Positions 1 to 64,000 of a stretch of DNA of 64,000 nucleotides are shown here, piece by piece. Positions within the stretch are counted from its first letter, which is position 1. Each line of letters begins with the position of its first letter. Under the pieces are notes generated by a model that was not told the DNA's origin, ran no database searches, and saw only the letters and a list, made by a program, of their open reading frames with translations. The stretch is from Stachybotrys elegans (lineage: Eukaryota > Ascomycota > Sordariomycetes > Hypocreales > Stachybotryaceae), in contig JAGPNK010000028.1 of the NCBI GenBank assembly GCA_020746835.1, forward strand, positions 124,001 through 188,000, in the 5' to 3' direction. The translations under genes and the position numbers were made by a program.

Positions 1-3000
1 CATGTGTCCGCCGCCATGTATAAGCAAAGCTACAGCATATTAGAGAGGGATGCACGCCTATCAGACATTCTGGGGCTGTAGACGTACCAACTGGCATAGG
101 CTCGGAGGGAGGAGACCGCGGCAGATAGATGTCCGCATGTATCTCAATTCCATCGACCTCCTTGTACACCACTGTCCGTATGTATGGCTTGATTGATGGT
201 ACACTCCGAAGAGGTGTGACTGCCGACATTTGAGACCCAATAAGAAGCCGCATGGTGTTTAAATCGCGAGAAAGTCCTTGAGAATAGGTTGAGCCGAGTC
301 CTGCTTTACGGAAGCATTGCATCCAATGGTCCGGTGGTTGCAATGGGTGATCCAGGTCGCGGGCTAGCCACCATCCCTCCAACAGGCCCCAGATAATTTC
401 ATGCCAGTCAATAAGCTCAGCACCCTCCGACAGGATGACGAATCCCTGGGGGTTGAGAAGATCCTTGATGTTGACAATGGCATTTACTCTATCGCGGGTG
501 GCGTGAAGACAGTTGGTGCTAATACAAAGATCAAACCTGTTTCTGAGATTCTCAGGAGGGGGATTTTCGATATCCAGTGTGTGGAAAGTTGTCGATACTG
601 TTCCCTGTGAACCAAACAATCTTGATGCACGGCTGACGAGTGTGGGTGAGATATCAGTAAAGCAGTACTCGACTTTTATCCGTCGGAGTCTCATCTCTTC
701 CATCAGACGCGTGGTAGTACCACCAACTATACAAATGTCAATAGAATGAACCGTGGAAGGGTTTAATCAAACTTACAGCCCGCCCCAATCTCGATGATTC
801 TTACTGTTCTACCCTCGCAAAGGTTAACACTTCTGCAGACTACATCCACAAGGAAGTCAGTCGCCGTCGCCAGAAGCGGGGAGTTGGTGTAGAAGTCTGC
901 TAAGACCTCTTGAGATTCTCGGCTTGAGAACATCAACGCGAGCGGGTCAATATCTCCCCTCAATGATGCAGCAAGGCTTGGCCCCATAAGAGACATAAGG
1001 TTGGCTTCGCTGCGGTACTGAGGAAAGTCATCGATGAATGTTCTGGTCAGCTCCTTAGATGAAACTTCGGGACAACCGGTGGGTGTGCGCTTCCACTGCG
1101 GCCCACCGGAATTCTCGATGATGGAATATTTCTGTAGAACTTGAAGAAGCCGTGCCACGAGTCTGTCGTGTCGAGGTAGGTGCGGTAGAAGTGGGACCGG
1201 GCCACCCGATTCCATGGCGCTGAGATCAACTCCAGACTCCCGATAAGCCTCAAGAATATATGCCAGGAGAATTTTTCCTTGGCGTCGGGCAACATGCTTC
1301 CAATATGTGCCGAATCCGTGGTGCTCTGCCATGCTGGCTAAGAGCTCTTCGCTCTGGGCAAGCACTTCTGCGGGGTTTCTTACGCCTGCATAACCACTGC
1401 TCTCTTGATAGGGCTGGCTCCGAGCTGGTGCTTCTGTCCAAGTGAGGGAGCCGGGGGTTGATGTAGCGGGCGCGGAAGCAGACGTGTCGGACGGAAAGAT
1501 GCCATTCTCTGGCTCTTCCTGACTGATTATCCTTGTGGGTGGACCCACGGCACCGATCATCTTCCAGATACTGCGAAGCTTCATATCGAGACTGAACTCA
1601 TCATCTCCAAGTTCCATTGAGAAGGCCGACTCCAAATCCCCTTTCAGCTGAACAATTGCAAGCGAATCGACACCCAGGCCTCGCAAGGTTTCTTCATCGT
1701 CCACCTTCGACAGATCTGCTCCAGACATCTCATGAATCAGGTCTCGTGCAATAACTTGGCGTTTGCTATGACTTGGACCTCCTTCTGCGCTTGTACCCGC
1801 TGAGCCAATCGATCCATGCATAAGCTGTTCAGAGTGCGACTGCATGGAAGACACTTCAGGAGGAACCACTGCCGGTGGCGATTGGGAAGTTGGGATGTCA
1901 GGTCTCACGTCGACCTGGTCGTAAGCCCACACTTTACTATTGAGCTCAAGGGTAGGGCTCGAGGTAGCTGCTGAATTAGTAGAAAGGTCGGCTTCTTGGG
2001 TTGGAGGTTGTTTGCAATCCTTTGGTTCATTCACACCATCCAGCATCCTCTGAAGCGCCACCATGGGAAGCTTTGTAAACTCGACGCCCTCAACCACCGC
2101 AACAACGCCTTCGTCGGGTGAGAGAACAAAGACATCACCTTGGGCCTTTGATTCGCCCCGAAGTGCGTACACGGCATACACTTTCCAAGACTTGTGCTTG
2201 ATGAATCGGCACTCGCTAGTCATGACTGCATTCTTCACACCAGTGGCCACAAAGATATGACCTGGCGGGCAATTGTCACTGCTGTTGAGAAGCAATCCAA
2301 GAACATGCACCCAGACGTCCAGGGATATTGTGTCGCAAAGGTCGATGGCTGTGCTCTCTTTCGCCCCGACATGTCCTTCGGGGACTTGAATGACGGCAGA
2401 CGCTTCGCTTCTTCCCATTGTTATCGTCCGAATACCCCAAAACATTTCACTATACGACACCATATGAGAGAAGAGAGCATAAGCTCTCTTCGTTTCAAGA
2501 ATTTCAGTTCCTCCCTGGAGCTCCAAATCCCGCAGGCGACTAGAAACAAGTGTCTCATAGGCACCTAGTTTTGGCTGATGATCCATCCGTAAAAGTCCTG
2601 TGCCATGCAAAGTGGCGTGACGCGAGGCAGGTAGGTCTTCTGGTGAGCTCCACATCGAGAAAGCCCACCGTTTGTGGGCTGAAGATTTTTCCAATGTCAA
2701 GGAGTACCGCTTGCTAGATTTAAGACCGAGGGGGGAGCCGAAATGGAGATTCTCGAAACACAAGGCTGTGTTTGAAAAGTCCAAGTCGCTACATGAAATC
2801 TGCACGGCCATGGTGGCACACTCGACGTACATGAAAGCTGGACATAGTGGTCTACCGCAGACAGCATGACCAGAAAGTATGCGAGTGAATCGATCGGTGT
2901 GAATGTTGACAAGGAAATGCATCCCTTTCTCAGTCTCGGTGTGGAAGGTAACCAATTGAGATGGTGCTACTGGAACCGGGGCGTCATGGCTGATGATTGA

Positions 3001-6000
3001 ACACTGCTTCTGATTCTCACTGGCACGGTCGATAAGTTCTGTCCAGACCTTGACCCTGCTAAAATGGTACGGCGGGAGCCAGATCGATCTGGCCCTGGGA
3101 TTCTGTTGTGAAAAAAAGGACCAGAAGGATGTTGGTATTCCCTGCCTCCACAACGCTGCCACGACAGAAGGTACAGTAGTTTCGCCATACTGACCGCCAT
3201 GCAAGGAGATTGCCTGGAAGTGGTGGTTCTTTTGTCCACAAGCTCTCTTGAGCATAGGAATGATGCCTGAATCCAACCCAGATTCCAACCAGGTACAGAC
3301 CCCGAGAGAGCTTTCAACTCTCTGGGCAGCACTGACAAAGTAGACGGGGTTTCGCGTGTGTTGTACCATATACTCGGCGCTCAGGGCACTAAGAGCATCT
3401 TGGGTGCATGTCTCCAGATGAATGATGGGTTTGCGGAAGGATAGTTCTCGGGCTGTCTCCAGCAAGGCAGGGAGCATTGGATCCGTGAACTCGGAGTGGA
3501 ACCCATGGCTAACATCCAGCCGTTGATAGCGGATACCGCTGAAGCGAGGCTCAACTGCCAGTGTCCGTTCTGCAAGAGCAATTGCCTCGGCCGACCCAAC
3601 TAGAACCAAGTTGGTGTTGCTATTGTAGCAGGCTATCTCAAGCAGGCCATTCCCAATGTGTGAAACGAGTTCATGGACATGGTCGGGCGACGCATGTACA
3701 GCCAACATGTTGCCACGCTCTGGGCCCCATTTGGAGGCGATTAGAGACGCCCTAGTCGCCACAAATTTGATGCCATCTCTCAGTGTCAAGGCGCCGGATA
3801 TCACCAATGCTGTGAGTTCACCGAAGCTATGGCCGACGGTAGCATCAACCCTGAGGCCACTGTCAATCCAACAACGACCAAAGGCGTATTGTACGGAAAA
3901 TGTGCCGCATTGCAGGACAACAATGTCGGATAAAGGCTGGTTATCAAAGATGGCTGGTATGACAGAGGGAAACCCAAGCTCAGTTAAGATTGTGTTGCAG
4001 CACTGTATATGGTATCGTAGACGAGGGTTTGTGTCATATACGAGCTTATTGAGACCCACAACCCGCCTGGTCTGGCCCCCAAAAGCCAGGACCACGGGTT
4101 GGGGATTCTGAGGGGCCTCGCTAATGTCGTCCAAGCTGATGGTCTTGAGCGACTCGCGCAGCTGTGTAACGCTCGAAACAACCGTACTCCATCGAAGCAT
4201 CTGAGGTTTCCGGCGATCAGCAAGTGTATATGCTATATCGTTGAGGAACGCTTCACTGCGACCAAGAAACTTGTACAACTCCGCTGCGTAGGACAAAAGC
4301 GCATCTTTTGTCGAAGCTGAGAGGAGAATTGGCACAAAGTTTGCCTGTCCCAATGGCGGATGAAGGCGGACAGGACTGTTGCAGCACTATGTGGCAGAAG
4401 TCAGTGGAGGCTCTAGGAGTGAAAAGAACCAGAAATACTCAGGAGGGGGGGGGGGGAGTAACCAAAAGAGCTGCATTACTGCCAGCAGCACCGTAGCTAC
4501 TGATACAAGCAATGCGGACTGCCTGACCCCAAGCTTGAGTCTGACGTGGAAGAACAATATTGTCGGCCTCGAGGGGTTCAATCTTGGGATTGAGTCTTTG
4601 ATGGTTTGCCAGAGGTGGTATCTTCCCGTTTGATAGCATGGCAAGGACCTTTAGCAGGCCGACTACGCCAGAGGCAGCCCCGGTGTGCCCAACATTACCT
4701 TTGATCGAGCCCACGTACAAAGGAGAAGGCCTGGAGGACCCACCAAAAACCTTCCGCAAGCCTGACATTTCAACAGGATCACCTGCGAGTATTAGACAGG
4801 TGTGTAAAAAGGTATCAAAGGCACGGTGCATGCCCACGAGTCCTTACCTGCTTGTGTTCCGGGACCATGAGCCTCAACATAGGTCACTCTGCTAGCCTCC
4901 AACCCAGCCTGGGCGAGAATTTTGTGGTAAAGATCGACCTGGGACGGGGCGTGAGGGACGATGAGAGTGGAAGATAAGCCACCTTGGTTTGTGGCTATTC
5001 CGCTAATGACTCCCAAGATCTGGTCTCTATCGGCAACTGCAGACTTCAACGCTTTAAGGACAACGAGTCCAGCCCCATCTGCTCTGCAATATCCATCAGC
5101 AGCTTCATCAAATGGTTTGCACTGGCCTGTAGGACTAAGAAAGCCCGCCTTGCTAAGGTCTAGAAAGTTATTGACTCCAGTTATAACATTGACTCCACCC
5201 GCTAATGCTAGCGAGCATTCGCCAGCAAGAATAGCACGGCAGGCGCGGTGGATAGCAACTAACGACGACGAGCAAGCTGTATCCACGGTCTCTGAGGGAC
5301 CGCTCCAGCCAAAATAATGACTGATCTTTCCGCAAAGAAAAGCTCTAAGAGTCCCCGTAGCTGTGTATGCAGTAGGAGTGTGTGAGTTTGTGTTTTCTGT
5401 GTACTCTTGGGAGCTTGCACCAATAAAACAACCGACCCTGTCCGAGTTGGAGCGTTGGTGATGACGAAGATAGCCGCTCGAGTCAAGGCTCTCGTACGCT
5501 AATTCAAGCAAGATTCTCTGCTGAGGGTCCATAGCAGCGGCCTCCTTGGCATTCATCTGGAAGAAGGCATAGTCGAAGTCGTGGATATCATCAATAAAGT
5601 TCCCGAAGAACTTTCTTTTTGACAGGTTCGAGTCTTGTGAAAGCCTGTAGCTCTCCATGAGAGGAGCTCTGTCCGGTGGTACAGGAGTACACATGGACTG
5701 GCCTCTTAACATCAACTCCCATAGTTCGTCAAGATTCTTAGCGCCAGGAAGACGGCAAGAAGCACCAATGACAGCAATCGCTTCGTCCTGAAACTCAATT
5801 TGATCATTCATCCCCTGGCTCACCATGGCTGAAGCTTCAATTTTAGTCATGCTCAGACGGGCTTCGTGGAAAGGTAACAGTGGAACCGGATCTCCGATAC
5901 CAAACATGATGAGGGTGTGTGAGTTGGTGCCCGTGTTGGACTCCGTCATACTGTGAGCCACGTTCTTTATCAAGGTATACCAGTCACACTTGGACGCAAG

Positions 6001-6970
6001 CATTGCTAGCACAAGCTCGTGGGTAAGACTCGGATGACTCATTGGCTTGCCCGTCATGTTGGAATTGACTGGTACGAGGAGCTTGTTGGAGTGAGGTAGG
6101 CGTAGGTTGTCAAACCGTTCACACAGCTCACATATCTCGGCCACAAAGTCAATGTTCTCTGGGTTATGGTTTTTGCCACGCAGTTGAATTTCTTGCACAA
6201 TCAGGCCCCCTTTTCGCGCATGTAGCGTCATATCACGAAGGGTATCGGCCGGGCCAACAATGCCCAGAGTCTTTGGATCCGTAACAGCGCCTATGTAGGC
6301 CTGCGAGCCACATTAGTCACATCCCTTATACAATTTTCGGGCGTATACTGACACCTGGGAATTGTTGTACGAGCTCTTGTCCTTGATTTGGATGCTTGAT
6401 GCGCACCACAATGCTCGTGGTGCCCTCCAATGTCAGGTCGTCTCCGAGTTCCGCATAAGCCCCCATGATCACTCCGAGGCGCATCGCGTTGCCTGCAAAC
6501 TTGACGATTTCTTCTTCATTAGCTGCGCATGCGATAGAGACAGCTGGTAAGAGCCCTGCGCAATATCCCTGGATTCCGCCCCCGTGCCCCGGGCCTAAAC
6601 AGGCGAGGAATTCGACGTGGTTTATTCCTGCCACATGCAGAAATTGGAAATATTGAGTGACTTGGATGATCACCAGAAGCGGCAGCGCAATGATACCAGA
6701 CATCTTGTTGGAAATATCTTCCGACTGGCCCTTTGTGATCCAGTCCGATAGTGCCTTAAGATACAGCGGTCCTTGGTCAAGCGCGGCAATGTCGTCGCGC
6801 TGCCGAGCCAGCAAGTCCCATGTTTGGTCCAGTGACTTAGCATCAATCGCGAGCTTCTGAAGGTGAGGGTTACAACGAATGAACGAGAGAAGTTCATCTA
6901 GGTATTCTTTTTGCGGTGCTCTTGTCTGGGGACAGAAGACCGCCAAGGAGGGTAACTTGTTCGAAGACAT
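1..6970 (-). CDS. Non-reducing polyketide synthase, SAT-KS-AT-PT-ACP-CMeT-TE (3' end outside window)
   Basis: Iterative type I NR-PKS that builds a C-methylated aromatic polyketide. Exons on the minus strand: 6353-6970, 4848-6300, 4463-4782, 777-4386, 88-726 and 1-29 (continues off the left edge). About 2220 residues are visible. Domains in order: SAT with a G-x-C-x-G centre (Cys137); KS with Cys549 in DTACSSS; AT with Ser984 in GHSFGE; PT with His1304 in SGHAVCG; a single ACP with Ser1705 in GVDSL; a SAM methyltransferase with EIGAGFGGTT created at a splice junction; then the start of a thioesterase/esterase (LLIHGGGHM). This order is that of methylating NR-PKSs such as the dimethylorsellinate synthases. 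The start is the ATG directly before the SAT domain. The KS-AT junction is the least certain splice: I use a GTTACT donor at 4462 and an acceptor at 4387, because the intron contains a run of 12 C. Divergently transcribed from the P450. Confidence 0.93.
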
Positions 6971-7282
6971 GACGTTGCACTGAGCGTTGGTGTGGGCAGC
7001 GGTAAAGAGTAGAATTGTGATACAAAATCAAAACCGACGCTGGAATTTGCGAGTTGATCCATCCGAAAACGAACAAACCACCTCAGCCTTGTCAAGTTGG
7101 TCTTCGACGTTCGGTGGTCGCCAAGACCGGAGGTCAGTGTCGGAAACTGTCGGCACCCGAACGAACAAGGATCATCAGCGAATGGCCCAGATACTTATCG
7201 TTGCCTCCTCATATTGTTGGAGGCTCAATTCTATGGATACCGTACATTGACGAGCTCATAGCACTATCCAGCTCTTCCAGCA
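6971..7282. promoter_or_regulatory. Divergent intergenic region, NR-PKS / P450
   Basis: A 312-bp gap between the PKS start (minus) and the P450 start (plus), so probably a shared promoter. It contains several CGG/CCG triplets, including two TCGG repeats about 7120-7155, which are possible Zn2Cys6 half-sites. No cluster regulator gene lies in the window beside it, so this is only a suggestion. Confidence 0.4.
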
Positions 7283-9001
7283 ATGCCGTTCATCTTTACA
7301 GCCGTCTGTCCGATGGGTGTAGCGGGCGCAGTTATATTTTTGTTTGTACGTAGGCTAAATAACCAAAGGTAACTGCTAATGTTGTATTCTAGTATTACTT
7401 TGTGACCTGCATCTACTTGGCGTACTTCCACCCGCTTGCCAAGTTCCCTGGACCCAGGTTTGCTTCAATTTCTCGACTCCCTCTCGCGACTTCGGCCATC
7501 AAGGGCCAGACGTACAGATGGCTCGAGGAGCTACACGGCAAATATGGTCCTGTGGTGAGGATTGCTCCTGGAGAATTAACGACCATTTCCCCCGGGGCCT
7601 GGAAAGACATATACCTGAATCGGCCAGAACTGCCAAAAGATCCGCACAGCCAAACGCCACCGTTGAACGGAGTAGATTCGTTATTCACGGCTGATGGACA
7701 CACACATTCCCGCATGCGGCGCACTTTTTCCAATGCGTTCTCCGAACGCGCGCTGCGAGATCAAGCCAAGACCATCGAGTCTTGCGTTGAACAGCTGATA
7801 CAACGACTTCGAAGAGAGATTGCGAAGAATAGTGGAGGATGCGACAACATTGATATTGCAAAATTATACGGTTATGTCGCCCTGGATATTATCTCAGACC
7901 TTACGTACGGAGAAAGCTTTCGCAGTCTGGAGGGTGACAATGAGAACGATATGATCATGAGATTCTTCCTTGGCACCAAGTTTGGTGCTATCAGGAACAG
8001 CCTCAGCTATTTTTATCCGTTGGATCGACTCTTTGGGTACATCTTTCTTCGCCTAACGGCGGGTGTCAGAGCCCGGAACTGGGAAGCTTCGGCCGAGCGA
8101 GTTGCCAAACGGCTTGATATGGCTGCTGCGGGTACCGATAGATCCGATTTCCTGACTCCTGTGATAGGGAACGTGGATGAGTCTCGGCAAAAGGGCATCA
8201 CCTCTGATGAGCTATGCAACAATTGTTTAGCAATAACCATGGCTGGCTCCTACTTACCCACTTTAGCATTGACGACCGCTACGTATCTTCTGATGCGTGA
8301 TAAGAAATCATATAAACGACTCAAGACTGAAATCTACACGGCATTCTCTAGCCAAGATCAAATATGCATTGCGTCGACAGCCGCCCTGCCATTTCTCTCA
8401 GCCGTGATCGACGAGACGCTTCGTCTTCGCCACCCTACTCCGATTCACTTACCAAGAATCTTACCACCCCAAGGTCATGTAATTGATGGGCAGTGGATTC
8501 CAGGAAATGTCAGTAGCTGTGTCTGATTCAGATGACGAGAGCCTAACACATCTCAGACTATCATTGGTGTTGCCCTTCAAAATGCTCAGACGTCGCCAAT
8601 GAACTGGAAGGAGCCATTAAGCTTCCGACCAGAGCGGTTCTTGAACCCAAGCCATCCTTGGTATGATGCATCTTTTGCAAACGACAAGAAGGAGTCGTAC
8701 CACCCTTTTTCTATTGGCAATAGGAACTGCATTGGCTCAAAGTATGTTCAACAACTCCTTACCATCGCAAGGCCACAAAGAACGGTTTTTATTAGAAATG
8801 ATTTGTTAACCATAAGCTGGTCAACGACGCAGGATGTTTCTAGCGGAAGCAAGACTCGTGCTTGCTCGAACCATTTTTTCATTTGATATGGAATTGTCAG
8901 ACCAAACAGAGAAGGACTGGATGAACCAGAAAGCATACCTCGCGTTTGAGCCCAAGCCGGTCTTCGCCGTTCTGAAAGAAACGAGCTTTGACAAAATGTA
9001 G
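7283..9001 (+). CDS. Cytochrome P450 monooxygenase
   Basis: Membrane-anchored haem-thiolate oxygenase of 510 residues, probably a tailoring enzyme for the adjacent PKS product. Exons: 7283-7345, 7393-8508, 8557-8741, 8833-9001. The N-terminus is a hydrophobic anchor followed by a proline-rich hinge (KFPGP). The K-helix ExxR is present as ETLR in DETLRLRHPTP. The haem loop is FSIGNRNCIG, matching FxxGxRxCxG. The start is the only ATG that gives an N-terminal anchor and joins in frame to exon 2. Odd point: the I-helix oxygen-activation motif, normally AGxET(T), reads AGSYLPT, so the conserved acid-threonine pair is missing at its usual place. It is divergent from the PKS and convergent with the FAD oxidase. 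The exact P450 family is not assigned. Confidence 0.93.
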
Positions 9002-9090
9002 ACATATGCATTTCAGATAATAGCAAGGCTTAGAGATTCAGCTTCACAAAAATATTTGAATGTCAATATCGTACCGATATGATGTATTGC

Positions 9091-10811
9091 TCATATCGGA
9101 TTATAGAAACCAAAGATTCCCTGAGGGTCCCAAACCCGCTTCAACTCTCTAAGCCTGGGAAGTGTTTTCACGGAGTACCAGGCAGCGGGTCCCTCGTCCC
9201 CATGTGCATAGTTGACATATGTTTCCAACTCTGGATTGCCGCTCCCTGTAGCCAGCATTTGGCGAATCCTTCTTCCTTCCGAAACGGCGAGCGGTTCGAA
9301 ACTTGCGTCAGGGAGACGAATTGATAGAAAACTGTTGGCTTATGAGCTGTAGGAGCCACATCAAGAATATCGGGGTTGGACTTACGAGTAAGCCGTTGTG
9401 TTTCGATATGCATATGCCGTCTGACCCGACGGTTCGGACATAGTGAATCGCTTTGGGTGAAGCTCTATAGCCAACAATGTCCCCTGAAGCTGGGGATATT
9501 TGCTGTAAAGCTCTGTAAGAGATCCAAATACATCAGAAAGGACAGATGACTCCAGAGAGTACATATTAGTGCCGAACATGGAGTATTCGTTCCCTTTCAT
9601 GCACCCAATCTCATCTACTCCGAATCGGCTCTCTTTTGCTAGCAGATTCCATGGACGCACAGATATATTCTGTACAGTAGGCCCGATATCAAGAAATGGC
9701 TGGTTGTATCTCATGCCCTCTTCCGCGGAACCAAAAAAATAGGTGCTGACCATGATAATAGGCTGTAATGGTGAGCCCTCTGCTTGTAATAGCTTCTGGT
9801 CACTTACTTGTTCAAGGGTTGGCTCCTGCAACATCGAGACTGCTGCGGCAAACTCGTCTGGTATATTGTTTGAGTAAGAGTCGAGCATTTGGAAGACAGT
9901 TTGGTTCAGGGGCGCAGGGAAAATGAAATCGGCACTGAGAACCATGCCTTGGTTAGTGAGGTCATGGATTTTGTATGTTGCGGATGTGACGATGCCAAAA
10001 TTTGCACCAGCTCCCCTGATAGCCCAGAATAAATCCACATTTTCCGTATCGGAGATGGTGAGAATATCACCGGTGCCAACAACCATTGTCACGGAGACCA
10101 ATGCGTCAGAAATGAGTCCGTACAGGCCCTGGAGCGGACCTATTCCGCCACCCAGCGTAGCACCCACCATGCCAACACACGAACAATACCCAGTTGCTGT
10201 CTACTGTTATTGTCAATTTCCTTCTCGGCCAAATGCTAACTTACGAACTTCCTTCCCGGCCGCATAAAGAAGGTCGAAGACGTCGCCGAAAGTGACTGAA
10301 CCACCGATCCGTAGTAGGTTGTTGTGGGCATCTATTTCCACATGATTGAAGAAACCAAGGTCGATGTTGATACCTAATGTCACGACAGAAGTACTTGTTG
10401 TAAATCCGTGCCCTGCGCCTCTGGCCAAGAACGGAATACCGTGTTGCCCTGCATATTGAATCTGTTCCATGGTACGTCTCAGCCCCTGTCCTCGACACGC
10501 ATCGATGCCACGTACAATGATTGGTAAATCAGCCGTCATCGCAGGCTTGACTGCCAGCCGGTAAGTCGGAGGGTTAAGAGCATTCCATGGTTGTGTAATT
10601 TCAGCCGTGTAGTTGCTCTGGTACGGAACATATGTCTCAGACCCTTGCGACAGGTTCTCCTGAAAATAGAGTTGCATCTCCTCTATAGATGGATCTACAT
10701 TACGTGTAAGAGTAGTGTAAAAGTATCTGAGGCTGGTGATTTACCTGATGCTACTGTATAAGTAGCACTGATCAGCAACACCAGCAGAGTAAGGATGGTA
10801 GGCGGTCCCAT
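9091..10811 (-). CDS. Secreted FAD-linked oxidoreductase, berberine-bridge-enzyme type
   Basis: A 522-residue FAD-dependent oxidase of the BBE/VAO fold. Exons on the minus strand: 10694... i.e. 10745-10811, 10245-10694, 9386-10196, 9091-9331. It starts with a signal peptide (MGPPTILTLLVLL...). The FAD-binding half holds ARGAGHGF (His118, the likely 8-alpha FAD attachment) and PTGYCSCVGMVGATLGGG (Cys177, at the position of the second covalent FAD bond), so a bicovalent flavin is plausible. The C-terminus ends in the family signature WDPQGIFGFYNPI. Two in-frame ATGs lie upstream (10835, 10853); 10811 was chosen because it gives the cleanest signal peptide. Such enzymes often carry out oxidative ring closure or alcohol and phenol oxidation in fungal clusters; here it lies between the P450 and the decarboxylase. 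The substrate is unknown. Confidence 0.92.
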
Positions 10812-11095
10812 TGAGGCCGATTTTGCTTTATGCATCACAACGAGTAGGGGCATTTGCAGATCAATCAACTGACTATATTAAACAGAATTTCATTCAGCGT
10901 AAATCAACGCTTTTTCCAAGTACTGTAGCTATGTCCTTATCAATCTTATGAAATGAATCATGGCATCGGCTCCTTGCTGGTAAACCCGAAGCCCGAGTGG
11001 GCCCGGCTTCCGAGATCAAGGACCAAAGCCACAAATACTGGAAGTGAACCAGACTTGGGAGCCGCAAACGGTACTGGCAACCAATTACACATACG
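10812..11095. promoter_or_regulatory. Divergent intergenic region, FAD oxidase / decarboxylase
   Basis: A 284-bp gap between two divergent tailoring genes of the PKS cluster, so it must hold both promoters. I see no clear shared palindrome in it. Confidence 0.4.
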
Positions 11096-12107
11096 ATGGG
11101 CTTCATAGACGTTCATCATCATTTCCTGCCATCGCAGTACACCACTGGTAAGGGTCTGTCCGAAATAATTGGTTGCCGGGTGACTAAAAAACTTGCTCAC
11201 AGCCTGGATGAGTTCTGGAACCGCGCCACCCGGGCTTACTCTACCACCCTGGTCTGTTGAATCAGATCTTGCTTTCATGGATCGCCGAGGAATCGACGTT
11301 GCTCTACTCTCGCTGAGCGCACCAAGCGTATGCTTCATGGAAACACCGCGAGAACAGAAGCTCCTAGCACGTCAAGTCAACGAAGCAGCCGCGGCGATTA
11401 GAGACCTGCATCCGACCAGATTCGGTTTCTTTGCCACGTTACCTTGTAGCAACATTGATGACGGGATAGAAGAAGCAAGATATACACTCGACGTGCTTAA
11501 AGCTGATGGCGTGGCTCTGCTGACGAGCTACAATGGAATGTACCTTGGTCATGAACAGTTTGGCGCCCTATGGGAGGAGCTTGACAATCGCTCCGCCGTT
11601 GTTTTTATTCACCCGGCTACTTCCATAGACCCCGGCATTGAGCACGACACAACCATTCCACGCCCAATTATTGACTTCCCGCACGAAACCACAAGAACTG
11701 CAGTTCATCTTATCACATCCGAGACCATACGAAACTACACCAATTGCAAGATCATACTTTCTCATGGAGGGGGCACATTGCCATTCATCGCTACGCGGGT
11801 AGCGCATCAAGCAGCCGATATCAACCTCATAAATAAGACGGCGGAGGAATTTATCGCCGAAGCCAAAACATTGTATCTTGACTTGGCGATAACAAGTTTT
11901 GAGGACCCTCTCAGTATTGTTCGTCGTTTTGCAGGGCCGGAGCGTGTGCTATGGGGAAGTGATTTTCCATTCGTACGGGAGATAACCGTGGGTACTCAAT
12001 TGGGAATTCTCTCTTCTCTAGAAGAAAATACCGGTGTCAGTGTATCAATGGAAACGGCAATTGCAGCAAGACGTTTGTTCCCAGCATCGCGTTGGAACAA
12101 TCCTTGA
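11096..12107 (+). CDS. ACMSD-like amidohydrolase-fold decarboxylase (6-methylsalicylate decarboxylase type)
   Basis: Metal-dependent aromatic acid decarboxylase of 318 residues. Exons: 11096-11147 and 11203-12107. The short first exon supplies the N-terminal metal site, MGFIDVHHHF (His7, His9); without it the ORF would lack its ligands, which fixes the start. Further ligands of the family are visible as His in VFIHPAT and ILSHGGG and Asp in LWGSDFP. Family members include 2-amino-3-carboxymuconate semialdehyde decarboxylase and the fungal decarboxylases that act on 6-methylsalicylate. Beside a methylating NR-PKS it probably removes the carboxyl group from a released orsellinate- or dimethylorsellinate-type acid; that role is inferred from context. 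Divergent from the FAD oxidase. Confidence 0.9.
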
Positions 12108-12420
12108 ATGTGTGCTGTGATGGCATGGAAACGGCGCGTCTATGGGAACAGACAAGAATCTGGTCGTATATCTCTTGAGTGGCATGTCGCCTCTGTTAGT
12201 ACCATCGATATTGAACCCGCGGGTATCATTACCACCAGTGTGAGATAGACATGATGCTGAAATTACGAATTGTCAACAAGCAGGAGTTCCATTCAAACAC
12301 AAAGACAGCCTAAAGAGAGAGCTAGGTGCTTTGAAGCCATAGAATTAAGCGGCTATAAATTGACACGCCAGAATTCGAAATAAACCAATTATTCGGAAGA
12401 TGCCGAAGCAGTATTCAATG
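12108..12420. other. Intergenic, convergent 3' ends
   Basis: About 310 bp between the convergent 3' ends of the decarboxylase and the C2H2 gene. No gene or clear element seen. It probably marks the right edge of the polyketide cluster. Confidence 0.5.
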
Positions 12421-15400
12421 TCAATGAGAGGATAGGTGTTGGCTAAGGTGGGCTGCCGTGAGAAACTCCCGCCTTATTGAGCACAGCGGGCAAATGAAAG
12501 CCCCTTTGCTGTCCCGAAAACAATTGCTCCTCGGTGCATCTGCATGAAGGCTCTCATGAGCGTTGAGTTGATTCCATACCCTAGAAGGTATTGTAAATAC
12601 TGGAGTGGCTGGTGGTAGAACGTCAACGCCGGGTTTGCTTTGCTGGCTGGATGGAGGCACTGACTGTGTTGGAGGCTGAGTTGGATTGGAAGCTGCTTGA
12701 TTAAAGGGTTGAAAAGAAGTAGAACTCTGGCTGGTCTTTTCACGTTGGATATGATCAGCCGTGATGTCAGCTGGATGTTTGGCCGGAGCGTTACCATGAG
12801 TTGTACTGCCGTTGGTAAGGACTGGAGACATTGGTGGCTGTGGAGACCAAGGACCGAAAGGCCGGGACGTACGGAGCGGAGGTAGACTCAGCCCAGTCGA
12901 CGGGTGTCCCAGATCTGTTGAATGGGCGTGTCCGGATAACCCTACATTGGTGCAATTTCCTACTGCGCTGCCGATATTATACTGCTCGAGATTATTGGGC
13001 AATGGCTGCAAAGCTTCCGCTCCACGAGAGTAAGAGACATGTCCGGGATGGATATTCCGGCCATTGATCGGCGGCCAAGCCGCCGTCGAACCGGTAACAA
13101 AGGGGGGGCTTAAGGTTGATGGGAGAGTTGCCTCCTGTTCATCAATCGCTGCAAGCGCTTGGTTCAGCGAAGCGCGAGCTACAGATTGCAGAATCTCGCC
13201 GTGCCCGGGATTGATGGTAGTTTCGGGTTGGTTGGACTGCGCAGCCTCTGAGGGCTGTGGTGGAGTCTCATTTTGCTGACCAGAGCCCATATCAGGCTCA
13301 GTGACCATTTGAGCTTCAGGTGCAAGTGTCCGAGTAGGAGTTGGCTGACTAGCTCTTGGTGGTGCTACTAGAGGGCGAGATTGAGACGCACCCTGACCTT
13401 CAGTAGTCGTGTTTTGGTCCCGGCTCGATTCAACCATCGGAGGATCGATTGGTGCAGCCTGGCTGTCATGCTGGTAACGAGTCGTATCGATGCCTTCATG
13501 GCTATTCGTAGGTTGATCTGAAACCACATTTCTTGTTCCATTGCCGGGGTTTGATTCCTCGAAGGGTAAAGAGATGTCATCTTGTGCTGTTGGTGTCTGT
13601 ATCCATTTGTCGAACTCATCCTCGTGCGTCGAGGGTAGCAATATTTCACTTCCATGACTCTGCCCACCACCATCGGAATCAGAATCATGTAGGATGATAA
13701 CATCGTGCTGTACTTCAGGTCCACTCATGTCCACAGTGTTCTGCACAGCAGCGTCATTTGCGCGTGGGGCATTTAGCGCTTGGTTGGCGTTGCCTTGCTC
13801 GAATGTGGTGCCCTCCAATCTAGGAATCCCAGCTGCCTCAAACTCCTGGGGCACATGATTTGAATCCACAGATGCCAAGGTCTCCTCTGTCATGCCCTGT
13901 CTGGTCGTCTCTGGGCTACGAGGAATTCCAAGGTCGGGCGTCGTATCTGAAGCGGACGCTGCTTGAATTGTTAGCTGGGCAAGTGTCAGATGCCAATTCA
14001 TTACCGTTCACACACCTTGTTCTGAGCTATCATCTACATTCATGGCTCTTGCTGGTGATTTACCTACTGGCTCATCATCGGAGGGAAAGTCGTACAATTG
14101 GCTTTGCTGGCGCCGCTTGAGAAATTCCCGCACTTGTTTCGAGTTGGGAATAAGCGAAAACTTTTGATCAGCATCGTATTCTTGCAGATCGGTAGCGGCC
14201 ACCCAACCAACGGCGCTTTTGGCTGGAAAGGGCAGACCATCAAAGTACATGACTGGAAATTGACGCTGCGATGCCAGTGGACCACCAATCTCGTAGTCCT
14301 TCTTGAATTCAAGACCTTTGGTCCGCACGCTACGGCTGTAACATACCGGAATGTTGTCGTAAAGTCCCAATTGCTCGAGGGTGCCAGGCACGCCAACGTC
14401 GGGAAGATTTGTTGCTGGTAGGAGTAGTACAGCCAACCATTCTTTCGACTTGTGCCAGAAGCCAAGATAGACTCTGCCAGGAATTGGATCCATGATACCC
14501 TGGGGTCCCATAGGAGTTCCGTTTGCCTCTTGTTCCTCTGATCGTGCTGATTGCTGATCCCTCCTACTTGTTCGGCGTTTGGTATTTGGAGCATCTCTGA
14601 AGCTACTAGAAGGCTTTTCGGCTGATTTGCGTGGGGTCTGAGCTGGCGATGACTTTTCCTTGCGAAATGCAACTCGTGCTATGGCATTGTTCTTGTAAGC
14701 CTTGGCCTTTGTGCAGTGTCGTACCTCTATGCCTAGGTGCTCAACGGCTATGTCAAACGTTCGTGGCATCCTGCCGTGCTTGGTGCCACTTAGATGCTTA
14801 GCAGCTCCGATGATGGGGTTGTTTTTGAAGTCCATGTTGTGCTCCTCGCAACGAAAAATGAACCACTTGTTGGAATTATCGGGGTATTCGACTATGAGGT
14901 GCTTTGTGTGGGCCTTGCCGTCTTGCCATACCTCGCTATAGTCGACAAAGCCCCTCGTATCAATCTGCCTGCGCTTTGGGGGCTGCAACGAGTCTGAGCT
15001 CTCTGAGCCATCTCGATTACGTTTCTGTTGTCGTCAGAGACTATTCTGTCAGTGGATTGTGGTTCGCTCACGTTGGTTCCAGGTCTATCCTCGGTATCGC
15101 CCTCATCATCGCCCTCACTGTCGCCTTCATTGTCGCCTTCATTGTCGCTGCCATTGCCAGAGTCATTGTCACCCTCAAGGCTTATGTCTCGGTTCATCTG
15201 AGGATTCAACTCGCTATCTGCTGAAATCTGCGCGTCCACATTTGCTTCCAAGATTGGAGACTGGTCGCTGCCTGGCAGCTCATCGTGTGCTCCATGAATA
15301 GGAGTTGTGTTAGACGATTGTTGACGCGACGCGTCACGATCGCCTGTTGCTAGGAAAGCCGCGAGATTCGTGCGGAGGTTTTGGACGATGGCTGCCTTAT

Positions 15401-15692
15401 TTTCCTCAAAGGCAGCCTGCTTCTCCGGTAAAGTAGCCTCAAAATTTAGCTCCATTTCCTTCAAAGTCCAGCCGTAGGCAAGAATTTTATCTTGCAGCTG
15501 TGTCCGCGTCACATCGTTGCCATCGAGAATAATAGACGCAAGATGGTCCCAGGTGCCTTGAAGTTCATGCTTGATTTCCGCTAGCTGACCCTCGTAATGC
15601 TTGCGTGGGGATTTTAGACTGCTGAGTGCTTGCTGTGCCTCAGCGACCAACGCGGCTGCCTGGGCGACGAAGACATCGGCTTCTTCGGGCAT
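12421..15692 (-). CDS. Large disordered protein with C-terminal C2H2 zinc finger
   Basis: A 1055-residue protein, function unknown. Exons on the minus strand: 15072-15692, 14016-15024, 12421-13958. Both introns have good branch sites (CTGAC; CTAAC) and restore a continuous frame. Layout: an N-terminal alpha-helical, coiled-coil-like segment (about 1-110); a strongly acidic Asp/Glu/Gly/Ser repeat (about 180-205); a basic stretch leading into a globular region rich in Trp and Tyr (exon 2); a long low-complexity Pro/Ser/Gln/Thr region (exon 3); and a single C2H2 finger at the very end (CPLC...HLSQHLSSH). This suggests a nuclear chromatin or transcription protein, but I do not recognise a named family. 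No link to the neighbouring cluster is apparent. Confidence 0.8.
15090..15160. repeat. 12-bp minisatellite encoding acidic repeats
   Basis: Imperfect tandem copies of a unit like TCGCCTTCATTG inside exon 1 of the C2H2 gene. On the coding strand it encodes repeated D-N/S/D-E-G tetrapeptides. Confidence 0.75.
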
Positions 15693-16139
15693 ATTGATGC
15701 CCTGACGTTGGTGTGCGTGCTCGAGAAATCATAGACAGGATCTATGTGAAATTATTAAAAAGCTTTTCAGAGGCCTGCTCACAGGCAAATTGTGATGGCA
15801 GGGGAAAGTTGCTGGTGGCACAGGTCGGCGGCAAGCGACCTTCTTATATTGGCCGGCATATGTGACCCGAGGGCCTGGTTCTAATAACATCCTTGGCATG
15901 ACAGCCAATGAAATGAGGGGTATGACATGGATTGTATCAACCAACACGTATTGTAAAATGAGGCCGTACATGGCAGGATGTGTGGTATTGAGCACGCTAA
16001 ACTCAATAGGCTCGAGTTCCATATTTCCGTTGGCTACTATACCTCTGAGTAACTGCAGAATGCCTACACTGAGGGCTGCACAGCCCCTGGCAGGCGAGAA
16101 GATGCTCTCAGCCCGTTGGGACAATGTGGTACCTGACGC
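15693..16139. other. Intergenic, no confident gene
   Basis: Upstream region of the C2H2 gene. Open frames exist on both strands (up to about 145 codons, partly hydrophobic on the minus strand), but none has a recognisable domain or start context, so I annotate none. Confidence 0.4.
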
Positions 16140-17710
16140 CATGGTCGCCACAAGCTGTGCAACACGCATTTACAATCATTTGTGCGGAAGTTTTGGCGAA
16201 AGGATCAGGGCCATTTTTCAAGCAGTGACTATAATCCTGACTGCGAATAGCTTAGCCGTCACTGAACATGATTTTCACGACCAACTCGACCGAGACACAT
16301 TGCGCATAGAGAGAGAAGGTGCAGAGCTGAGGAGGCGGTTGGCGGAATGTGAGATACCCTGCCGACAAGTCATTGAAGCGTGAGACCGCTGCCGAAATGT
16401 ACAAGATGTTCAAGACTACAACTTGCAATCTGACCATGACGAACCTGAAGGTGCTCGAGTACATGGCCTCGTTTGGAAAGTAGGAACTCTCTCTTCAGCT
16501 CTGAATTTGAATCTGCTGACTTACAATATTTATCCAAGTCAATCCGGATCATGCGTTCTCTTTTATGGCGCGAGCAAATCTACTAGTGTGCATGTCTACA
16601 ACCTCAGACGTAAGAACTCTGCACGTACTTATTCATGGCAGAGGTAGAATCTACGTGAACGGAATTTTGAATGCTCTGGATGGCTCTGGTGGGCTCTGGT
16701 GCAGCCACTAGCTCTTCAAGCGCATTGGTTGTTTCCATATTGAAGGGGGACCAGAAGGCGCTGTACCCAAGAACCTCAAAGCGAGAAAGGGGCCTTCTGC
16801 CGCACTTTCGCCAAGACTGTCAACGTTGGTGCGAATGTTGGCGGTGCCGCCCTCCAGGTTGGCTCCCCCTTTATGGGTCCAATGGGCACGCTCATCGTCC
16901 CTATTACTGGTGGTATCCTCTCTGTTGTGGCCAAGATGATCAAACAGTGTGCATAGTCCTCGTTTGTGACTGGAAACCCTCAGAACGACCACAAGCAACA
17001 TGCTGCCCGTGATATTCTTGGAGAGGCTCTCCTTCAAACTGTCCTCAAGATCAACATAGAGCAGGCTATGAGAAACCAGTTCCTTGCCAAGATGCAAAAA
17101 AAATATATGCAAACAAGACACCTGATTCCCAAACTCGCAAAGATAATTGCACATGCTCTCACAGGCACTCTGAATAGCTGTGGAATCCCAGTACAGAGGC
17201 GATAACTCTCTACCCCCAATTCCGTACCACTGAGGACCTCCCTGAAGCCTGAGAATTGGCAATTTACTGAGGCCATCCTACATCAGGTCAAGCCTGATTC
17301 TTCAGAAGCAACCTCTTCACAGGAGGGCTTCACAGGTTTCCTCAACACTATCGTCAAAACCGCTGTTTCCATTGTCTCTCCTGCCAACGGCTTCTGTTCC
17401 ATTCTCCGATTTCTTGGTCAAACCGAGAGTAGCTTTGAATATGACCTGGTTGAATTAGGCTGAATTATCTTCCCACGTCGAGGTTCTTTGCCATAGAGCC
17501 TTACTCGTCCAGGCGGCTCTTCAGATTCTGATTGATGCAGCGGCCAAAGAGAACGATCAGGAGGGGTTCCTTTCGGACCTTGTCGACACTGCCAAGAAGA
17601 TCGGAAGCAAAGCTGTCAAGGTCGCACCTATTCTCATCAAAGATGTCAGCCATATCGTCAAGAATATTCTCGAGGCTGTCAACGATAATGAATCAATCCT
17701 AGACAAATAA
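16140..17710 (+). pseudogene. Decayed gene with internal repeats, family unknown
   Basis: Several plus-strand blocks read as real protein but are split by stops and frameshifts. Examples: a Glu/Arg-rich helical block with AEMYKMFKTTTC ending at a good intron (donor about 16482, acceptor about 16538); a Gly/Val-rich block (GGAALQVGSPFMGP) about 16,830-16,960; EALLQTVLK about 17,020; EGFTGFLNTIVKTAVSIV about 17,320; and VQAALQILIDAAAKEN...KKIGSKAVKVAP to a stop at 17,710. The AAxQ.L...EGF...K.A pattern recurs at least three times, so the ancestor was a repeat protein. I do not recognise the family. An intact multi-intron gene is possible but I could not build one. Confidence 0.45.
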
Positions 17711-18646
17711 GATCGTTCCAGAGGTATTGCCAGCGAGGAGCCCGATCAGGCCAAAACCAACTCTGGTTCGGTCGTGGAACTTGAAAGAATCACGCAAATT
17801 CTTGTCCTTGTACTTCTATCACTAGTCCGCATTCGCACATCAATCCCAACGTCTATCTAGTGTTTGTTATTGTTTTTTTTCATTCTAATGGAGTCCTTAT
17901 CAAGCCACTAGTACCCACAGTAGTTCTGTAATCTACGGCATGATACCAGCTGATCCGAGACAACGGCTGGTCTGAGATGTAAAGACACTTTACATACGGA
18001 GTACTGTTGATGGGGCTATCTTGAAAGCCAGCCACTTTATCTGATCCGTACACGGCGGAAATAGTGAAGAAGGATGTAGTCAACGTCAAAGCATATTTTG
18101 GAAGTGTACGGAGTAATCTTGCCTGGCTTGGCTGAGTTGAGTGTCGAAGCGTCTTGTCCGCTTGTTATGGGGTCTCAGTACTACGATAATGATTTTCAGC
18201 CAGCCTCAGCAATCAGGGCATTCGATAGCTTGATTTAGCTTCATAGGACCATGACTGCCGATGCATAATGGGCTTTCCATTTCTCCAACCATGGGTATCC
18301 CTGATCTTGTAGACATTATTGGCATTATTAGGTAGTAGGAAGAAGAGCTAGACTGTCAAAAGTTAGAACAGAGTAAGGTTGCTTGAATTCCCTGCACCAT
18401 TAACCTACACGCAGCCAGTAAGACGTAGCACCTGGGTGGCGTTTTGTGCTTCCAGCTGCTTCCCGCCAGATACTGAGACTGAATACTCAAAAGCATCACC
18501 GCCTTTTGCTTGTTACAAAATGGATCCGATCTAGACTCTGGTTTACAGATATATAAAAGGGTACCGAGTGCTGCCCTTCATCTTGTGTAATTCATCACAG
18601 CAAGCAACTCATTCGTCTCTCCATACGCCGCAATCCCACCTTAACC
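17711..18646. other. Intergenic; promoter of the 475-aa gene at its right end
   Basis: No gene seen across most of this stretch. Near the right end a TATA-like sequence (ATATATAAAAGG, about 18,550) lies roughly 95 bp before the next start codon, followed by a C/T-rich leader, a good core promoter. Confidence 0.5.
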
Positions 18647-20175
18647 ATGCCATCCATCGATGCCGCTTTCGGCGCAAGCCAGAATACTGTCAATGCCTTG
18701 CTGCCTCAGCTCTTCCAGGCTCTTCGCCCAACCAATCTGTTCAAGTTCAATGTCAATATCGACCAAGTGGGCTTTAAGAGCGTTGATGTCGATATCACGC
18801 AATCTCCATCCGTTAACTTTACAGTACGCTCCACAGTCTGCATTAATCCAACCTGTATTAACATATTCCAGCCCACCGGTATCCCAACCCATGTTTCGGA
18901 GACTGTCCTCAATGTCGTGTCCTCCTCGCCTGAGTTTCAACAGCTTGCGGAGACTGAACGCAACGCCGTCGCCAGTGGCGCGCTCGCCGCTTTGTCCAAC
19001 ATCAATTTCGATATCATCATCGAAGGCATCAAATTGCAACTTAACTACAGCGACACTACCAAGAAGCCCCTTGTTCTGACGGCCAAGATTGTGCTGACGA
19101 CACTGGTATCCATTGATGCCAGCATTGCCTCTACTATTCGGTTGCAGGCCGAAAGCGGCGTCATCACCACCAGCATGCCTGACCTTGACAATGTCCTTAA
19201 CAGTGCTATTGTGCCATACGTCAGAACTACGATCAATAATGCAAGTACCTCGGCCCCTTCTGATTCCTTGTCTAACTATCCTACTCAGGACATTCTGTCG
19301 CCTATTGCCATTCCCATCTTGCAGTTCCTCGGCATCATTGTCTCTGTCCCAGGTAAGCCCCCAAAACCTCGTCAATCGAATCGCTCTGATGAAACTAGTC
19401 GCCCAGATTGTCAACGATTATGTCCTCGCTTACACGGCACTGGGAGTCGCACCCCCCGATTTGCCAACGGGTAGTGTCAATTGGCCGTCCGATGGAGTCT
19501 TCGTTTCCGTTGGCACCCCCCTAATTTCTACCATTGCAAACCAACAGATCTCCAACGCGGCATCCCAGCTTCCTCACACTGGCTTCAACGAGGGCCCCTT
19601 TACTGGAGACCTAGGAGTCAGCTTGGACAATCTCCAGAACGTGGACATTCTGGACGACGGAAGCATCGTAAGCAATAGAAACTACCCGTGCCCCCATACT
19701 TCAAAAGCTCACACTCTTGCAGTCCGCAGCCATCAGCGCCCAGGCTGCCGCTAACGTTACTTTTCACACCCTGTGGCCACTTCCCAACTTCTCATTCGGC
19801 CCCATTTCTCGCGGCACCATCGGACTGCAGGCTAAAACGAGCGTCAGCGATAGCCAATTGATCATCTCGGATATTTCTGTCAACAAATTCAACCTCTCAT
19901 TCGAATGGGGAGTTATCCCGGGTTGGGTCAACGCAATTCTGCGCCCGTTGCTTGATCCGCTGCAAGACTACCTCTTCAAAACCCTCATCCGGCCGCAAAT
20001 AAGCGCTGTCCTCGCCCCGCTTGACATTCCTGTCTACACGATCCCTACTATCACTATTCCTGTCAATGATAGCAACTTCACGATTTCCCTCCCTTCTGTC
20101 AGTACCGGGAAGGTGGTTGTTGGTGGAAATAACCAACTGGTGGCTTTCGGCACTCCACAGATTTCCAAAATGTGA
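18647..20175 (+). CDS. Unrecognised 475-aa protein of amphipathic beta character
   Basis: Function unknown. Exons: 18647-19352, 19399-19667, 19723-20175; all junctions are GT..AG and in frame. The protein has no obvious signal peptide or membrane segment. It is rich in Val, Ile, Ser, Thr and Asn with alternating hydrophobic and polar residues, e.g. FKFNVNIDQVGFKSVDVDI near the N-terminus and VYTIPTITIPVNDSNFTISL near the C-terminus, and has a predicted helix with LRPLLDPLQDYLF. Two halves with long beta-rich runs around helices recall lipid-binding TULIP-like folds, but this is an impression, not a match. A TATA box 95 bp upstream and a clean leader suggest good expression. Confidence 0.85.
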
Positions 20176-21216
20176 GATTCCGATATCAGTATGAGGGGAT
20201 AGATGGCAGCCACTTCGAAAAAGGTAGCGCTCTCCTTGCATAGGCAAGGTTAAACCAATTGATTAAGACTGGTACGAGCCGCCTAGCTGGGACGATGTTT
20301 GTGCTGGTGACCACCAGCTTGTTCAGTGCCTCTCGTGAGTGTGATATGACAGGCCTAGTTCGGAAAGATTTGCCAAAGTCCAATTTCGTTTCTTTTAGTA
20401 TCATGGTCACGCTAGGGCACCGGAGGGTTATTTTGAAAGATTAAAAGTATCAAAGTAAGTAGCTCGGCCGGGGCTCGAATATCGGAAATAATTTAGAATA
20501 TCATTAAATCTAGGTTTTCACCCAAGTTGCAACATTTTCTGTGCTTGTCAGTAGTCAGGACGATGCAGGTGAATCGCCCTCGGATGTGATCTCACCCGGG
20601 GATCAATACATCGCCAAGATAGAGACTAACATAAATGCGGTCAGCTGAAAGCCTATTTATGCTTTAGTATATTTGAAATTCGTCATGATGTCCCTCCTCG
20701 AGTTGGAAAGAAGCTTGGCTGATCCACTTAGCCTTTGAGATTCCCGTATATTTTCCTTGGCATACGCTAACATGCACCTTAAACAGAGAGACAAGTGTGT
20801 GGGACTTTAGCATCGAGGGGAATGCCGACTGAGAGCTGGGGCTGTGTCCAATGACAGTCTAGCCAAGACAATATTGCAGATCCTTTGTTTGCCATTTCGG
20901 AACACACACCTTCCGCAGGTGCCCAGGCGTGCTAGTATCACTTGATCGAGGCTTAGAATCCTAATTGACTGAGCCTCTGGACACAATGGCGGTCCACATC
21001 AAGGCTAACGATCTTGGCCACAACCTTTTGGCGGACCATGACGACCGCAACTCTTGGCCCATTCCATCCGGTCAGACTGTCCGAATTATGGGATTGATCT
21101 ATGTCTATAAAGATGATGTGGAAGAATGGCAAGAAGAAAAATATTCTCACTCAACTCAGCCACATACATTCCATTTCCCTACCATTTCCCAAGCCTCTTA
21201 CACACAATACATCACT
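20176..21216. other. Intergenic, no gene seen
   Basis: About 1.0 kb. An open frame runs in from 20,965 in phase with the next gene, but it precedes a typical signal-peptide start and is probably untranslated leader. Confidence 0.5.
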
Positions 21217-21927
21217 ATGAAGACCTCCTTTGCTGCCATTGTGGCTTTCGCCGTCGTGGCATCGGCCATTCCCATGAAGCAGCATTCTCGGTCACCATTT
21301 CATTTCACCTCGACGTACAACATTGTTGCCACCCCTGAGCAGGTGGTTAACTCGGACAATGAGTTTACTGGTGGGCTTGAGGGAGTCCGGGGGTACTATA
21401 ACTTTGGCGTGAACTCATATGAGAACACCATATGCTACAACATCACTCTTGTGGGATTTAGAGGAGTAAGAAGCCTCCTACCAAGACCCCGGGGCCTTAA
21501 TGCACAATAACACTCACACGTTTAAAGGACTATCAAAGCCCCGCCAGAAGCGCCACCCATATTCATGAAGCACCAGAAGGGCAGTCTGGACCACCAAGGT
21601 ACGCTAAATTCGCAACACAGAACCAGACCCATTATCAGGATCATTCAAGACATTCGTTAGGTCATCGTTAACTCAATTGACAGAATCGCTTTCCCCAACC
21701 CTACTGGTGATGGCGAATTCCGCAGGAGCATCGGATGTCTCACTGGTCCTTTCGTGACCGGGGTAAATGCGACAGATGGGAGCGACACTGGAACCGGATT
21801 CCACGTCCGAGAGATTGAGGAAGACCCGGCCGCTTTCTTTGCTGATGTTCACTCCAGTTTGGCTGTGCCCGGTGCGGTTAGGGGTCAGCTGGATAAAGAT
21901 CGTGGCTGCCCGGCATCAAAGCACTAA
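21217..21927 (+). CDS. Secreted CHRD-domain protein
   Basis: A 187-residue predicted secreted protein. Exons: 21217-21465, 21528-21598, 21684-21927. The start MKTSFAAIVAFAVVASA gives a clear signal peptide; in-frame codons upstream are ignored for that reason. The mature part has the CHRD (chordin-like) pattern: early beta strands, CYNITLVGFRG, then THIHEAPEGQSGPPRIAF and a closing VREIEEDPAAFFADVHS. CHRD proteins are common extracellular proteins of bacteria and fungi with no settled biochemical role. The histidine motif THIH is produced by splicing of exon 2. No functional link to the neighbours is seen. Confidence 0.85.
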
Positions 21928-23148
21928 GCTCCAGCTTGGATATATTGGAAGACGGACATATTTCTTAGGAATTTAATATTCCTACGTCCTTTTGCCCCCT
22001 TCACACTCCGTGAATTCATCTGTCAAACTGAAGTATCTATATGATCATGGAAATAGTGTACAGTATGAGGTGGAATCAGTTACAGGCAAATAAACAGCAG
22101 GGGAGGTGCCTAGTGCCCCGGCAACCATTGCACTCGTAAACAGAAGAGAGAAGGAGTGACTATATAAACTGTATTTAAATGTAAATGTAGCAGTAATGAC
22201 CAACTACCAGAATCACAACAGAGGAAGCGCGCACCAACGCCATTTATCATAACTATTACGAGTCAGTTCCGGGATTTTCGCTTTCCTTTACGGCTGCTGT
22301 TAAGTAACCTTGTCGAATCAGAGGCGGAGACACCAAGTATCCAGCTGTCCCGATGATTCCGAGACGATATCCACTTCTTGCCGTAGCTAGGCCCGAGGCA
22401 TATATGGATCAATATCGTCTGCATGAATCAAGCTTCGAAGATAGGTTGCAAAAACGAACCAACATCAATGGCAGAATCTGTTCACTCGCATTGCTATTGC
22501 TACGGCCCATGTTGCCAATGGCACGTATGAATGCTTGCCACGTTATTGTCTTGGCTGTTACAGATTGATTGGTGGATTTATGGACGATCTTGTATAACCC
22601 GCAGATGTACGGTTACATCGTACTCAATGATTGTTAATCATTATCCAGGAAGAGAGCTATTAGTATGAGGATACTTCTTTTGGAGGTGGAGGGACTAAGG
22701 CAGAATGGGGCTGATAAGGCCCGGTTAGAATTACCAAATGTGGATGCACTGATATTGCATCGTCTAGTCAAGATGACATACTAGCCACCTGTATAGTCTG
22801 CGCTGGATGTCACTGATACGGTATAGTAAGCGACGTTGGGCGTAGATAATGGATGGGGTCTAGGGCAGCTATCATCAAGATTTTTCCTATAGTGGCAAGG
22901 AAACCCCTGTGTGTGGGAGATGATACACGTTATCTAAGGCCATGGTGGATCGAGTGTCGTGGACTGGACTCGATGCTTCAAGGGATCAGATAAGACACTA
23001 GAACCGTTCAGGAGAGAGTAACTGGGATACTTAGAGCGAGGACTACCCCGGATTATTGTTATCATTCACCTAGTTATTGTCAGCGTTCGGTCGCACCTCT
23101 GAAACTGCAACCAGAACTTCCCTGATACAAGCGTCCTATTCTCTTGCG
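21928..23148. other. Intergenic, no gene seen
   Basis: About 1.2 kb with only short, unsupported open frames. Presumably holds the promoter of the oxygenase to the right. Confidence 0.5.
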
Positions 23149-24300
23149 ATGGCGCCCTCTGCTCTCTCCGACCCAGTCCAGGCTCTAGATGTCAAGCCTG
23201 GCATGGGCTATGCCGATAAACAAGTCCAGTTCGACCCAACGAAGCATCTTGCATACTCTCCACCCTCGACAATCCTGCGAATGGCAGATCTCGGCCTCGA
23301 GCCTAGCGTTCTATCACCTGTCGCAACTACTGAACCGTTTCCCCTCTTGACCCATGAGGCTGTTCTACAACACCGACGCGAGATTTTCAGTCACGATGTT
23401 CTTGACAACTGTCTTCACCATACCCAGCCGGGGTCTATCCAGCTCCGCGGGATGGCACCTCGTTATGCTCCATTCATCCATCAGTTCTGGCGATCCCCTG
23501 AAGTGCTGAAAATCGTGAGCGATATTGCAGGGGTTGAATTGGTCCCAGTGATTGATTATGAGATAAGCCATGTCAACGTGCAGCTTGGTCCGGGAGGCAT
23601 TGAGGCTGCCCGGCGTACACCAGTGGAGCCTCCTGAAGCGACAGCTGAAGCGATTAAACAGTTCGGGGGTATGTCAAAAGAAGAAATGGTGAAAGATGAC
23701 TCACAGCGTGTCATCGAGTGGCACCGTGACTCTCACCCGTGGGTCTGCGTGGTAATGCTTTCGGACTCGAGATATATGTGCGGTGGTGAGACGGAGCTCC
23801 TGAAGGGTGATGGAACCACTATGAAAGTAAAGGCGCCCCAGATGGTAAGTTGACAAAGCAATATCCCATGATGCCGCAACAGTTACTCAACTATGAAGGG
23901 ATGCGCTGTCCTGTTGCAAGGACGCTACATCACCCACACTGCCGCTCCGGTAACCAACATGCCCGAGCGAGTCACCGTCGTCACATCCTTCCGGCCTAAG
24001 AATCCGATGCTCATTGACGATTCGACAAACTTGAACGTCCGGGTAGAATCACACCTCTCTGAGCTGTACTACCAATGGGCGACATATCGCCTGGACATCA
24101 TTGAGCAGCGTGCACGCCTCATGAGAGAGGCACTCAAGCAGCGGTACAAGAAAAACGTGAATGAATCGGATCCGGAGGGCAAACCTGGCCTCTGCATGAA
24201 GGACACGGTGGATATGGATGAAATGAATACATGGTCTGATGGTATGATCAAGTACATTCAGGATACAGTATATGAGATGCGACCTTTAGAAGAGGCGTAA
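23149..24300 (+). CDS. Fe(II)/2-oxoglutarate-dependent oxygenase-like protein
   Basis: A 365-residue putative non-haem iron oxygenase. Exons: 23149-23844 and 23899-24300, phase 0 junction. The iron triad is visible: EWHRDSHPW gives His192-x-Asp194 and RYITHTA gives His245; Arg256 in PERVTVV is placed to bind 2-oxoglutarate. The arrangement (HxD, about 50 residues, H, about 10, R) fits the double-stranded beta-helix core. The C-terminal third is a charged helical extension. It lacks an N-terminal signal. The start is the first true ATG in the open frame. Family assignment below superfamily is uncertain and the substrate is unknown; related fungal enzymes act on small metabolites. It stands alone, with gene-poor DNA on both sides. 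Confidence 0.85.
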
Positions 24301-26695
24301 TGGGATAAATCGTTTTGTTTCACATCCACTTATCTCTTCAATCGCGTACAATAAACGTGCAATACTCCTTTAACTCCTTTGGAAGTCACCAACTTGGGTC
24401 CTTCTTTGTCAATGTAGAGGAGCAGCAGGGTATAGACACACATATATACGTAGTCCAATGGCAAAAGAGACACCACCCAGGTAATCTAAGCCAGACTCTG
24501 GAAACACTCATTATCTACTCTACGGTTTACTTCAATAGGTCGGGTGTCTATATATCTGTAAATGACGAGACTCCAGCACGGCTATACATTTCTTGTATTA
24601 ACTTGTCGTACTCCTTGACCCTGGCTGCAGATATCCTTCTGAGTGCCTCGAAGGGAGCAAGCCATCATTCTTCCGCCATCATTAGCCGCTATATGAGCGT
24701 CTCGAAAAGGCGTAAGATTTGTGGCAAATTGGATGGCTTCACTTCTTTCCCCGTGAAATATTTCCCAAATTTCATCATCGGGATTGCAGCAAGACCTAGG
24801 CACCAAAGAGTTCGCCACTGTATGTCACTCAGATTTTCTTGTCATGAAAAAGTGACCACCACAGAGATAGAATCGATCTTGGTTTCAAAAATGGAAGACT
24901 CAGTCCACTGGATGCAAGTTTTGGACCCTGAAATGGCACGACTCCCGAGCAGCTAGCAGCCGACTTGCCAATATCGAGAAGAAAGATTTCTCTCGCTAGA
25001 GCCCTGGGGTAGGATGATAGACATAAAGCACACTTGTGCCTTCAAAGAGTCGTGGCTTCCATGACTCAGGCATCTTTCGCCGATTACCCCGCTACACAAG
25101 TCTCGCCACTGGCTTCTGGGATAGTCCCAGTCTGACCTGCTAATGCAATGGGCCGATCTAAAACTCTGTTGACTAGCAAGTTTGAGGTTCCAACTAGGAA
25201 CCGTGAGCTGTCATTACTGAATACGATTTATTTGAATGCCGGCAGGTGTTTTCAGCCGGACTCGAGGTTTGATTGGGAGTCGTGAGATGAAGTAGGTCCT
25301 TTGAAAGGAATGAAAATAGACACTTGCAGTCAAACGTTGTGCTACAATTCCATGATCATTAAGGTTATGTCCTGCTTCTCAGAAGAGAAGCAAGTAGTTT
25401 ACACCATAACTGGAACTAATGAAACGCCTCAACACCCATTGACCACGATGGATAGAAGATGTATGCGTATTGAACCTAAATTCCCCACCAACCAACAAGA
25501 ATAGGAGCTAGAATTTCCAATAGTCTTTCAATCGCTTGTGGGTTTGTAAGGATACCCTATAGCATCGTTTAATATTTTGGGCATGTGGTTTGAGCTAGAG
25601 TATTCTAATCTTAATTCGTGTCTCGACCTTTCTAAAGCCCAACATTGGCTTATATCTCAGCGCTTGACAGTACTTATCCAGACTAACCAGTATAGCATCA
25701 TTATTCACAAATGTGATGTGGCCCAGGATAGCTACTCCAAGAGAAGGAGTATATGCCGTTTTCAGACCATAAGACTATTATGACCAGATAAGCTACGCCT
25801 GATGGGCAAAGGTATCAGCTGGTATTCTGCTCTCTGCACTCATTGGAAATATGGTGTAGCTGATTTTCTACAACTTGGGAATCTAGGGTGAAGACATGAT
25901 TTTCGGGCGATCTAATTAGGTAGCCTTCGGCTATAAACCACGACTACCATCGTAGTGTCTCGCGCTGTTGAATTCCACCCATCTGCGGGTCTCCGCGATA
26001 AAGTTTGAGCCAATTTGCATATCCGTGTCATGATTCCTCTCCGATCAAGCTTGTCTAGCTGGACCTTCTTGGCGGGGAAATTCGCCACATGGTACCTAAG
26101 TCACAGCCCTCGTTTGATTGAGGTTACCAAACAGCAGTTTGAACCATATACTACTTAGTAGTATTCAATACTTAATCGTATATGGTTGTGCAAGGCTACA
26201 GCCATGAACTCATTTCCGATGTCTTACTTACTCTTCCTATGTCCCGGTATGTTCTACGATGCTTAACCATAGGGCCTTGCCCCGAATCTTTTTTAAAAGC
26301 GCACTGTGTCCTAAATAGATAAGGTACAACAGGCGGTAAAGTTTAATGCTGCTCCAGACTGTTCTCGTCAATCATGTACTCGACATAATACTAAAATAAG
26401 CTTCTCCTGGCTTCAACCTTAGCCTTAGTAAACCTTACCCTATATTCCTGCCTGGCCAGGAGGGAAACCTTATGGGTGCTCAATTGACCGAATCACGAAG
26501 CAATGAAAATGAAAGGGCGACGTTCCGCAAATGTTTTCGAATACTAACTACAAGACGTTCTGCTGGCTCCTATAAAACCCTGCCAAGGACCCCATCTACG
26601 AATGGATGCCTTTCCATCCTATAATCCAAGATATATACCACAACACTTACATTATTTGGAAAAGATAATCATTTACTGTCAAAGACACCGAAATC
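24301..26695. other. Long gene-poor stretch
   Basis: About 2.4 kb. A 213-codon plus frame at 24,315 and a 78-codon minus frame at 24,582-24,818 have no recognisable domain, start context or coding look. A TATA-like element (CCTATAAAACCC, about 26,570) lies about 120 bp upstream of the next gene. Confidence 0.45.
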
Positions 26696-27366
26696 ATGAA
26701 ACTCTTCCTGTGCGTTGTTCTTTACCTGCTCATGACCGGTAGGACACTCGACGCTTCTCCTACGTCAAACGGAGACTCGAGCCTTCAGACTCGAGCTACA
26801 TGTGATGCTGCTACGCTCAAGGATCCTTGTTATCTTGTACTCAAGGGTTTAATCTCTAAGACTGTTGCCAGTCTATGCAGCAGCTATTCCCTCAGCAGCG
26901 TCGCCAGTCTGGGCTCCACAGGCGTGGCATGTACCAAGCCCTCGTCCCTCCAAAAGGCATGCGCCTGTATTGTAAGTATATTTCATCTCCAACGGTCCTG
27001 CCTTGACTCGCGATCAGTGACGCTGAAATTCATTTTCAGGTCAACCCCTGTATACCAAAGGGATCAGCGTGTACAGCCCAGTCGCAGTGCTGCGATAGTA
27101 CTGCGAAATGTATAAGGCCTCGAGTTGGTAATGGTTTACAATGCTTGGTAAGTGTGCTAGAGGTTTCCATCATTTTATTAAGTACCTACATCGGACACGA
27201 ATAAGCGGATAGAGTATACTGACAGATAAAAACACCAAAGGATTGCGTGGCAACGTTAAAAGAGTGCTTTAGTGATTCGCAATGCTGCGATCCTGATGCA
27301 TATTGCTACCCACCCTCCGGGTCCAACAGTAACTTACCCTATGATTATGCTTGCCAAATACCATAG
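26696..27366 (+). CDS. Small secreted cysteine-rich protein with two knottin-like modules
   Basis: A 169-residue predicted secreted protein. Exons: 26696-26971, 27040-27147, 27241-27366. The start gives a signal peptide (MKLFLCVVLYLLMTG). The first exon holds a Cys/Ser-rich domain of its own. Exons 2 and 3 each carry one module of identical spacing, C-x6-C-x5-CC-x5-C, followed by a final Cys after 10 and 15 residues: CIPKGSACTAQSQCCDSTAKC and CVATLKECFSDSQCCDPDAYC. That spacing is typical of inhibitor-cystine-knot folds. Fungal proteins of this kind may be effectors, inhibitors or cell-wall proteins; the role here is unknown. The exon-per-module layout suggests exon duplication. Confidence 0.83.
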
Positions 27367-28243
27367 CTGTGAGCGGGCTGGATTGCGTAAGTGGAACCAG
27401 TAGTGTGGATGGCAAAATGGTTATGATGATATAGTGGATGAAATGAGTGATGGTCAGAGTGCCCTCTAAGGGGTAATACACTCGCTTGGTTGGAAGCAAG
27501 TGTGAAGATTATTTCAGATTGGGGTCTCGCGCAATTACATTATTTGAATTAGCTGGTATTCAAACAGGTCTTGGATCTGGTGCTTGTAGTATATATAACC
27601 TAACTGCTTTGTAGTATCTACAATCTGCTAATTTTGAAGCGCGCAATCATGTGCCATAGGACGGTGAGCTGCTAGGATCGTGTTAACCAAGCCTTTTTAG
27701 TATGCATTGAAATTCGCTAAATTAGCTATATAGCAGTGCATAACTTGCTCGGATCAAGCCGGTCGATGAACAGACCAGGTCTAGACTTGCTATGGTGATT
27801 TGAAACTCGCACTATTTGCTGAGATGGACAAGACACAAAGACTTAGTTGTTGACATATATACTGCCTGTACAACTTAGCTATTTGAACCCGGCGGTATGC
27901 CCATACATGACAGATACTACTATGTCTCTTCGAATATTCTGCCCAAGATCCGATTCGTGAGTATTGTCTATTTATACGTGCACTTTGTGGTCTCCCGGAA
28001 AAGCAATCTTTGATTCGTCTTTGCTATTAGGCGTAGGCGCTGGTGGTTTTCAATGGAAGACCTCGAACGGACCACTTTGGTTCTCTAAGGCCATGGCCTG
28101 TTGTCGGCTCCAAAGCTCATAGTTATTTCGTTCGTGGGTGATGTCTCGTTGGAGAAAGTCGCTTTTCTACTGCGTAACATCGGCCCGAGGGTGGGCATCG
28201 TAACGGCAGTAAGAGCAAAGTTGGCTTCCAACTTAGGTTACAA
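27367..28243. other. Intergenic, no gene seen
   Basis: About 0.9 kb, A/T-leaning, with no supported open frame or repeat. Confidence 0.45.
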
Positions 28244-28504
28244 TTAGAGATGCATCAGATTTCGTGACGGAAACTGTGGGCAACTCGCGTCCACGTATAG
28301 CGAGATGTAATCATCGATTGTAAGTCGTTTAACAATGCGGCTGCGGATGTAGATGCTGACAAAAACCCAAGCCACGATAAGGAGGCTTATTGCAAGGCTT
28401 TGGGCCGCCGTGTCCGGGTATGTTGACTGTACTTTTGAAGGGAAGCTACTTCTTTGTAGGTGATTGATGGGGCGCGGAGTTGTGCTCTTATTACAACCTC
28501 CCAC
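28244..28504 (-). pseudogene. N-terminal fragment of a PTH11/rhodopsin-domain-like membrane protein
   Basis: The minus strand encodes one hydrophobic segment (SLAISLLIVAWVFVSIYI) followed by RSRIVKRLTIDDYIS. The hydrophobic helix plus R-x-R-x-x-x-R-x-x-x-DDY is the typical first helix and loop of fungal rhodopsin-domain integral membrane proteins. Nothing that continues the family is found in the next few hundred bases, so this is probably a truncated relic. An intact family member lies at 30,977-32,180. Confidence 0.55.
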
Positions 28505-29012
28505 TACATTGCGTCCATCTCAACGTTCCAGCTCTTGATCAAAATACAACATGGCAGCCCAAAACAGACCCCTACCACACCACCAACTGGTTCCCATAGA
28601 CCTTGTCTCTGCTTTGGGCGTACCATGCATCATTTTTCAGTCTAGTGTAACAATGCATGACTCGCCCCCAAAGTGCATCCACGGCTGGTGTACAGTCATA
28701 TTCATCCCACTTCAGATCGTATGAACAGTTGGTCCCAGAACCAACAACGTTGGTCAAGATCACAGCGTGGGGTGGGGAAGACGCAACCTGGCGCCCGCAG
28801 CAATCTAATCTGGTATGATAGGCTGCAGTATGGAAGCAGATCATTACTAAAGTCAATGACCAACGTGCCTCGAACCAACACGTAACACTTCATTAGGTTC
28901 CCCTCCCCAGCCCAAGCCCCAGGGCTAGGATTTGTTCCCTTCCTACTTTCAGACCACCCTCCAAACCGTTGATCGCATCGTCAGTTTGCTCCCTGTGCCC
29001 ACCACTTTCACC
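28505..29012. other. Intergenic, upstream of the O-methyltransferase
   Basis: A 95-codon minus-strand frame (28,572-28,856) has no recognisable domain and is not annotated. The rest should hold the methyltransferase promoter. Confidence 0.4.
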
Positions 29013-30389
29013 ATGGCCTCAGCCACAGATCTGATTACGCAGTTGAACTCTCTGGGGCAGCGAATCTCCGATGGTGATCAGAAAGCCAGAGCTTTGGCTT
29101 TGAAGGTTACTGAACAACTCTCAACGAGTCTTAGTGATCCCACCAATGTTGCAGTGGATTTAGCATTCTCGGTAATTCTTATCTAGCCCATCTACGACAT
29201 GGCTAACAACTCTGGCTTTGAAGCCATTCATAGCTGTCGCCGCTAGGATTGCCGTCAATCTCGGACTCTTCAAGATCATATCCGAACATGAAGGTTCTAT
29301 TGATTCGAAACAATTGTCTGCTCTTTCTGGAGCAGAAGAACTTTTGATCAGTGAGTAATGGCCTTTCTCACTTCTCTGCCCTCGGCTAACGATGTGAAAT
29401 AAGTTCGAATTCTTCGACCTCTGTCTGCTATCGGATTTGTCAAAGAAGTGGGAGAAAAAACATGGGAAGCCTCCCCCGTTTCTCGGTCAATGGCGAAGGA
29501 GGAAATTGCCGCGGGGCATCGAATGATGTAAGTCTGATAGGTTAACTAGGGGATAGCCGTGCTAATGGCAGTATAGTGGTGAGATGGTTGTGGGCGCTGC
29601 CCAGAAGGCTCCCAAGTTTTTGCAGGAGTACGGATCACGCTGCCCATCGAGCCCACACGACGGGCTGATGCAGTATGCCTTCCAGACAAAGCTGACCGCC
29701 TTTGAGCTCTTTGCGACAATGCCGAGTATCCTGAAAGACTTTAATCTGTTCATGGGTAATACGATGGGGGCTAGGGAATACTGGGTTGATTGGTATCCCG
29801 TCCAGGCACAGCTTCTAGACGGCCATGATGGAGGTACTGCACTCTTGATTGACGTGGGTGGAGGCAAAGGGCATGACTTGATTGCATTTCATCAGCTGTA
29901 TAAGGGACGAGGTCGCCTTGTTTTGCAAGATCTGGCCCCAGTGATCGATGGCCTTCATGGGTTGGATCCGGCAATCGAAGCTGTCAAGTATGACTTTTTC
30001 ACGCCGCAGCCCATTATAGGTATGTCGTCCTTGCTCGCCGCTGGAGTATGCCTAACAATCGCTATGCAGGTGCTAGAGCGTATTTCTACCATCATATTCT
30101 TCATGACTGGTCGGATGAGAATTGCGTTAACATTCTTAAGCAAGTCAAGCTTGCCATGGCTCCCGGCTACTCCAAGCTTCTTCTTCATGAGATGATTGTG
30201 CCTGATGTGGGGGCATCAAAATTCCACGCAATGTTGGATATGACAATGATGGCTTTCAACGCAGGAATGGAGCGCACAGAGACACAATGGAAGACCCTAC
30301 TTGAAAGCGTTGGATTTGAGGTCACTCACATCTGGCCAGCAATGCAGGAGGACGCTGATGGGATCATTGAGGCAATGATCAAGGTATAA
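29013..30389 (+). CDS. SAM-dependent O-methyltransferase (COMT-like)
   Basis: A 390-residue small-molecule O-methyltransferase, cytosolic. Exons: 29013-29171, 29224-29350, 29404-29527, 29577-30019, 30070-30389; all five join in frame. Visible signatures: an N-terminal dimerisation region with PFIAVAARIAVNLGLF; the SAM-binding motif LLIDVGGGKGHDL (about residue 230); and YFYHHILHDWSDENC, where the HD..W segment carries the catalytic His of this family. It would transfer a methyl group to a phenolic or carboxylic oxygen of a secondary metabolite. It lies at the left edge of a tract with broken PKS, UstYa-like and MFS genes and an intact flavin monooxygenase, so it is probably a surviving tailoring gene of that locus. 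The substrate is unknown. Confidence 0.92.
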
Positions 30390-30976
30390 AGGATGCAATG
30401 TTGATTGCCAGGGCACTAGGTACGACTCCTATTTGATTGGCTCTCTACTGCTTCTTTCACCTTGGACTACATAGTTCTTTTCATCATAGGGGAATCAGTA
30501 ACATCTAGTCTACCCGAATATATTTAGCTTTCCGTACTCTGATATGAGTACAAAATGAACCCCAGGAATGATTTCAATTCAGCGAAGGTCTTTTAAGTGC
30601 ATCCACGTCAAACAAATCGAGGGCGCGCTCCCCTGCCCAACTGTCCAACGCCTCCCAGTTCGCACATACATGCAGGTCAACATCAAAATTCGTGGACCAA
30701 AAGCCGAATTTGTCTCCATGCTGGGCAGTGTTATTAATCCAGCGGAATGTTACCAGTAATAAATCTGGTTGGCACATCAGTGATTCCTGAATATATTTAA
30801 TATAGTGATCTGGATTACACAATAGTCAGACACAGAGCAATTGTTGAAAGGGGAACAGATAGAAACATCATACCGACATGCTTGGTTTCCTGCAGCATTT
30901 CCTCTTCTTTCTTTCTGCCATGGTAAATTCTATGGAGCACACGTTTGACCTTTTTCTTATATATCCAACACAATCC
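30390..30976. other. Intergenic, convergent 3' ends
   Basis: Between the 3' ends of the O-methyltransferase and the PTH11-like gene. No gene seen. Confidence 0.45.
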
Positions 30977-32180
30977 TTACTCAATACTATCATGGTAAAG
31001 CCTCTCAAATGAGTCATCATACCCAGTCTCAATAAATGGGTGGGGATGCCCATGAACTTTAGAACTCTTTGATGGCTGCCCAGCGCCACGTGTGTGATTC
31101 GGCGTAGAGATTTCACTATTACCGCTGCGAGCCTTAGCATCACCATAACGAAGCCTGCGATATACAGGAATTATTGTGGGGAGACAAGCTCCAATGATGG
31201 CCATGTGAATCTCGACAACACTTGTGATACCGGGGACGACAAACTGCTCTGCCAGAGGTTAGCTGGAGATGGAAGACATTAGAAATTTACATACTAGTGA
31301 AATTTATGTCGCCATCTCTGTATTGTAGCCCTGACGTAATTGCACGAGCTAGGCTTGTTAGAAAGGCACTAGAAAGCATTAGCAGCCACTCCCAGAGACA
31401 GCATGATTCAGGGGCGCTACTCACAGGCTACCGAGAAGGAATACGGCAGCGACGCCAATCTTCTTGGATAGTTTCATGTTTAGCCTTAGCACATCCCCTA
31501 TCGGCAGTACTAGAATTGCCAAGTCAATAATACAGTTGGCACTTAATGTTCCAACAAAGAATAGCAGGATATCGATGCATGTGGTTGAGGGCAGTTCCTG
31601 TAGTTCCCGATGCCAGGAAGCTCGAAGCGGCCGGCACTGGAGGAAGTAAACAATTTCGCATGATACTGTCCACATTATGCATATAGTACCAAGGAAATAG
31701 CTTCCCCAGCGGACTGTTGTTGTCGGGAAGATGCGCCAGTAGAAGGCAAGAACAGAGAGCTTAACTAGTGTTGAGCTTATTGCGTAGATAAGTTCGGATG
31801 CGAATAAGGCCTTTGGTCGGAATCAGAATTCTAACCAGCACAATATATAAGCAGTGAGATCTCACTTTGAACAGAATGACGAGCGAGGTCTGGTCCTCCA
31901 TTACAACTAGTCTTATATCGCGACCAAGGCCTCCTTGGATGATCTGGACATAGCCTGAGACCATGGATCCGTGATGAATAACCAAAGATGATAAGCAAAG
32001 CCAGTCATCAGTCTGCCAGCTGATGCCGCTAAGTCGTTTGGCCCAGAATCGCAAAGCGACAAATATCGTAGAGATGACAATCAGAACAGAGAAGGCGGCC
32101 AACATGCTAGGGCCATCATCAAAGAAATCGATGGGGGATGTATCAATCCGGGCTGCTGGTGGTAGCTTCTCTGCCGACAT
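30977..32180 (-). CDS. PTH11-like / rhodopsin-domain integral membrane protein
   Basis: A 348-residue multi-pass plasma-membrane protein of the fungal rhodopsin-domain family, often treated as PTH11-type receptor-like proteins. Exons on the minus strand: 31866-32180, 31425-31810, 31295-31368, 30977-31248. Seven hydrophobic segments can be placed. Family marks include the first helix followed by LRFWAKRLSGISWQTDDW, the LAFYWRIFPT segment after helix 3, the C-R-P loop (FLQCRPLRASW), and AIIGACLPTIIPVYRRL at the last helix. The C-terminal tail is polar. No ligand can be inferred. It sits between an intact O-methyltransferase and PKS relics. Confidence 0.88.
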
Positions 32181-33172
32181 TTTCCAACTGGTTCCTTTAG
32201 AACACGCAGAGAACGTCAAAGCAAATCTTGATGGAGTACGAAGATGGCGGACGGAAAGCAGCAGCTGTCTCAAACTTGTTCGGAGGGGCCCTTTATTTAA
32301 TTCAAAGCATTTGATTTAATTGACAGTTATAAATAACTCTATCCATCACTCTGCCCTTAGCATGTAGGTAACGAGGCGCAAGGCAAGGTGGGTTGTAGGA
32401 GAGGAGGGTTCAGCACAATCCACCATACCCCCACACACCCCAAGTCATAGATTGCAGCGCTGACGAGAAAAGGCAGGCGGCTGACACGGCACTATCTGAC
32501 TCATGTTACTAGTCAATATTGCCTTCTTGTACCTGTAGATTATTCAAGGAATTTTTGTTTTTCATGTTTGACGGGGTGGATATGAGTGACTTGAGGATAC
32601 CCCCGATGATATGACAATTCTAAAAAAGGAGAAACAATGAAATAGCTGCTCGCCCGAAGATACTCAAGAAAGTGAGCGACAAGACTGAAGGGATTGGAGG
32701 CATACGGAGTACGCCATAAAAGAGGTTATTGCACTTGAAACTTTGCCGCCGGATAAAGCTTCCTAGAACTGATGGATATTGCCATGAAACTCGCCCAATG
32801 AACGTGGATTGATGATAATAGTGGGTGGTATTGAAGAATGAGGATTATCGGCAGCCCCCAATAATAGGATGGTATTCAGACACTGAAGATCATGCTCCTC
32901 TGAGCGAAAAGAGGGATACTCTCAAGGCCCCCAATGTTATGGTAGTATTAAGACCTCACGGGACCCGTAATCCGTCTCACTTTAGGCGAAGATAAACACT
33001 ATCATGACCAAATGGCATGTAACACGTACGCTGGCCCACTTCGAGTGAAACAAAGGGACCAATTTAGTTACTCTTGCTGTGTCTAGCTCTAAAGCATTGT
33101 CCCTGGTATTTAATGATGCTACACACCGACTCCCTATCAACTTCCTAAACCTTGTTCGATATCTCAACAACA
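32181..33172. other. Intergenic, no gene seen
   Basis: About 1 kb with no supported frame. It separates the receptor-like gene (minus) from the KS relic (plus). Confidence 0.45.
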
Positions 33173-33625
33173 ATGGACGGCGTTATGCCAGGCGGTATTG
33201 AGCCCATGGCTGTGGTGGGATTTGGTAAGTTCTTGTTCTGCTAGACATAGCCTTGTACTAAGTATGGAAAGGATGTCGGTTACCAGGGAAAGTCCGCAAT
33301 CCGTCCGATTTCTGGGAATTTCCTACATCCAAAGGGATCGGAGGATCTGAAAAGATTATCCGATCCCATTATAACATTGACTCCGCTTTTTACCCGAGTA
33401 ATCAACGCCTTTGTAGTTTCAATATACCTGGAGACTCCTTTCTCGATGATATGATTGAAGCATAGATGCATCCATGTTCAATATCTCACTAGTTGAAGCT
33501 CCATGGATGGACCCTTAATGGAGGAAGCTTCTTGAGGCTGTTTGTGAGGCAGTTGAGATTAGTGGTATACCTGTAGCTGATGTTTCAGGCCAAACCCTAG
33601 GATGCTTTGTTGGCTACAAGCCGCC
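33173..33625 (+). pseudogene. Relic of a polyketide synthase ketosynthase N-terminus
   Basis: Starts with an ATG and a still good intron (donor about 33,234, acceptor about 33,270). The spliced text reads EPMAVVGFGGCRLPGKVRNPSDFW, the usual KS opening of a highly reducing PKS. Downstream, in shifted frames, come HYNIDSAFYPSNQR...FLDD and MDP-stop-WRKLLEAVCEAVEISG, matching the MDPQQRxLLE KS segment, with TAA where Gln (CAA) is expected. Frameshifts, the nonsense change and the absence of any later KS (no DTACSSS) or other PKS domain show it is dead and truncated. Confidence 0.75.
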
Positions 33626-34129
33626 CAGCACCCCGTAATAGTGTCTCGATATATAATCCTTTGCATAACCGATGCCTTGCTGGCTTCACTGGCTATGAGT
33701 ACCGTCGTGTTGCTCCATTATTCCACATCTCTCACTGCAAGAAAATTAAGTTCTCTATCAAACTATGGTAAATGCGGATGTACCGCTGACTGCGCGCAAT
33801 ACTTATACTGAAGCATCAAGTGCAACTCATCTTGGACGAGGCAACCCTATTGCCATTTACCCTGATTCTATATATACGCAAGGCAACCTGAGCGTTGTTG
33901 CAGAACACTGGAAAAGACTGAGTTGCGATGCTGGAGTGGTCGCTTTGTCAGGAGTTTGTGGCCAGAAATAAGTTACCTGACGCCCTTTCACGTGGTATGA
34001 GAAGAAAACGGCTTGGCTTCTGCAAGGTTACCATAGTTTTTATTTCTTGGTTTGTTGCGTGGACCCTCAAATATCATGTCACACTCATGCCCGTGGACTG
34101 ACGAAAGCTTCACTACAGCGAGCGCGATT
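33626..34129. other. Degenerate intergenic stretch
   Basis: Follows the KS relic. Short frames only; possibly further unrecognisable PKS debris. Confidence 0.35.
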
Positions 34130-34442
34130 CCGGTACGTGAAGCGTACGGAGTCGAAACTTGCACAGCGCATAGCTGCGACTAATGCAATCCGCTGCCTTG
34201 ACCAACTACGACAGGATGTCATATGTAATGCCGATTACACCCCTTGCTACGCTGGATACCAAGATCCGTCTGGGATAGGAAGCTGGCAGGTCCGAATGTG
34301 TAGGCACTGGAGAAAGCCTGAGCAATGGGCTACAGGCCACAAAACAAGCTTCAAGCATGAGGGTGAGGTGCCCGGCCCAATGATAGACCGCTTTAAGTTT
34401 TGCATGGATGATAGGGTGCCCGTTGGTCCAGAAGAGGCTTAA
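34130..34442 (+). pseudogene. C-terminal fragment resembling UstYa-like (DUF3328) proteins
   Basis: The open frame contains IRCLDQLRQDVICNADYTPC followed by VRMCRHWRKPEQWA. This resembles the second half of UstYa-type proteins: H-C-x-D-x-L-R-x-x-x-M-C-x-A-D ... C-R-x-(F/W)-x-x-I-x-x-W. The expected N-terminal membrane helix and first HxxHC motif are not found upstream, and the His of the second motif is replaced (IRC). I read it as a truncated relic. UstYa-like oxidases act in ribosomal-peptide and other fungal clusters. The family call is from memory of the motif and is moderate. Confidence 0.5.
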
Positions 34443-34899
34443 TTCAAAATCCTCATTGTTGGTTGGATGCCATTCGGACCCAAATGTGAGGTATGACAAA
34501 AGTACCTTTGCTTGTCATCAAGCAAGCGAGAAGCGATGACCTTATTGCCCCATCTGCAACTCTTCTATCACATAGGCGATGTAACCCTTCACCACGTATT
34601 TTGCCAAGCGAGGTACATTTGCTAACCTTGGAAGATACGAGGCGCCTTGCGCGATAGCCGATTATCTATTTTTTCCTAATACCCCCTCCAAAAATAGCAA
34701 AATATAATGAGCAACAATCCCTCGCTATGGTTGAACCTGTCCATTTTCTCACGGCTCAACACAGGACAACCCTGCGGGTATATGAGGTTGAAACAACGAT
34801 TTCTCCCGCATACTGACATGTTTCTGAATGCCACAAGGCCAAATCGACCGCCCATTACCAGTGTGAAAGTGTGAAGGGAGGAAGAAATTTGTCACGCGG
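34443..34899. other. Intergenic, no gene seen
   Basis: Only short frames; between two relics. Confidence 0.35.
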
Positions 34900-35925
34900 C
34901 AATATGCATCATCCAGATACCGAACGGTTGAACAGAGCGAGACGGGTGAAAGCACCGCTGGTCCAAAACCTGAGGCTTCGGAAGTGTCACCCCCAAGATT
35001 GAACCAAAATAGATGGTTGGCCTCAGTTTCCACTTGTCGGGGTTTTCACTGATAGGCTTGGGGGTATGACAAATGCGTATGGCGCATTTCAGACTTTTCA
35101 TCAGCAGCAACACCTTAAACCACATTCATCGTCTGCGATAGCCTGGATCGGCTCTACAAAAGCTTTTCTGCTCTTCCTGATTTCCATCTTGGCCGGTCCC
35201 ATCTTTGACACCGGTTACCTTGTCTCTTTGCTGTGGGTCGACTCTGGACTCTTGGTTGTCGGCATGTTTCTTGATAACATCATATCTAAGTATTGGCAAG
35301 TTTTCTTGGCGCAGTCCATTATAATGGGAACAGGGTTCGGATGCCTATATCTGCCCGCCCCAGCCCTTCTTTCACAGTATTTTCAGACAAATACTGCATT
35401 GGCAATGGGAGCGTCATCAGATGGAAGCGCTTTGGGCACGTCCTTCACTTCGAGTGCATGATATCTTTAACTTGTCAAACGCCAAGCCATGGTGTCCTGC
35501 TATTGACATTCATCTAGGTGGAATACTATACCCTTAGTATTTACGAGGCTCAAAGACAATATTGGCTTCCACTGGGCAACTCGCGCGCTGGCTTTTATAC
35601 TCTTAGGCACATGTGCATTGCCGATAGTTCTGATGAGGTCGAAGGCACAACCGACGAGGAACGAGAATATGGTGAATTGGACGGCTTTCAGAGATCATCC
35701 ATACCTCTTACTCAATTTGGGCCTGCTGTTCGGCCTCATGGAACTATACATCGTCTTTAATTACATCGCACTCTTCTCTCTCGGCCAAATCGATGCCATA
35801 GACACCTTGACGGTGTACTTGCTCATTATCCTCAACGGAAGCCACCTTCCTGAACGCATCATGCCATGCTTATATGCTGATAAGATTTACCCGATCAACA
35901 GCAATTACTTGTGGTGGTTGTAAGT
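34900..35925 (+). pseudogene. Relic of an MFS transporter (monocarboxylate-transporter-like)
   Basis: Plus-strand blocks in changing frames: GGMTNAYGAFQTFHQ (first helix and loop), TKAFLLFLISILAGPIFDTGY, QVFLAQSIIMGTGFGCLYLPAPALLSQYF and MGASSDGSALGT (helices 2-6 of MCT-like MFS proteins), then after a break DHPYLLLNLGLLFGLMELYIVFNYI near 35,700. The order is that of one MFS protein. Stops and frameshifts at about 35,050, 35,460 and 35,520 cannot be explained by introns I could find. Probably the exporter of the broken cluster. Confidence 0.7.
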
Positions 35926-37106
35926 GGTATCCTGACTTTCGCCCTGATTGCTATACACTCCACTTAGGTAGTTATATGGCATAACATCAAAAAAGTAGGA
36001 AAAGTATCATGTACCCAGCTTTGCGTCGAAATACTTATAGAGAGATCAGAAAACGGAATAGATAGCGGTGATGGTAAGAAGATTGGCCGAATGCCAGACA
36101 ATGTTGTTGAGGAATCGGAAGTCGGATATGGTGCAGAAAATGGCGCCGGCAATACTGTCCACATCGAGGGCGAGGAGAATTGTAGTCGACGCCCAGTCTC
36201 TGAAGAAGGCGAATTCAACATCGAGCGCTAATGGTGACGGGTTTGGGATGAGCGACTGGGTGTTAGCATACCAGGGGGCTACTTCAGGTGTTTCATGTCG
36301 GATGTGCTGCAGTTGCTACTCACAGCGATGCCGGAATCGATGAGTTTTGCTTTTCAAGGCTATAACCCTCCTGCTTCCCAGATTGCTGTTGGCTAAGTAC
36401 ATTGCCGTTGATTCCGACGGCATCCCTGACAACTCGTTACATTTCTTCCTGCTCCGCTTGACTTACGATCTGATGACGGCGTGGGAATACATAGGGTTTT
36501 CAAGGACAGAACGAATTCTTGAACAATATGTAGCAGGATTTCAAGTGATAGGCGTTCAAAGCCGGAGAGTCTTAACTCAAAGCCTTCAGTGGTCAGATGC
36601 GACTTCACGTGACCTAACTCAGCCCTCCGGGGACGTCATGCCTCTAACCTGCCATTATCTAACCTAGAATAAGATATTGTGATGGTTATACAGAGGACTT
36701 TGCAATTCGGTGTTATATACTGAATGAATACTTATTATATTATCTTTGTAGTATTATTAATATTGGAGTAGTGACTCTGCTATATAGCTAACGGCATATA
36801 ACAAGGGAGCAATTGCCTTGCAGCTACGTCCAGATGAGTCCTAATTTCACGGACAAGCTTTATTGTTCAAGATAGAAATTGTGAAATTATGAAATCAATC
36901 TTCAAGTTAAGCGAGAACAGGCCACTTTTCGGTCTTTAGTATGCAATACGTGATGCAACTGCACGTGATGCGCAAGTATGGCGAAATCATGGTGGTATAT
37001 GGCGAATGGTGGGGATTAACTAAGCAACAGTATCGTGGCGGTCTACCTGTCCCAAAGTTTAGAATATTTGCATTCATGTTTGCGAAAGAGCATAGAAGGC
37101 ACAAGT
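35926..37106. other. Degenerate intergenic stretch
   Basis: May include the last traces of the MFS relic up to about 36,340. A 106-codon plus frame (36,347-36,667) has no recognisable domain. The right part should hold the promoter of the flavin monooxygenase. Confidence 0.35.
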
Positions 37107-38815
37107 ATGATTGAGTCCGTGGCGATTATTGGTGCTGGCGCTTCCGGTAAATGCAAGACCAAGACCGTCAATCACCATTTTATACTGACCAATGAAGGGG
37201 CGATTACGGCAGCTGCACTCCAGGCAGAGAGATACTTCAAGCGAATCCGTGTCTTTGAGCGGAGGGAGACAGCTGGCGGAACATGGTAATTGAATCCAAG
37301 AACGTTGGTCTCTAGGAAATGCTAACGGCGCCCTTCAGGATATACGACGAAGGAGTCAGCCCAGCTCATCTCGTGCGGCCAGGTGCCCTACCCGCTGATT
37401 CAGACCCGAGGCTGGAAATTCCGTCCAGTCTACCATGTGTCTCTCCTCCAACTAAACAGAACCGATACCATGAAACGCCGATTTACGAACTGCTAACGTA
37501 CTAAGTCAACACCCAAGGAAACTTCCATCATCACTGACATACCATACAGGACGAATGTACCGGATATCGCAATGGCCTACAGTGACATCCCCTTTCCATA
37601 TGGCCCTTTTGTTCCCCACCATATTCCTCGGCAGTACATTGAGAACTACTTCTCAGCCCATCGGATCGATTCTCTGCTTCAGTTGAACACGACAGTGGAA
37701 GACGTATCCAAAGTGGTTGCACAGTCACCGGAAAAGGCAGATGGCTGGAATTTGACACTTCGACAACACGATCCCACTCAGAATCTCGACATATGGTGGG
37801 AGGAGAGTTTTGATGCGGTGATCCTCGCCAATGGTCATTACAGCATTCCATACGTAAGTCGATTCGTTCTGTATAGGTCTTTTGCAGTCTCTAATGCCGA
37901 TATCATCAGATCCCGCAAGTCAAAGGGCTCGATGAATATCTCGAACAGTTTCCTGGACGGGTTGTTCACTCCAAAACCTATCGGAAGCCAGAGGTCTGGA
38001 CCAACAAGAAGGTCGTTGTTGTCGGCAACTCCGCTTCCGGCATCGACGTTAGCAGAGAACTTATACAAGCCGCGCAGCAGCCAATCTACCAATCAAGGCG
38101 ATCCAAGGGGAGGTGGGATGGCGATTCACCACCAGCTGGGATGGTATGGAAACCCATAATTACGGAATTCCTCTCCAGCGGACGCATCTTGTTCAGTGAT
38201 GGCTCCTATCTCGATGAAGTCGATGCTGTTATATACTGCACTGGTTACAAACCTTCTTTTCCATTTTGGAACGAGAAAAGAAATGGGCGGCTCATTTTCG
38301 ACTATCAGGAGAACAAACTGATCAACACTTACTGGCATACCTTTTTCCAGGACTTTCCGACGCTTGGAATTGTTGGTATGCCTCGAGTACTGACGTTTCG
38401 CGGGATGGAGTACCAAGCCACCGCCCTGGCTCGCCTGTTTTCCAACAGACTTTCGACTCCTTTGCCTTCACTGGCTGAACAGAAGAATTGGGAAAAGGAG
38501 AGGCTAGAAAGATGCCGGCGTGAACACTTAAAATTCCATGACGTTCCATGGGGTGGTGGACAAACCACTGCATGGTTTCAGAAGCTCTTCGACTTTGCTG
38601 GCTTAGGTACTCTTGCCGGAGATGGGCGAATCCCACCGGTTCTCGATGAGCGAACCAAATGGGCCATCAAACATATACAGAAGTACAAACCGGCTAATCA
38701 GGATTCTGAAGCCAACAACAACGATCAGAGTTTCCCGACAAAGGACCACAAACAGCCATCGGTGGGCGGCGCCATGGCGGAGGAAGACGAATGGGTTCTG
38801 GTCGAAGAGCAGTAA
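37107..38815 (+). CDS. Flavin-containing monooxygenase (FMO type)
   Basis: A 498-residue FAD- and NADPH-dependent monooxygenase. Exons: 37107-37146, 37198-37285, 37339-37497, 37550-37853, 37910-38815; splice phases all agree. The FAD Rossmann motif GAGASGAITAA is completed across intron 1. The FMO fingerprint is FPGRVVHSKTYRK (FxGxxxHxxxY), the NADPH motif is VVVVGNSASGIDVS, and the C-terminal ATGY-type motif reads CTGYKPSFPF. The C-terminal about 50 residues are acidic and polar. Such enzymes N- or S-oxygenate or perform Baeyer-Villiger chemistry on metabolites. With the O-methyltransferase it brackets the relics of a PKS, an MFS exporter and a UstYa-like gene, so it may be an intact leftover of that cluster. 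Confidence 0.92.
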
Positions 38816-39067
38816 GGGTCTATGATGCATCAATCAGTGTCAGATTGTCAGTGGATGCGAACTCGGACCTTTGTTCAACATAGAGCAATATATAGTGAAT
38901 ATCTTGAAACTTTACAGTAATTCTTGCGGCTATTCATGTGGACTCGATGATATAAGCTGTACCTTAGCCAGCATTTTAGCGTCTCAGAAAGTTGATTTAT
39001 GTATAACACTTGTATATAATAGAGTGTCCGCTGGTCAAATAATGCCCAAGTACGCGCAGGCTGAGAT

Positions 39068-40840
39068 CTATGTATTGCATTGGCAGCCAACAAAGTTGCC
39101 AGTGCATTGTGCGAACCCAACGAGGCCGTTGAAGCTTCCTATTTATCATCAAGTATGTTAGTCTGGTTTTCTAATATTTTAGAGGGAGGTGCTTAAAACA
39201 CGGTCATCTTGAATCGCGGAGGTGGTGTTTGCTGGATATTAATCATAGGGAGTGTACTTGCCTGCGCAACCGTTCAAGTGACACGACTGAGGAGCACCAC
39301 ACGTATTGGCGGTAGCCGTACATTCGCAGCCTTCGAAGTTGCCCGTACATTGAGCATACTTCACCAAACCATTGAACCTGCCGTTGCATCCATTCAGGTC
39401 ACAACTCTGGCGGTTACCACAGGTAGTGGATGTCACCCTGCACCGACATCCCTTTCTTGATCCAGCAGTACAGACAGGATACTTGACTAAACCGTTAAAG
39501 GCGCCATTGCAACCGCCGTCGTCGCAGCTTCCAGGTTCACCGCAGGTCGCTCCAGTAGGGGCTGGCTTTAGGCTGCTTGTTTCTGTTGCTGTTGGCCTTT
39601 CGCATATGCCGGCTCCGACGCAATCTCGGTAAGCAGTGTACAGGTAGACGGCAAATGCTTGTCCTTCGGCCGAACCAGTCATGAATTTGGTACGAGAGTG
39701 CCAGTCTAGGGGATTGACAGCTGGAGCAAAGACCCCTTCACCGTCTTGATGTCTGGCCAAAGCCTTCCGGTTTGTGTCTGCCCATGTGATGTACTTGCTC
39801 GGGAACATGGATGGGTCATTTACGACCATCCGATATGCGACAGCCGTAAGAGCCGCAGTGCCAGCCACTTCACCGAACCAAGAGTCTTGATCTAGGTAGT
39901 TGTGGAGGAGACCATCATCGAAGCCAGAGAGCATGGCCCCGTCAAGAATCTCCTTGATCCAACTCTTCAGCTGAGCAGCTTCCGAGCTCATTGACGAGGA
40001 ACCCGGCCACTTCTGCAACGTATACAGCACGCGGACCATACCGTACGCAGCCCAACCGTTGCCGGTTGACCAAAGGCCCGTATCCTGCGACTGCGGTCCA
40101 ATAATATGCCTCCAGTTGAGATCGCCAGCCTTGAGGACTGCACGCTGCAGACCGCATTGACGCACAACCGTGGTCATAAGTCCTCTATCACCTCTTTGAA
40201 CAGCGAGATAGGCAACTAGAGGGTCCAATTCAGTAATGGGCGTTCGTCGGGTAACAAGGACAAGAAGGGTTATCGTTGGAAAAGAAAATCACGTACGGAA
40301 GGGGAATGACATTGCCATATTGTCGGCCCAGATTTCTGCTACATCAACGCGGTGAGAGATAGCACCATTACTCCATTTCGGTGCGATGTTCAGGATGAAG
40401 TTGGCTTGATTCTCCGACGCATCTAGATACCTGTTGTTGGTCTGGCCGAGCAAAATGGCAGAGACACCAAGCGATGCCGGGTCGCCAACTGCGCTGTCCT
40501 CGACAAAGGTCTGGCCATTGACGTTGATGAACTGCCTGGCATACTGCAGAGCCCGCGTGTCGGGGGAGGCTTGGGGAACCCTGCCGCCAGGGAAAGGGTT
40601 TGGCCCAAAAACAGATAGCTCTGGGTTGTAGAGCTCAAGAAGAGCTTGGGCGGCGGTACCCCATTCCCAGGAGTGCGAAGCCTTGTCGACCATGACCTGA
40701 GCGGCTGCGTAGGCATCGAAACCAGCATTAACCTCGGCGGCAATCGTGCTTGTGACACTGCAAAGGAGAAGGGTGAGAAAAGAGCGAAAAAGTGGTCTCC
40801 TGGCTGCTTTGCCAGGACTGGGCTCAAACACGACGTGCAT
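39068..40840 (-). CDS. Secreted six-hairpin (GH88/GH105-like) glycosidase with three C-terminal Cys-rich repeats
   Basis: A 522-residue predicted secreted protein. Exons on the minus strand: 40297-40840, 39262-40215, 39068-39138. A hydrophobic leader is followed by an alpha/alpha barrel with WSTGNGWAAYGMVRVL and SWFGEVAGTAALTAVAY, as in unsaturated uronyl hydrolase-like fungal proteins; the family call is moderate. The tail holds three repeats of about 34 residues, C-x5-C-x4-CNGxFNGLVKYxxCT...GCxC. The third repeat is only completed if the last intron (39139-39261) uses a GC donor (AG|GCAAGT): exon 3 then supplies SFNGLVGFAQCTGNF and a stop. The intron also has a GACTAAC branch site. Without this splice the third repeat would stop midway. 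The repeats may bind wall polysaccharide; this is inferred. Confidence 0.87.
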
Positions 40841-41146
40841 GGTGCGTAAGATGCGATAGCCTTGGATTTGCTCGGCTTCTGCTAGGGGTTCAGTGTTTTA
40901 TTTTTTTCTGAGAGGGTCTTTCTGTAACTATATAAATACTGCCAGATAAAGGAAGATTCCGCTGAGTTGTCACGGGGTGCCTGGAATGAACAGTTGGACC
41001 CAGGCTTCATTGCCTAAGCCCTAGGGAATATAAATAGCATCTTGTCAAGGCTGAGAGGTGGGTACTTGCACGATGCAGAGCACTTCCGACATTAGCAATA
41101 TCCACCTGGACCCTTAAGGGGGAGTCGGGATCTTAATAGGATATGA
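40841..41146. other. Intergenic, promoter side of the glycosidase-like gene
   Basis: About 300 bp; contains a TATA-like stretch (CTATATAAATAC, about 40,928; it reads as TATAG on the minus strand) about 90 bp upstream of the secreted protein's start. Nothing else seen. Confidence 0.4.
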
Positions 41147-41390
41147 TGTAGTAGGTTTATATAATGTAGAAAAAGGAACCATACTATATATATACAATAG
41201 TGGCCTTACTACCTGCAGAACCAAGGAATAGAGTCAAACAGCAAAGGGATGAGTAGACTACTGATATCTTCTGTTAGCTGGAGCTAGAGAACAATAAGGG
41301 GGCTGCGGCAATGGCAGCAATCGCGTATAAAGTCAGGGGGGGCCTGCGGTTAGCAGACTCGATGTGTGTACATACCGCTCGTCGGCTCTC
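41147..41390. repeat. Partial, lightly mutated copy of the internal 5' region of the 43.7-48.5 kb element
   Basis: About 240 bp aligns end to end with about 43,790-44,045, same orientation. Shared landmarks: TGATGTAGTAGG / TGATATAGTAGG, GCTGGAGCTAGAGAACAATAAG / GGCTAGAGCTAGAGAATAATAAG (shown in part) and CGGTTAGCAGACT in both. Most differences are C here to T there, or G here to A there, as RIP would produce. This copy lacks the element's terminal inverted repeat. Confidence 0.8.
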
Positions 41391-41419
41391 GCCCTTACGT
41401 GTGTTCTGACGAGGCTGGC

Positions 41420-41925
41420 CTCGTGTGCTCCTTTAATAGGATATATTTTTCTTGCGCTAGTGAACTAGTCCGGGCTTACGGCTGGGGAATGGGGTCCTTG
41501 TTAGTGGGACGAAGCCAGCTTTGCCCCGAGGGATGTTGCAGCAGCGCCGGCTTCTGCGGTTACACGGAAGAATTCTGCAAGGATGATGAGGTCCAGCGCC
41601 CCAAGTGCTCAGCAGACAAGGCCATCAAGGCCAGCTACTGGTGCCTGCAGCACTTTGACATCAAGGCGCTCGGGTCCGAGGTGGACGGGTTCAACTTGAT
41701 GAGCTACGACATGCACGGGTCGTGGGATATCGACAACCGGTTCACTGGGCCGTGGGCCAAGAGCCACGCCAACATGACGGAAATCCAGCAGCCGCTCAAT
41801 CTGCTTTGGCGTAATGACATCAGTGCCAGCAAGGTGGCGATGGGCATGGCCTTTTATGCTCCTTCACGCTCACCGACCCTGGGTGCAGTAAACCCGGAAC
41901 CGTCAGTCCATGCATTGGACAACCT
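41420..41925 (+). pseudogene. Internally deleted relic of a GH18 (subgroup C-like) chitinase
   Basis: The frame contains a chitin-binding (hevein-type) motif, CPEGCCSSAGFCGYTEEFC, then jumps at about 41,630 straight into the C-terminal half of a GH18 barrel: SYWCLQHFDIKALGSEVDG, FNLMSYDMHGSWD, then NMTEIQQPLNLLWRND and KVAMGMAFY. The segment with the catalytic DxxDxDxE motif, normally between them, is absent. A frameshift follows at about 41,870, after which another frame reads FTLTDPGCSKPG, the expected continuation. It ends against the 3' end of the ankyrin gene on the other strand. Not a functional chitinase. Confidence 0.75.
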
Positions 41926-43613
41926 TCAGGACCCCTTTCCGTCCCTCAGGAGGGCTACAATGACATCCACTACCTCAGACTGTACGTACGAGGCATGCAC
42001 CATGTCCACAACAGACGTGCCGCTCGCGTCCACCACGGTAGCGTCAACGCCGGCGGCAAGCAATGCCTTAACTACGCCAACGGCCCCGTGCTGCGCGGCC
42101 CATTGCAGAGGCGTCAGGCTTGGCTGCAAGACAAGGCGGTGGACAGAAGGGTCCATCATCGCTTTGCGGAGCCGATGGCCCCATGGCATGCCCTGGCGGT
42201 GCTGCGCGGAATGCAGCGTGGGCAGAGGCGCGCGAGCCTCCGGATCAACACCCTGCCCGATGATTTGCACGGCCATCTCGGCAATCCTCCCAAGCGCGTC
42301 GACATCACAGTGGAGGGCGAGCGCATGCAGTGTCGTCCAGCCCTCGTCGGTAACGATGCGAGCGTCGGCCCCATGGTGGAGGAGCAGCTGGGCTGCCCGG
42401 GTCGACTCGGCCGGCGTCGTAGTCGCCGTTGCCTTGTCGTACGTGAGGGGCGAGCTCAACGTCGGTGTCAGAGCGCACATGAGAGGGGTCCAGCCGTTGG
42501 TGTTTCTGGCGTTGACATCGAGCCCTTGCGCGATGAGGTGCTCCATGATTCCGATGTTGCATCCGGCGGCGGCGTAATGGAGCAGCGTCTCCCCGTTCAA
42601 GTTTGTTAGAACCAACAACGCCTCGCTGTTGCTGAGCGGAGAGAGGTAGAGTTTGAAGGAGGGCAAGTCCGCTCCAAAGGCAGCTAGCTGTAGAGGAGCG
42701 TCCCCCTTGTTGTCAGGCACCACCACCGATGCCCCATGCCGCACAAGCATCTCGATTGCCGCCTTGTTACTAGCCTGCCGCCCGCTGCTCCATCGGCCCA
42801 CGGGCACAGGCGACGCGACGATATGCAAGGCCGTGTATCCGGCCCCGTCCTGCCTATCCGGCTCTGCGCCCTTGGCGAGGAGCGTCGAGAGGGCGCCGAC
42901 AAGGTTGGCGTTGGAGGCGGCGCTGAGTAACACGTGGGCACCGCAAAAGGGACTCCCGTCTAGATCAGCACTAGCCTTGAGAGCATCGATGAGCAGCCCA
43001 ACCAGCCGCTGGTGATTGTGGTAGTCGAAACCTTCCGGCGTCGGCGGGTTCGGCCCGCCCCAGGCGCGGTCGTCGATGGCGGCGTCTAGTGCAGCCCCGA
43101 TCGTCCCCGAATCGAATACACTGCTCTGCAAGAGCACGGCTGTTGCGTCATGGTGCCAGTAGGCGGCCGCATGGATCAACGCCTCGGCCTTGAGATCGTC
43201 TGACCAGTCTTTCCAAGCCAGTAGGTCTTGGACAATATGCGTATGCCCCTGCTCTGCTGCACACGAAGCAGCGCCCGGCTCGCCGAGGTCAAGGACCACA
43301 GGCGCTTGACGACGTCGCGGTGTCCGGTATAGACGGCAAGGTACAGCGGCTGGCCTCTATACGGCTTGGTAGCAATGAGGAGAGGATCAGCCCCGGCGTC
43401 CAGTAGCAGGTCTACGGCATCAACGTCACCGCACCACGCGGCAAAGTGAAGCGGCGGCCCATACTCGACGTGGGCGCGGCTGAGGTCGAGGGCGTGTGAA
43501 GAGTCGCTGAGCAGTGCCTGTAGGCGGACGAGGTCACCGTCCCGAATGCACGCATGCATTGCATCCGCTGCATCCTGGAACTGTCCAGAGAGCTTTGACA
43601 GACTTTGCCGCAT
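41926..43613 (-). pseudogene. Ankyrin-repeat protein gene with one frameshift
   Basis: Two minus-strand frames make one ankyrin protein: residues from 43613 (MRQSLSKLSGQFQDAADAMH) to about 43,296 (GHRDVVKRL), then a different frame from about 43,299 (LDLGEPGAASCAAEQGHTHIVQDLL) to a stop at 41926. Ankyrin signatures recur: GPPLHFAAWCGDVDAVDLLLDAGADP, TALHIVAS, TLLHYAAAGCN, GWTPLMCAL, GWTTLHALAL, PLQWAAQHGAVGVVKALLAAG (each seen in part). The join needs a one-base shift and there is no intron there, so it is either a disabling indel or a sequencing error. Codon use is GC-rich, unlike the A/T block 70 bp upstream of its start. Function unknown; ankyrin repeats mediate protein binding. Confidence 0.7.
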
Positions 43614-43680
43614 TGTGTAAGCGTACTGCTATGTGAGATGATGCAAAGTCAAGGTGGTGAGACAGGCGGCGTAGAAATGT

Positions 43681-43689
43681 GGTTGTATT
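43681..43689. repeat. Left target-site duplication GGTTGTATT
   Basis: The 9 bp GGTTGTATT directly before the element also follow it at 48,454-48,462. Confidence 0.7.
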
Positions 43690-43770
43690 GGGTCCCTATA
43701 GGTGCACTAGACCCGGTGTAAATAAGTCTATGCACTAGATCCAGTATATATAAGATTCCTTATATAAGCT
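43690..43770. repeat. Left terminal inverted repeat of the A/T-rich element
   Basis: Pairs with 48,375-48,453 in inverted orientation; the best stretch is GTGTAAATAAGTCTAT followed by CACTAGAT and AGTATATATAAGAT, with mostly C/T differences. Confidence 0.78.
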
Positions 43771-46700
43771 TTATTATATATATATATGATATAGTAGGTG
43801 CGTCTAGTGTAGAAAAAAGAATAATAGTATATATAAATAATAGTAGCCTTACTATCTATAGAACTAAAGAACAGTATTAAATAATAAAGGGATTGTTAGA
43901 TAATATCTCTTATTGGCTAGAGCTAGAGAATAATAAGAGGGCTATAATAGTGGCAGCAGCAGTAAGTATAAGTGTATGCAGTTGGGGGGACCTACGGTTA
44001 GCAGACTAGCCTTAATGTGTGTATATACTGTTTGTCAGCTGCAATTCCGGCAGAAGTCCTTAGACATGTAATGGCTATGGCTACGAATAGTACTATAGCT
44101 ATATTAGGCCAGGAATACATGATCTAGTATATAAGGCCTAGCCCTAGAATAGAGTTTAAAAGATATATATAAAAAGGCCTTTACTCTCTCTATTATCTCT
44201 CTCTTTCTCTTTCTTTTATTTATACTACTACTATTAGATTTGCTCTCTATTAATAAACTCTATATCTATAATAAACTAACTAAATAATTAGAATACTAGG
44301 GGTATCTCTAAGCCAAATCCCCCTACTAAATAGCCTAAGGCTATATATAGCTAAATATAAGTAAGTCTATTTATTCTAAGAGGCTAAGGAATAGTATTAC
44401 TAATAGTCTATATTAATAAGCTATGCCCTTTAAGCTCTTTAAAAGGCTTCTAGATTATTCTAATCTAGATTATTAGAAAATAAAAAGTAAGAAAAGAGAA
44501 TCCTTTTTAAAGATAACTAGATATCTCTAGCCTAAGAAATAGCTAGGTAAAATAACCCTTAAGAATAGGCCTTAATAGGCTATTATACTACTTAGTAAAG
44601 GGATTTAAGTATTTTAGGCTATATAAAGCCTAGATAATGTTTAATATATCCTATAGATAGAAAACCTTTTGCCTTATTAATTATACTACTATTAGTCTAT
44701 TTATAACTATATTTATAACTATAGTCTCTATAGTATATAGTTAAAGCTTTAATATAGTCTCTAAGATATAAATAATTAAGTATATTTATAAAAGGGTTAG
44801 ACTTACTATATAATAGGCAATTAGGCATTTCTATAATCTATTTAACCTTAGTATAACTAGAGAGAGAACCTTACTAATATCCCTTCTCTCTTAAATAGTT
44901 TTATTCTATACTTAGGGAAATATATATATATATAAGGATTAAAACTATTATTTAACTTTATTACTATATTTTTAAAGGTATTATAAGTCTATAATATATT
45001 AGAAAATTATTACTTTTATATTTACTTATGATTTATTTTCATTATTATTTCTTATTATTTATAAATAAAGAAATATATTAATAAAATAGCTATATAATAA
45101 TATATTCTTACTTTAATTACTATAGTAAGTATTAGTATTATAAATAATAGATTTTTAAGATTTTATATAATACTATAGTTTTTATTTTAATTAAAAAGGT
45201 AAGACTTTATTTATTTATATAATTATTAAAATAACTAATAACTATAATAATTATAATTACTTAATACTTAAGAGATCTCTCTCTATTAACTAAAATAATA
45301 CCTTTATTATAAAATAGATCTTAAGGAATAGCTAGTAATAATAAAGCCTTTTCTATTTTATAATAATTCTCTTTCTAATTATTAACTAGAATAGTATATA
45401 TATACTACTTAGTATTATTTAGAACTATAGAGTTTATTTCTTAAACCTTTAGAATATTACTACCATATAAACTATATTATATCTCTCTATTAAAGGCTTT
45501 ATAATAGTATAAACTAATTCTTTTTATACTATATATAGAGTTAGTAGTATATTTAATACCTTAATTAAGTCTATTATAAGTATTAATATTATTAAAACCT
45601 AGATATATATTTTATATAGTTTATATATACTTTCTAAACTAATAACTTTATATATTAAGCCTTAAATTATATAGTTAATAGAACTATATAGTCTATATCT
45701 ATAGTAAATATAATAACTTTTAAACTATAAATTAAAACTATTAAATAGTTAGAAATTTATTTCTTTAAGATTAATTACTATAAATATATTAAGTTTAAGT
45801 AATATAATACTTAATAAAAATAGATAAATATAGAATAATTAAATTTAAAGTATTTATAATAACTCTATATAGTATAATTTAACTATTTTATTATATCTTT
45901 TATAATAATATTTTAAATATTATTTATACTTTATTTTATTAAAATAAACTCTATAGTTATATTTTTTATAATATAGCTTTTAATTTATAGATTTTTAGTA
46001 ATATTTTAGTTAAAATAGCTTTATATTTTCCCTTTAGTTTAATCTCTCTAGCCTTTCTATATTATATATTTCTTTTTTATTTACTTTTAGTTAAAATATT
46101 AATTATACTCTATCTTACTATATTATAAAGATAGTCTCTATATTTTCTAGTACTACTAATTAATCTTTAAAGTACTCTAAGAAAGTAAAGTATATTATTT
46201 TTTCTATACTATATAGTATCTTTTAAAAATAGTATATAAATAGTAGAATAGTAAAGAGAACTTAAAACTAGTAGAGACTATTACTATTATAGAGAGTAGT
46301 TTTAATAATATAAAGATTATTAAATTAGACTTAGAAACTATAGTAATACTTAATAATAGTATTAGTAATTCTAACTTAAAGACTATAAGGGCTATTATTA
46401 TTAATAACTCTAACTTAAAGGCTATTAAAGCTATTATTATTAATATAATAAAATAATTATATTAAAGTAAGTATTTTTTAAGACTAATATATAACCTTAA
46501 ATACTATAATTTAAATATATTAATAGTACTTTATAGTATATTAATATCTTAATAGTTTTAAATATATTTAGCTTATAGTAAGTAATTGTTTTTAATAGTT
46601 AAAATCTAGTTATAAAGTTATTTTACTATTTAAAAGGTTTAATTATAAAATAAAAAACTCTTTTTTACTTATATAGTTAATATATATAAAAATATAATAG

Positions 46701-48374
46701 TTAAAGAAAAAGTTATTAATCAATTAGATTCTTTAATATATATATATATAGAATATTTTAATTTCTCTATATAGTTTATATATAAATAGAAAAAGCTTTT
46801 TTAGCTATTAATATTACTACTTAACTAATTATAATACTTTATAAAATATCTAGCTATATATAATAGAATATAGTATATTTAAAAGCTTAACTAGAATTAT
46901 TATTTACTACTAAGTCTAATATACTTTAAGCTTTTAAATTTAGTTAGTAATAGTAAACTTAATAGACCTCTAGGCCTTAAAGAAATTAAGTATAGATATC
47001 TTAAGGTATTTCTTTAAAACCTTATATATATTTTTCTCTTAAAATAATATAGTATTTCTAAAGTAAAGCTTTTAGTTAATCTAAGCCTTAATAATTTTTT
47101 CTTTATATAGATTAAACTAGATATTAAAAATATATTTAACTTCTATAGTATAGAAGGTTAAATATTCTTTTTTAAAGGTATTAAAAAGACTTTTATATAT
47201 TTCTTTATTATATAAAGCTATAAGTATATATTATATACTATAGAACTTATTCTAGGCCTTAACTCTCTTAGTATTCTATATATTCTATATAAAGCTAGGT
47301 TAATAATAGTAAAGAATAGCTTTATTTATATATTAAAGATATAATAAAAAGAAAGTTTTAAAAAATACTTATTTAATAGTATTTATAAAAGTAAAATAAT
47401 AATCTATAATTATTATAAATAGAAGTTATATCTTAATAAGCTTATAGATTAACTGTAATTACTCTATAGTCTAAATATAATTACTTTTCTTTTTATTACT
47501 AAGAAATATAAAGGTAATATAAAAGGAATATTAATAAATATTAATACTAATAATATTAAAAAGTAATATTTAATATTTATTAGTTTTATATATATAGTTT
47601 AATATTATTATATTTAGGTATACCTTAAGGTATTCTAGAGACTTTAAATATATAAATATTATATATATAATTTAGTTATTTTAATCTATCTTTATATAAC
47701 TCTAAAAACCTTTATTATTAAGCTTATTAATAAAAGTATATATATAACTTTAACTCTTTATAAGCTTTTACTTTCTCTATATAATATAATTATAAATATT
47801 CTACTATATAATATTAAAAGAAAGAAAAGCTTTAAGTAATAGAAAGTTATTAATATCTCATAAAGTAATTCTAGTATTAAATAGATATTTTATAATATTT
47901 TAATTATTTTTAACTATTTAATAATATATTAAATATACTACTATTAATAAACTTAAATTATAATTATATTATTTAAACTTAAGAGTATTTTAATACTAAA
48001 GAGTTTAAATTAACTTATTAAAGCTTTATTTAGCTATAATAGAAAATTAATAATCGATTTACTATAATAAAGTATTTTATATTTAATTTATTATATTAAA
48101 AAGTCTTTACTTAATATTATAGTTATAGTTAAACTTAGTAATTATTTTTTTATTTTATTTCTTTTTTAATTTTTTAATTATAAAGGTATATTTTTATAGA
48201 AATATCTAGATATTAATTATAATATATAAAGTATTTTTTAATTTATATTTAGCTTTTAGAGAAAAGTAATTATTAAGAAATTAATATATAGCTTTTATTA
48301 TTATTATTTTAATAATATAAAGGCTTTAAATTAATACTAAAAGTAAAATTTACTAATATAGCCCTAATATATAG

Positions 48375-48453
48375 ATTATATAAGAAATCTTATATATACT
48401 AGATCTAGTGTATAGACTTATTTACACTAGGTCCGGTATATCTATGGGCTCCC
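48375..48453. repeat. Right terminal inverted repeat of the A/T-rich element
   Basis: Reverse complement of the left terminus over about 75 bp, ending GGGCTCCC against the duplicated GGTTGTATT. Confidence 0.78.
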
Positions 48454-48462
48454 GGTTGTATT
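48454..48462. repeat. Right target-site duplication GGTTGTATT
   Basis: Identical to 43,681-43,689. Confidence 0.7.
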
Positions 48463-48789
48463 GGAGTTATTATATAAGCGCGGGTGCATGTTAGGAGCTG
48501 CATTTCTATGCCTTCTAGAGTCCGCTACCCTGTACGCTCGACGATGACCTTGTTATTTCTCTCTACTGTTACGACTGCATTGGTTGCCAGCACAAGGCAC
48601 TACCCCTACTGTTGATCGGCTCTCTTTTGCTTCTACCTTGGACTATGTGCCACTTTTCAGCATCATAGATAGAAGAAAGGAATGACCTCAGTGATCCTCT
48701 TTATTGTTTAAGTAAACATGACTTCGTATTTAGAGGGGCATTTAACAGGTGTGATATATGTTTTATGCATCCGTATTTCCTCCATACAC
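48463..48789. other. Intergenic between the transposon and the flavin reductase gene
   Basis: About 330 bp of normal composition, no gene seen. Confidence 0.45.
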
Positions 48790-49785
48790 TTAGCTATTAT
48801 TTCTCAAAGTGTTTACTGCATCAGACTGCACTAAGTTTCGGAAGGGCGGTGGTCGTGGAATCTCGAAAGCGCTCTGAACAGTTCCATATGTTGTCCCTCC
48901 AGCTCTAAACACTGGCCTCAGCTTACTTAGATCAGCTGTTGCCATATCTTCAGCTAGCGCCTGTCTCCAAATATGGAATCGAACAATCTCTACCAGGACA
49001 AGTGTAGCAGTGCGGCGTCCCGTACGTTTGCTGGATATTTCTTGGTGGGAATGCAATTTGCACTCGGCGGAGTAGGGTGACTCGGCAACAAATGGCGGCT
49101 TCACCACTGCGCTTGCTGCTGGTGTGAGACCTGCGAGATTCCACTCTGAAATATGTGGCGGGGTATTGATGGAGGTGAAGTTTGCTGCCCTGGATGTTCG
49201 GTCAGCCTTTCTTTCTGTCTAGATACGTAGTTCTAAGATGTGTAACACGAACTCAATGATCCAATCTGATGTCATGCTTATACATAGCTCTCCCGTATCA
49301 AGGATGTTTCTCAGTGTATCATTGGGATGCTCTCCAGCAAAGGCTAGTGAGTAGAGTGGTGGCTGAGGAGCGCAGTCAGATACAGACTATGGCTGCTGGG
49401 CTTCAATCGGACATACATCGGCAATGACGCACTGGAAGTACGAGAATGGCGCCAAGTTCCTCGTCTTACCATCGGCTGTGATTGTGCTGACGAGAGCGAC
49501 TGGTCGAGGCACGGTTGTAGAAATCATGAGTTTGTAGTTGAGCACTTCAGGGCGACCTTCTTCAGCGGGGTCTATCGAAATAAACTCCTCATTCTTCCAG
49601 TGGTTGCTGTTCGCACCATCGCCAATCTTCCAGCCCGGATGGGGTGATTTCGTGTACGTTGATGTATGGTTGAGCGGGTAGTCGGGACGTTGGCTCTGGA
49701 CGCTATCAAAATCCTTGTGAGGGTTCCGGTTTACCAAGGATTCCTTGTCAAAAGCCTCAATCGGGAGGCTGCGGATATTATCCAT
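48790..49785 (-). CDS. Flavin reductase-like FMN-binding protein
   Basis: A 292-residue FMN-binding split-barrel protein, likely NAD(P)H:FMN reductase supplying reduced FMN to a partner monooxygenase. Exons on the minus strand: 49417-49785, 49253-49362, 48790-49189; introns of 54 and 63 nt restore a continuous frame. Family marks: NYKLMISTTVPRPVALVST and NLAPFSYFQCV (FMN site), AGEHPNDTLRNILDTGE, AANFTSINTPPHISEW, and near the end EIVRFHIW and KLRPVFRAGG.TYG. The start is the ATG giving MDNIRSLP, because the frame above it only extends to a non-ATG codon. Divergent from the NCS1 permease. The obvious client is the FMN-dependent monooxygenase at 54,336-55,939. A CCGTCGG site lies in the shared upstream region. 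Confidence 0.9.
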
Positions 49786-50688
49786 TATAATACGGTGGGT
49801 TGTAGCTCGCTCTTTTTGCACTTTGATAGAGTACCAAAGGTAACTCGGAGGACTTGTGGGAATTCCCGATCCTGTACCTGAATGGGATGGAGACGGTGCT
49901 CACAGAGAAACAAACTAGGAACTAGGCCTGGTTTCTTATCGAATGGCAATGCTGTAGTAGCTCATTATTTTACTTATCTACCCCAGTTTGTCGCAATCGC
50001 GCATGCTGATGCATGATTGTCAGCCGGCAGGCAATCGCGGGCTTCCAACGGACCAAAAGATGCCGACGCACAGCTGCGCTTCAAATTGAAATGTACTGTG
50101 ACATCGGCTCTACGTTCCATCATCCCCTTCCCCAAACCGTTAACGGTGGGGTAATGCGGTTACTCCTGTATGCCCATCCGACTACCCGTCGGAGATATGA
50201 CGATGCAATACCGACCTTGGCTTAATCTAAACAATAACTTAATCGATAACAGACTCTACAGAGTACGAAATACGGTTCTAAACCTACCATCCAGGACAGA
50301 AACCCCACTTCCAATCTCAGCATCGTCTCCGCTCTTATCTTCTCCCAGCCCTTAAAACAAACCAAACTATGACCTAGCGCCCGTCTGACCATGATAACGG
50401 GTGTGGGGGGTAGAGTAGCTCGCTGGGTAGGGCCATGCAAGCTGAGGTGCTCACAAACACGCCTTACCGTTTGCCACGAAAGCGAGGAAGAGGATGTACC
50501 GATAGCTCCCGACAAGGGCGCCTCCTTATATAGAAGTGCCAACGGTCTTGAATTGAACCCTTGAAATTTCGCCCAATTGAACCTATCGAAGCTCCCTTCG
50601 AACGATCTACAACAAAAAGCCCACCGCCTGGTTGTTGTGACCTGCGGCATACTCCCAAATTGGGTATTCGCTGCGACGAAGCTGCATA
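49786..50688. promoter_or_regulatory. Divergent promoter, flavin reductase / NCS1 permease
   Basis: About 900 bp without a credible gene, serving both divergent genes. Contains CCGTCGG at 50,186-50,192, the motif shared by the cluster. Open frames on the minus strand at 50,222-50,807 look like chance. Confidence 0.55.
50186..50192. promoter_or_regulatory. Putative Zn2Cys6 site CCGTCGG
   Basis: CCG-N-CGG inverted triplets in the flavin reductase / NCS1 intergenic region; one of six upstream copies in this cluster. Confidence 0.5.
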
Positions 50689-52639
50689 ATGGCGGTCTTC
50701 AATCTCCGGCCGAGGGTACCTCGAACCTTTCGGTCTTTGAGGGTTAACGACGGCGTCGAGGGAAGCAAATGGGCCAACGAGGATGTTTTACCCATCCCTG
50801 AGCACAAGCTCTCCTTTGGGTGGCAAGCCTACTTTGGCTACTGGTCAGTGCTCCGGGAGACGATCGCACAAGAGCTCCTCTGCTGGGTTCGTTTGCTTCA
50901 AGCTAACCATCTTGCAGGTGCGCCGTCGGTTTCAATACGACAACATGGTCTCTCTGCTCGTCTAACCTCGCCGCGGGCCTCGACGCCGGCGGAGCAATGG
51001 GGGGCATCTTTGTCGGAACGGTCCTGGCCTTCTTTGTCGCCGTTGTTTGTGGCGAGCCTGGTGTAAGTTGCTGCGAAGGGCTCCAATTCTTCGAATACGG
51101 CTAATTCGTGACAGCTTCGCTACCATCTAGGGTTCCCAATGATGGGCCGAGCTACCTTTGGCATGTACGGCTCTTGGTTCGTCATCATTCTTAAATGCTT
51201 CGTCAACGTCGTTTTGTGAGTAATGCTACAGCCCCTGAAGATACCCCAGCTTATGATGGCAGCTTCGGATTCCAGTCTTACTGGGGCGGACTCGCCGCGG
51301 ATGTGGTTCTTTCATCAATCTTTCCGAGCTTCCAAAACCTCGCGAATACTCTGCCTGAGAGTGCAGCGATTACCACAAAGCAGCTAGTCGGCTTCGTCTG
51401 CTACATTCTTGTTTTCACGCCCCTGATGTTCATCCATCCAACCAAACTGCAGCCGTTTTTGTTTTCCTCCCAGATCTTGGTCAACTGTACCATGGCCAGT
51501 CTCTTTATCTGGGCCATGGCGCGCAACGGCGGAGCTACCTTTTTGCCTCCAGCAGTCGAGATCAGCTCCAGGTGAGAACAGCGATCTCGAGCCCATTTTC
51601 CTGTGTTCTGGAGCTAATCATCCCTAAGCACCCGGTCTTTCCTCATCCTCCAAGCGATGAGTTCCGTCGCTGGCTCTTGGACCGGCGCTTGCATCCGACA
51701 GTCTGACTGGACACGTATGTCCAAGTCTAGGGCCGCAGTGCTATGGAACCAAGGTGTCACAGGAATTATCGCCGCCAATGTTTGCGCTTTGCTAGGTATT
51801 GCTACCACGAGTGCTGTGTCCCACATGTATGGGACACCCATCTGGAACCCCATCAACCTCTTGTTGTTCTTGCAGGAGAACAACTACGATGCAGCGACAC
51901 GTGCTGGAACCTTTTTCGCCGGCTTTGGCTTCTTTTCCAGCCAAGTTACGATCAATCTCGTTCAAAATTCCGTCTCGTGTGGCATGGACCTTGCTGCCCT
52001 TGCGCCCAAGTGGATTGATGTAACACGAGGATCGCTCATCATGTGTTTGATCGGCTACCTGATCCAACCATGGCGCTTTGTCAATTCTCCAGGCATCTTC
52101 ATTTCCGTATTGGTTTCATTCGGCATGTTTGTGTCTCCTCTGGCTGGAATCAATTTTGTTGATTTGTAAGTACCGCCAACCGATTTCCGCCGAAGCATCA
52201 TCTAACTATTGCAGCTGGGTTGTTCGGAGACGCAATTGGAAGGTGCCAGATCTCTACAAGGGTGGTAAAGAATCCATTTACTGGTACACCTTTGGCCTCA
52301 ACTGGCGTGCCTTTGTCTCCTGGACCATGGTCGTCTGGCCCTGTCTACGTATGTTGTGTCACCAAAGACAAGATAAGAATTGTGCTGATGTTTTCTCTAG
52401 CTGGCTTCGCGGGCGCCATGTCAGGGGCTGACGTCTCCACTTCATGGCGAAGAGTGTTCCAACTTTCTTGGGTTGTTGGCTTTTGCGGCGGAGCTCTCGT
52501 CTACTATCTTATTTCCCTCATTTCACCGCCTCCTGGAGCACCGTACGTCAGTGAATTGCTTCATTCAGACGTTATTGAAGCTTCAAACGGCTCCGATGAG
52601 GAAGTTGGAATGAGTACGGAGTTGAAGGACAAGAAGTGA
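50689..52639 (+). CDS. NCS1-family permease (uracil/allantoin/purine transporter type)
   Basis: A 539-residue, about 12-helix plasma-membrane symporter for nucleobases or related heterocycles. Exons: 50689-50843, 50918-51062, 51115-51215, 51263-51571, 51629-52165, 52215-52348, 52401-52639. Family marks: an N-terminal cytosolic stretch with SKWANEDVLPIPEHK, TTTWSLCSSNLAAGLDAGGAM (helix 1-2), the HLGFPMMGRATFGMYGS segment, FQSYWGG, the central SWTGACIRQSDWTRMSKS loop, INLVQNSVSCGMDLAAL, and NFVDFWVVRRRNWKVPDLY. The C-terminus is acidic and hydrophilic. It resembles the fungal Fur-type branch. Its location suggests it imports the compound that the monooxygenase system degrades; specificity cannot be read from sequence alone. 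Confidence 0.93.
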
Positions 52640-53131
52640 TTATCCTACTGGGAGGACAGACGGTCTCAGTGGAAGCCGGTCTTTTTTCTCTATTGGTGGA
52701 GGGTCGAGGAGCTCGCTACCAATAATATGAAGTGTTTCTAGCGAACTGTGGTTCTTCGACATGAAGACAGGCCCTTATCAAACCCTGATGTCTAATTGTT
52801 CTGTAGACGTACATGTATGAAAGGAAATAACCGTGAAACGCATGCTTCTAGTCTAATAATTGTTGTTGGTTGGCTACCTAGTGAACGACGATGTCACTGG
52901 CGAACGTGACAGGAAGTTCATGTGAAGACGCATCATCGCACAGCCATGATGCTGGAGTAGAGGCAAGTATGTGAGCCGTCGGCAAGGACAACAACTTCCG
53001 ACTTGCCGATAGATAAGACCCATAGTAATGAGACTAGAGTGTCCTATTTTTATGGCAGCAAATTCCCTTGCTCAAGATATGTGTCGCAGCAGAAAACACT
53101 CCCGAGTCTCAATCTACGCTTTCAAGCAATA
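52640..53131. promoter_or_regulatory. Intergenic, promoter of the hydrolase-fold gene
   Basis: About 490 bp with no gene; contains CCGTCGG at 52,976-52,982, about 150 bp before the start codon. Confidence 0.5.
52976..52982. promoter_or_regulatory. Putative Zn2Cys6 site CCGTCGG
   Basis: Shared cluster motif upstream of the alpha/beta hydrolase-fold gene. Confidence 0.5.
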
Positions 53132-53980
53132 ATGGATCCAGTTCTCCATATCAAAAAATCGTACGCCGATACCCCTTATGGGCAAGTCCATTACCGATAT
53201 ATCTTGCCTGTATCGTCGGAGCCACAAAAGACGCCCATCGTGATGCTTCATAAGTCGGCCTCATCATCAGCATCCTACGAGGCCATCATGCACCATTTGG
53301 CTGCGCAAGGCTATAATTGTTACGCACTTGACATGCCTGGCTTTGGCGCTTCGTTTGATCCACCAGAGGAAGCCATTGCAGAGATTCTGAAGAGAGGCAC
53401 TCGATGGTACGTCGAGGTATTTGTGTCAGCTCTGACAAGCATTGGACTGCTGGGAAAGCCAGCCAAAGTGCACCTAATGGGACATCACTCCGGAGCTTCG
53501 CTTGCCCCTGAGCTCGCCGCCACACACCCGGATGCGGTTGAAACCGTGACACTTATTGGGACTGCGGTTATGAGTGAGAACGAACGGGCCGAGATGAAGA
53601 AAAAGTATTTTGAGCCATTCAATAAGCCCGTCCCAGATGGGAGTCACTTATTGAAGACATGGGATTATCTCAGGAGCATGGGAGTCGGGGATGACATTGA
53701 CATGTTTCAGCGCGAAGCTGTGGATCACATCCGAGCATGGAAGGGCCGCAACCAAATCTATGGCGCGGTTTGGGAGCAGGATTTAGGTGGCTACTTGGAC
53801 ATGGTTAAATGTCCCATCATGTTTGTTTGTGCAAGAGACGACGTCTTGTGGGAGTACCAGGAAAAGGCCAAGGAAAGATGGACACATGCAGTGTATATCG
53901 AGTGTAGGGGAGCCAACTTTTCCCCTGATCTTGACTCGGATACCATCTGCAAGGCTTGGTTAGCTTTTACTCAAGCATGA
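53132..53980 (+). CDS. Alpha/beta hydrolase-fold protein with altered catalytic residues
   Basis: A 282-residue single-exon protein of the alpha/beta hydrolase fold. The start is the ATG that gives MDPVLHIKKSYADTPYGQVHYR; codons above it are leader. Fold marks: GQVHYRYI, PIVMLHKSASSSASYEAIM, CYALDMPGFGASFDPP (the strand 4 and helix B region), the elbow HLMGHHSGASLAPE, and MFVCARDDVLWEY (acid). Odd: the nucleophile elbow reads G-H-H-S-G, so the standard Ser/Asp/Cys position holds His; and the segment that normally carries the catalytic His reads GANFSP with Asn instead. It may be a non-hydrolytic member (lyase or binding protein) or use shifted residues. It lies between the permease and the monooxygenase, with the shared CCGTCGG motif upstream. 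Confidence 0.88.
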   Translation: MDPVLHIKKSYADTPYGQVHYRYILPVSSEPQKTPIVMLHKSASSSASYEAIMHHLAAQGYNCYALDMPGFGASFDPPEEAIAEILKRGTRWYVEVFVSALTSIGLLGKPAKVHLMGHHSGASLAPELAATHPDAVETVTLIGTAVMSENERAEMKKKYFEPFNKPVPDGSHLLKTWDYLRSMGVGDDIDMFQREAVDHIRAWKGRNQIYGAVWEQDLGGYLDMVKCPIMFVCARDDVLWEYQEKAKERWTHAVYIECRGANFSPDLDSDTICKAWLAFTQA

Positions 53981-54335
53981 TAATATCAAAGAATTATTCT
54001 TATGCATTGATGGCTATACCAGAAGGAATGATATGAAATACGACAAAATTGACTCCGAAGAAAAGATAAAGGGAAAACCCAGAAAATAAGGCTTGCTTAG
54101 CGATACCTTCATTGTCTGGCTCTGTCCCGTCCCCTTGGGCAACGGGGCAACCGTCACTATTTGCACAGGCGCTTGTTCTTTTCCATCTCTGCACGCACAT
54201 GTAAGTTAGCACGGAATAACCCGACAACTCACTCCTTTATCTAGCCCGTGGGAGAAGCACACCCAGACAGTAAGACGAGAACTGGATGTTAGAGTTGGAA
54301 ATATCAAGTCTTTTTCTCTAATTATACGACAGAAA
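53981..54335. other. Intergenic, convergent 3' ends
   Basis: Between the hydrolase-fold gene and the monooxygenase. No gene seen. Confidence 0.5.
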
Positions 54336-55939
54336 TTAAGGGGCTTGGTTGGGAGTACTACTGGTTTCTGCCTTCATTGCCTCCTCGTATTCCGCCATCT
54401 TATCACCCTTGAAATCACTGGGGTACTTGAACTTGGACCCGTAATGATCAGGCGGAAGATCCGTCTTTCCCTTTTCTCCGTAGATGTTCTCTCGGAGCGT
54501 GCCTCCTTCGACATCGTAATTCTCCCACATTCGTCCGCGCTTCATGAGCTCTGGAACGAGCAGCTCGACGATATCCTCCTGACTGCCAGGAGTATTGATG
54601 TACGCAATGTTGAAACCGTCGATATCGGCCTCGTCAATCCACTTCTCGAACACATCCGCAACCATTTCCGCGGTTCCGACAGGGCAGGGATGAAAACCAC
54701 CTAGGGCCATCTTCTCGCCCAGCTTGCGCGGCGTCCAAGCGTCGGTGTGGCCAATGGCTTTTCCAAAGTTGTCCAAGAACGAATGCACTGCGTCATCGCC
54801 CGGCTCTCCCTTGAGCTCAAAAACCTCATCGATCGGAAAGCGTGAGAGGTCGATTCCGGTGTAGCCAGAGAATTGAGCCAAGCCTCCAACAATGTCGCAA
54901 TTCTCCTTGGCTCTGTCATACTTTGCCTGCGCTTCCTCGAGTGTCTTGCCCAAGATGCAAGATATACCAAAGAAGAACTTGACTGAGGCGGGATCACGAC
55001 CGCGAGCAGCGGCGGCGGCGCGGATTTCGGCAACGTTGGCCTTGGTCTGCGAAGGAACGAGGCCGCCGATATATACAGCTTCGGCATGCTTTGCGGCAAA
55101 GGACTTCCCAGACTTGGAGGTACCCGCTTGGAAGATGACAGGACTCCGTTGAGGTGAAGGATGAAGAGGCCCAATTGTTGATGCCTTGAAATATTTCGCT
55201 AATTAGGGCAGTCAGCAACAGGCACAAGGCTAGTACTGTATCCCATTAGGACAAACCTTTATGTTCAATTTTCTTGACCTTTTCAGGGTCAAATGCAATC
55301 CTCCTCTCCCGATCCCAAATCGGACTGTCAGGGCCCCAGGAACTCTCCCATAACTTGTACATGAGATCCATGTATTCCTCTGCAACAGCATAGCGTTCAT
55401 CATGGGGAACGACGTCATCGTAGCCCAAGGCTTTCGCGGTGCTCTTGCTCCAACTGGTGACAACATTCCAGGCTACACGGCCGTTTGTCAAATGGTCCAG
55501 CGAGCTGAGTGTCCTCGCTAGCGTGAAGGGCGTTAGATAGCTGGTGCTTGCAGTCACGCCAAATCCAACCGTTTTTGTCACAGCAGCCATGGCAGAGACC
55601 AACGTCATGGGATCCAGCGTTGATACATGGGCACCAGCACGCAGCATATGCTCATATGTACCGCCGTAGATCTCATGGGTGTTGTAGCTATCAGCCAGAA
55701 AGATGAAGCTGATTCGACCCTTCTCTGCCAGTTTTGCCAAGTTGATCCAATACTCTAACGTATCCTTGGTCTTGCCTTTGTCGTCAGGATCTCTTTTGTG
55801 CGTTAGCATGAGTGCCAAGTACATCAGTAAGCCTGGCCCCTTACCTCCACAACCCTGGCGACATGTGCGATCCGGTACAGCCATGGTCGAAAAAGTTCAA
55901 GAAGATGCGCTTCTTCGCGCCAAGTCCCTCTGTTGCCAT
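54336..55939 (-). CDS. FMN-dependent monooxygenase, luciferase-like NtaA/SnaA/DszA group
   Basis: A 497-residue class C flavin monooxygenase that uses reduced FMN from a separate reductase. Exons on the minus strand: 55845-55939, 55257-55792, 54336-55198. Exon 1 gives KKRIFLNFFDHGCTGSHMSPGLW, the family's N-terminus, and splices in frame to RDPDDKGKTKDTLEYWINLAKLAE. Other marks: IFLADSYNTHEIYGGT, GVTASTSYLTPFTLARTLSSLDHLTNGRVAWN (seen in part), QAGTSKSGKSFAAKHAEAV, and a C-terminal FNIAYINTPGSQEDIVELLVPEL. Relatives open or cleave heteroatom compounds such as nitrilotriacetate, dibenzothiophene sulfone and pyrimidines (RutA is a more distant relative). The reductase gene at 48.8 kb is the natural partner. 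Two CCGTCGG sites lie about 280 bp upstream. Confidence 0.93.
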
Positions 55940-56754
55940 GCCGGCTTAACTGAAATATTCTTTGGTGATTTGGGAACAAGACCAGGCTAATTGATGCAGT
56001 TCAATGCAGCGACAATGGGGTGCAGGGGAAAAAATATGAATATATGAAGCACGCCTTTACTTGGTCTTGTAGTTACTCAGAAGTCAGAGTATGTCTTTGG
56101 TCTTGTCTGATACTTATCTCAGCATCACATGATGTGACGTGATGCGACCTGTTCCCCCATCATCTGTTATCCAGTTCACCCTACTCTTCCCTTGCGCTAG
56201 GAACCTTGAGCTGGTTCCGTCGGAAAGAAGCCGTCGGAATGGTTCCAAAGTCCCGACGCAGTGAACCCAGAGGTGCCAGCTGTCGGCACCCTGAACCGAT
56301 TTAGCCAGTTATACGAGTCAGATAACAGCCTGTGGAGGCAATGGACGGCTGGGGTAGCGAGTCATCCACTATCCGTTATCTTGCGCCGATTAATTCCCCG
56401 ATTGTGGCAGCGGAATAACGCTCAACGCAATGTGGACTTTGTAGACGATTAGATAGTAAAGAGAAAGTCAAGATCCTCAGCTTGATAACCACTGTAGCAA
56501 CACTAGACTGCTATCCTAGAAGTTCTCTATTCATAGTATAATCTCAGTTTTCACCAACGGCATAGTCTATCAAAATACAGCTAGCTGTAAATAGAATACT
56601 TAAATTAGCCAGTATTGTGTCGCCTTTCCGTAATAGCTAAGTGAAAATCCCACTTTGCTAGACCTTGCGCCTTCATCCCGTCAACGACACCATGAGGAGA
56701 AAAAGTACGTAGTGCGAGGTAGAAGAACCACTGGCGGCAAGAGTTTCATTATGC
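55940..56754. promoter_or_regulatory. Monooxygenase promoter region
   Basis: About 815 bp between the monooxygenase start and the 3' end of the regulator gene. Holds a tandem pair of CCGTCGGAA at 56,217 and 56,231 (14 bp apart). No gene seen. Confidence 0.55.
56217..56237. promoter_or_regulatory. Tandem pair of putative Zn2Cys6 sites CCGTCGG
   Basis: CCGTCGGAA occurs at 56,217 and again at 56,231; the first is in the longer context GTTCCGTCGGAA, which recurs at 61,898. Confidence 0.55.
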
Positions 56755-59219
56755 CTATATAGATGACGAGTAGCTTTGCTGCTCTACAGTATTCCAATCA
56801 TTCTGTTGCAAGTCCATCAGCGTTCCAACGGTTGTGTCATCCTCCCGTCCGCCAGGAAAGGCAAAGATCATGCCATCAAATAGAGGCATGCCTTCCATGG
56901 GTAGCTCAAAGTTGAAGTCAGGGTCCTCGGCCGAAGGCGCATCCGCTGCCATGTTCTGCCATTTGAGAACTGAATCATCGCCACTCTCTGTGGTCATGGT
57001 ATCAGCTTTGTCAACCGCCATGTCATTCACCATGGCAGAGAACTCGCCTCGACAGTCACCTTCACTACTTCCAGCGCTGCACAATGCCATGATGACCTGG
57101 CGCCTCAGGTCAATGATGGACCGTCGTGGCTGATCTTCTTGCTCAATCGACTCCATGACAGACTGTTTGATGACGTCGAAAACATCGCGAAATTTGCGAG
57201 CGCCAACCCAGCGTTCTGCAATCACATACAGGACAATACTACAGGAGTCGAGTCCATTGCTTGTTGAGATACCGAATACTTCGTTGGGTGCTGCCCAGAT
57301 GCAGTAAAGAAGTGTTAGGCCGGCAATGAAGATGGAATGTAGAGCCATGACGGAAAAGCCCACCGGGACTGACTGATGAAGCTTTTTGTATGTCTGACAC
57401 ACGCCGGCACAGGCTTGGGCACATCTTTTCAGATAGTGGACATCCGCAGCTTCAGGGGAGAAAATAATAGGGTAAAGAAGAAATCGTATGCACTTGTAGT
57501 AATATACCATCTACAGCATTGTTAGCATGTTGCAATAACGTGGTTGAGGTCAAGGAAAAATCTCACGTAGTTGTCAAAACCGTCGACCCTCATGGTGCTG
57601 AAATCAGGCAACTGCTGAGCATCCAGAGGCAGCTCCGACTTCCACTGGTCAATCCGCACAAGGAAGCTCTCGACGTCTGCTTTGACATTTGACGGGACCT
57701 TGTCAACGCGGTATATTGTCTGTTGAATCTCTGACTCGATCTTCCGCAGGCGGCAGATATGGATAAATCCAGTCATTGATGTAGAAGACTTTGGGGTTCG
57801 TGTTGGGTGACTCCGTGCTTCGTTCTGGGCATTTCGCAACCTGCTCTCATCCTCAATATCCTCATCGATATCTGTAGGTAGCTCAACATCGATGTCTCGG
57901 TCGGATATCGAGAATGGTCGCCCTAAGATGATGGAGACTTGGCGATCGAGACAATAACATGTCCAGAACACGCGTCGTCGCATTTCGTCTATGAGGGGCC
58001 ACTTCATGTGAGTTTGGCGATGCAAGCCCATCTCTATGCACTGCCTCATGGCGAGACCAGCAAATTTCCATGCTCCCGGGCCTCTCGGCGACCTTAGATT
58101 GTACAGCGACAAGAGTATGAGGATTTGAATGGATCTCAGCCCGGCGTGCATTCTGACAATAGCGTCCAATTGAAGCATGGCTTTCTCACAATGCTGATCG
58201 GAATGAAACTGTCCGGTTTGACCGGCGGTTTCCAAGAAACGACCGCCAATAGCATAAACTAAATGTAGAGCGGCGATTCTACTCGGTTAGCTCCGGAATA
58301 AGGCACGGGACATGGTTTTGCTCACTCATAGACATCGGTGAGACTCCCTCGTGTCTCGTGAAGTTGTCGAATATAGGGTGTGTGCATCACCGGCCACCTT
58401 GTCGAGATGTGGACCATGTAGCTGCGGAAAAGTGTATTGGCGATATTTGAGGGCAGATGGGCAAGATTGATCTGGGCCCGTTGCGATTCTGAAGACGAAT
58501 TTGCGGACTTTGGGCTAAGATGCTCCCAGGTGCTGCTTTCAGAAGGGCCAAAGTGTTCGTCATGGGCATCTCCCTCCTCTGCTGTATTGTTCCGTGGTTG
58601 GACCATGGAGTTAATAATCCGGCTCATGGTGATTTGTGACGTCGCACCCATATACTCCCCCAATGCCCCAATAGACATCTCTCGAAGCAAGCCAAGCAAA
58701 GGACGCGCTGCCCCCGAACTGCACTCGCTTTTCCCTTCCATGAGCATCGCAGACGGAGTTAGCCCAGCCGAAGAATTGGTACGGGCGGCGCGACTCGGGC
58801 TTTTGTATGGATTGCCCTCATCAGTCAAGATACTGCTTGTAGACGCACGTCTATCCCTGTCGAGGTTGTTGCTTCCATCCTGCTTTCCCACCATCATCTC
58901 AAGCTCAGCCAGCCGCTTCTGCATCGCTTCGAACAATGGTTGACCATGACTTTGCGCCCGGGTGCGGGCAGGTGGATAAACACACCGGACATTGAAGGAG
59001 TCACAATTAGAACAAGGCGTCTTTCCATCACATCTGTAAATCAATGTTAGCAGAAGCAGACGCCATACGTGAAGTCCAGGGATGGCTTATCTGCTTCCGT
59101 GACTTGCACCGCTGACAGGCTACCGCAACCCGCCCTCGCCTTGTTGGCCGAGGACCGGCGGGGGTCCGGCAACGCGAGGGTTCATTCAATTCGAAAGAGG
59201 TCTGGTCGTGACATGCCAT
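56755..59219 (-). CDS. Zn2Cys6 fungal transcription factor, with an apparent AT-AC intron inside the zinc cluster
   Basis: A 769-residue Gal4-type regulator. Exons on the minus strand: 59091-59219, 58326-59035, 57567-58281, 56755-57510. The zinc cluster spans the first splice: C35QRC38-KSRKQ then RC45DGKTPC51SNC54-DSFNVRC61, exact C-x2-C-x6-C-x5-C-x2-C-x6-C spacing. A linker and coiled coil (FEAMQKRLAELEMMVG) follow, then the fungal-specific middle homology domain with GAWKFAGLAMRQCIEMGLHRQ and RRRVFWTCYCLDR. The first intron starts ATAAGC and the frame only joins if it ends in AC (TTTAC|AGA), with a GCTAAC branch site nearby. The gene sits among the catabolic genes and is the best candidate to bind CCGTCGG. 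Confidence 0.9.
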
Positions 59220-59643
59220 AGTGTCTAGTTCGTGTCAAACAAAGGTGCGTATGCTTAGGGAGCAGGAAACGGGCTGACATTCCGTCATGACCTTCGTGGC
59301 CGGGGTACCTTATCTACAACCAATCCCGGCGGCTCAAGTTGAAGACATCGAACTTGGGTAGCCTAGATAAGATGCCCCAGGATCCCGGCGATGGGGAGTG
59401 GGGATCCCATGATAACGACATTAGCCCCTATTGACTGCCCACAAAAACCGAGACGATGGATGACACAATTGCTTAGACCCAGCATGGATTTACACACTGA
59501 CATGATTTGGGAGATTGTATTTACACTACCCTGCCACTACCTGCGATGGCAATACATAGCTACTGGAAAACACAATCTAGGCAGAGCGCAGTGCTCCGTG
59601 CTCAGTGCCTCCTTTCCTGCATCCATTTGACCACTGTCCCAAT
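59220..59643. other. Intergenic, promoter of the regulator
   Basis: About 420 bp. No exact CCGTCGG here, so the regulator may not control itself through that motif. No gene seen. Confidence 0.45.
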
Positions 59644-61512
59644 CTAGATCCTGCCCTTTTCAAGGAATCTCTCAGGAATATCAACTGGCTTTGTCCTGAT
59701 AAACTCGCAAATAAACTTGCCTAGGACATCATAGGTAGCATTTGCTGTGACACCACGATCCAAATGGTCGTGGATGAGGAAGTGCACTGCCCACAGGTTG
59801 GGAAACTCCAGACGATCGATCTTCTGTCCTTTGTACTCTTGGTCCATCAGCTCGATGAACTTGTCGCTTGTGAGGAAAGACCTCAGCCAAGGCCACTGCG
59901 CCTCTTCCCTCACAAAGAAGCCCACATTGCAGTTCGAGCCCTTGTCGCCTGCCCTTCCCATAGCGACATAGCCGAAAGGCACATTGACGGTGGGGGTGAG
60001 GGAATCAATGGCTACAGGCTCCTCAGTTTCCGAAGACTCCATTGTAGCGGAAGGGCTTAGAGTATCTTCGGGTGGCAGAATAATAAGGGAGCTCATCTCT
60101 GGCTTAGAGAAATGCACGTAGACAGTGGGTTGTGGGATAAGAGTGGGAAAGTACTCTTGAAACTGAAGAGCAATGTTAGCGACAGTCAGCAAGTTTCATG
60201 TGCTCCAACTTACAGCCATGGGCTTTGTGCTTCGTTTATCTGGGTGAAAGGTCGCGGCCGGGAAAGAGGCCATGATGAAGTCAAGCGCGGGTCTCGCAAA
60301 GTTGGCTGCTGATAACGAGTCCTTATCCCTGGCCTGTACCACCAGTCGCAGGTCTACAGTCGCCTCGTTCTGGTTTCGCGGGTTCGCCGGCACCGAACCG
60401 TAATGTTGTAGTGAGAACAGACTAAACTTGGCCAGGCGCTCCGGCCCAAAGTTCTGGCGGAGTTGGATATCCGTCATCTTGACCTTTTCTTCGATATCGA
60501 GACCGACCAGTGCCCAGTGCAGCTCGGCGGTGTAGCCACCGGGCGCGGTCAACCCGGCTTTTGTTGTCTTTGGCGGTGGTAGGCCCGTGATTCCCGACAG
60601 GCGCACGCGATTGGGTGCGATCTCTTCGAATTGCGCCCTGTCTATGACAGCCGTGACATCGCAGTTGAGGTAGTGCTTGCCCTGGATCTCGTACAGAAGC
60701 TGTTCTTTGCAAGTTTCGATATTGACGACGCCGCCTGTGCCCTCGTTCTTGGTGATGATCACATCACCGTCGGCCGCAATCTCAGCAATTGGATAGCCAA
60801 GATCATGAATCAGATCCCAGTCGAGGCTCTTGAATCCTGTGTAGTTGCCGCCGGTCACGTAGGTCGAGCATTCGATAAGATGCCCAGCCATGAGCGCTCG
60901 AGCCAGTTGATCGTAGTCTGTTCGTGCCCATCCATGCCACCATGCAGCAGCACCGATCGTCGGTGAGGCGTCCGCCACTCGGCCGCATACAACAATGTCA
61001 GCTCCGGCTTCCAATGCTTTTGCGATTGCCCAGCCGCCAAGGTAGCATTGAGCAAACACCGGCTCGTAATTCCATGAATCGAGGTCTATTCCTGCTGAAA
61101 TGTGTGTGAATTTGGTGCCGCTCTCCCGAAGAGTCCGAACCATATCCATCACCGCGTCTCCTTCGACCCATGCCACCGTTAGGTCGAGACCCTTTTGGTT
61201 GACCATCTTCACGACCTCATCATACAGGTCTTTGGTGGCCACCACGCCTGCGTTGACGGCGAGGCGGATTTTCTTCTTTGCCAGGTTTCCGAGCGCCGGT
61301 TCCAGAGCCTCTAGAAACGTTGGTTCATACCCAATATCCAGACCCTGAGTATAGTCCACCGCACGAGAGGGCATATTCAACTCAGACATCCAATCTCCAG
61401 TGAAGATGTCCACTGGCTCGTCGGATGCGGCCACTCGTGAGAGGATTTCACGTTTGTCTACGGGCGAGCCCGAGATATTCATGATGCGAACTGGCCTTTT
61501 GATTGCCGCCAT
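59644..61512 (-). CDS. AtuA-like protein (DUF1446, with C-terminal ferredoxin-fold domain)
   Basis: A 605-residue protein. Exons on the minus strand: 60214-61512 and 59644-60162 (51-nt intron, phase 0). The N-terminal DUF1446 domain opens with RIMNISGSPVDKREI and holds FTGDWMSELNM, HISAGIDLDSW, VVCGRVADASPTIGAAAWW and CSTYVTGGNYTGF. The second exon carries the AtuA-like ferredoxin-fold domain: GRAGDKGSNCNVGFFVR and FPNLWAVHFLIHDHL. In bacteria AtuA belongs to the acyclic-terpene utilisation operon, but its reaction there is not settled, and fungal copies are uncharacterised. A role in carboxylate/CoA-type catabolism is possible. Divergent from the MDR reductase; two CCGTCGG sites lie between them. 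Confidence 0.9.
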
Positions 61513-61900
61513 GGTGAGATATTGCGCAAGGACGATACCGACTGTAGCAACTCAAAGGCGAGTGAAAGGTAAGGATGGTCGGAGAAAATGGGGACTATGC
61601 AAATGGAAGATGTGGATAACACTGGCGGAAGAGACAGGCTCAGTTCATCGGTGCGCTTGGGTCCTCGCTTCGTTGGGTGGGATATTACTTTTGCCTCTGC
61701 TTCCGAACAAGTATCTTCGCAAACCGTCACCCTGCTTATACGGGCATGATAACAGCAGGGATTTCCGTTCGTATGCTATCCCGCCTCATGTCCTGATACC
61801 ACCCCGAGAGCGTGGGGTTCGAGAAGATGGCTATCTCTATCACTCCCTGTGGGTCGGTTGGAGATAATCCTAACCAGCGCGCGGAACGACCATCGTTGTT

Positions 61901-61907
61901 CCGTCGG
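61901..61907. promoter_or_regulatory. Putative Zn2Cys6 site CCGTCGG
   Basis: Lies in GTTCCGTCGGAAC, a 13-bp palindrome apart from its central base; same core as 56,217. Confidence 0.55.
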
Positions 61908-61951
61908 AACTTGCGTAACACTGCCGACGACTTGACCCACAAGGGCCGCCA

Positions 61952-61958
61952 CCGTCGG
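61952..61958. promoter_or_regulatory. Putative Zn2Cys6 site CCGTCGG
   Basis: Second copy in the AtuA-like / MDR reductase intergenic region. Confidence 0.45.
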
Positions 61959-62148
61959 GGTTGTTCATCGGGCATCCGATCCAACGGCAAAGAACGCATT
62001 ACTCGAAAATCAAACGCGGTGCTGGGACGTGATATGCCGCACTTCAGTGTATGAGGTGGTGGACACTTAAGAAACTGGGCTGTATCGAGAAGAGTCTTGA
62101 CTTATTTCTCGTACAGAACGTTCCATCGACTACTGCATTTTATTCGAG

Positions 62149-63492
62149 ATGGCTTCCATTTCCTATCCAGCCCCTCAAGCCCAGAAATCACGCCGCGGCC
62201 GAGTCCGAGCACACTGGAAGTCATTACGTGCTGCATTGAAATGCGGATCACTATGTGGTCTCAGCAATGCAGACACCATCAGCGCATATTCAGAAGATCT
62301 TGAAAAGCGTGGGAGCTATGATCTCAGGTCTTCAGTCGTGGCTAGCACCGTTACCGCGCAAGGCTCTGATGAAAAAGTACCGCACGCCAAGTCAGAGACA
62401 ACAGAGACAAGGTCACAGAAAGCACTCGTCGTTACAAAAACGCGAGACTATGCTATCGAACATGCATTTCCCGTGCCTCACGTCGCAGACAACGAGGTCA
62501 TGATACGAACCGTTGCTGTTGGGCTGAATCCAATCGATTGGAAGTCGGTGGATTATAACTTTTGTCTACCTGAGTTGCCCTGGGTGCGTATTCTTTTCAG
62601 CCTCGATATACAGGATTCCAAATAGTTCTGGGCTAATTTAAATCGCTAGATCACTGGCCGAGAAATGTCGGGCGTAGTAGAGTCTGTGGGTAAATCTGTC
62701 ACAACATGGCAAGCGGGAGACAAGGTCTGGACTAGCACCTACTACAGGGACAGGCGAGCAGGCTGTTTCCAAGAGTTTGTTGTGGTGCCTGGCCATACGG
62801 TTAATCGCATGCCCGAAGAGTTATCTTTCGAGCAGGCTGCGTGTCTTGGTGTAGCCGCTTTGACGGCCAGCATGACACTGTGGAGGTGGTTGGGCGTCCC
62901 AATGGCCTCAGCCGGCGATGAAGCAATCAGTCAGAACGAGAACAGCGCTTGGTTGTTGATTTGGGGCGGCTCGACTGTGACTGGACAGTTTGCAACCCAA
63001 CTCGCGATCCAATCTGGCATTAAAGTCATCACGGTCAACTCACAGAGAACAAGCGAGATTTCCTATCGTCTGGGTGCTTCTCACGTCGTTGTTCGAGATG
63101 GCAAATCAGAGGAGGAACTGGTGGAAGAGATCTGCAGGATCACAGACGGCCGGATAACCCGTGCTATTGACCTTGTGGGTATCAAAACAGCGTCTGTGGC
63201 ACTGAAGGCTATCTCGACGAGTCCCTCGGTTGTATTTGCTCCATTGGCAATGATGGCGAAAGATACCCTGGTTCCGGACAATGTCCGGGTTGAGACCGTT
63301 GAGATGAAGCAATACGTGTTGGACAGCACGTGTGAGGTGTATGCTGAGCGTCTCAACAATCTGATCGGACAAGGGAGAGTTGCGATGCCTGAAATAACCG
63401 TTATTGCTGGAGGTTTACAGGAGGTTGTACAGGGATTGGATATACTAAAAAGGGGCGATATGGGAGGCAAGAAAATGGTTGTACGGTTCTGA
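62149..63492 (+). CDS. Zinc-independent MDR oxidoreductase (trans-enoyl reductase-like)
   Basis: A 425-residue NAD(P)H-dependent reductase of the medium-chain dehydrogenase/reductase superfamily. Exons: 62149-62583 and 62650-63492, phase 0. After a Lys/Arg/Ser-rich N-terminal extension of about 90 residues comes the GroES-like domain (KALVVTKTRDYAIEH, VGLNPIDWKSVDY, then GREMSGVVESVGKSV and WQAGDKVW). The cofactor motif is WGGSTVTGQFATQLA. The zinc ligands of true alcohol dehydrogenases are absent, as in enoyl and quinone reductase-like members. The extension is unusual and could be a targeting peptide; there is no other ATG before the GroES domain. It shares its upstream region with the AtuA-like gene. 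Confidence 0.9.
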
Positions 63493-64000
63493 ATGTTGGA
63501 TGTTTTGGTCAAGGGTACAAAGTGAACAGCCTAAGGTTGGGACTTAAGTTATGCTACAGATTTTAGTCCAGGTAGAAGAGGAGTCGAATCATAGAAATTA
63601 ACTCAGCATAGAATTTGGAGAAGTACAATGTGCAAAATATACCCTGGTGAGGAACGAAGCCAACCACATTACCGCATTCGTGTCTCCTCCCCGCCAGACC
63701 ATGAGGGCCATCAGATATTTTATGGCATAAATTAAGTAGCAAGGAATTTGAATAGAGCACAAAGGAGCCAGGCGCTGTTTGATATCGTTGTCGTTGGCTG
63801 GGACTGTATGTGCTTTGCGCCTTGACACGGCAAATTGAGCACTCAATTAACTACACTCCTAGAGCAGATTTCCCAATGCCTCCGTGGCTGAAGTGTATCT
63901 AGATAGAGTAACAGTGCTGTTTGTTAGACGAATGTTCCGGACCAGAATCTGTACACACTGGCGCTCACTAGCCACCGCCCAAAACCATGTCGTGGCAGCT
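63493..64000. other. Right edge, no gene seen
   Basis: About 500 bp with only short unsupported frames. Marks the right limit of the catabolic cluster as far as the window shows. Confidence 0.4.

What the first reader, a model, noticed from the sequence alone, without database searches (positions are those of the whole stretch)
49786..61958. CCGTCGG lies upstream of every enzyme and transporter gene of the 48.8-63.5 kb cluster
CCG-N-CGG occurs at 50,186 (flavin reductase/NCS1), 52,976 (hydrolase-fold), 56,217 and 56,231 (monooxygenase), 61,901 and 61,952 (AtuA-like/MDR). Two copies sit in the longer GTTCCGTCGGAA. By base-count reasoning well under one hit would be expected in these roughly 2.8 kb of upstream DNA. 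Elsewhere I noticed it only inside coding sequence (about 680 and 60,766). A Zn2Cys6 regulator with standard Gal4 spacing sits in the middle, so a CCGNCGG regulon covering seven genes is a testable proposal.
Basis: partly seen in the sequence, partly recalled or inferred. Interest (0 to 1): 0.8.

Follow-up and report, generated by a model that had tools for sequence, protein, structure and literature searches.

The report
Shared promoter motif in fungal cluster
In a mould, the genes of one compact cluster, probably for using a nitrogen-containing compound, share a short mirror-image DNA word in their promoters that is probably the docking site of a control protein encoded in the middle of the cluster; the binding has not been tested.

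Summary
CCGTCGG is at all six stated upstream places; the four spacers carrying it serve all six enzyme and transporter genes. In these 3,270 bp there are 7 CCGNCGG against 0.63 in shuffles (0 of 3,000 reach 7) and about 0.2-0.5 from ORF-masked DNA of the same genome. Of 63 zinc-cluster-type dyads it is first (P 1.9e-6; next 0.018). It is also first of about 43,680 dyads of any kind, but that alone does not survive correction. The source is Stachybotrys elegans. Homologues of regulator, monooxygenase and NCS1 permease co-occur in other fungi. The regulator has a proper Zn2Cys6 domain only if an AT-AC intron is spliced, which would explain why the public model lacks it. Most likely it is a pathway-specific regulator binding everted CCG-N-CGG, perhaps controlling itself; GATAAC words suggest added nitrogen control. 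Binding and orthologous promoters could not be tested.

The parts
50186..50192 (+). CCGTCGG in the divergent flavin reductase/NCS1 spacer
   Evidence: 400 bp before the flavin reductase ATG and 496 bp before the NCS1 ATG
52976..52982 (+). CCGTCGG, 149 bp before the hydrolase ATG
56217..56223 (+). CCGTCGG within TTCCGTCGGAA (56215-56225), 277 bp before the monooxygenase ATG
56231..56237 (+). CCGTCGG, 291 bp before the monooxygenase ATG
59326..59332 (+).
61901..61907 (+). CCGTCGG within TTCCGTCGGAA (61899-61909); 388 bp before the AtuA ATG, 241 bp before the MDR ATG
61952..61958 (+). CCGTCGG; 439 bp before the AtuA ATG, 190 bp before the MDR ATG
48790..49785 (-). flavin reductase, 292 aa, 2 introns
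   Evidence: model; PF01613 E 4.5e-24
50689..52639 (+). NCS1 nucleobase/allantoin-type permease, 539 aa, 6 introns
   Evidence: model, identical to public protein P0241; PF02133
53132..53980 (+). alpha/beta hydrolase, 282 aa, single exon
54336..55939 (-). NtaA/DmoA-family FMN-dependent monooxygenase, 497 aa
   Evidence: TIGR03860 454.7 bits, cut-off 279.7; best solved relatives by sequence: dimethyl-sulfide monooxygenase, alkane monooxygenase, riboflavin lyase
56755..59219 (-). Zn2Cys6 regulator, 768-769 aa, 3 introns, the first (59090-59036) with AT-AC ends
   Evidence: model; PF00172 and PF04082; splice options
59644..61512 (-). AtuA-family protein, 605 aa, single copy in the genome
   Evidence: PF07287 E 4.2e-158, PF23544; one match in the genome
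62149..63492 (+). MDR-type zinc-binding-dehydrogenase-like protein, 425 aa
   Evidence: PF08240; PF00107 below its cut-off

Best explanation
The seven genes form a catabolic cluster under a dedicated Zn2Cys6 regulator encoded within it. The regulator, as a dimer through the coiled coil behind its zinc domain, binds the everted repeat CCG-N-CGG (best form TTCCGTCGGAA) in the four spacers that serve the six enzyme and transporter genes, and switches them on when the substrate or a compound made from it is sensed. A site before its own gene (CCGGCGG) would give autoregulation. The enzymes fit uptake of a nitrogen heterocycle by the NCS1 permease, oxidative cleavage by a reduced-FMN monooxygenase fed by its flavin reductase, then hydrolysis. 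GATAAC words in the same promoters suggest an additional nitrogen-control input through a GATA factor. Shown: the sites, their enrichment, the gene content, co-occurrence of three of the gene families in other fungi. Inferred: binding, dimer geometry, activation, inducer, substrate.
For: CCG-N-CGG is in 5 of 5 spacers; 7 CCGNCGG against 0.63 in shuffles, 0 of 3,000 reach 7; first of 63 zinc-type dyads at P 1.9e-6, next 0.018; first of about 43,680 dyads of all kinds at P 3.3e-6; 0.2-0.5 expected from ORF-masked DNA of the genome. TTCCGWCGGAA: 12 places in 43.4 Mb, 2 of them here (P 4e-7, flanks chosen after seeing the sites). The regulator carries the domains of a zinc-cluster factor; 66 of 120 listed homologues hold a complete zinc domain by pattern and 64 of those 66 share RKQ[KR]C[DN]G. 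Regulator, monooxygenase and NCS1 homologues lie on contigs of equal length in 7 other fungi, with close locus tags in several. Five of six paralogous monooxygenase loci lack the motif.
Against: No binding or expression data. No orthologous promoter could be read. The fully blind dyad scan does not survive correction (about 0.14). CCGNCGG pairs within 30 bases occur at 184 places genome-wide, so a pair alone is not rare. Only 2 of 7 sites have the longer palindrome. Six further CCGNCGG lie inside the cluster's genes. Ten of the 12 TTCCGWCGGAA places lie outside the cluster, some upstream of unrelated genes.
Confidence: 0.6

Rival explanations
1. The sites are real control elements but are bound by another zinc-cluster or other protein encoded elsewhere; the cluster's own regulator uses a different site.
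For: The genome holds many zinc-cluster regulators (61 matches to this one, many of them partial). Nothing here ties the protein to the DNA except position. The regulator's specificity cannot be read from sequence.
Against: No other zinc-type dyad is enriched in the spacers (next P 0.018); the motif is also in the regulator's own spacer; the regulator's relatives co-occur with the same gene families.
Confidence: 0.2
2. Chance: seven copies of a seven-base GC-rich word picked out after the fact in a stretch of about 51% G+C.
For: The blind dyad scan gives only about 0.14 after correction. The word is common genome-wide (12,446 places) and lies six more times inside the cluster's genes. The cluster was chosen because the motif was noticed.
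Against: 0 of 3,000 shuffles of the same spacers reach the count; all five spacers are hit; it is the one zinc-type dyad enriched, next to a zinc-cluster gene; 0.2-0.5 expected from ORF-masked DNA.
Confidence: 0.1
3. The regulator is a decayed gene: the first intron has lost its splice ends, no zinc domain is made, and the sites are relics of an older circuit or serve another factor.
For: No GT-AG or GC-AG splice gives six residues between the second and third cysteine at this junction. The public S. elegans model starts after the domain. A paralogue in this genome (L027) has a normal GT-AG intron one codon further on.
Against: AT-AC ends restore exactly CX2CX6CX5CX2CX6C in frame. The rest of the gene is open and similar to S. 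chartarum, whose public model breaks at the same junction (RCDG) but keeps a conserved half domain, linker and coil, as if the unusual intron were shared.
Confidence: 0.06

Closest known systems
Zinc-cluster regulators with everted-repeat sites: Leu3 (CCG-N4-CGG), Pdr1/Pdr3 and NIT4/NirA (no spacer) (site details recalled; that Leu3p and Pdr3p recognise everted repeats appears as a reference title in PMC5082525)
   Same: a zinc cluster followed by a coiled coil, and CGG triplets pointing outwards
   Different: one-base spacer here instead of four or none; not tested by binding
Cluster-specific Zn2Cys6 activators of fungal nitrogen catabolism acting with a GATA factor, such as UaY or PrnA with AreA (recalled)
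   Same: the regulator is cluster-encoded or pathway-specific, with repeated sites in the pathway's promoters and GATA words beside them
   Different: other site geometry (recalled: UaY TCGG-N6-CCGA; PrnA CCGG repeats); substrate unknown; the GATA input is only an enrichment noticed after a scan
Bacterial Rut pyrimidine-degradation operon (flavin-dependent monooxygenase, flavin reductase, hydrolase, nucleobase permease; gene content recalled)
   Same: the same four activities side by side
   Different: the monooxygenase is of the NtaA/DmoA family (TIGR03860, 454.7 bits, cut-off 279.7) and far under RutA's cut-off (67.0 of 498.3); the hydrolase is far under RutD's (21.9 of 238.5); AtuA and MDR genes are added

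Membership tests
Zn2Cys6 (Gal4-type) transcription factor | six cysteines in CX2CX6CX5-12CX2CX6-8C | tested here: met
   CQRCKSRKQRCDGKTPCSNCDSFNVRC, PF00172 37.4 bits against cut-off 21, but only with the AT-AC splice; canonical splices fail
Zn2Cys6 (Gal4-type) transcription factor | fungal-specific middle homology domain | tested here: met
   PF04082 113.7 bits against cut-off 23
Zn2Cys6 (Gal4-type) transcription factor | binds CGG-type triplets | not testable with these tools
   only promoter enrichment
Leu3-type everted-repeat site (CCG-N4-CGG) | four-base spacer | tested here: not met
   the enriched spacing is 1; CCG-N4-CGG is not among the 12 best of the 63 zinc-type dyads
Regulon conserved across species | motif in orthologous promoters | not testable with these tools
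   no fungal DNA outside this genome is held; viral scans found no relative
NtaA/DmoA FMN-dependent monooxygenases | TIGR03860 above the curated cut-off | tested here: met
   454.7 bits, cut-off 279.7
Rut pyrimidine pathway | RutA and RutD equivalogs above cut-off | tested here: not met
   67.0 of 498.3 and 21.9 of 238.5 bits

The most novel reading that the evidence does not exclude
A family of Zn2Cys6 regulators that travels with NtaA-type monooxygenase clusters across Pezizomycotina uses a so far undescribed geometry, everted CCG triplets with a one-base spacer, and in Stachybotrys its DNA-binding domain is completed only by splicing an AT-AC intron, which has hidden it from annotation.
Probability: 0.25. 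Interest if true: 0.55.

Novelty: new member of a known kind. Interest (0 to 1): 0.42.

Why it matters
It gives a fungal catabolic cluster for which I found no description (listings only), and whose core gene families co-occur in several classes of ascomycetes, a concrete switch: one regulator, one short site, seven genes, testable with a single DAP-seq or reporter experiment. If the one-base everted spacing is confirmed it adds a geometry to the zinc-cluster code, and the hidden zinc domain warns that automatic annotation can lose such regulators.

Tried and rejected
Orthologous promoters: the collections I could search hold no fungal genome other than the window's own. Scans of viral contigs with alignments of monooxygenase and NCS1 homologues gave no relatives. 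The genome-contig scan kept the best 80 of 571 bacterial monooxygenase relatives, 39-47% identical. tblastn of five cluster proteins against these 80 loci (up to 6 kb flanks, E 1e-6) found NCS1 in 1, MDR in 2, and flavin reductase, hydrolase and AtuA in 0: no counterpart cluster among them, so no substrate hint.

A wider regulon: of the 12 TTCCGWCGGAA places, 10 lie outside the cluster. By reading translations around them, 5 look coding (NmrA-like, MFS, two copies of one related large ORF, P450-like) and 5 are upstream or unassigned (before a secreted amidase, between divergent DOMON-like ORFs, before a superoxide dismutase, two without a clear gene). None is evidently related to the pathway. 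These names are mine from reading ORFs, not from a family search.

Paralogous loci: of the eight loci besides this one, six were fetched and read; the two weakest, on C6 and C11, were not.

Rut membership was rejected. Literature: no paper held contains CCGNCGG as a word; CCG-N-CGG with zinc cluster, 0 papers; of six written forms, one unrelated insect paper holds CCGTCGG (listing only). Four papers were seen as passages. The library is open-licence only, so absence there is weak.

Mended on checking: my first background count, 0 CCGWCGG in 29.5 kb outside ORFs of 100 aa or more, depends on the mask. That mask hides sites which may be non-coding (36414; L025 4125 before the amidase; L030 914). 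With ORF limits of 130 to 250 aa the background holds 3-5 CCGWCGG in 40-63 kb, 0.24-0.29 per 3,270 bp. The background dyad sample is 95.5 kb and partly chosen: L024 and L025 were fetched because they hold the motif, which works against the enrichment; L026-L031 are paralogue loci. One splice acceptor in my regulator model (58282) probably lies 3 bases on, as the public model P0121 reads YEIAAL.
Full report
WHAT IS THERE. The window lies in a 43.4 Mb fungal genome (contig C21, 252,484 bp). Most of the regulator (77%) is 100% identical to a Stachybotrys elegans protein on a contig of the same length, and the NCS1 model is 100% identical to another protein on that contig length, so the source is S. 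elegans. I rebuilt the seven genes with introns: flavin reductase, NCS1 permease, alpha/beta hydrolase, NtaA/DmoA monooxygenase, Zn2Cys6 regulator, AtuA protein and MDR dehydrogenase (families).

THE MOTIF. All six upstream CCGTCGG are real and lie outside coding exons. A seventh site, CCGGCGG at 59326, stands 106 bp before the regulator. The five spacers total 3,270 bp and hold 7 CCGNCGG and 6 CCGWCGG; dinucleotide shuffles give 0.63 and 0.33, and 0 of 3,000 reach the observed values. Against genome rates (12,446 and 6,122 places in 43.4 Mb) P is 5.6e-5 and 9.0e-6. In 95.5 kb of the same genome (window 1-43.5 kb and L024-L031) there are 17 CCGNCGG. Outside ORFs of 100 aa or more there are 2 (0 CCGWCGG) in 29.5 kb; with ORF limits of 130 to 250 aa, 6-10 (3-5 CCGWCGG) in 40-63 kb. 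That is 0.22-0.52 CCGNCGG and 0-0.29 CCGWCGG per 3,270 bp.

IS THE CHOICE OF MOTIF FAIR? Of 63 zinc-type dyads (three orientations, spacers 0-20), CCG-N1-CGG is first at P 1.9e-6, the next at 0.018. Of about 43,680 dyads of any trinucleotides it is also first (P 3.3e-6), which alone would not survive correction (about 0.14); second is GATAAC. GATAAC occurs 9 times in four of the five spacers (none in the hydrolase's) against 0.9 expected from ORF-masked DNA, and HGATAR 24 times against 11.6. These GATA figures were taken after the scan had pointed to them.

SPECIFICITY WITHIN THE GENOME. Six paralogous monooxygenase loci (32 kb; six of eight found) hold two CCGNCGG, both in L030: one in the monooxygenase reading frame, one between two divergent ORFs. 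TTCCGNCGGAA has 41 places genome-wide, 12 of them with T or A in the centre, two of these in this cluster; the other ten show no pathway relation. Pairs of CCGNCGG within 30 bases occur at 184 places genome-wide, so a pair alone is not rare. AtuA is single-copy.

THE REGULATOR. Its zinc domain reads CQRCKSRKQRCDGKTPCSNCDSFNVRC only if the intron 59090-59036, beginning ATAAGC and ending TTTAC, is removed; no GT-AG or GC-AG choice gives six residues between the second and third cysteine. The public S. elegans model begins after the domain. The S. chartarum model fuses AtuA directly to RCDGKNPCSNC, the same junction, which suggests a shared unusual intron; its DNA could not be read. A paralogue in this genome (L027) has a GT-AG intron one codon further on. 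Of the 120 homologues listed, 66 hold a complete domain by pattern; 64 of these 66 have RKQ[KR]C[DN]G and 41 have RVALACQRCK.RKQKC[DN]G. The nearest solved domains by sequence are LAC9, PUT3, PPR1, LEU3 and GAL4, all with weak scores, so the spacing cannot be read from a relative.

CO-OCCURRENCE IN OTHER FUNGI. The protein tables give the length of the longest contig for each hit, and equal lengths tie families together. This is my matching by eye, which list 120 of 2,817, 120 of 194 and all 117 hits; an equal length suggests one contig, not adjacency. Monooxygenase, regulator and NCS1 all share a length in S. chartarum, Xylariomycetidae FL2044, Trichodelitschia, Halenospora, Xylariales PMI_506, Coleophoma crateriformis and Mytilinidion, 7 besides the window's own. 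In the last three the regulator is only 36-39% identical and the contigs are megabase-sized, so these are weak. Closer evidence lies in locus tags: S. chartarum S40293_03749 (AtuA-regulator) and _03751 (NCS1); Saxophila LTR77_001063 (regulator) and _001065 (NCS1); Cylindrodendrum G7Z17_g1424 (NCS1) and g1428 (monooxygenase); Penicillium taxi N7495_002444 (NCS1) and _002452 (regulator). Seiridium unicorne also has a fused AtuA-regulator model (P0128). More distant pairs of monooxygenase and regulator also have adjacent or near tags (Capronia coronata A1O1_03360 and _03362, C. epimyces A1O3_06974 and _06976, Meristemomyces LTR85_005711 and _005712). Many listed homologues do not pair in this way.

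READING. The ordinary and best-supported account is a pathway-specific Zn2Cys6 activator with an everted CCG-N-CGG site throughout its own cluster, perhaps with nitrogen control through GATA words. The substrate is unknown. An NCS1 permease with a reduced-flavin monooxygenase suggests an N-heterocycle, by analogy with pyrimidine breakdown, but this is not the Rut pathway. What the finding lacks is the decisive comparison with orthologous promoters and any binding data.

Noticed in passing
window 59036-59090, minus strand: First intron of the regulator has AT-AC ends (ATAAGC...GCTAAC...TTTAC) and splits the zinc domain; the public S. elegans model lacks the domain, and the S. chartarum model breaks at the same junction.
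   Followed up: partly
window 50245, 50393, 56166, 56321, 56375, 56484, 59411, 61615, 61748: GATAAC/GTTATC is the second most enriched dyad in the cluster spacers (9 against 0.9 expected), which hints at GATA-factor nitrogen control.
   Followed up: partly
window 43700-48500: AT-rich island, 18.5% G+C, TpA/ApT 1.43 and (CpA+TpG)/(ApC+GpT) 0.19, as after repeat-induced point mutation of an old repeat, directly beside the cluster.
   Followed up: no
window 763-8526: Polyketide synthase pieces (acyltransferase, ACP, ketoacyl synthase, methyltransferase-type HTH_51; minus strand) next to a cytochrome P450 ORF: a probable secondary-metabolite cluster.
   Followed up: no
window 41926-43356: 476-aa minus-strand ORF rich in ankyrin repeats in the most G+C-rich kilobase of the window (64%), next to the AT-rich island.
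   Followed up: no
window 53132-53980: The hydrolase has GHHSG where alpha/beta hydrolases usually carry G-x-S-x-G, so histidine stands at the nucleophile position (sequence; the comparison is from memory).
   Followed up: no
L034 2001-2076 (G000:C34, about 453952): Two CCGACGG 67 bp apart, the first within TTCCGACGGAA, near the start of two divergent ORFs that look like DOMON-type secreted oxidoreductases.
   Followed up: no
L027 (G000:C12:228500-234000): A paralogous monooxygenase divergent from a paralogous Zn2Cys6 regulator, with no CCGNCGG in the 5.5 kb: a sister circuit with another site.
   Followed up: partly
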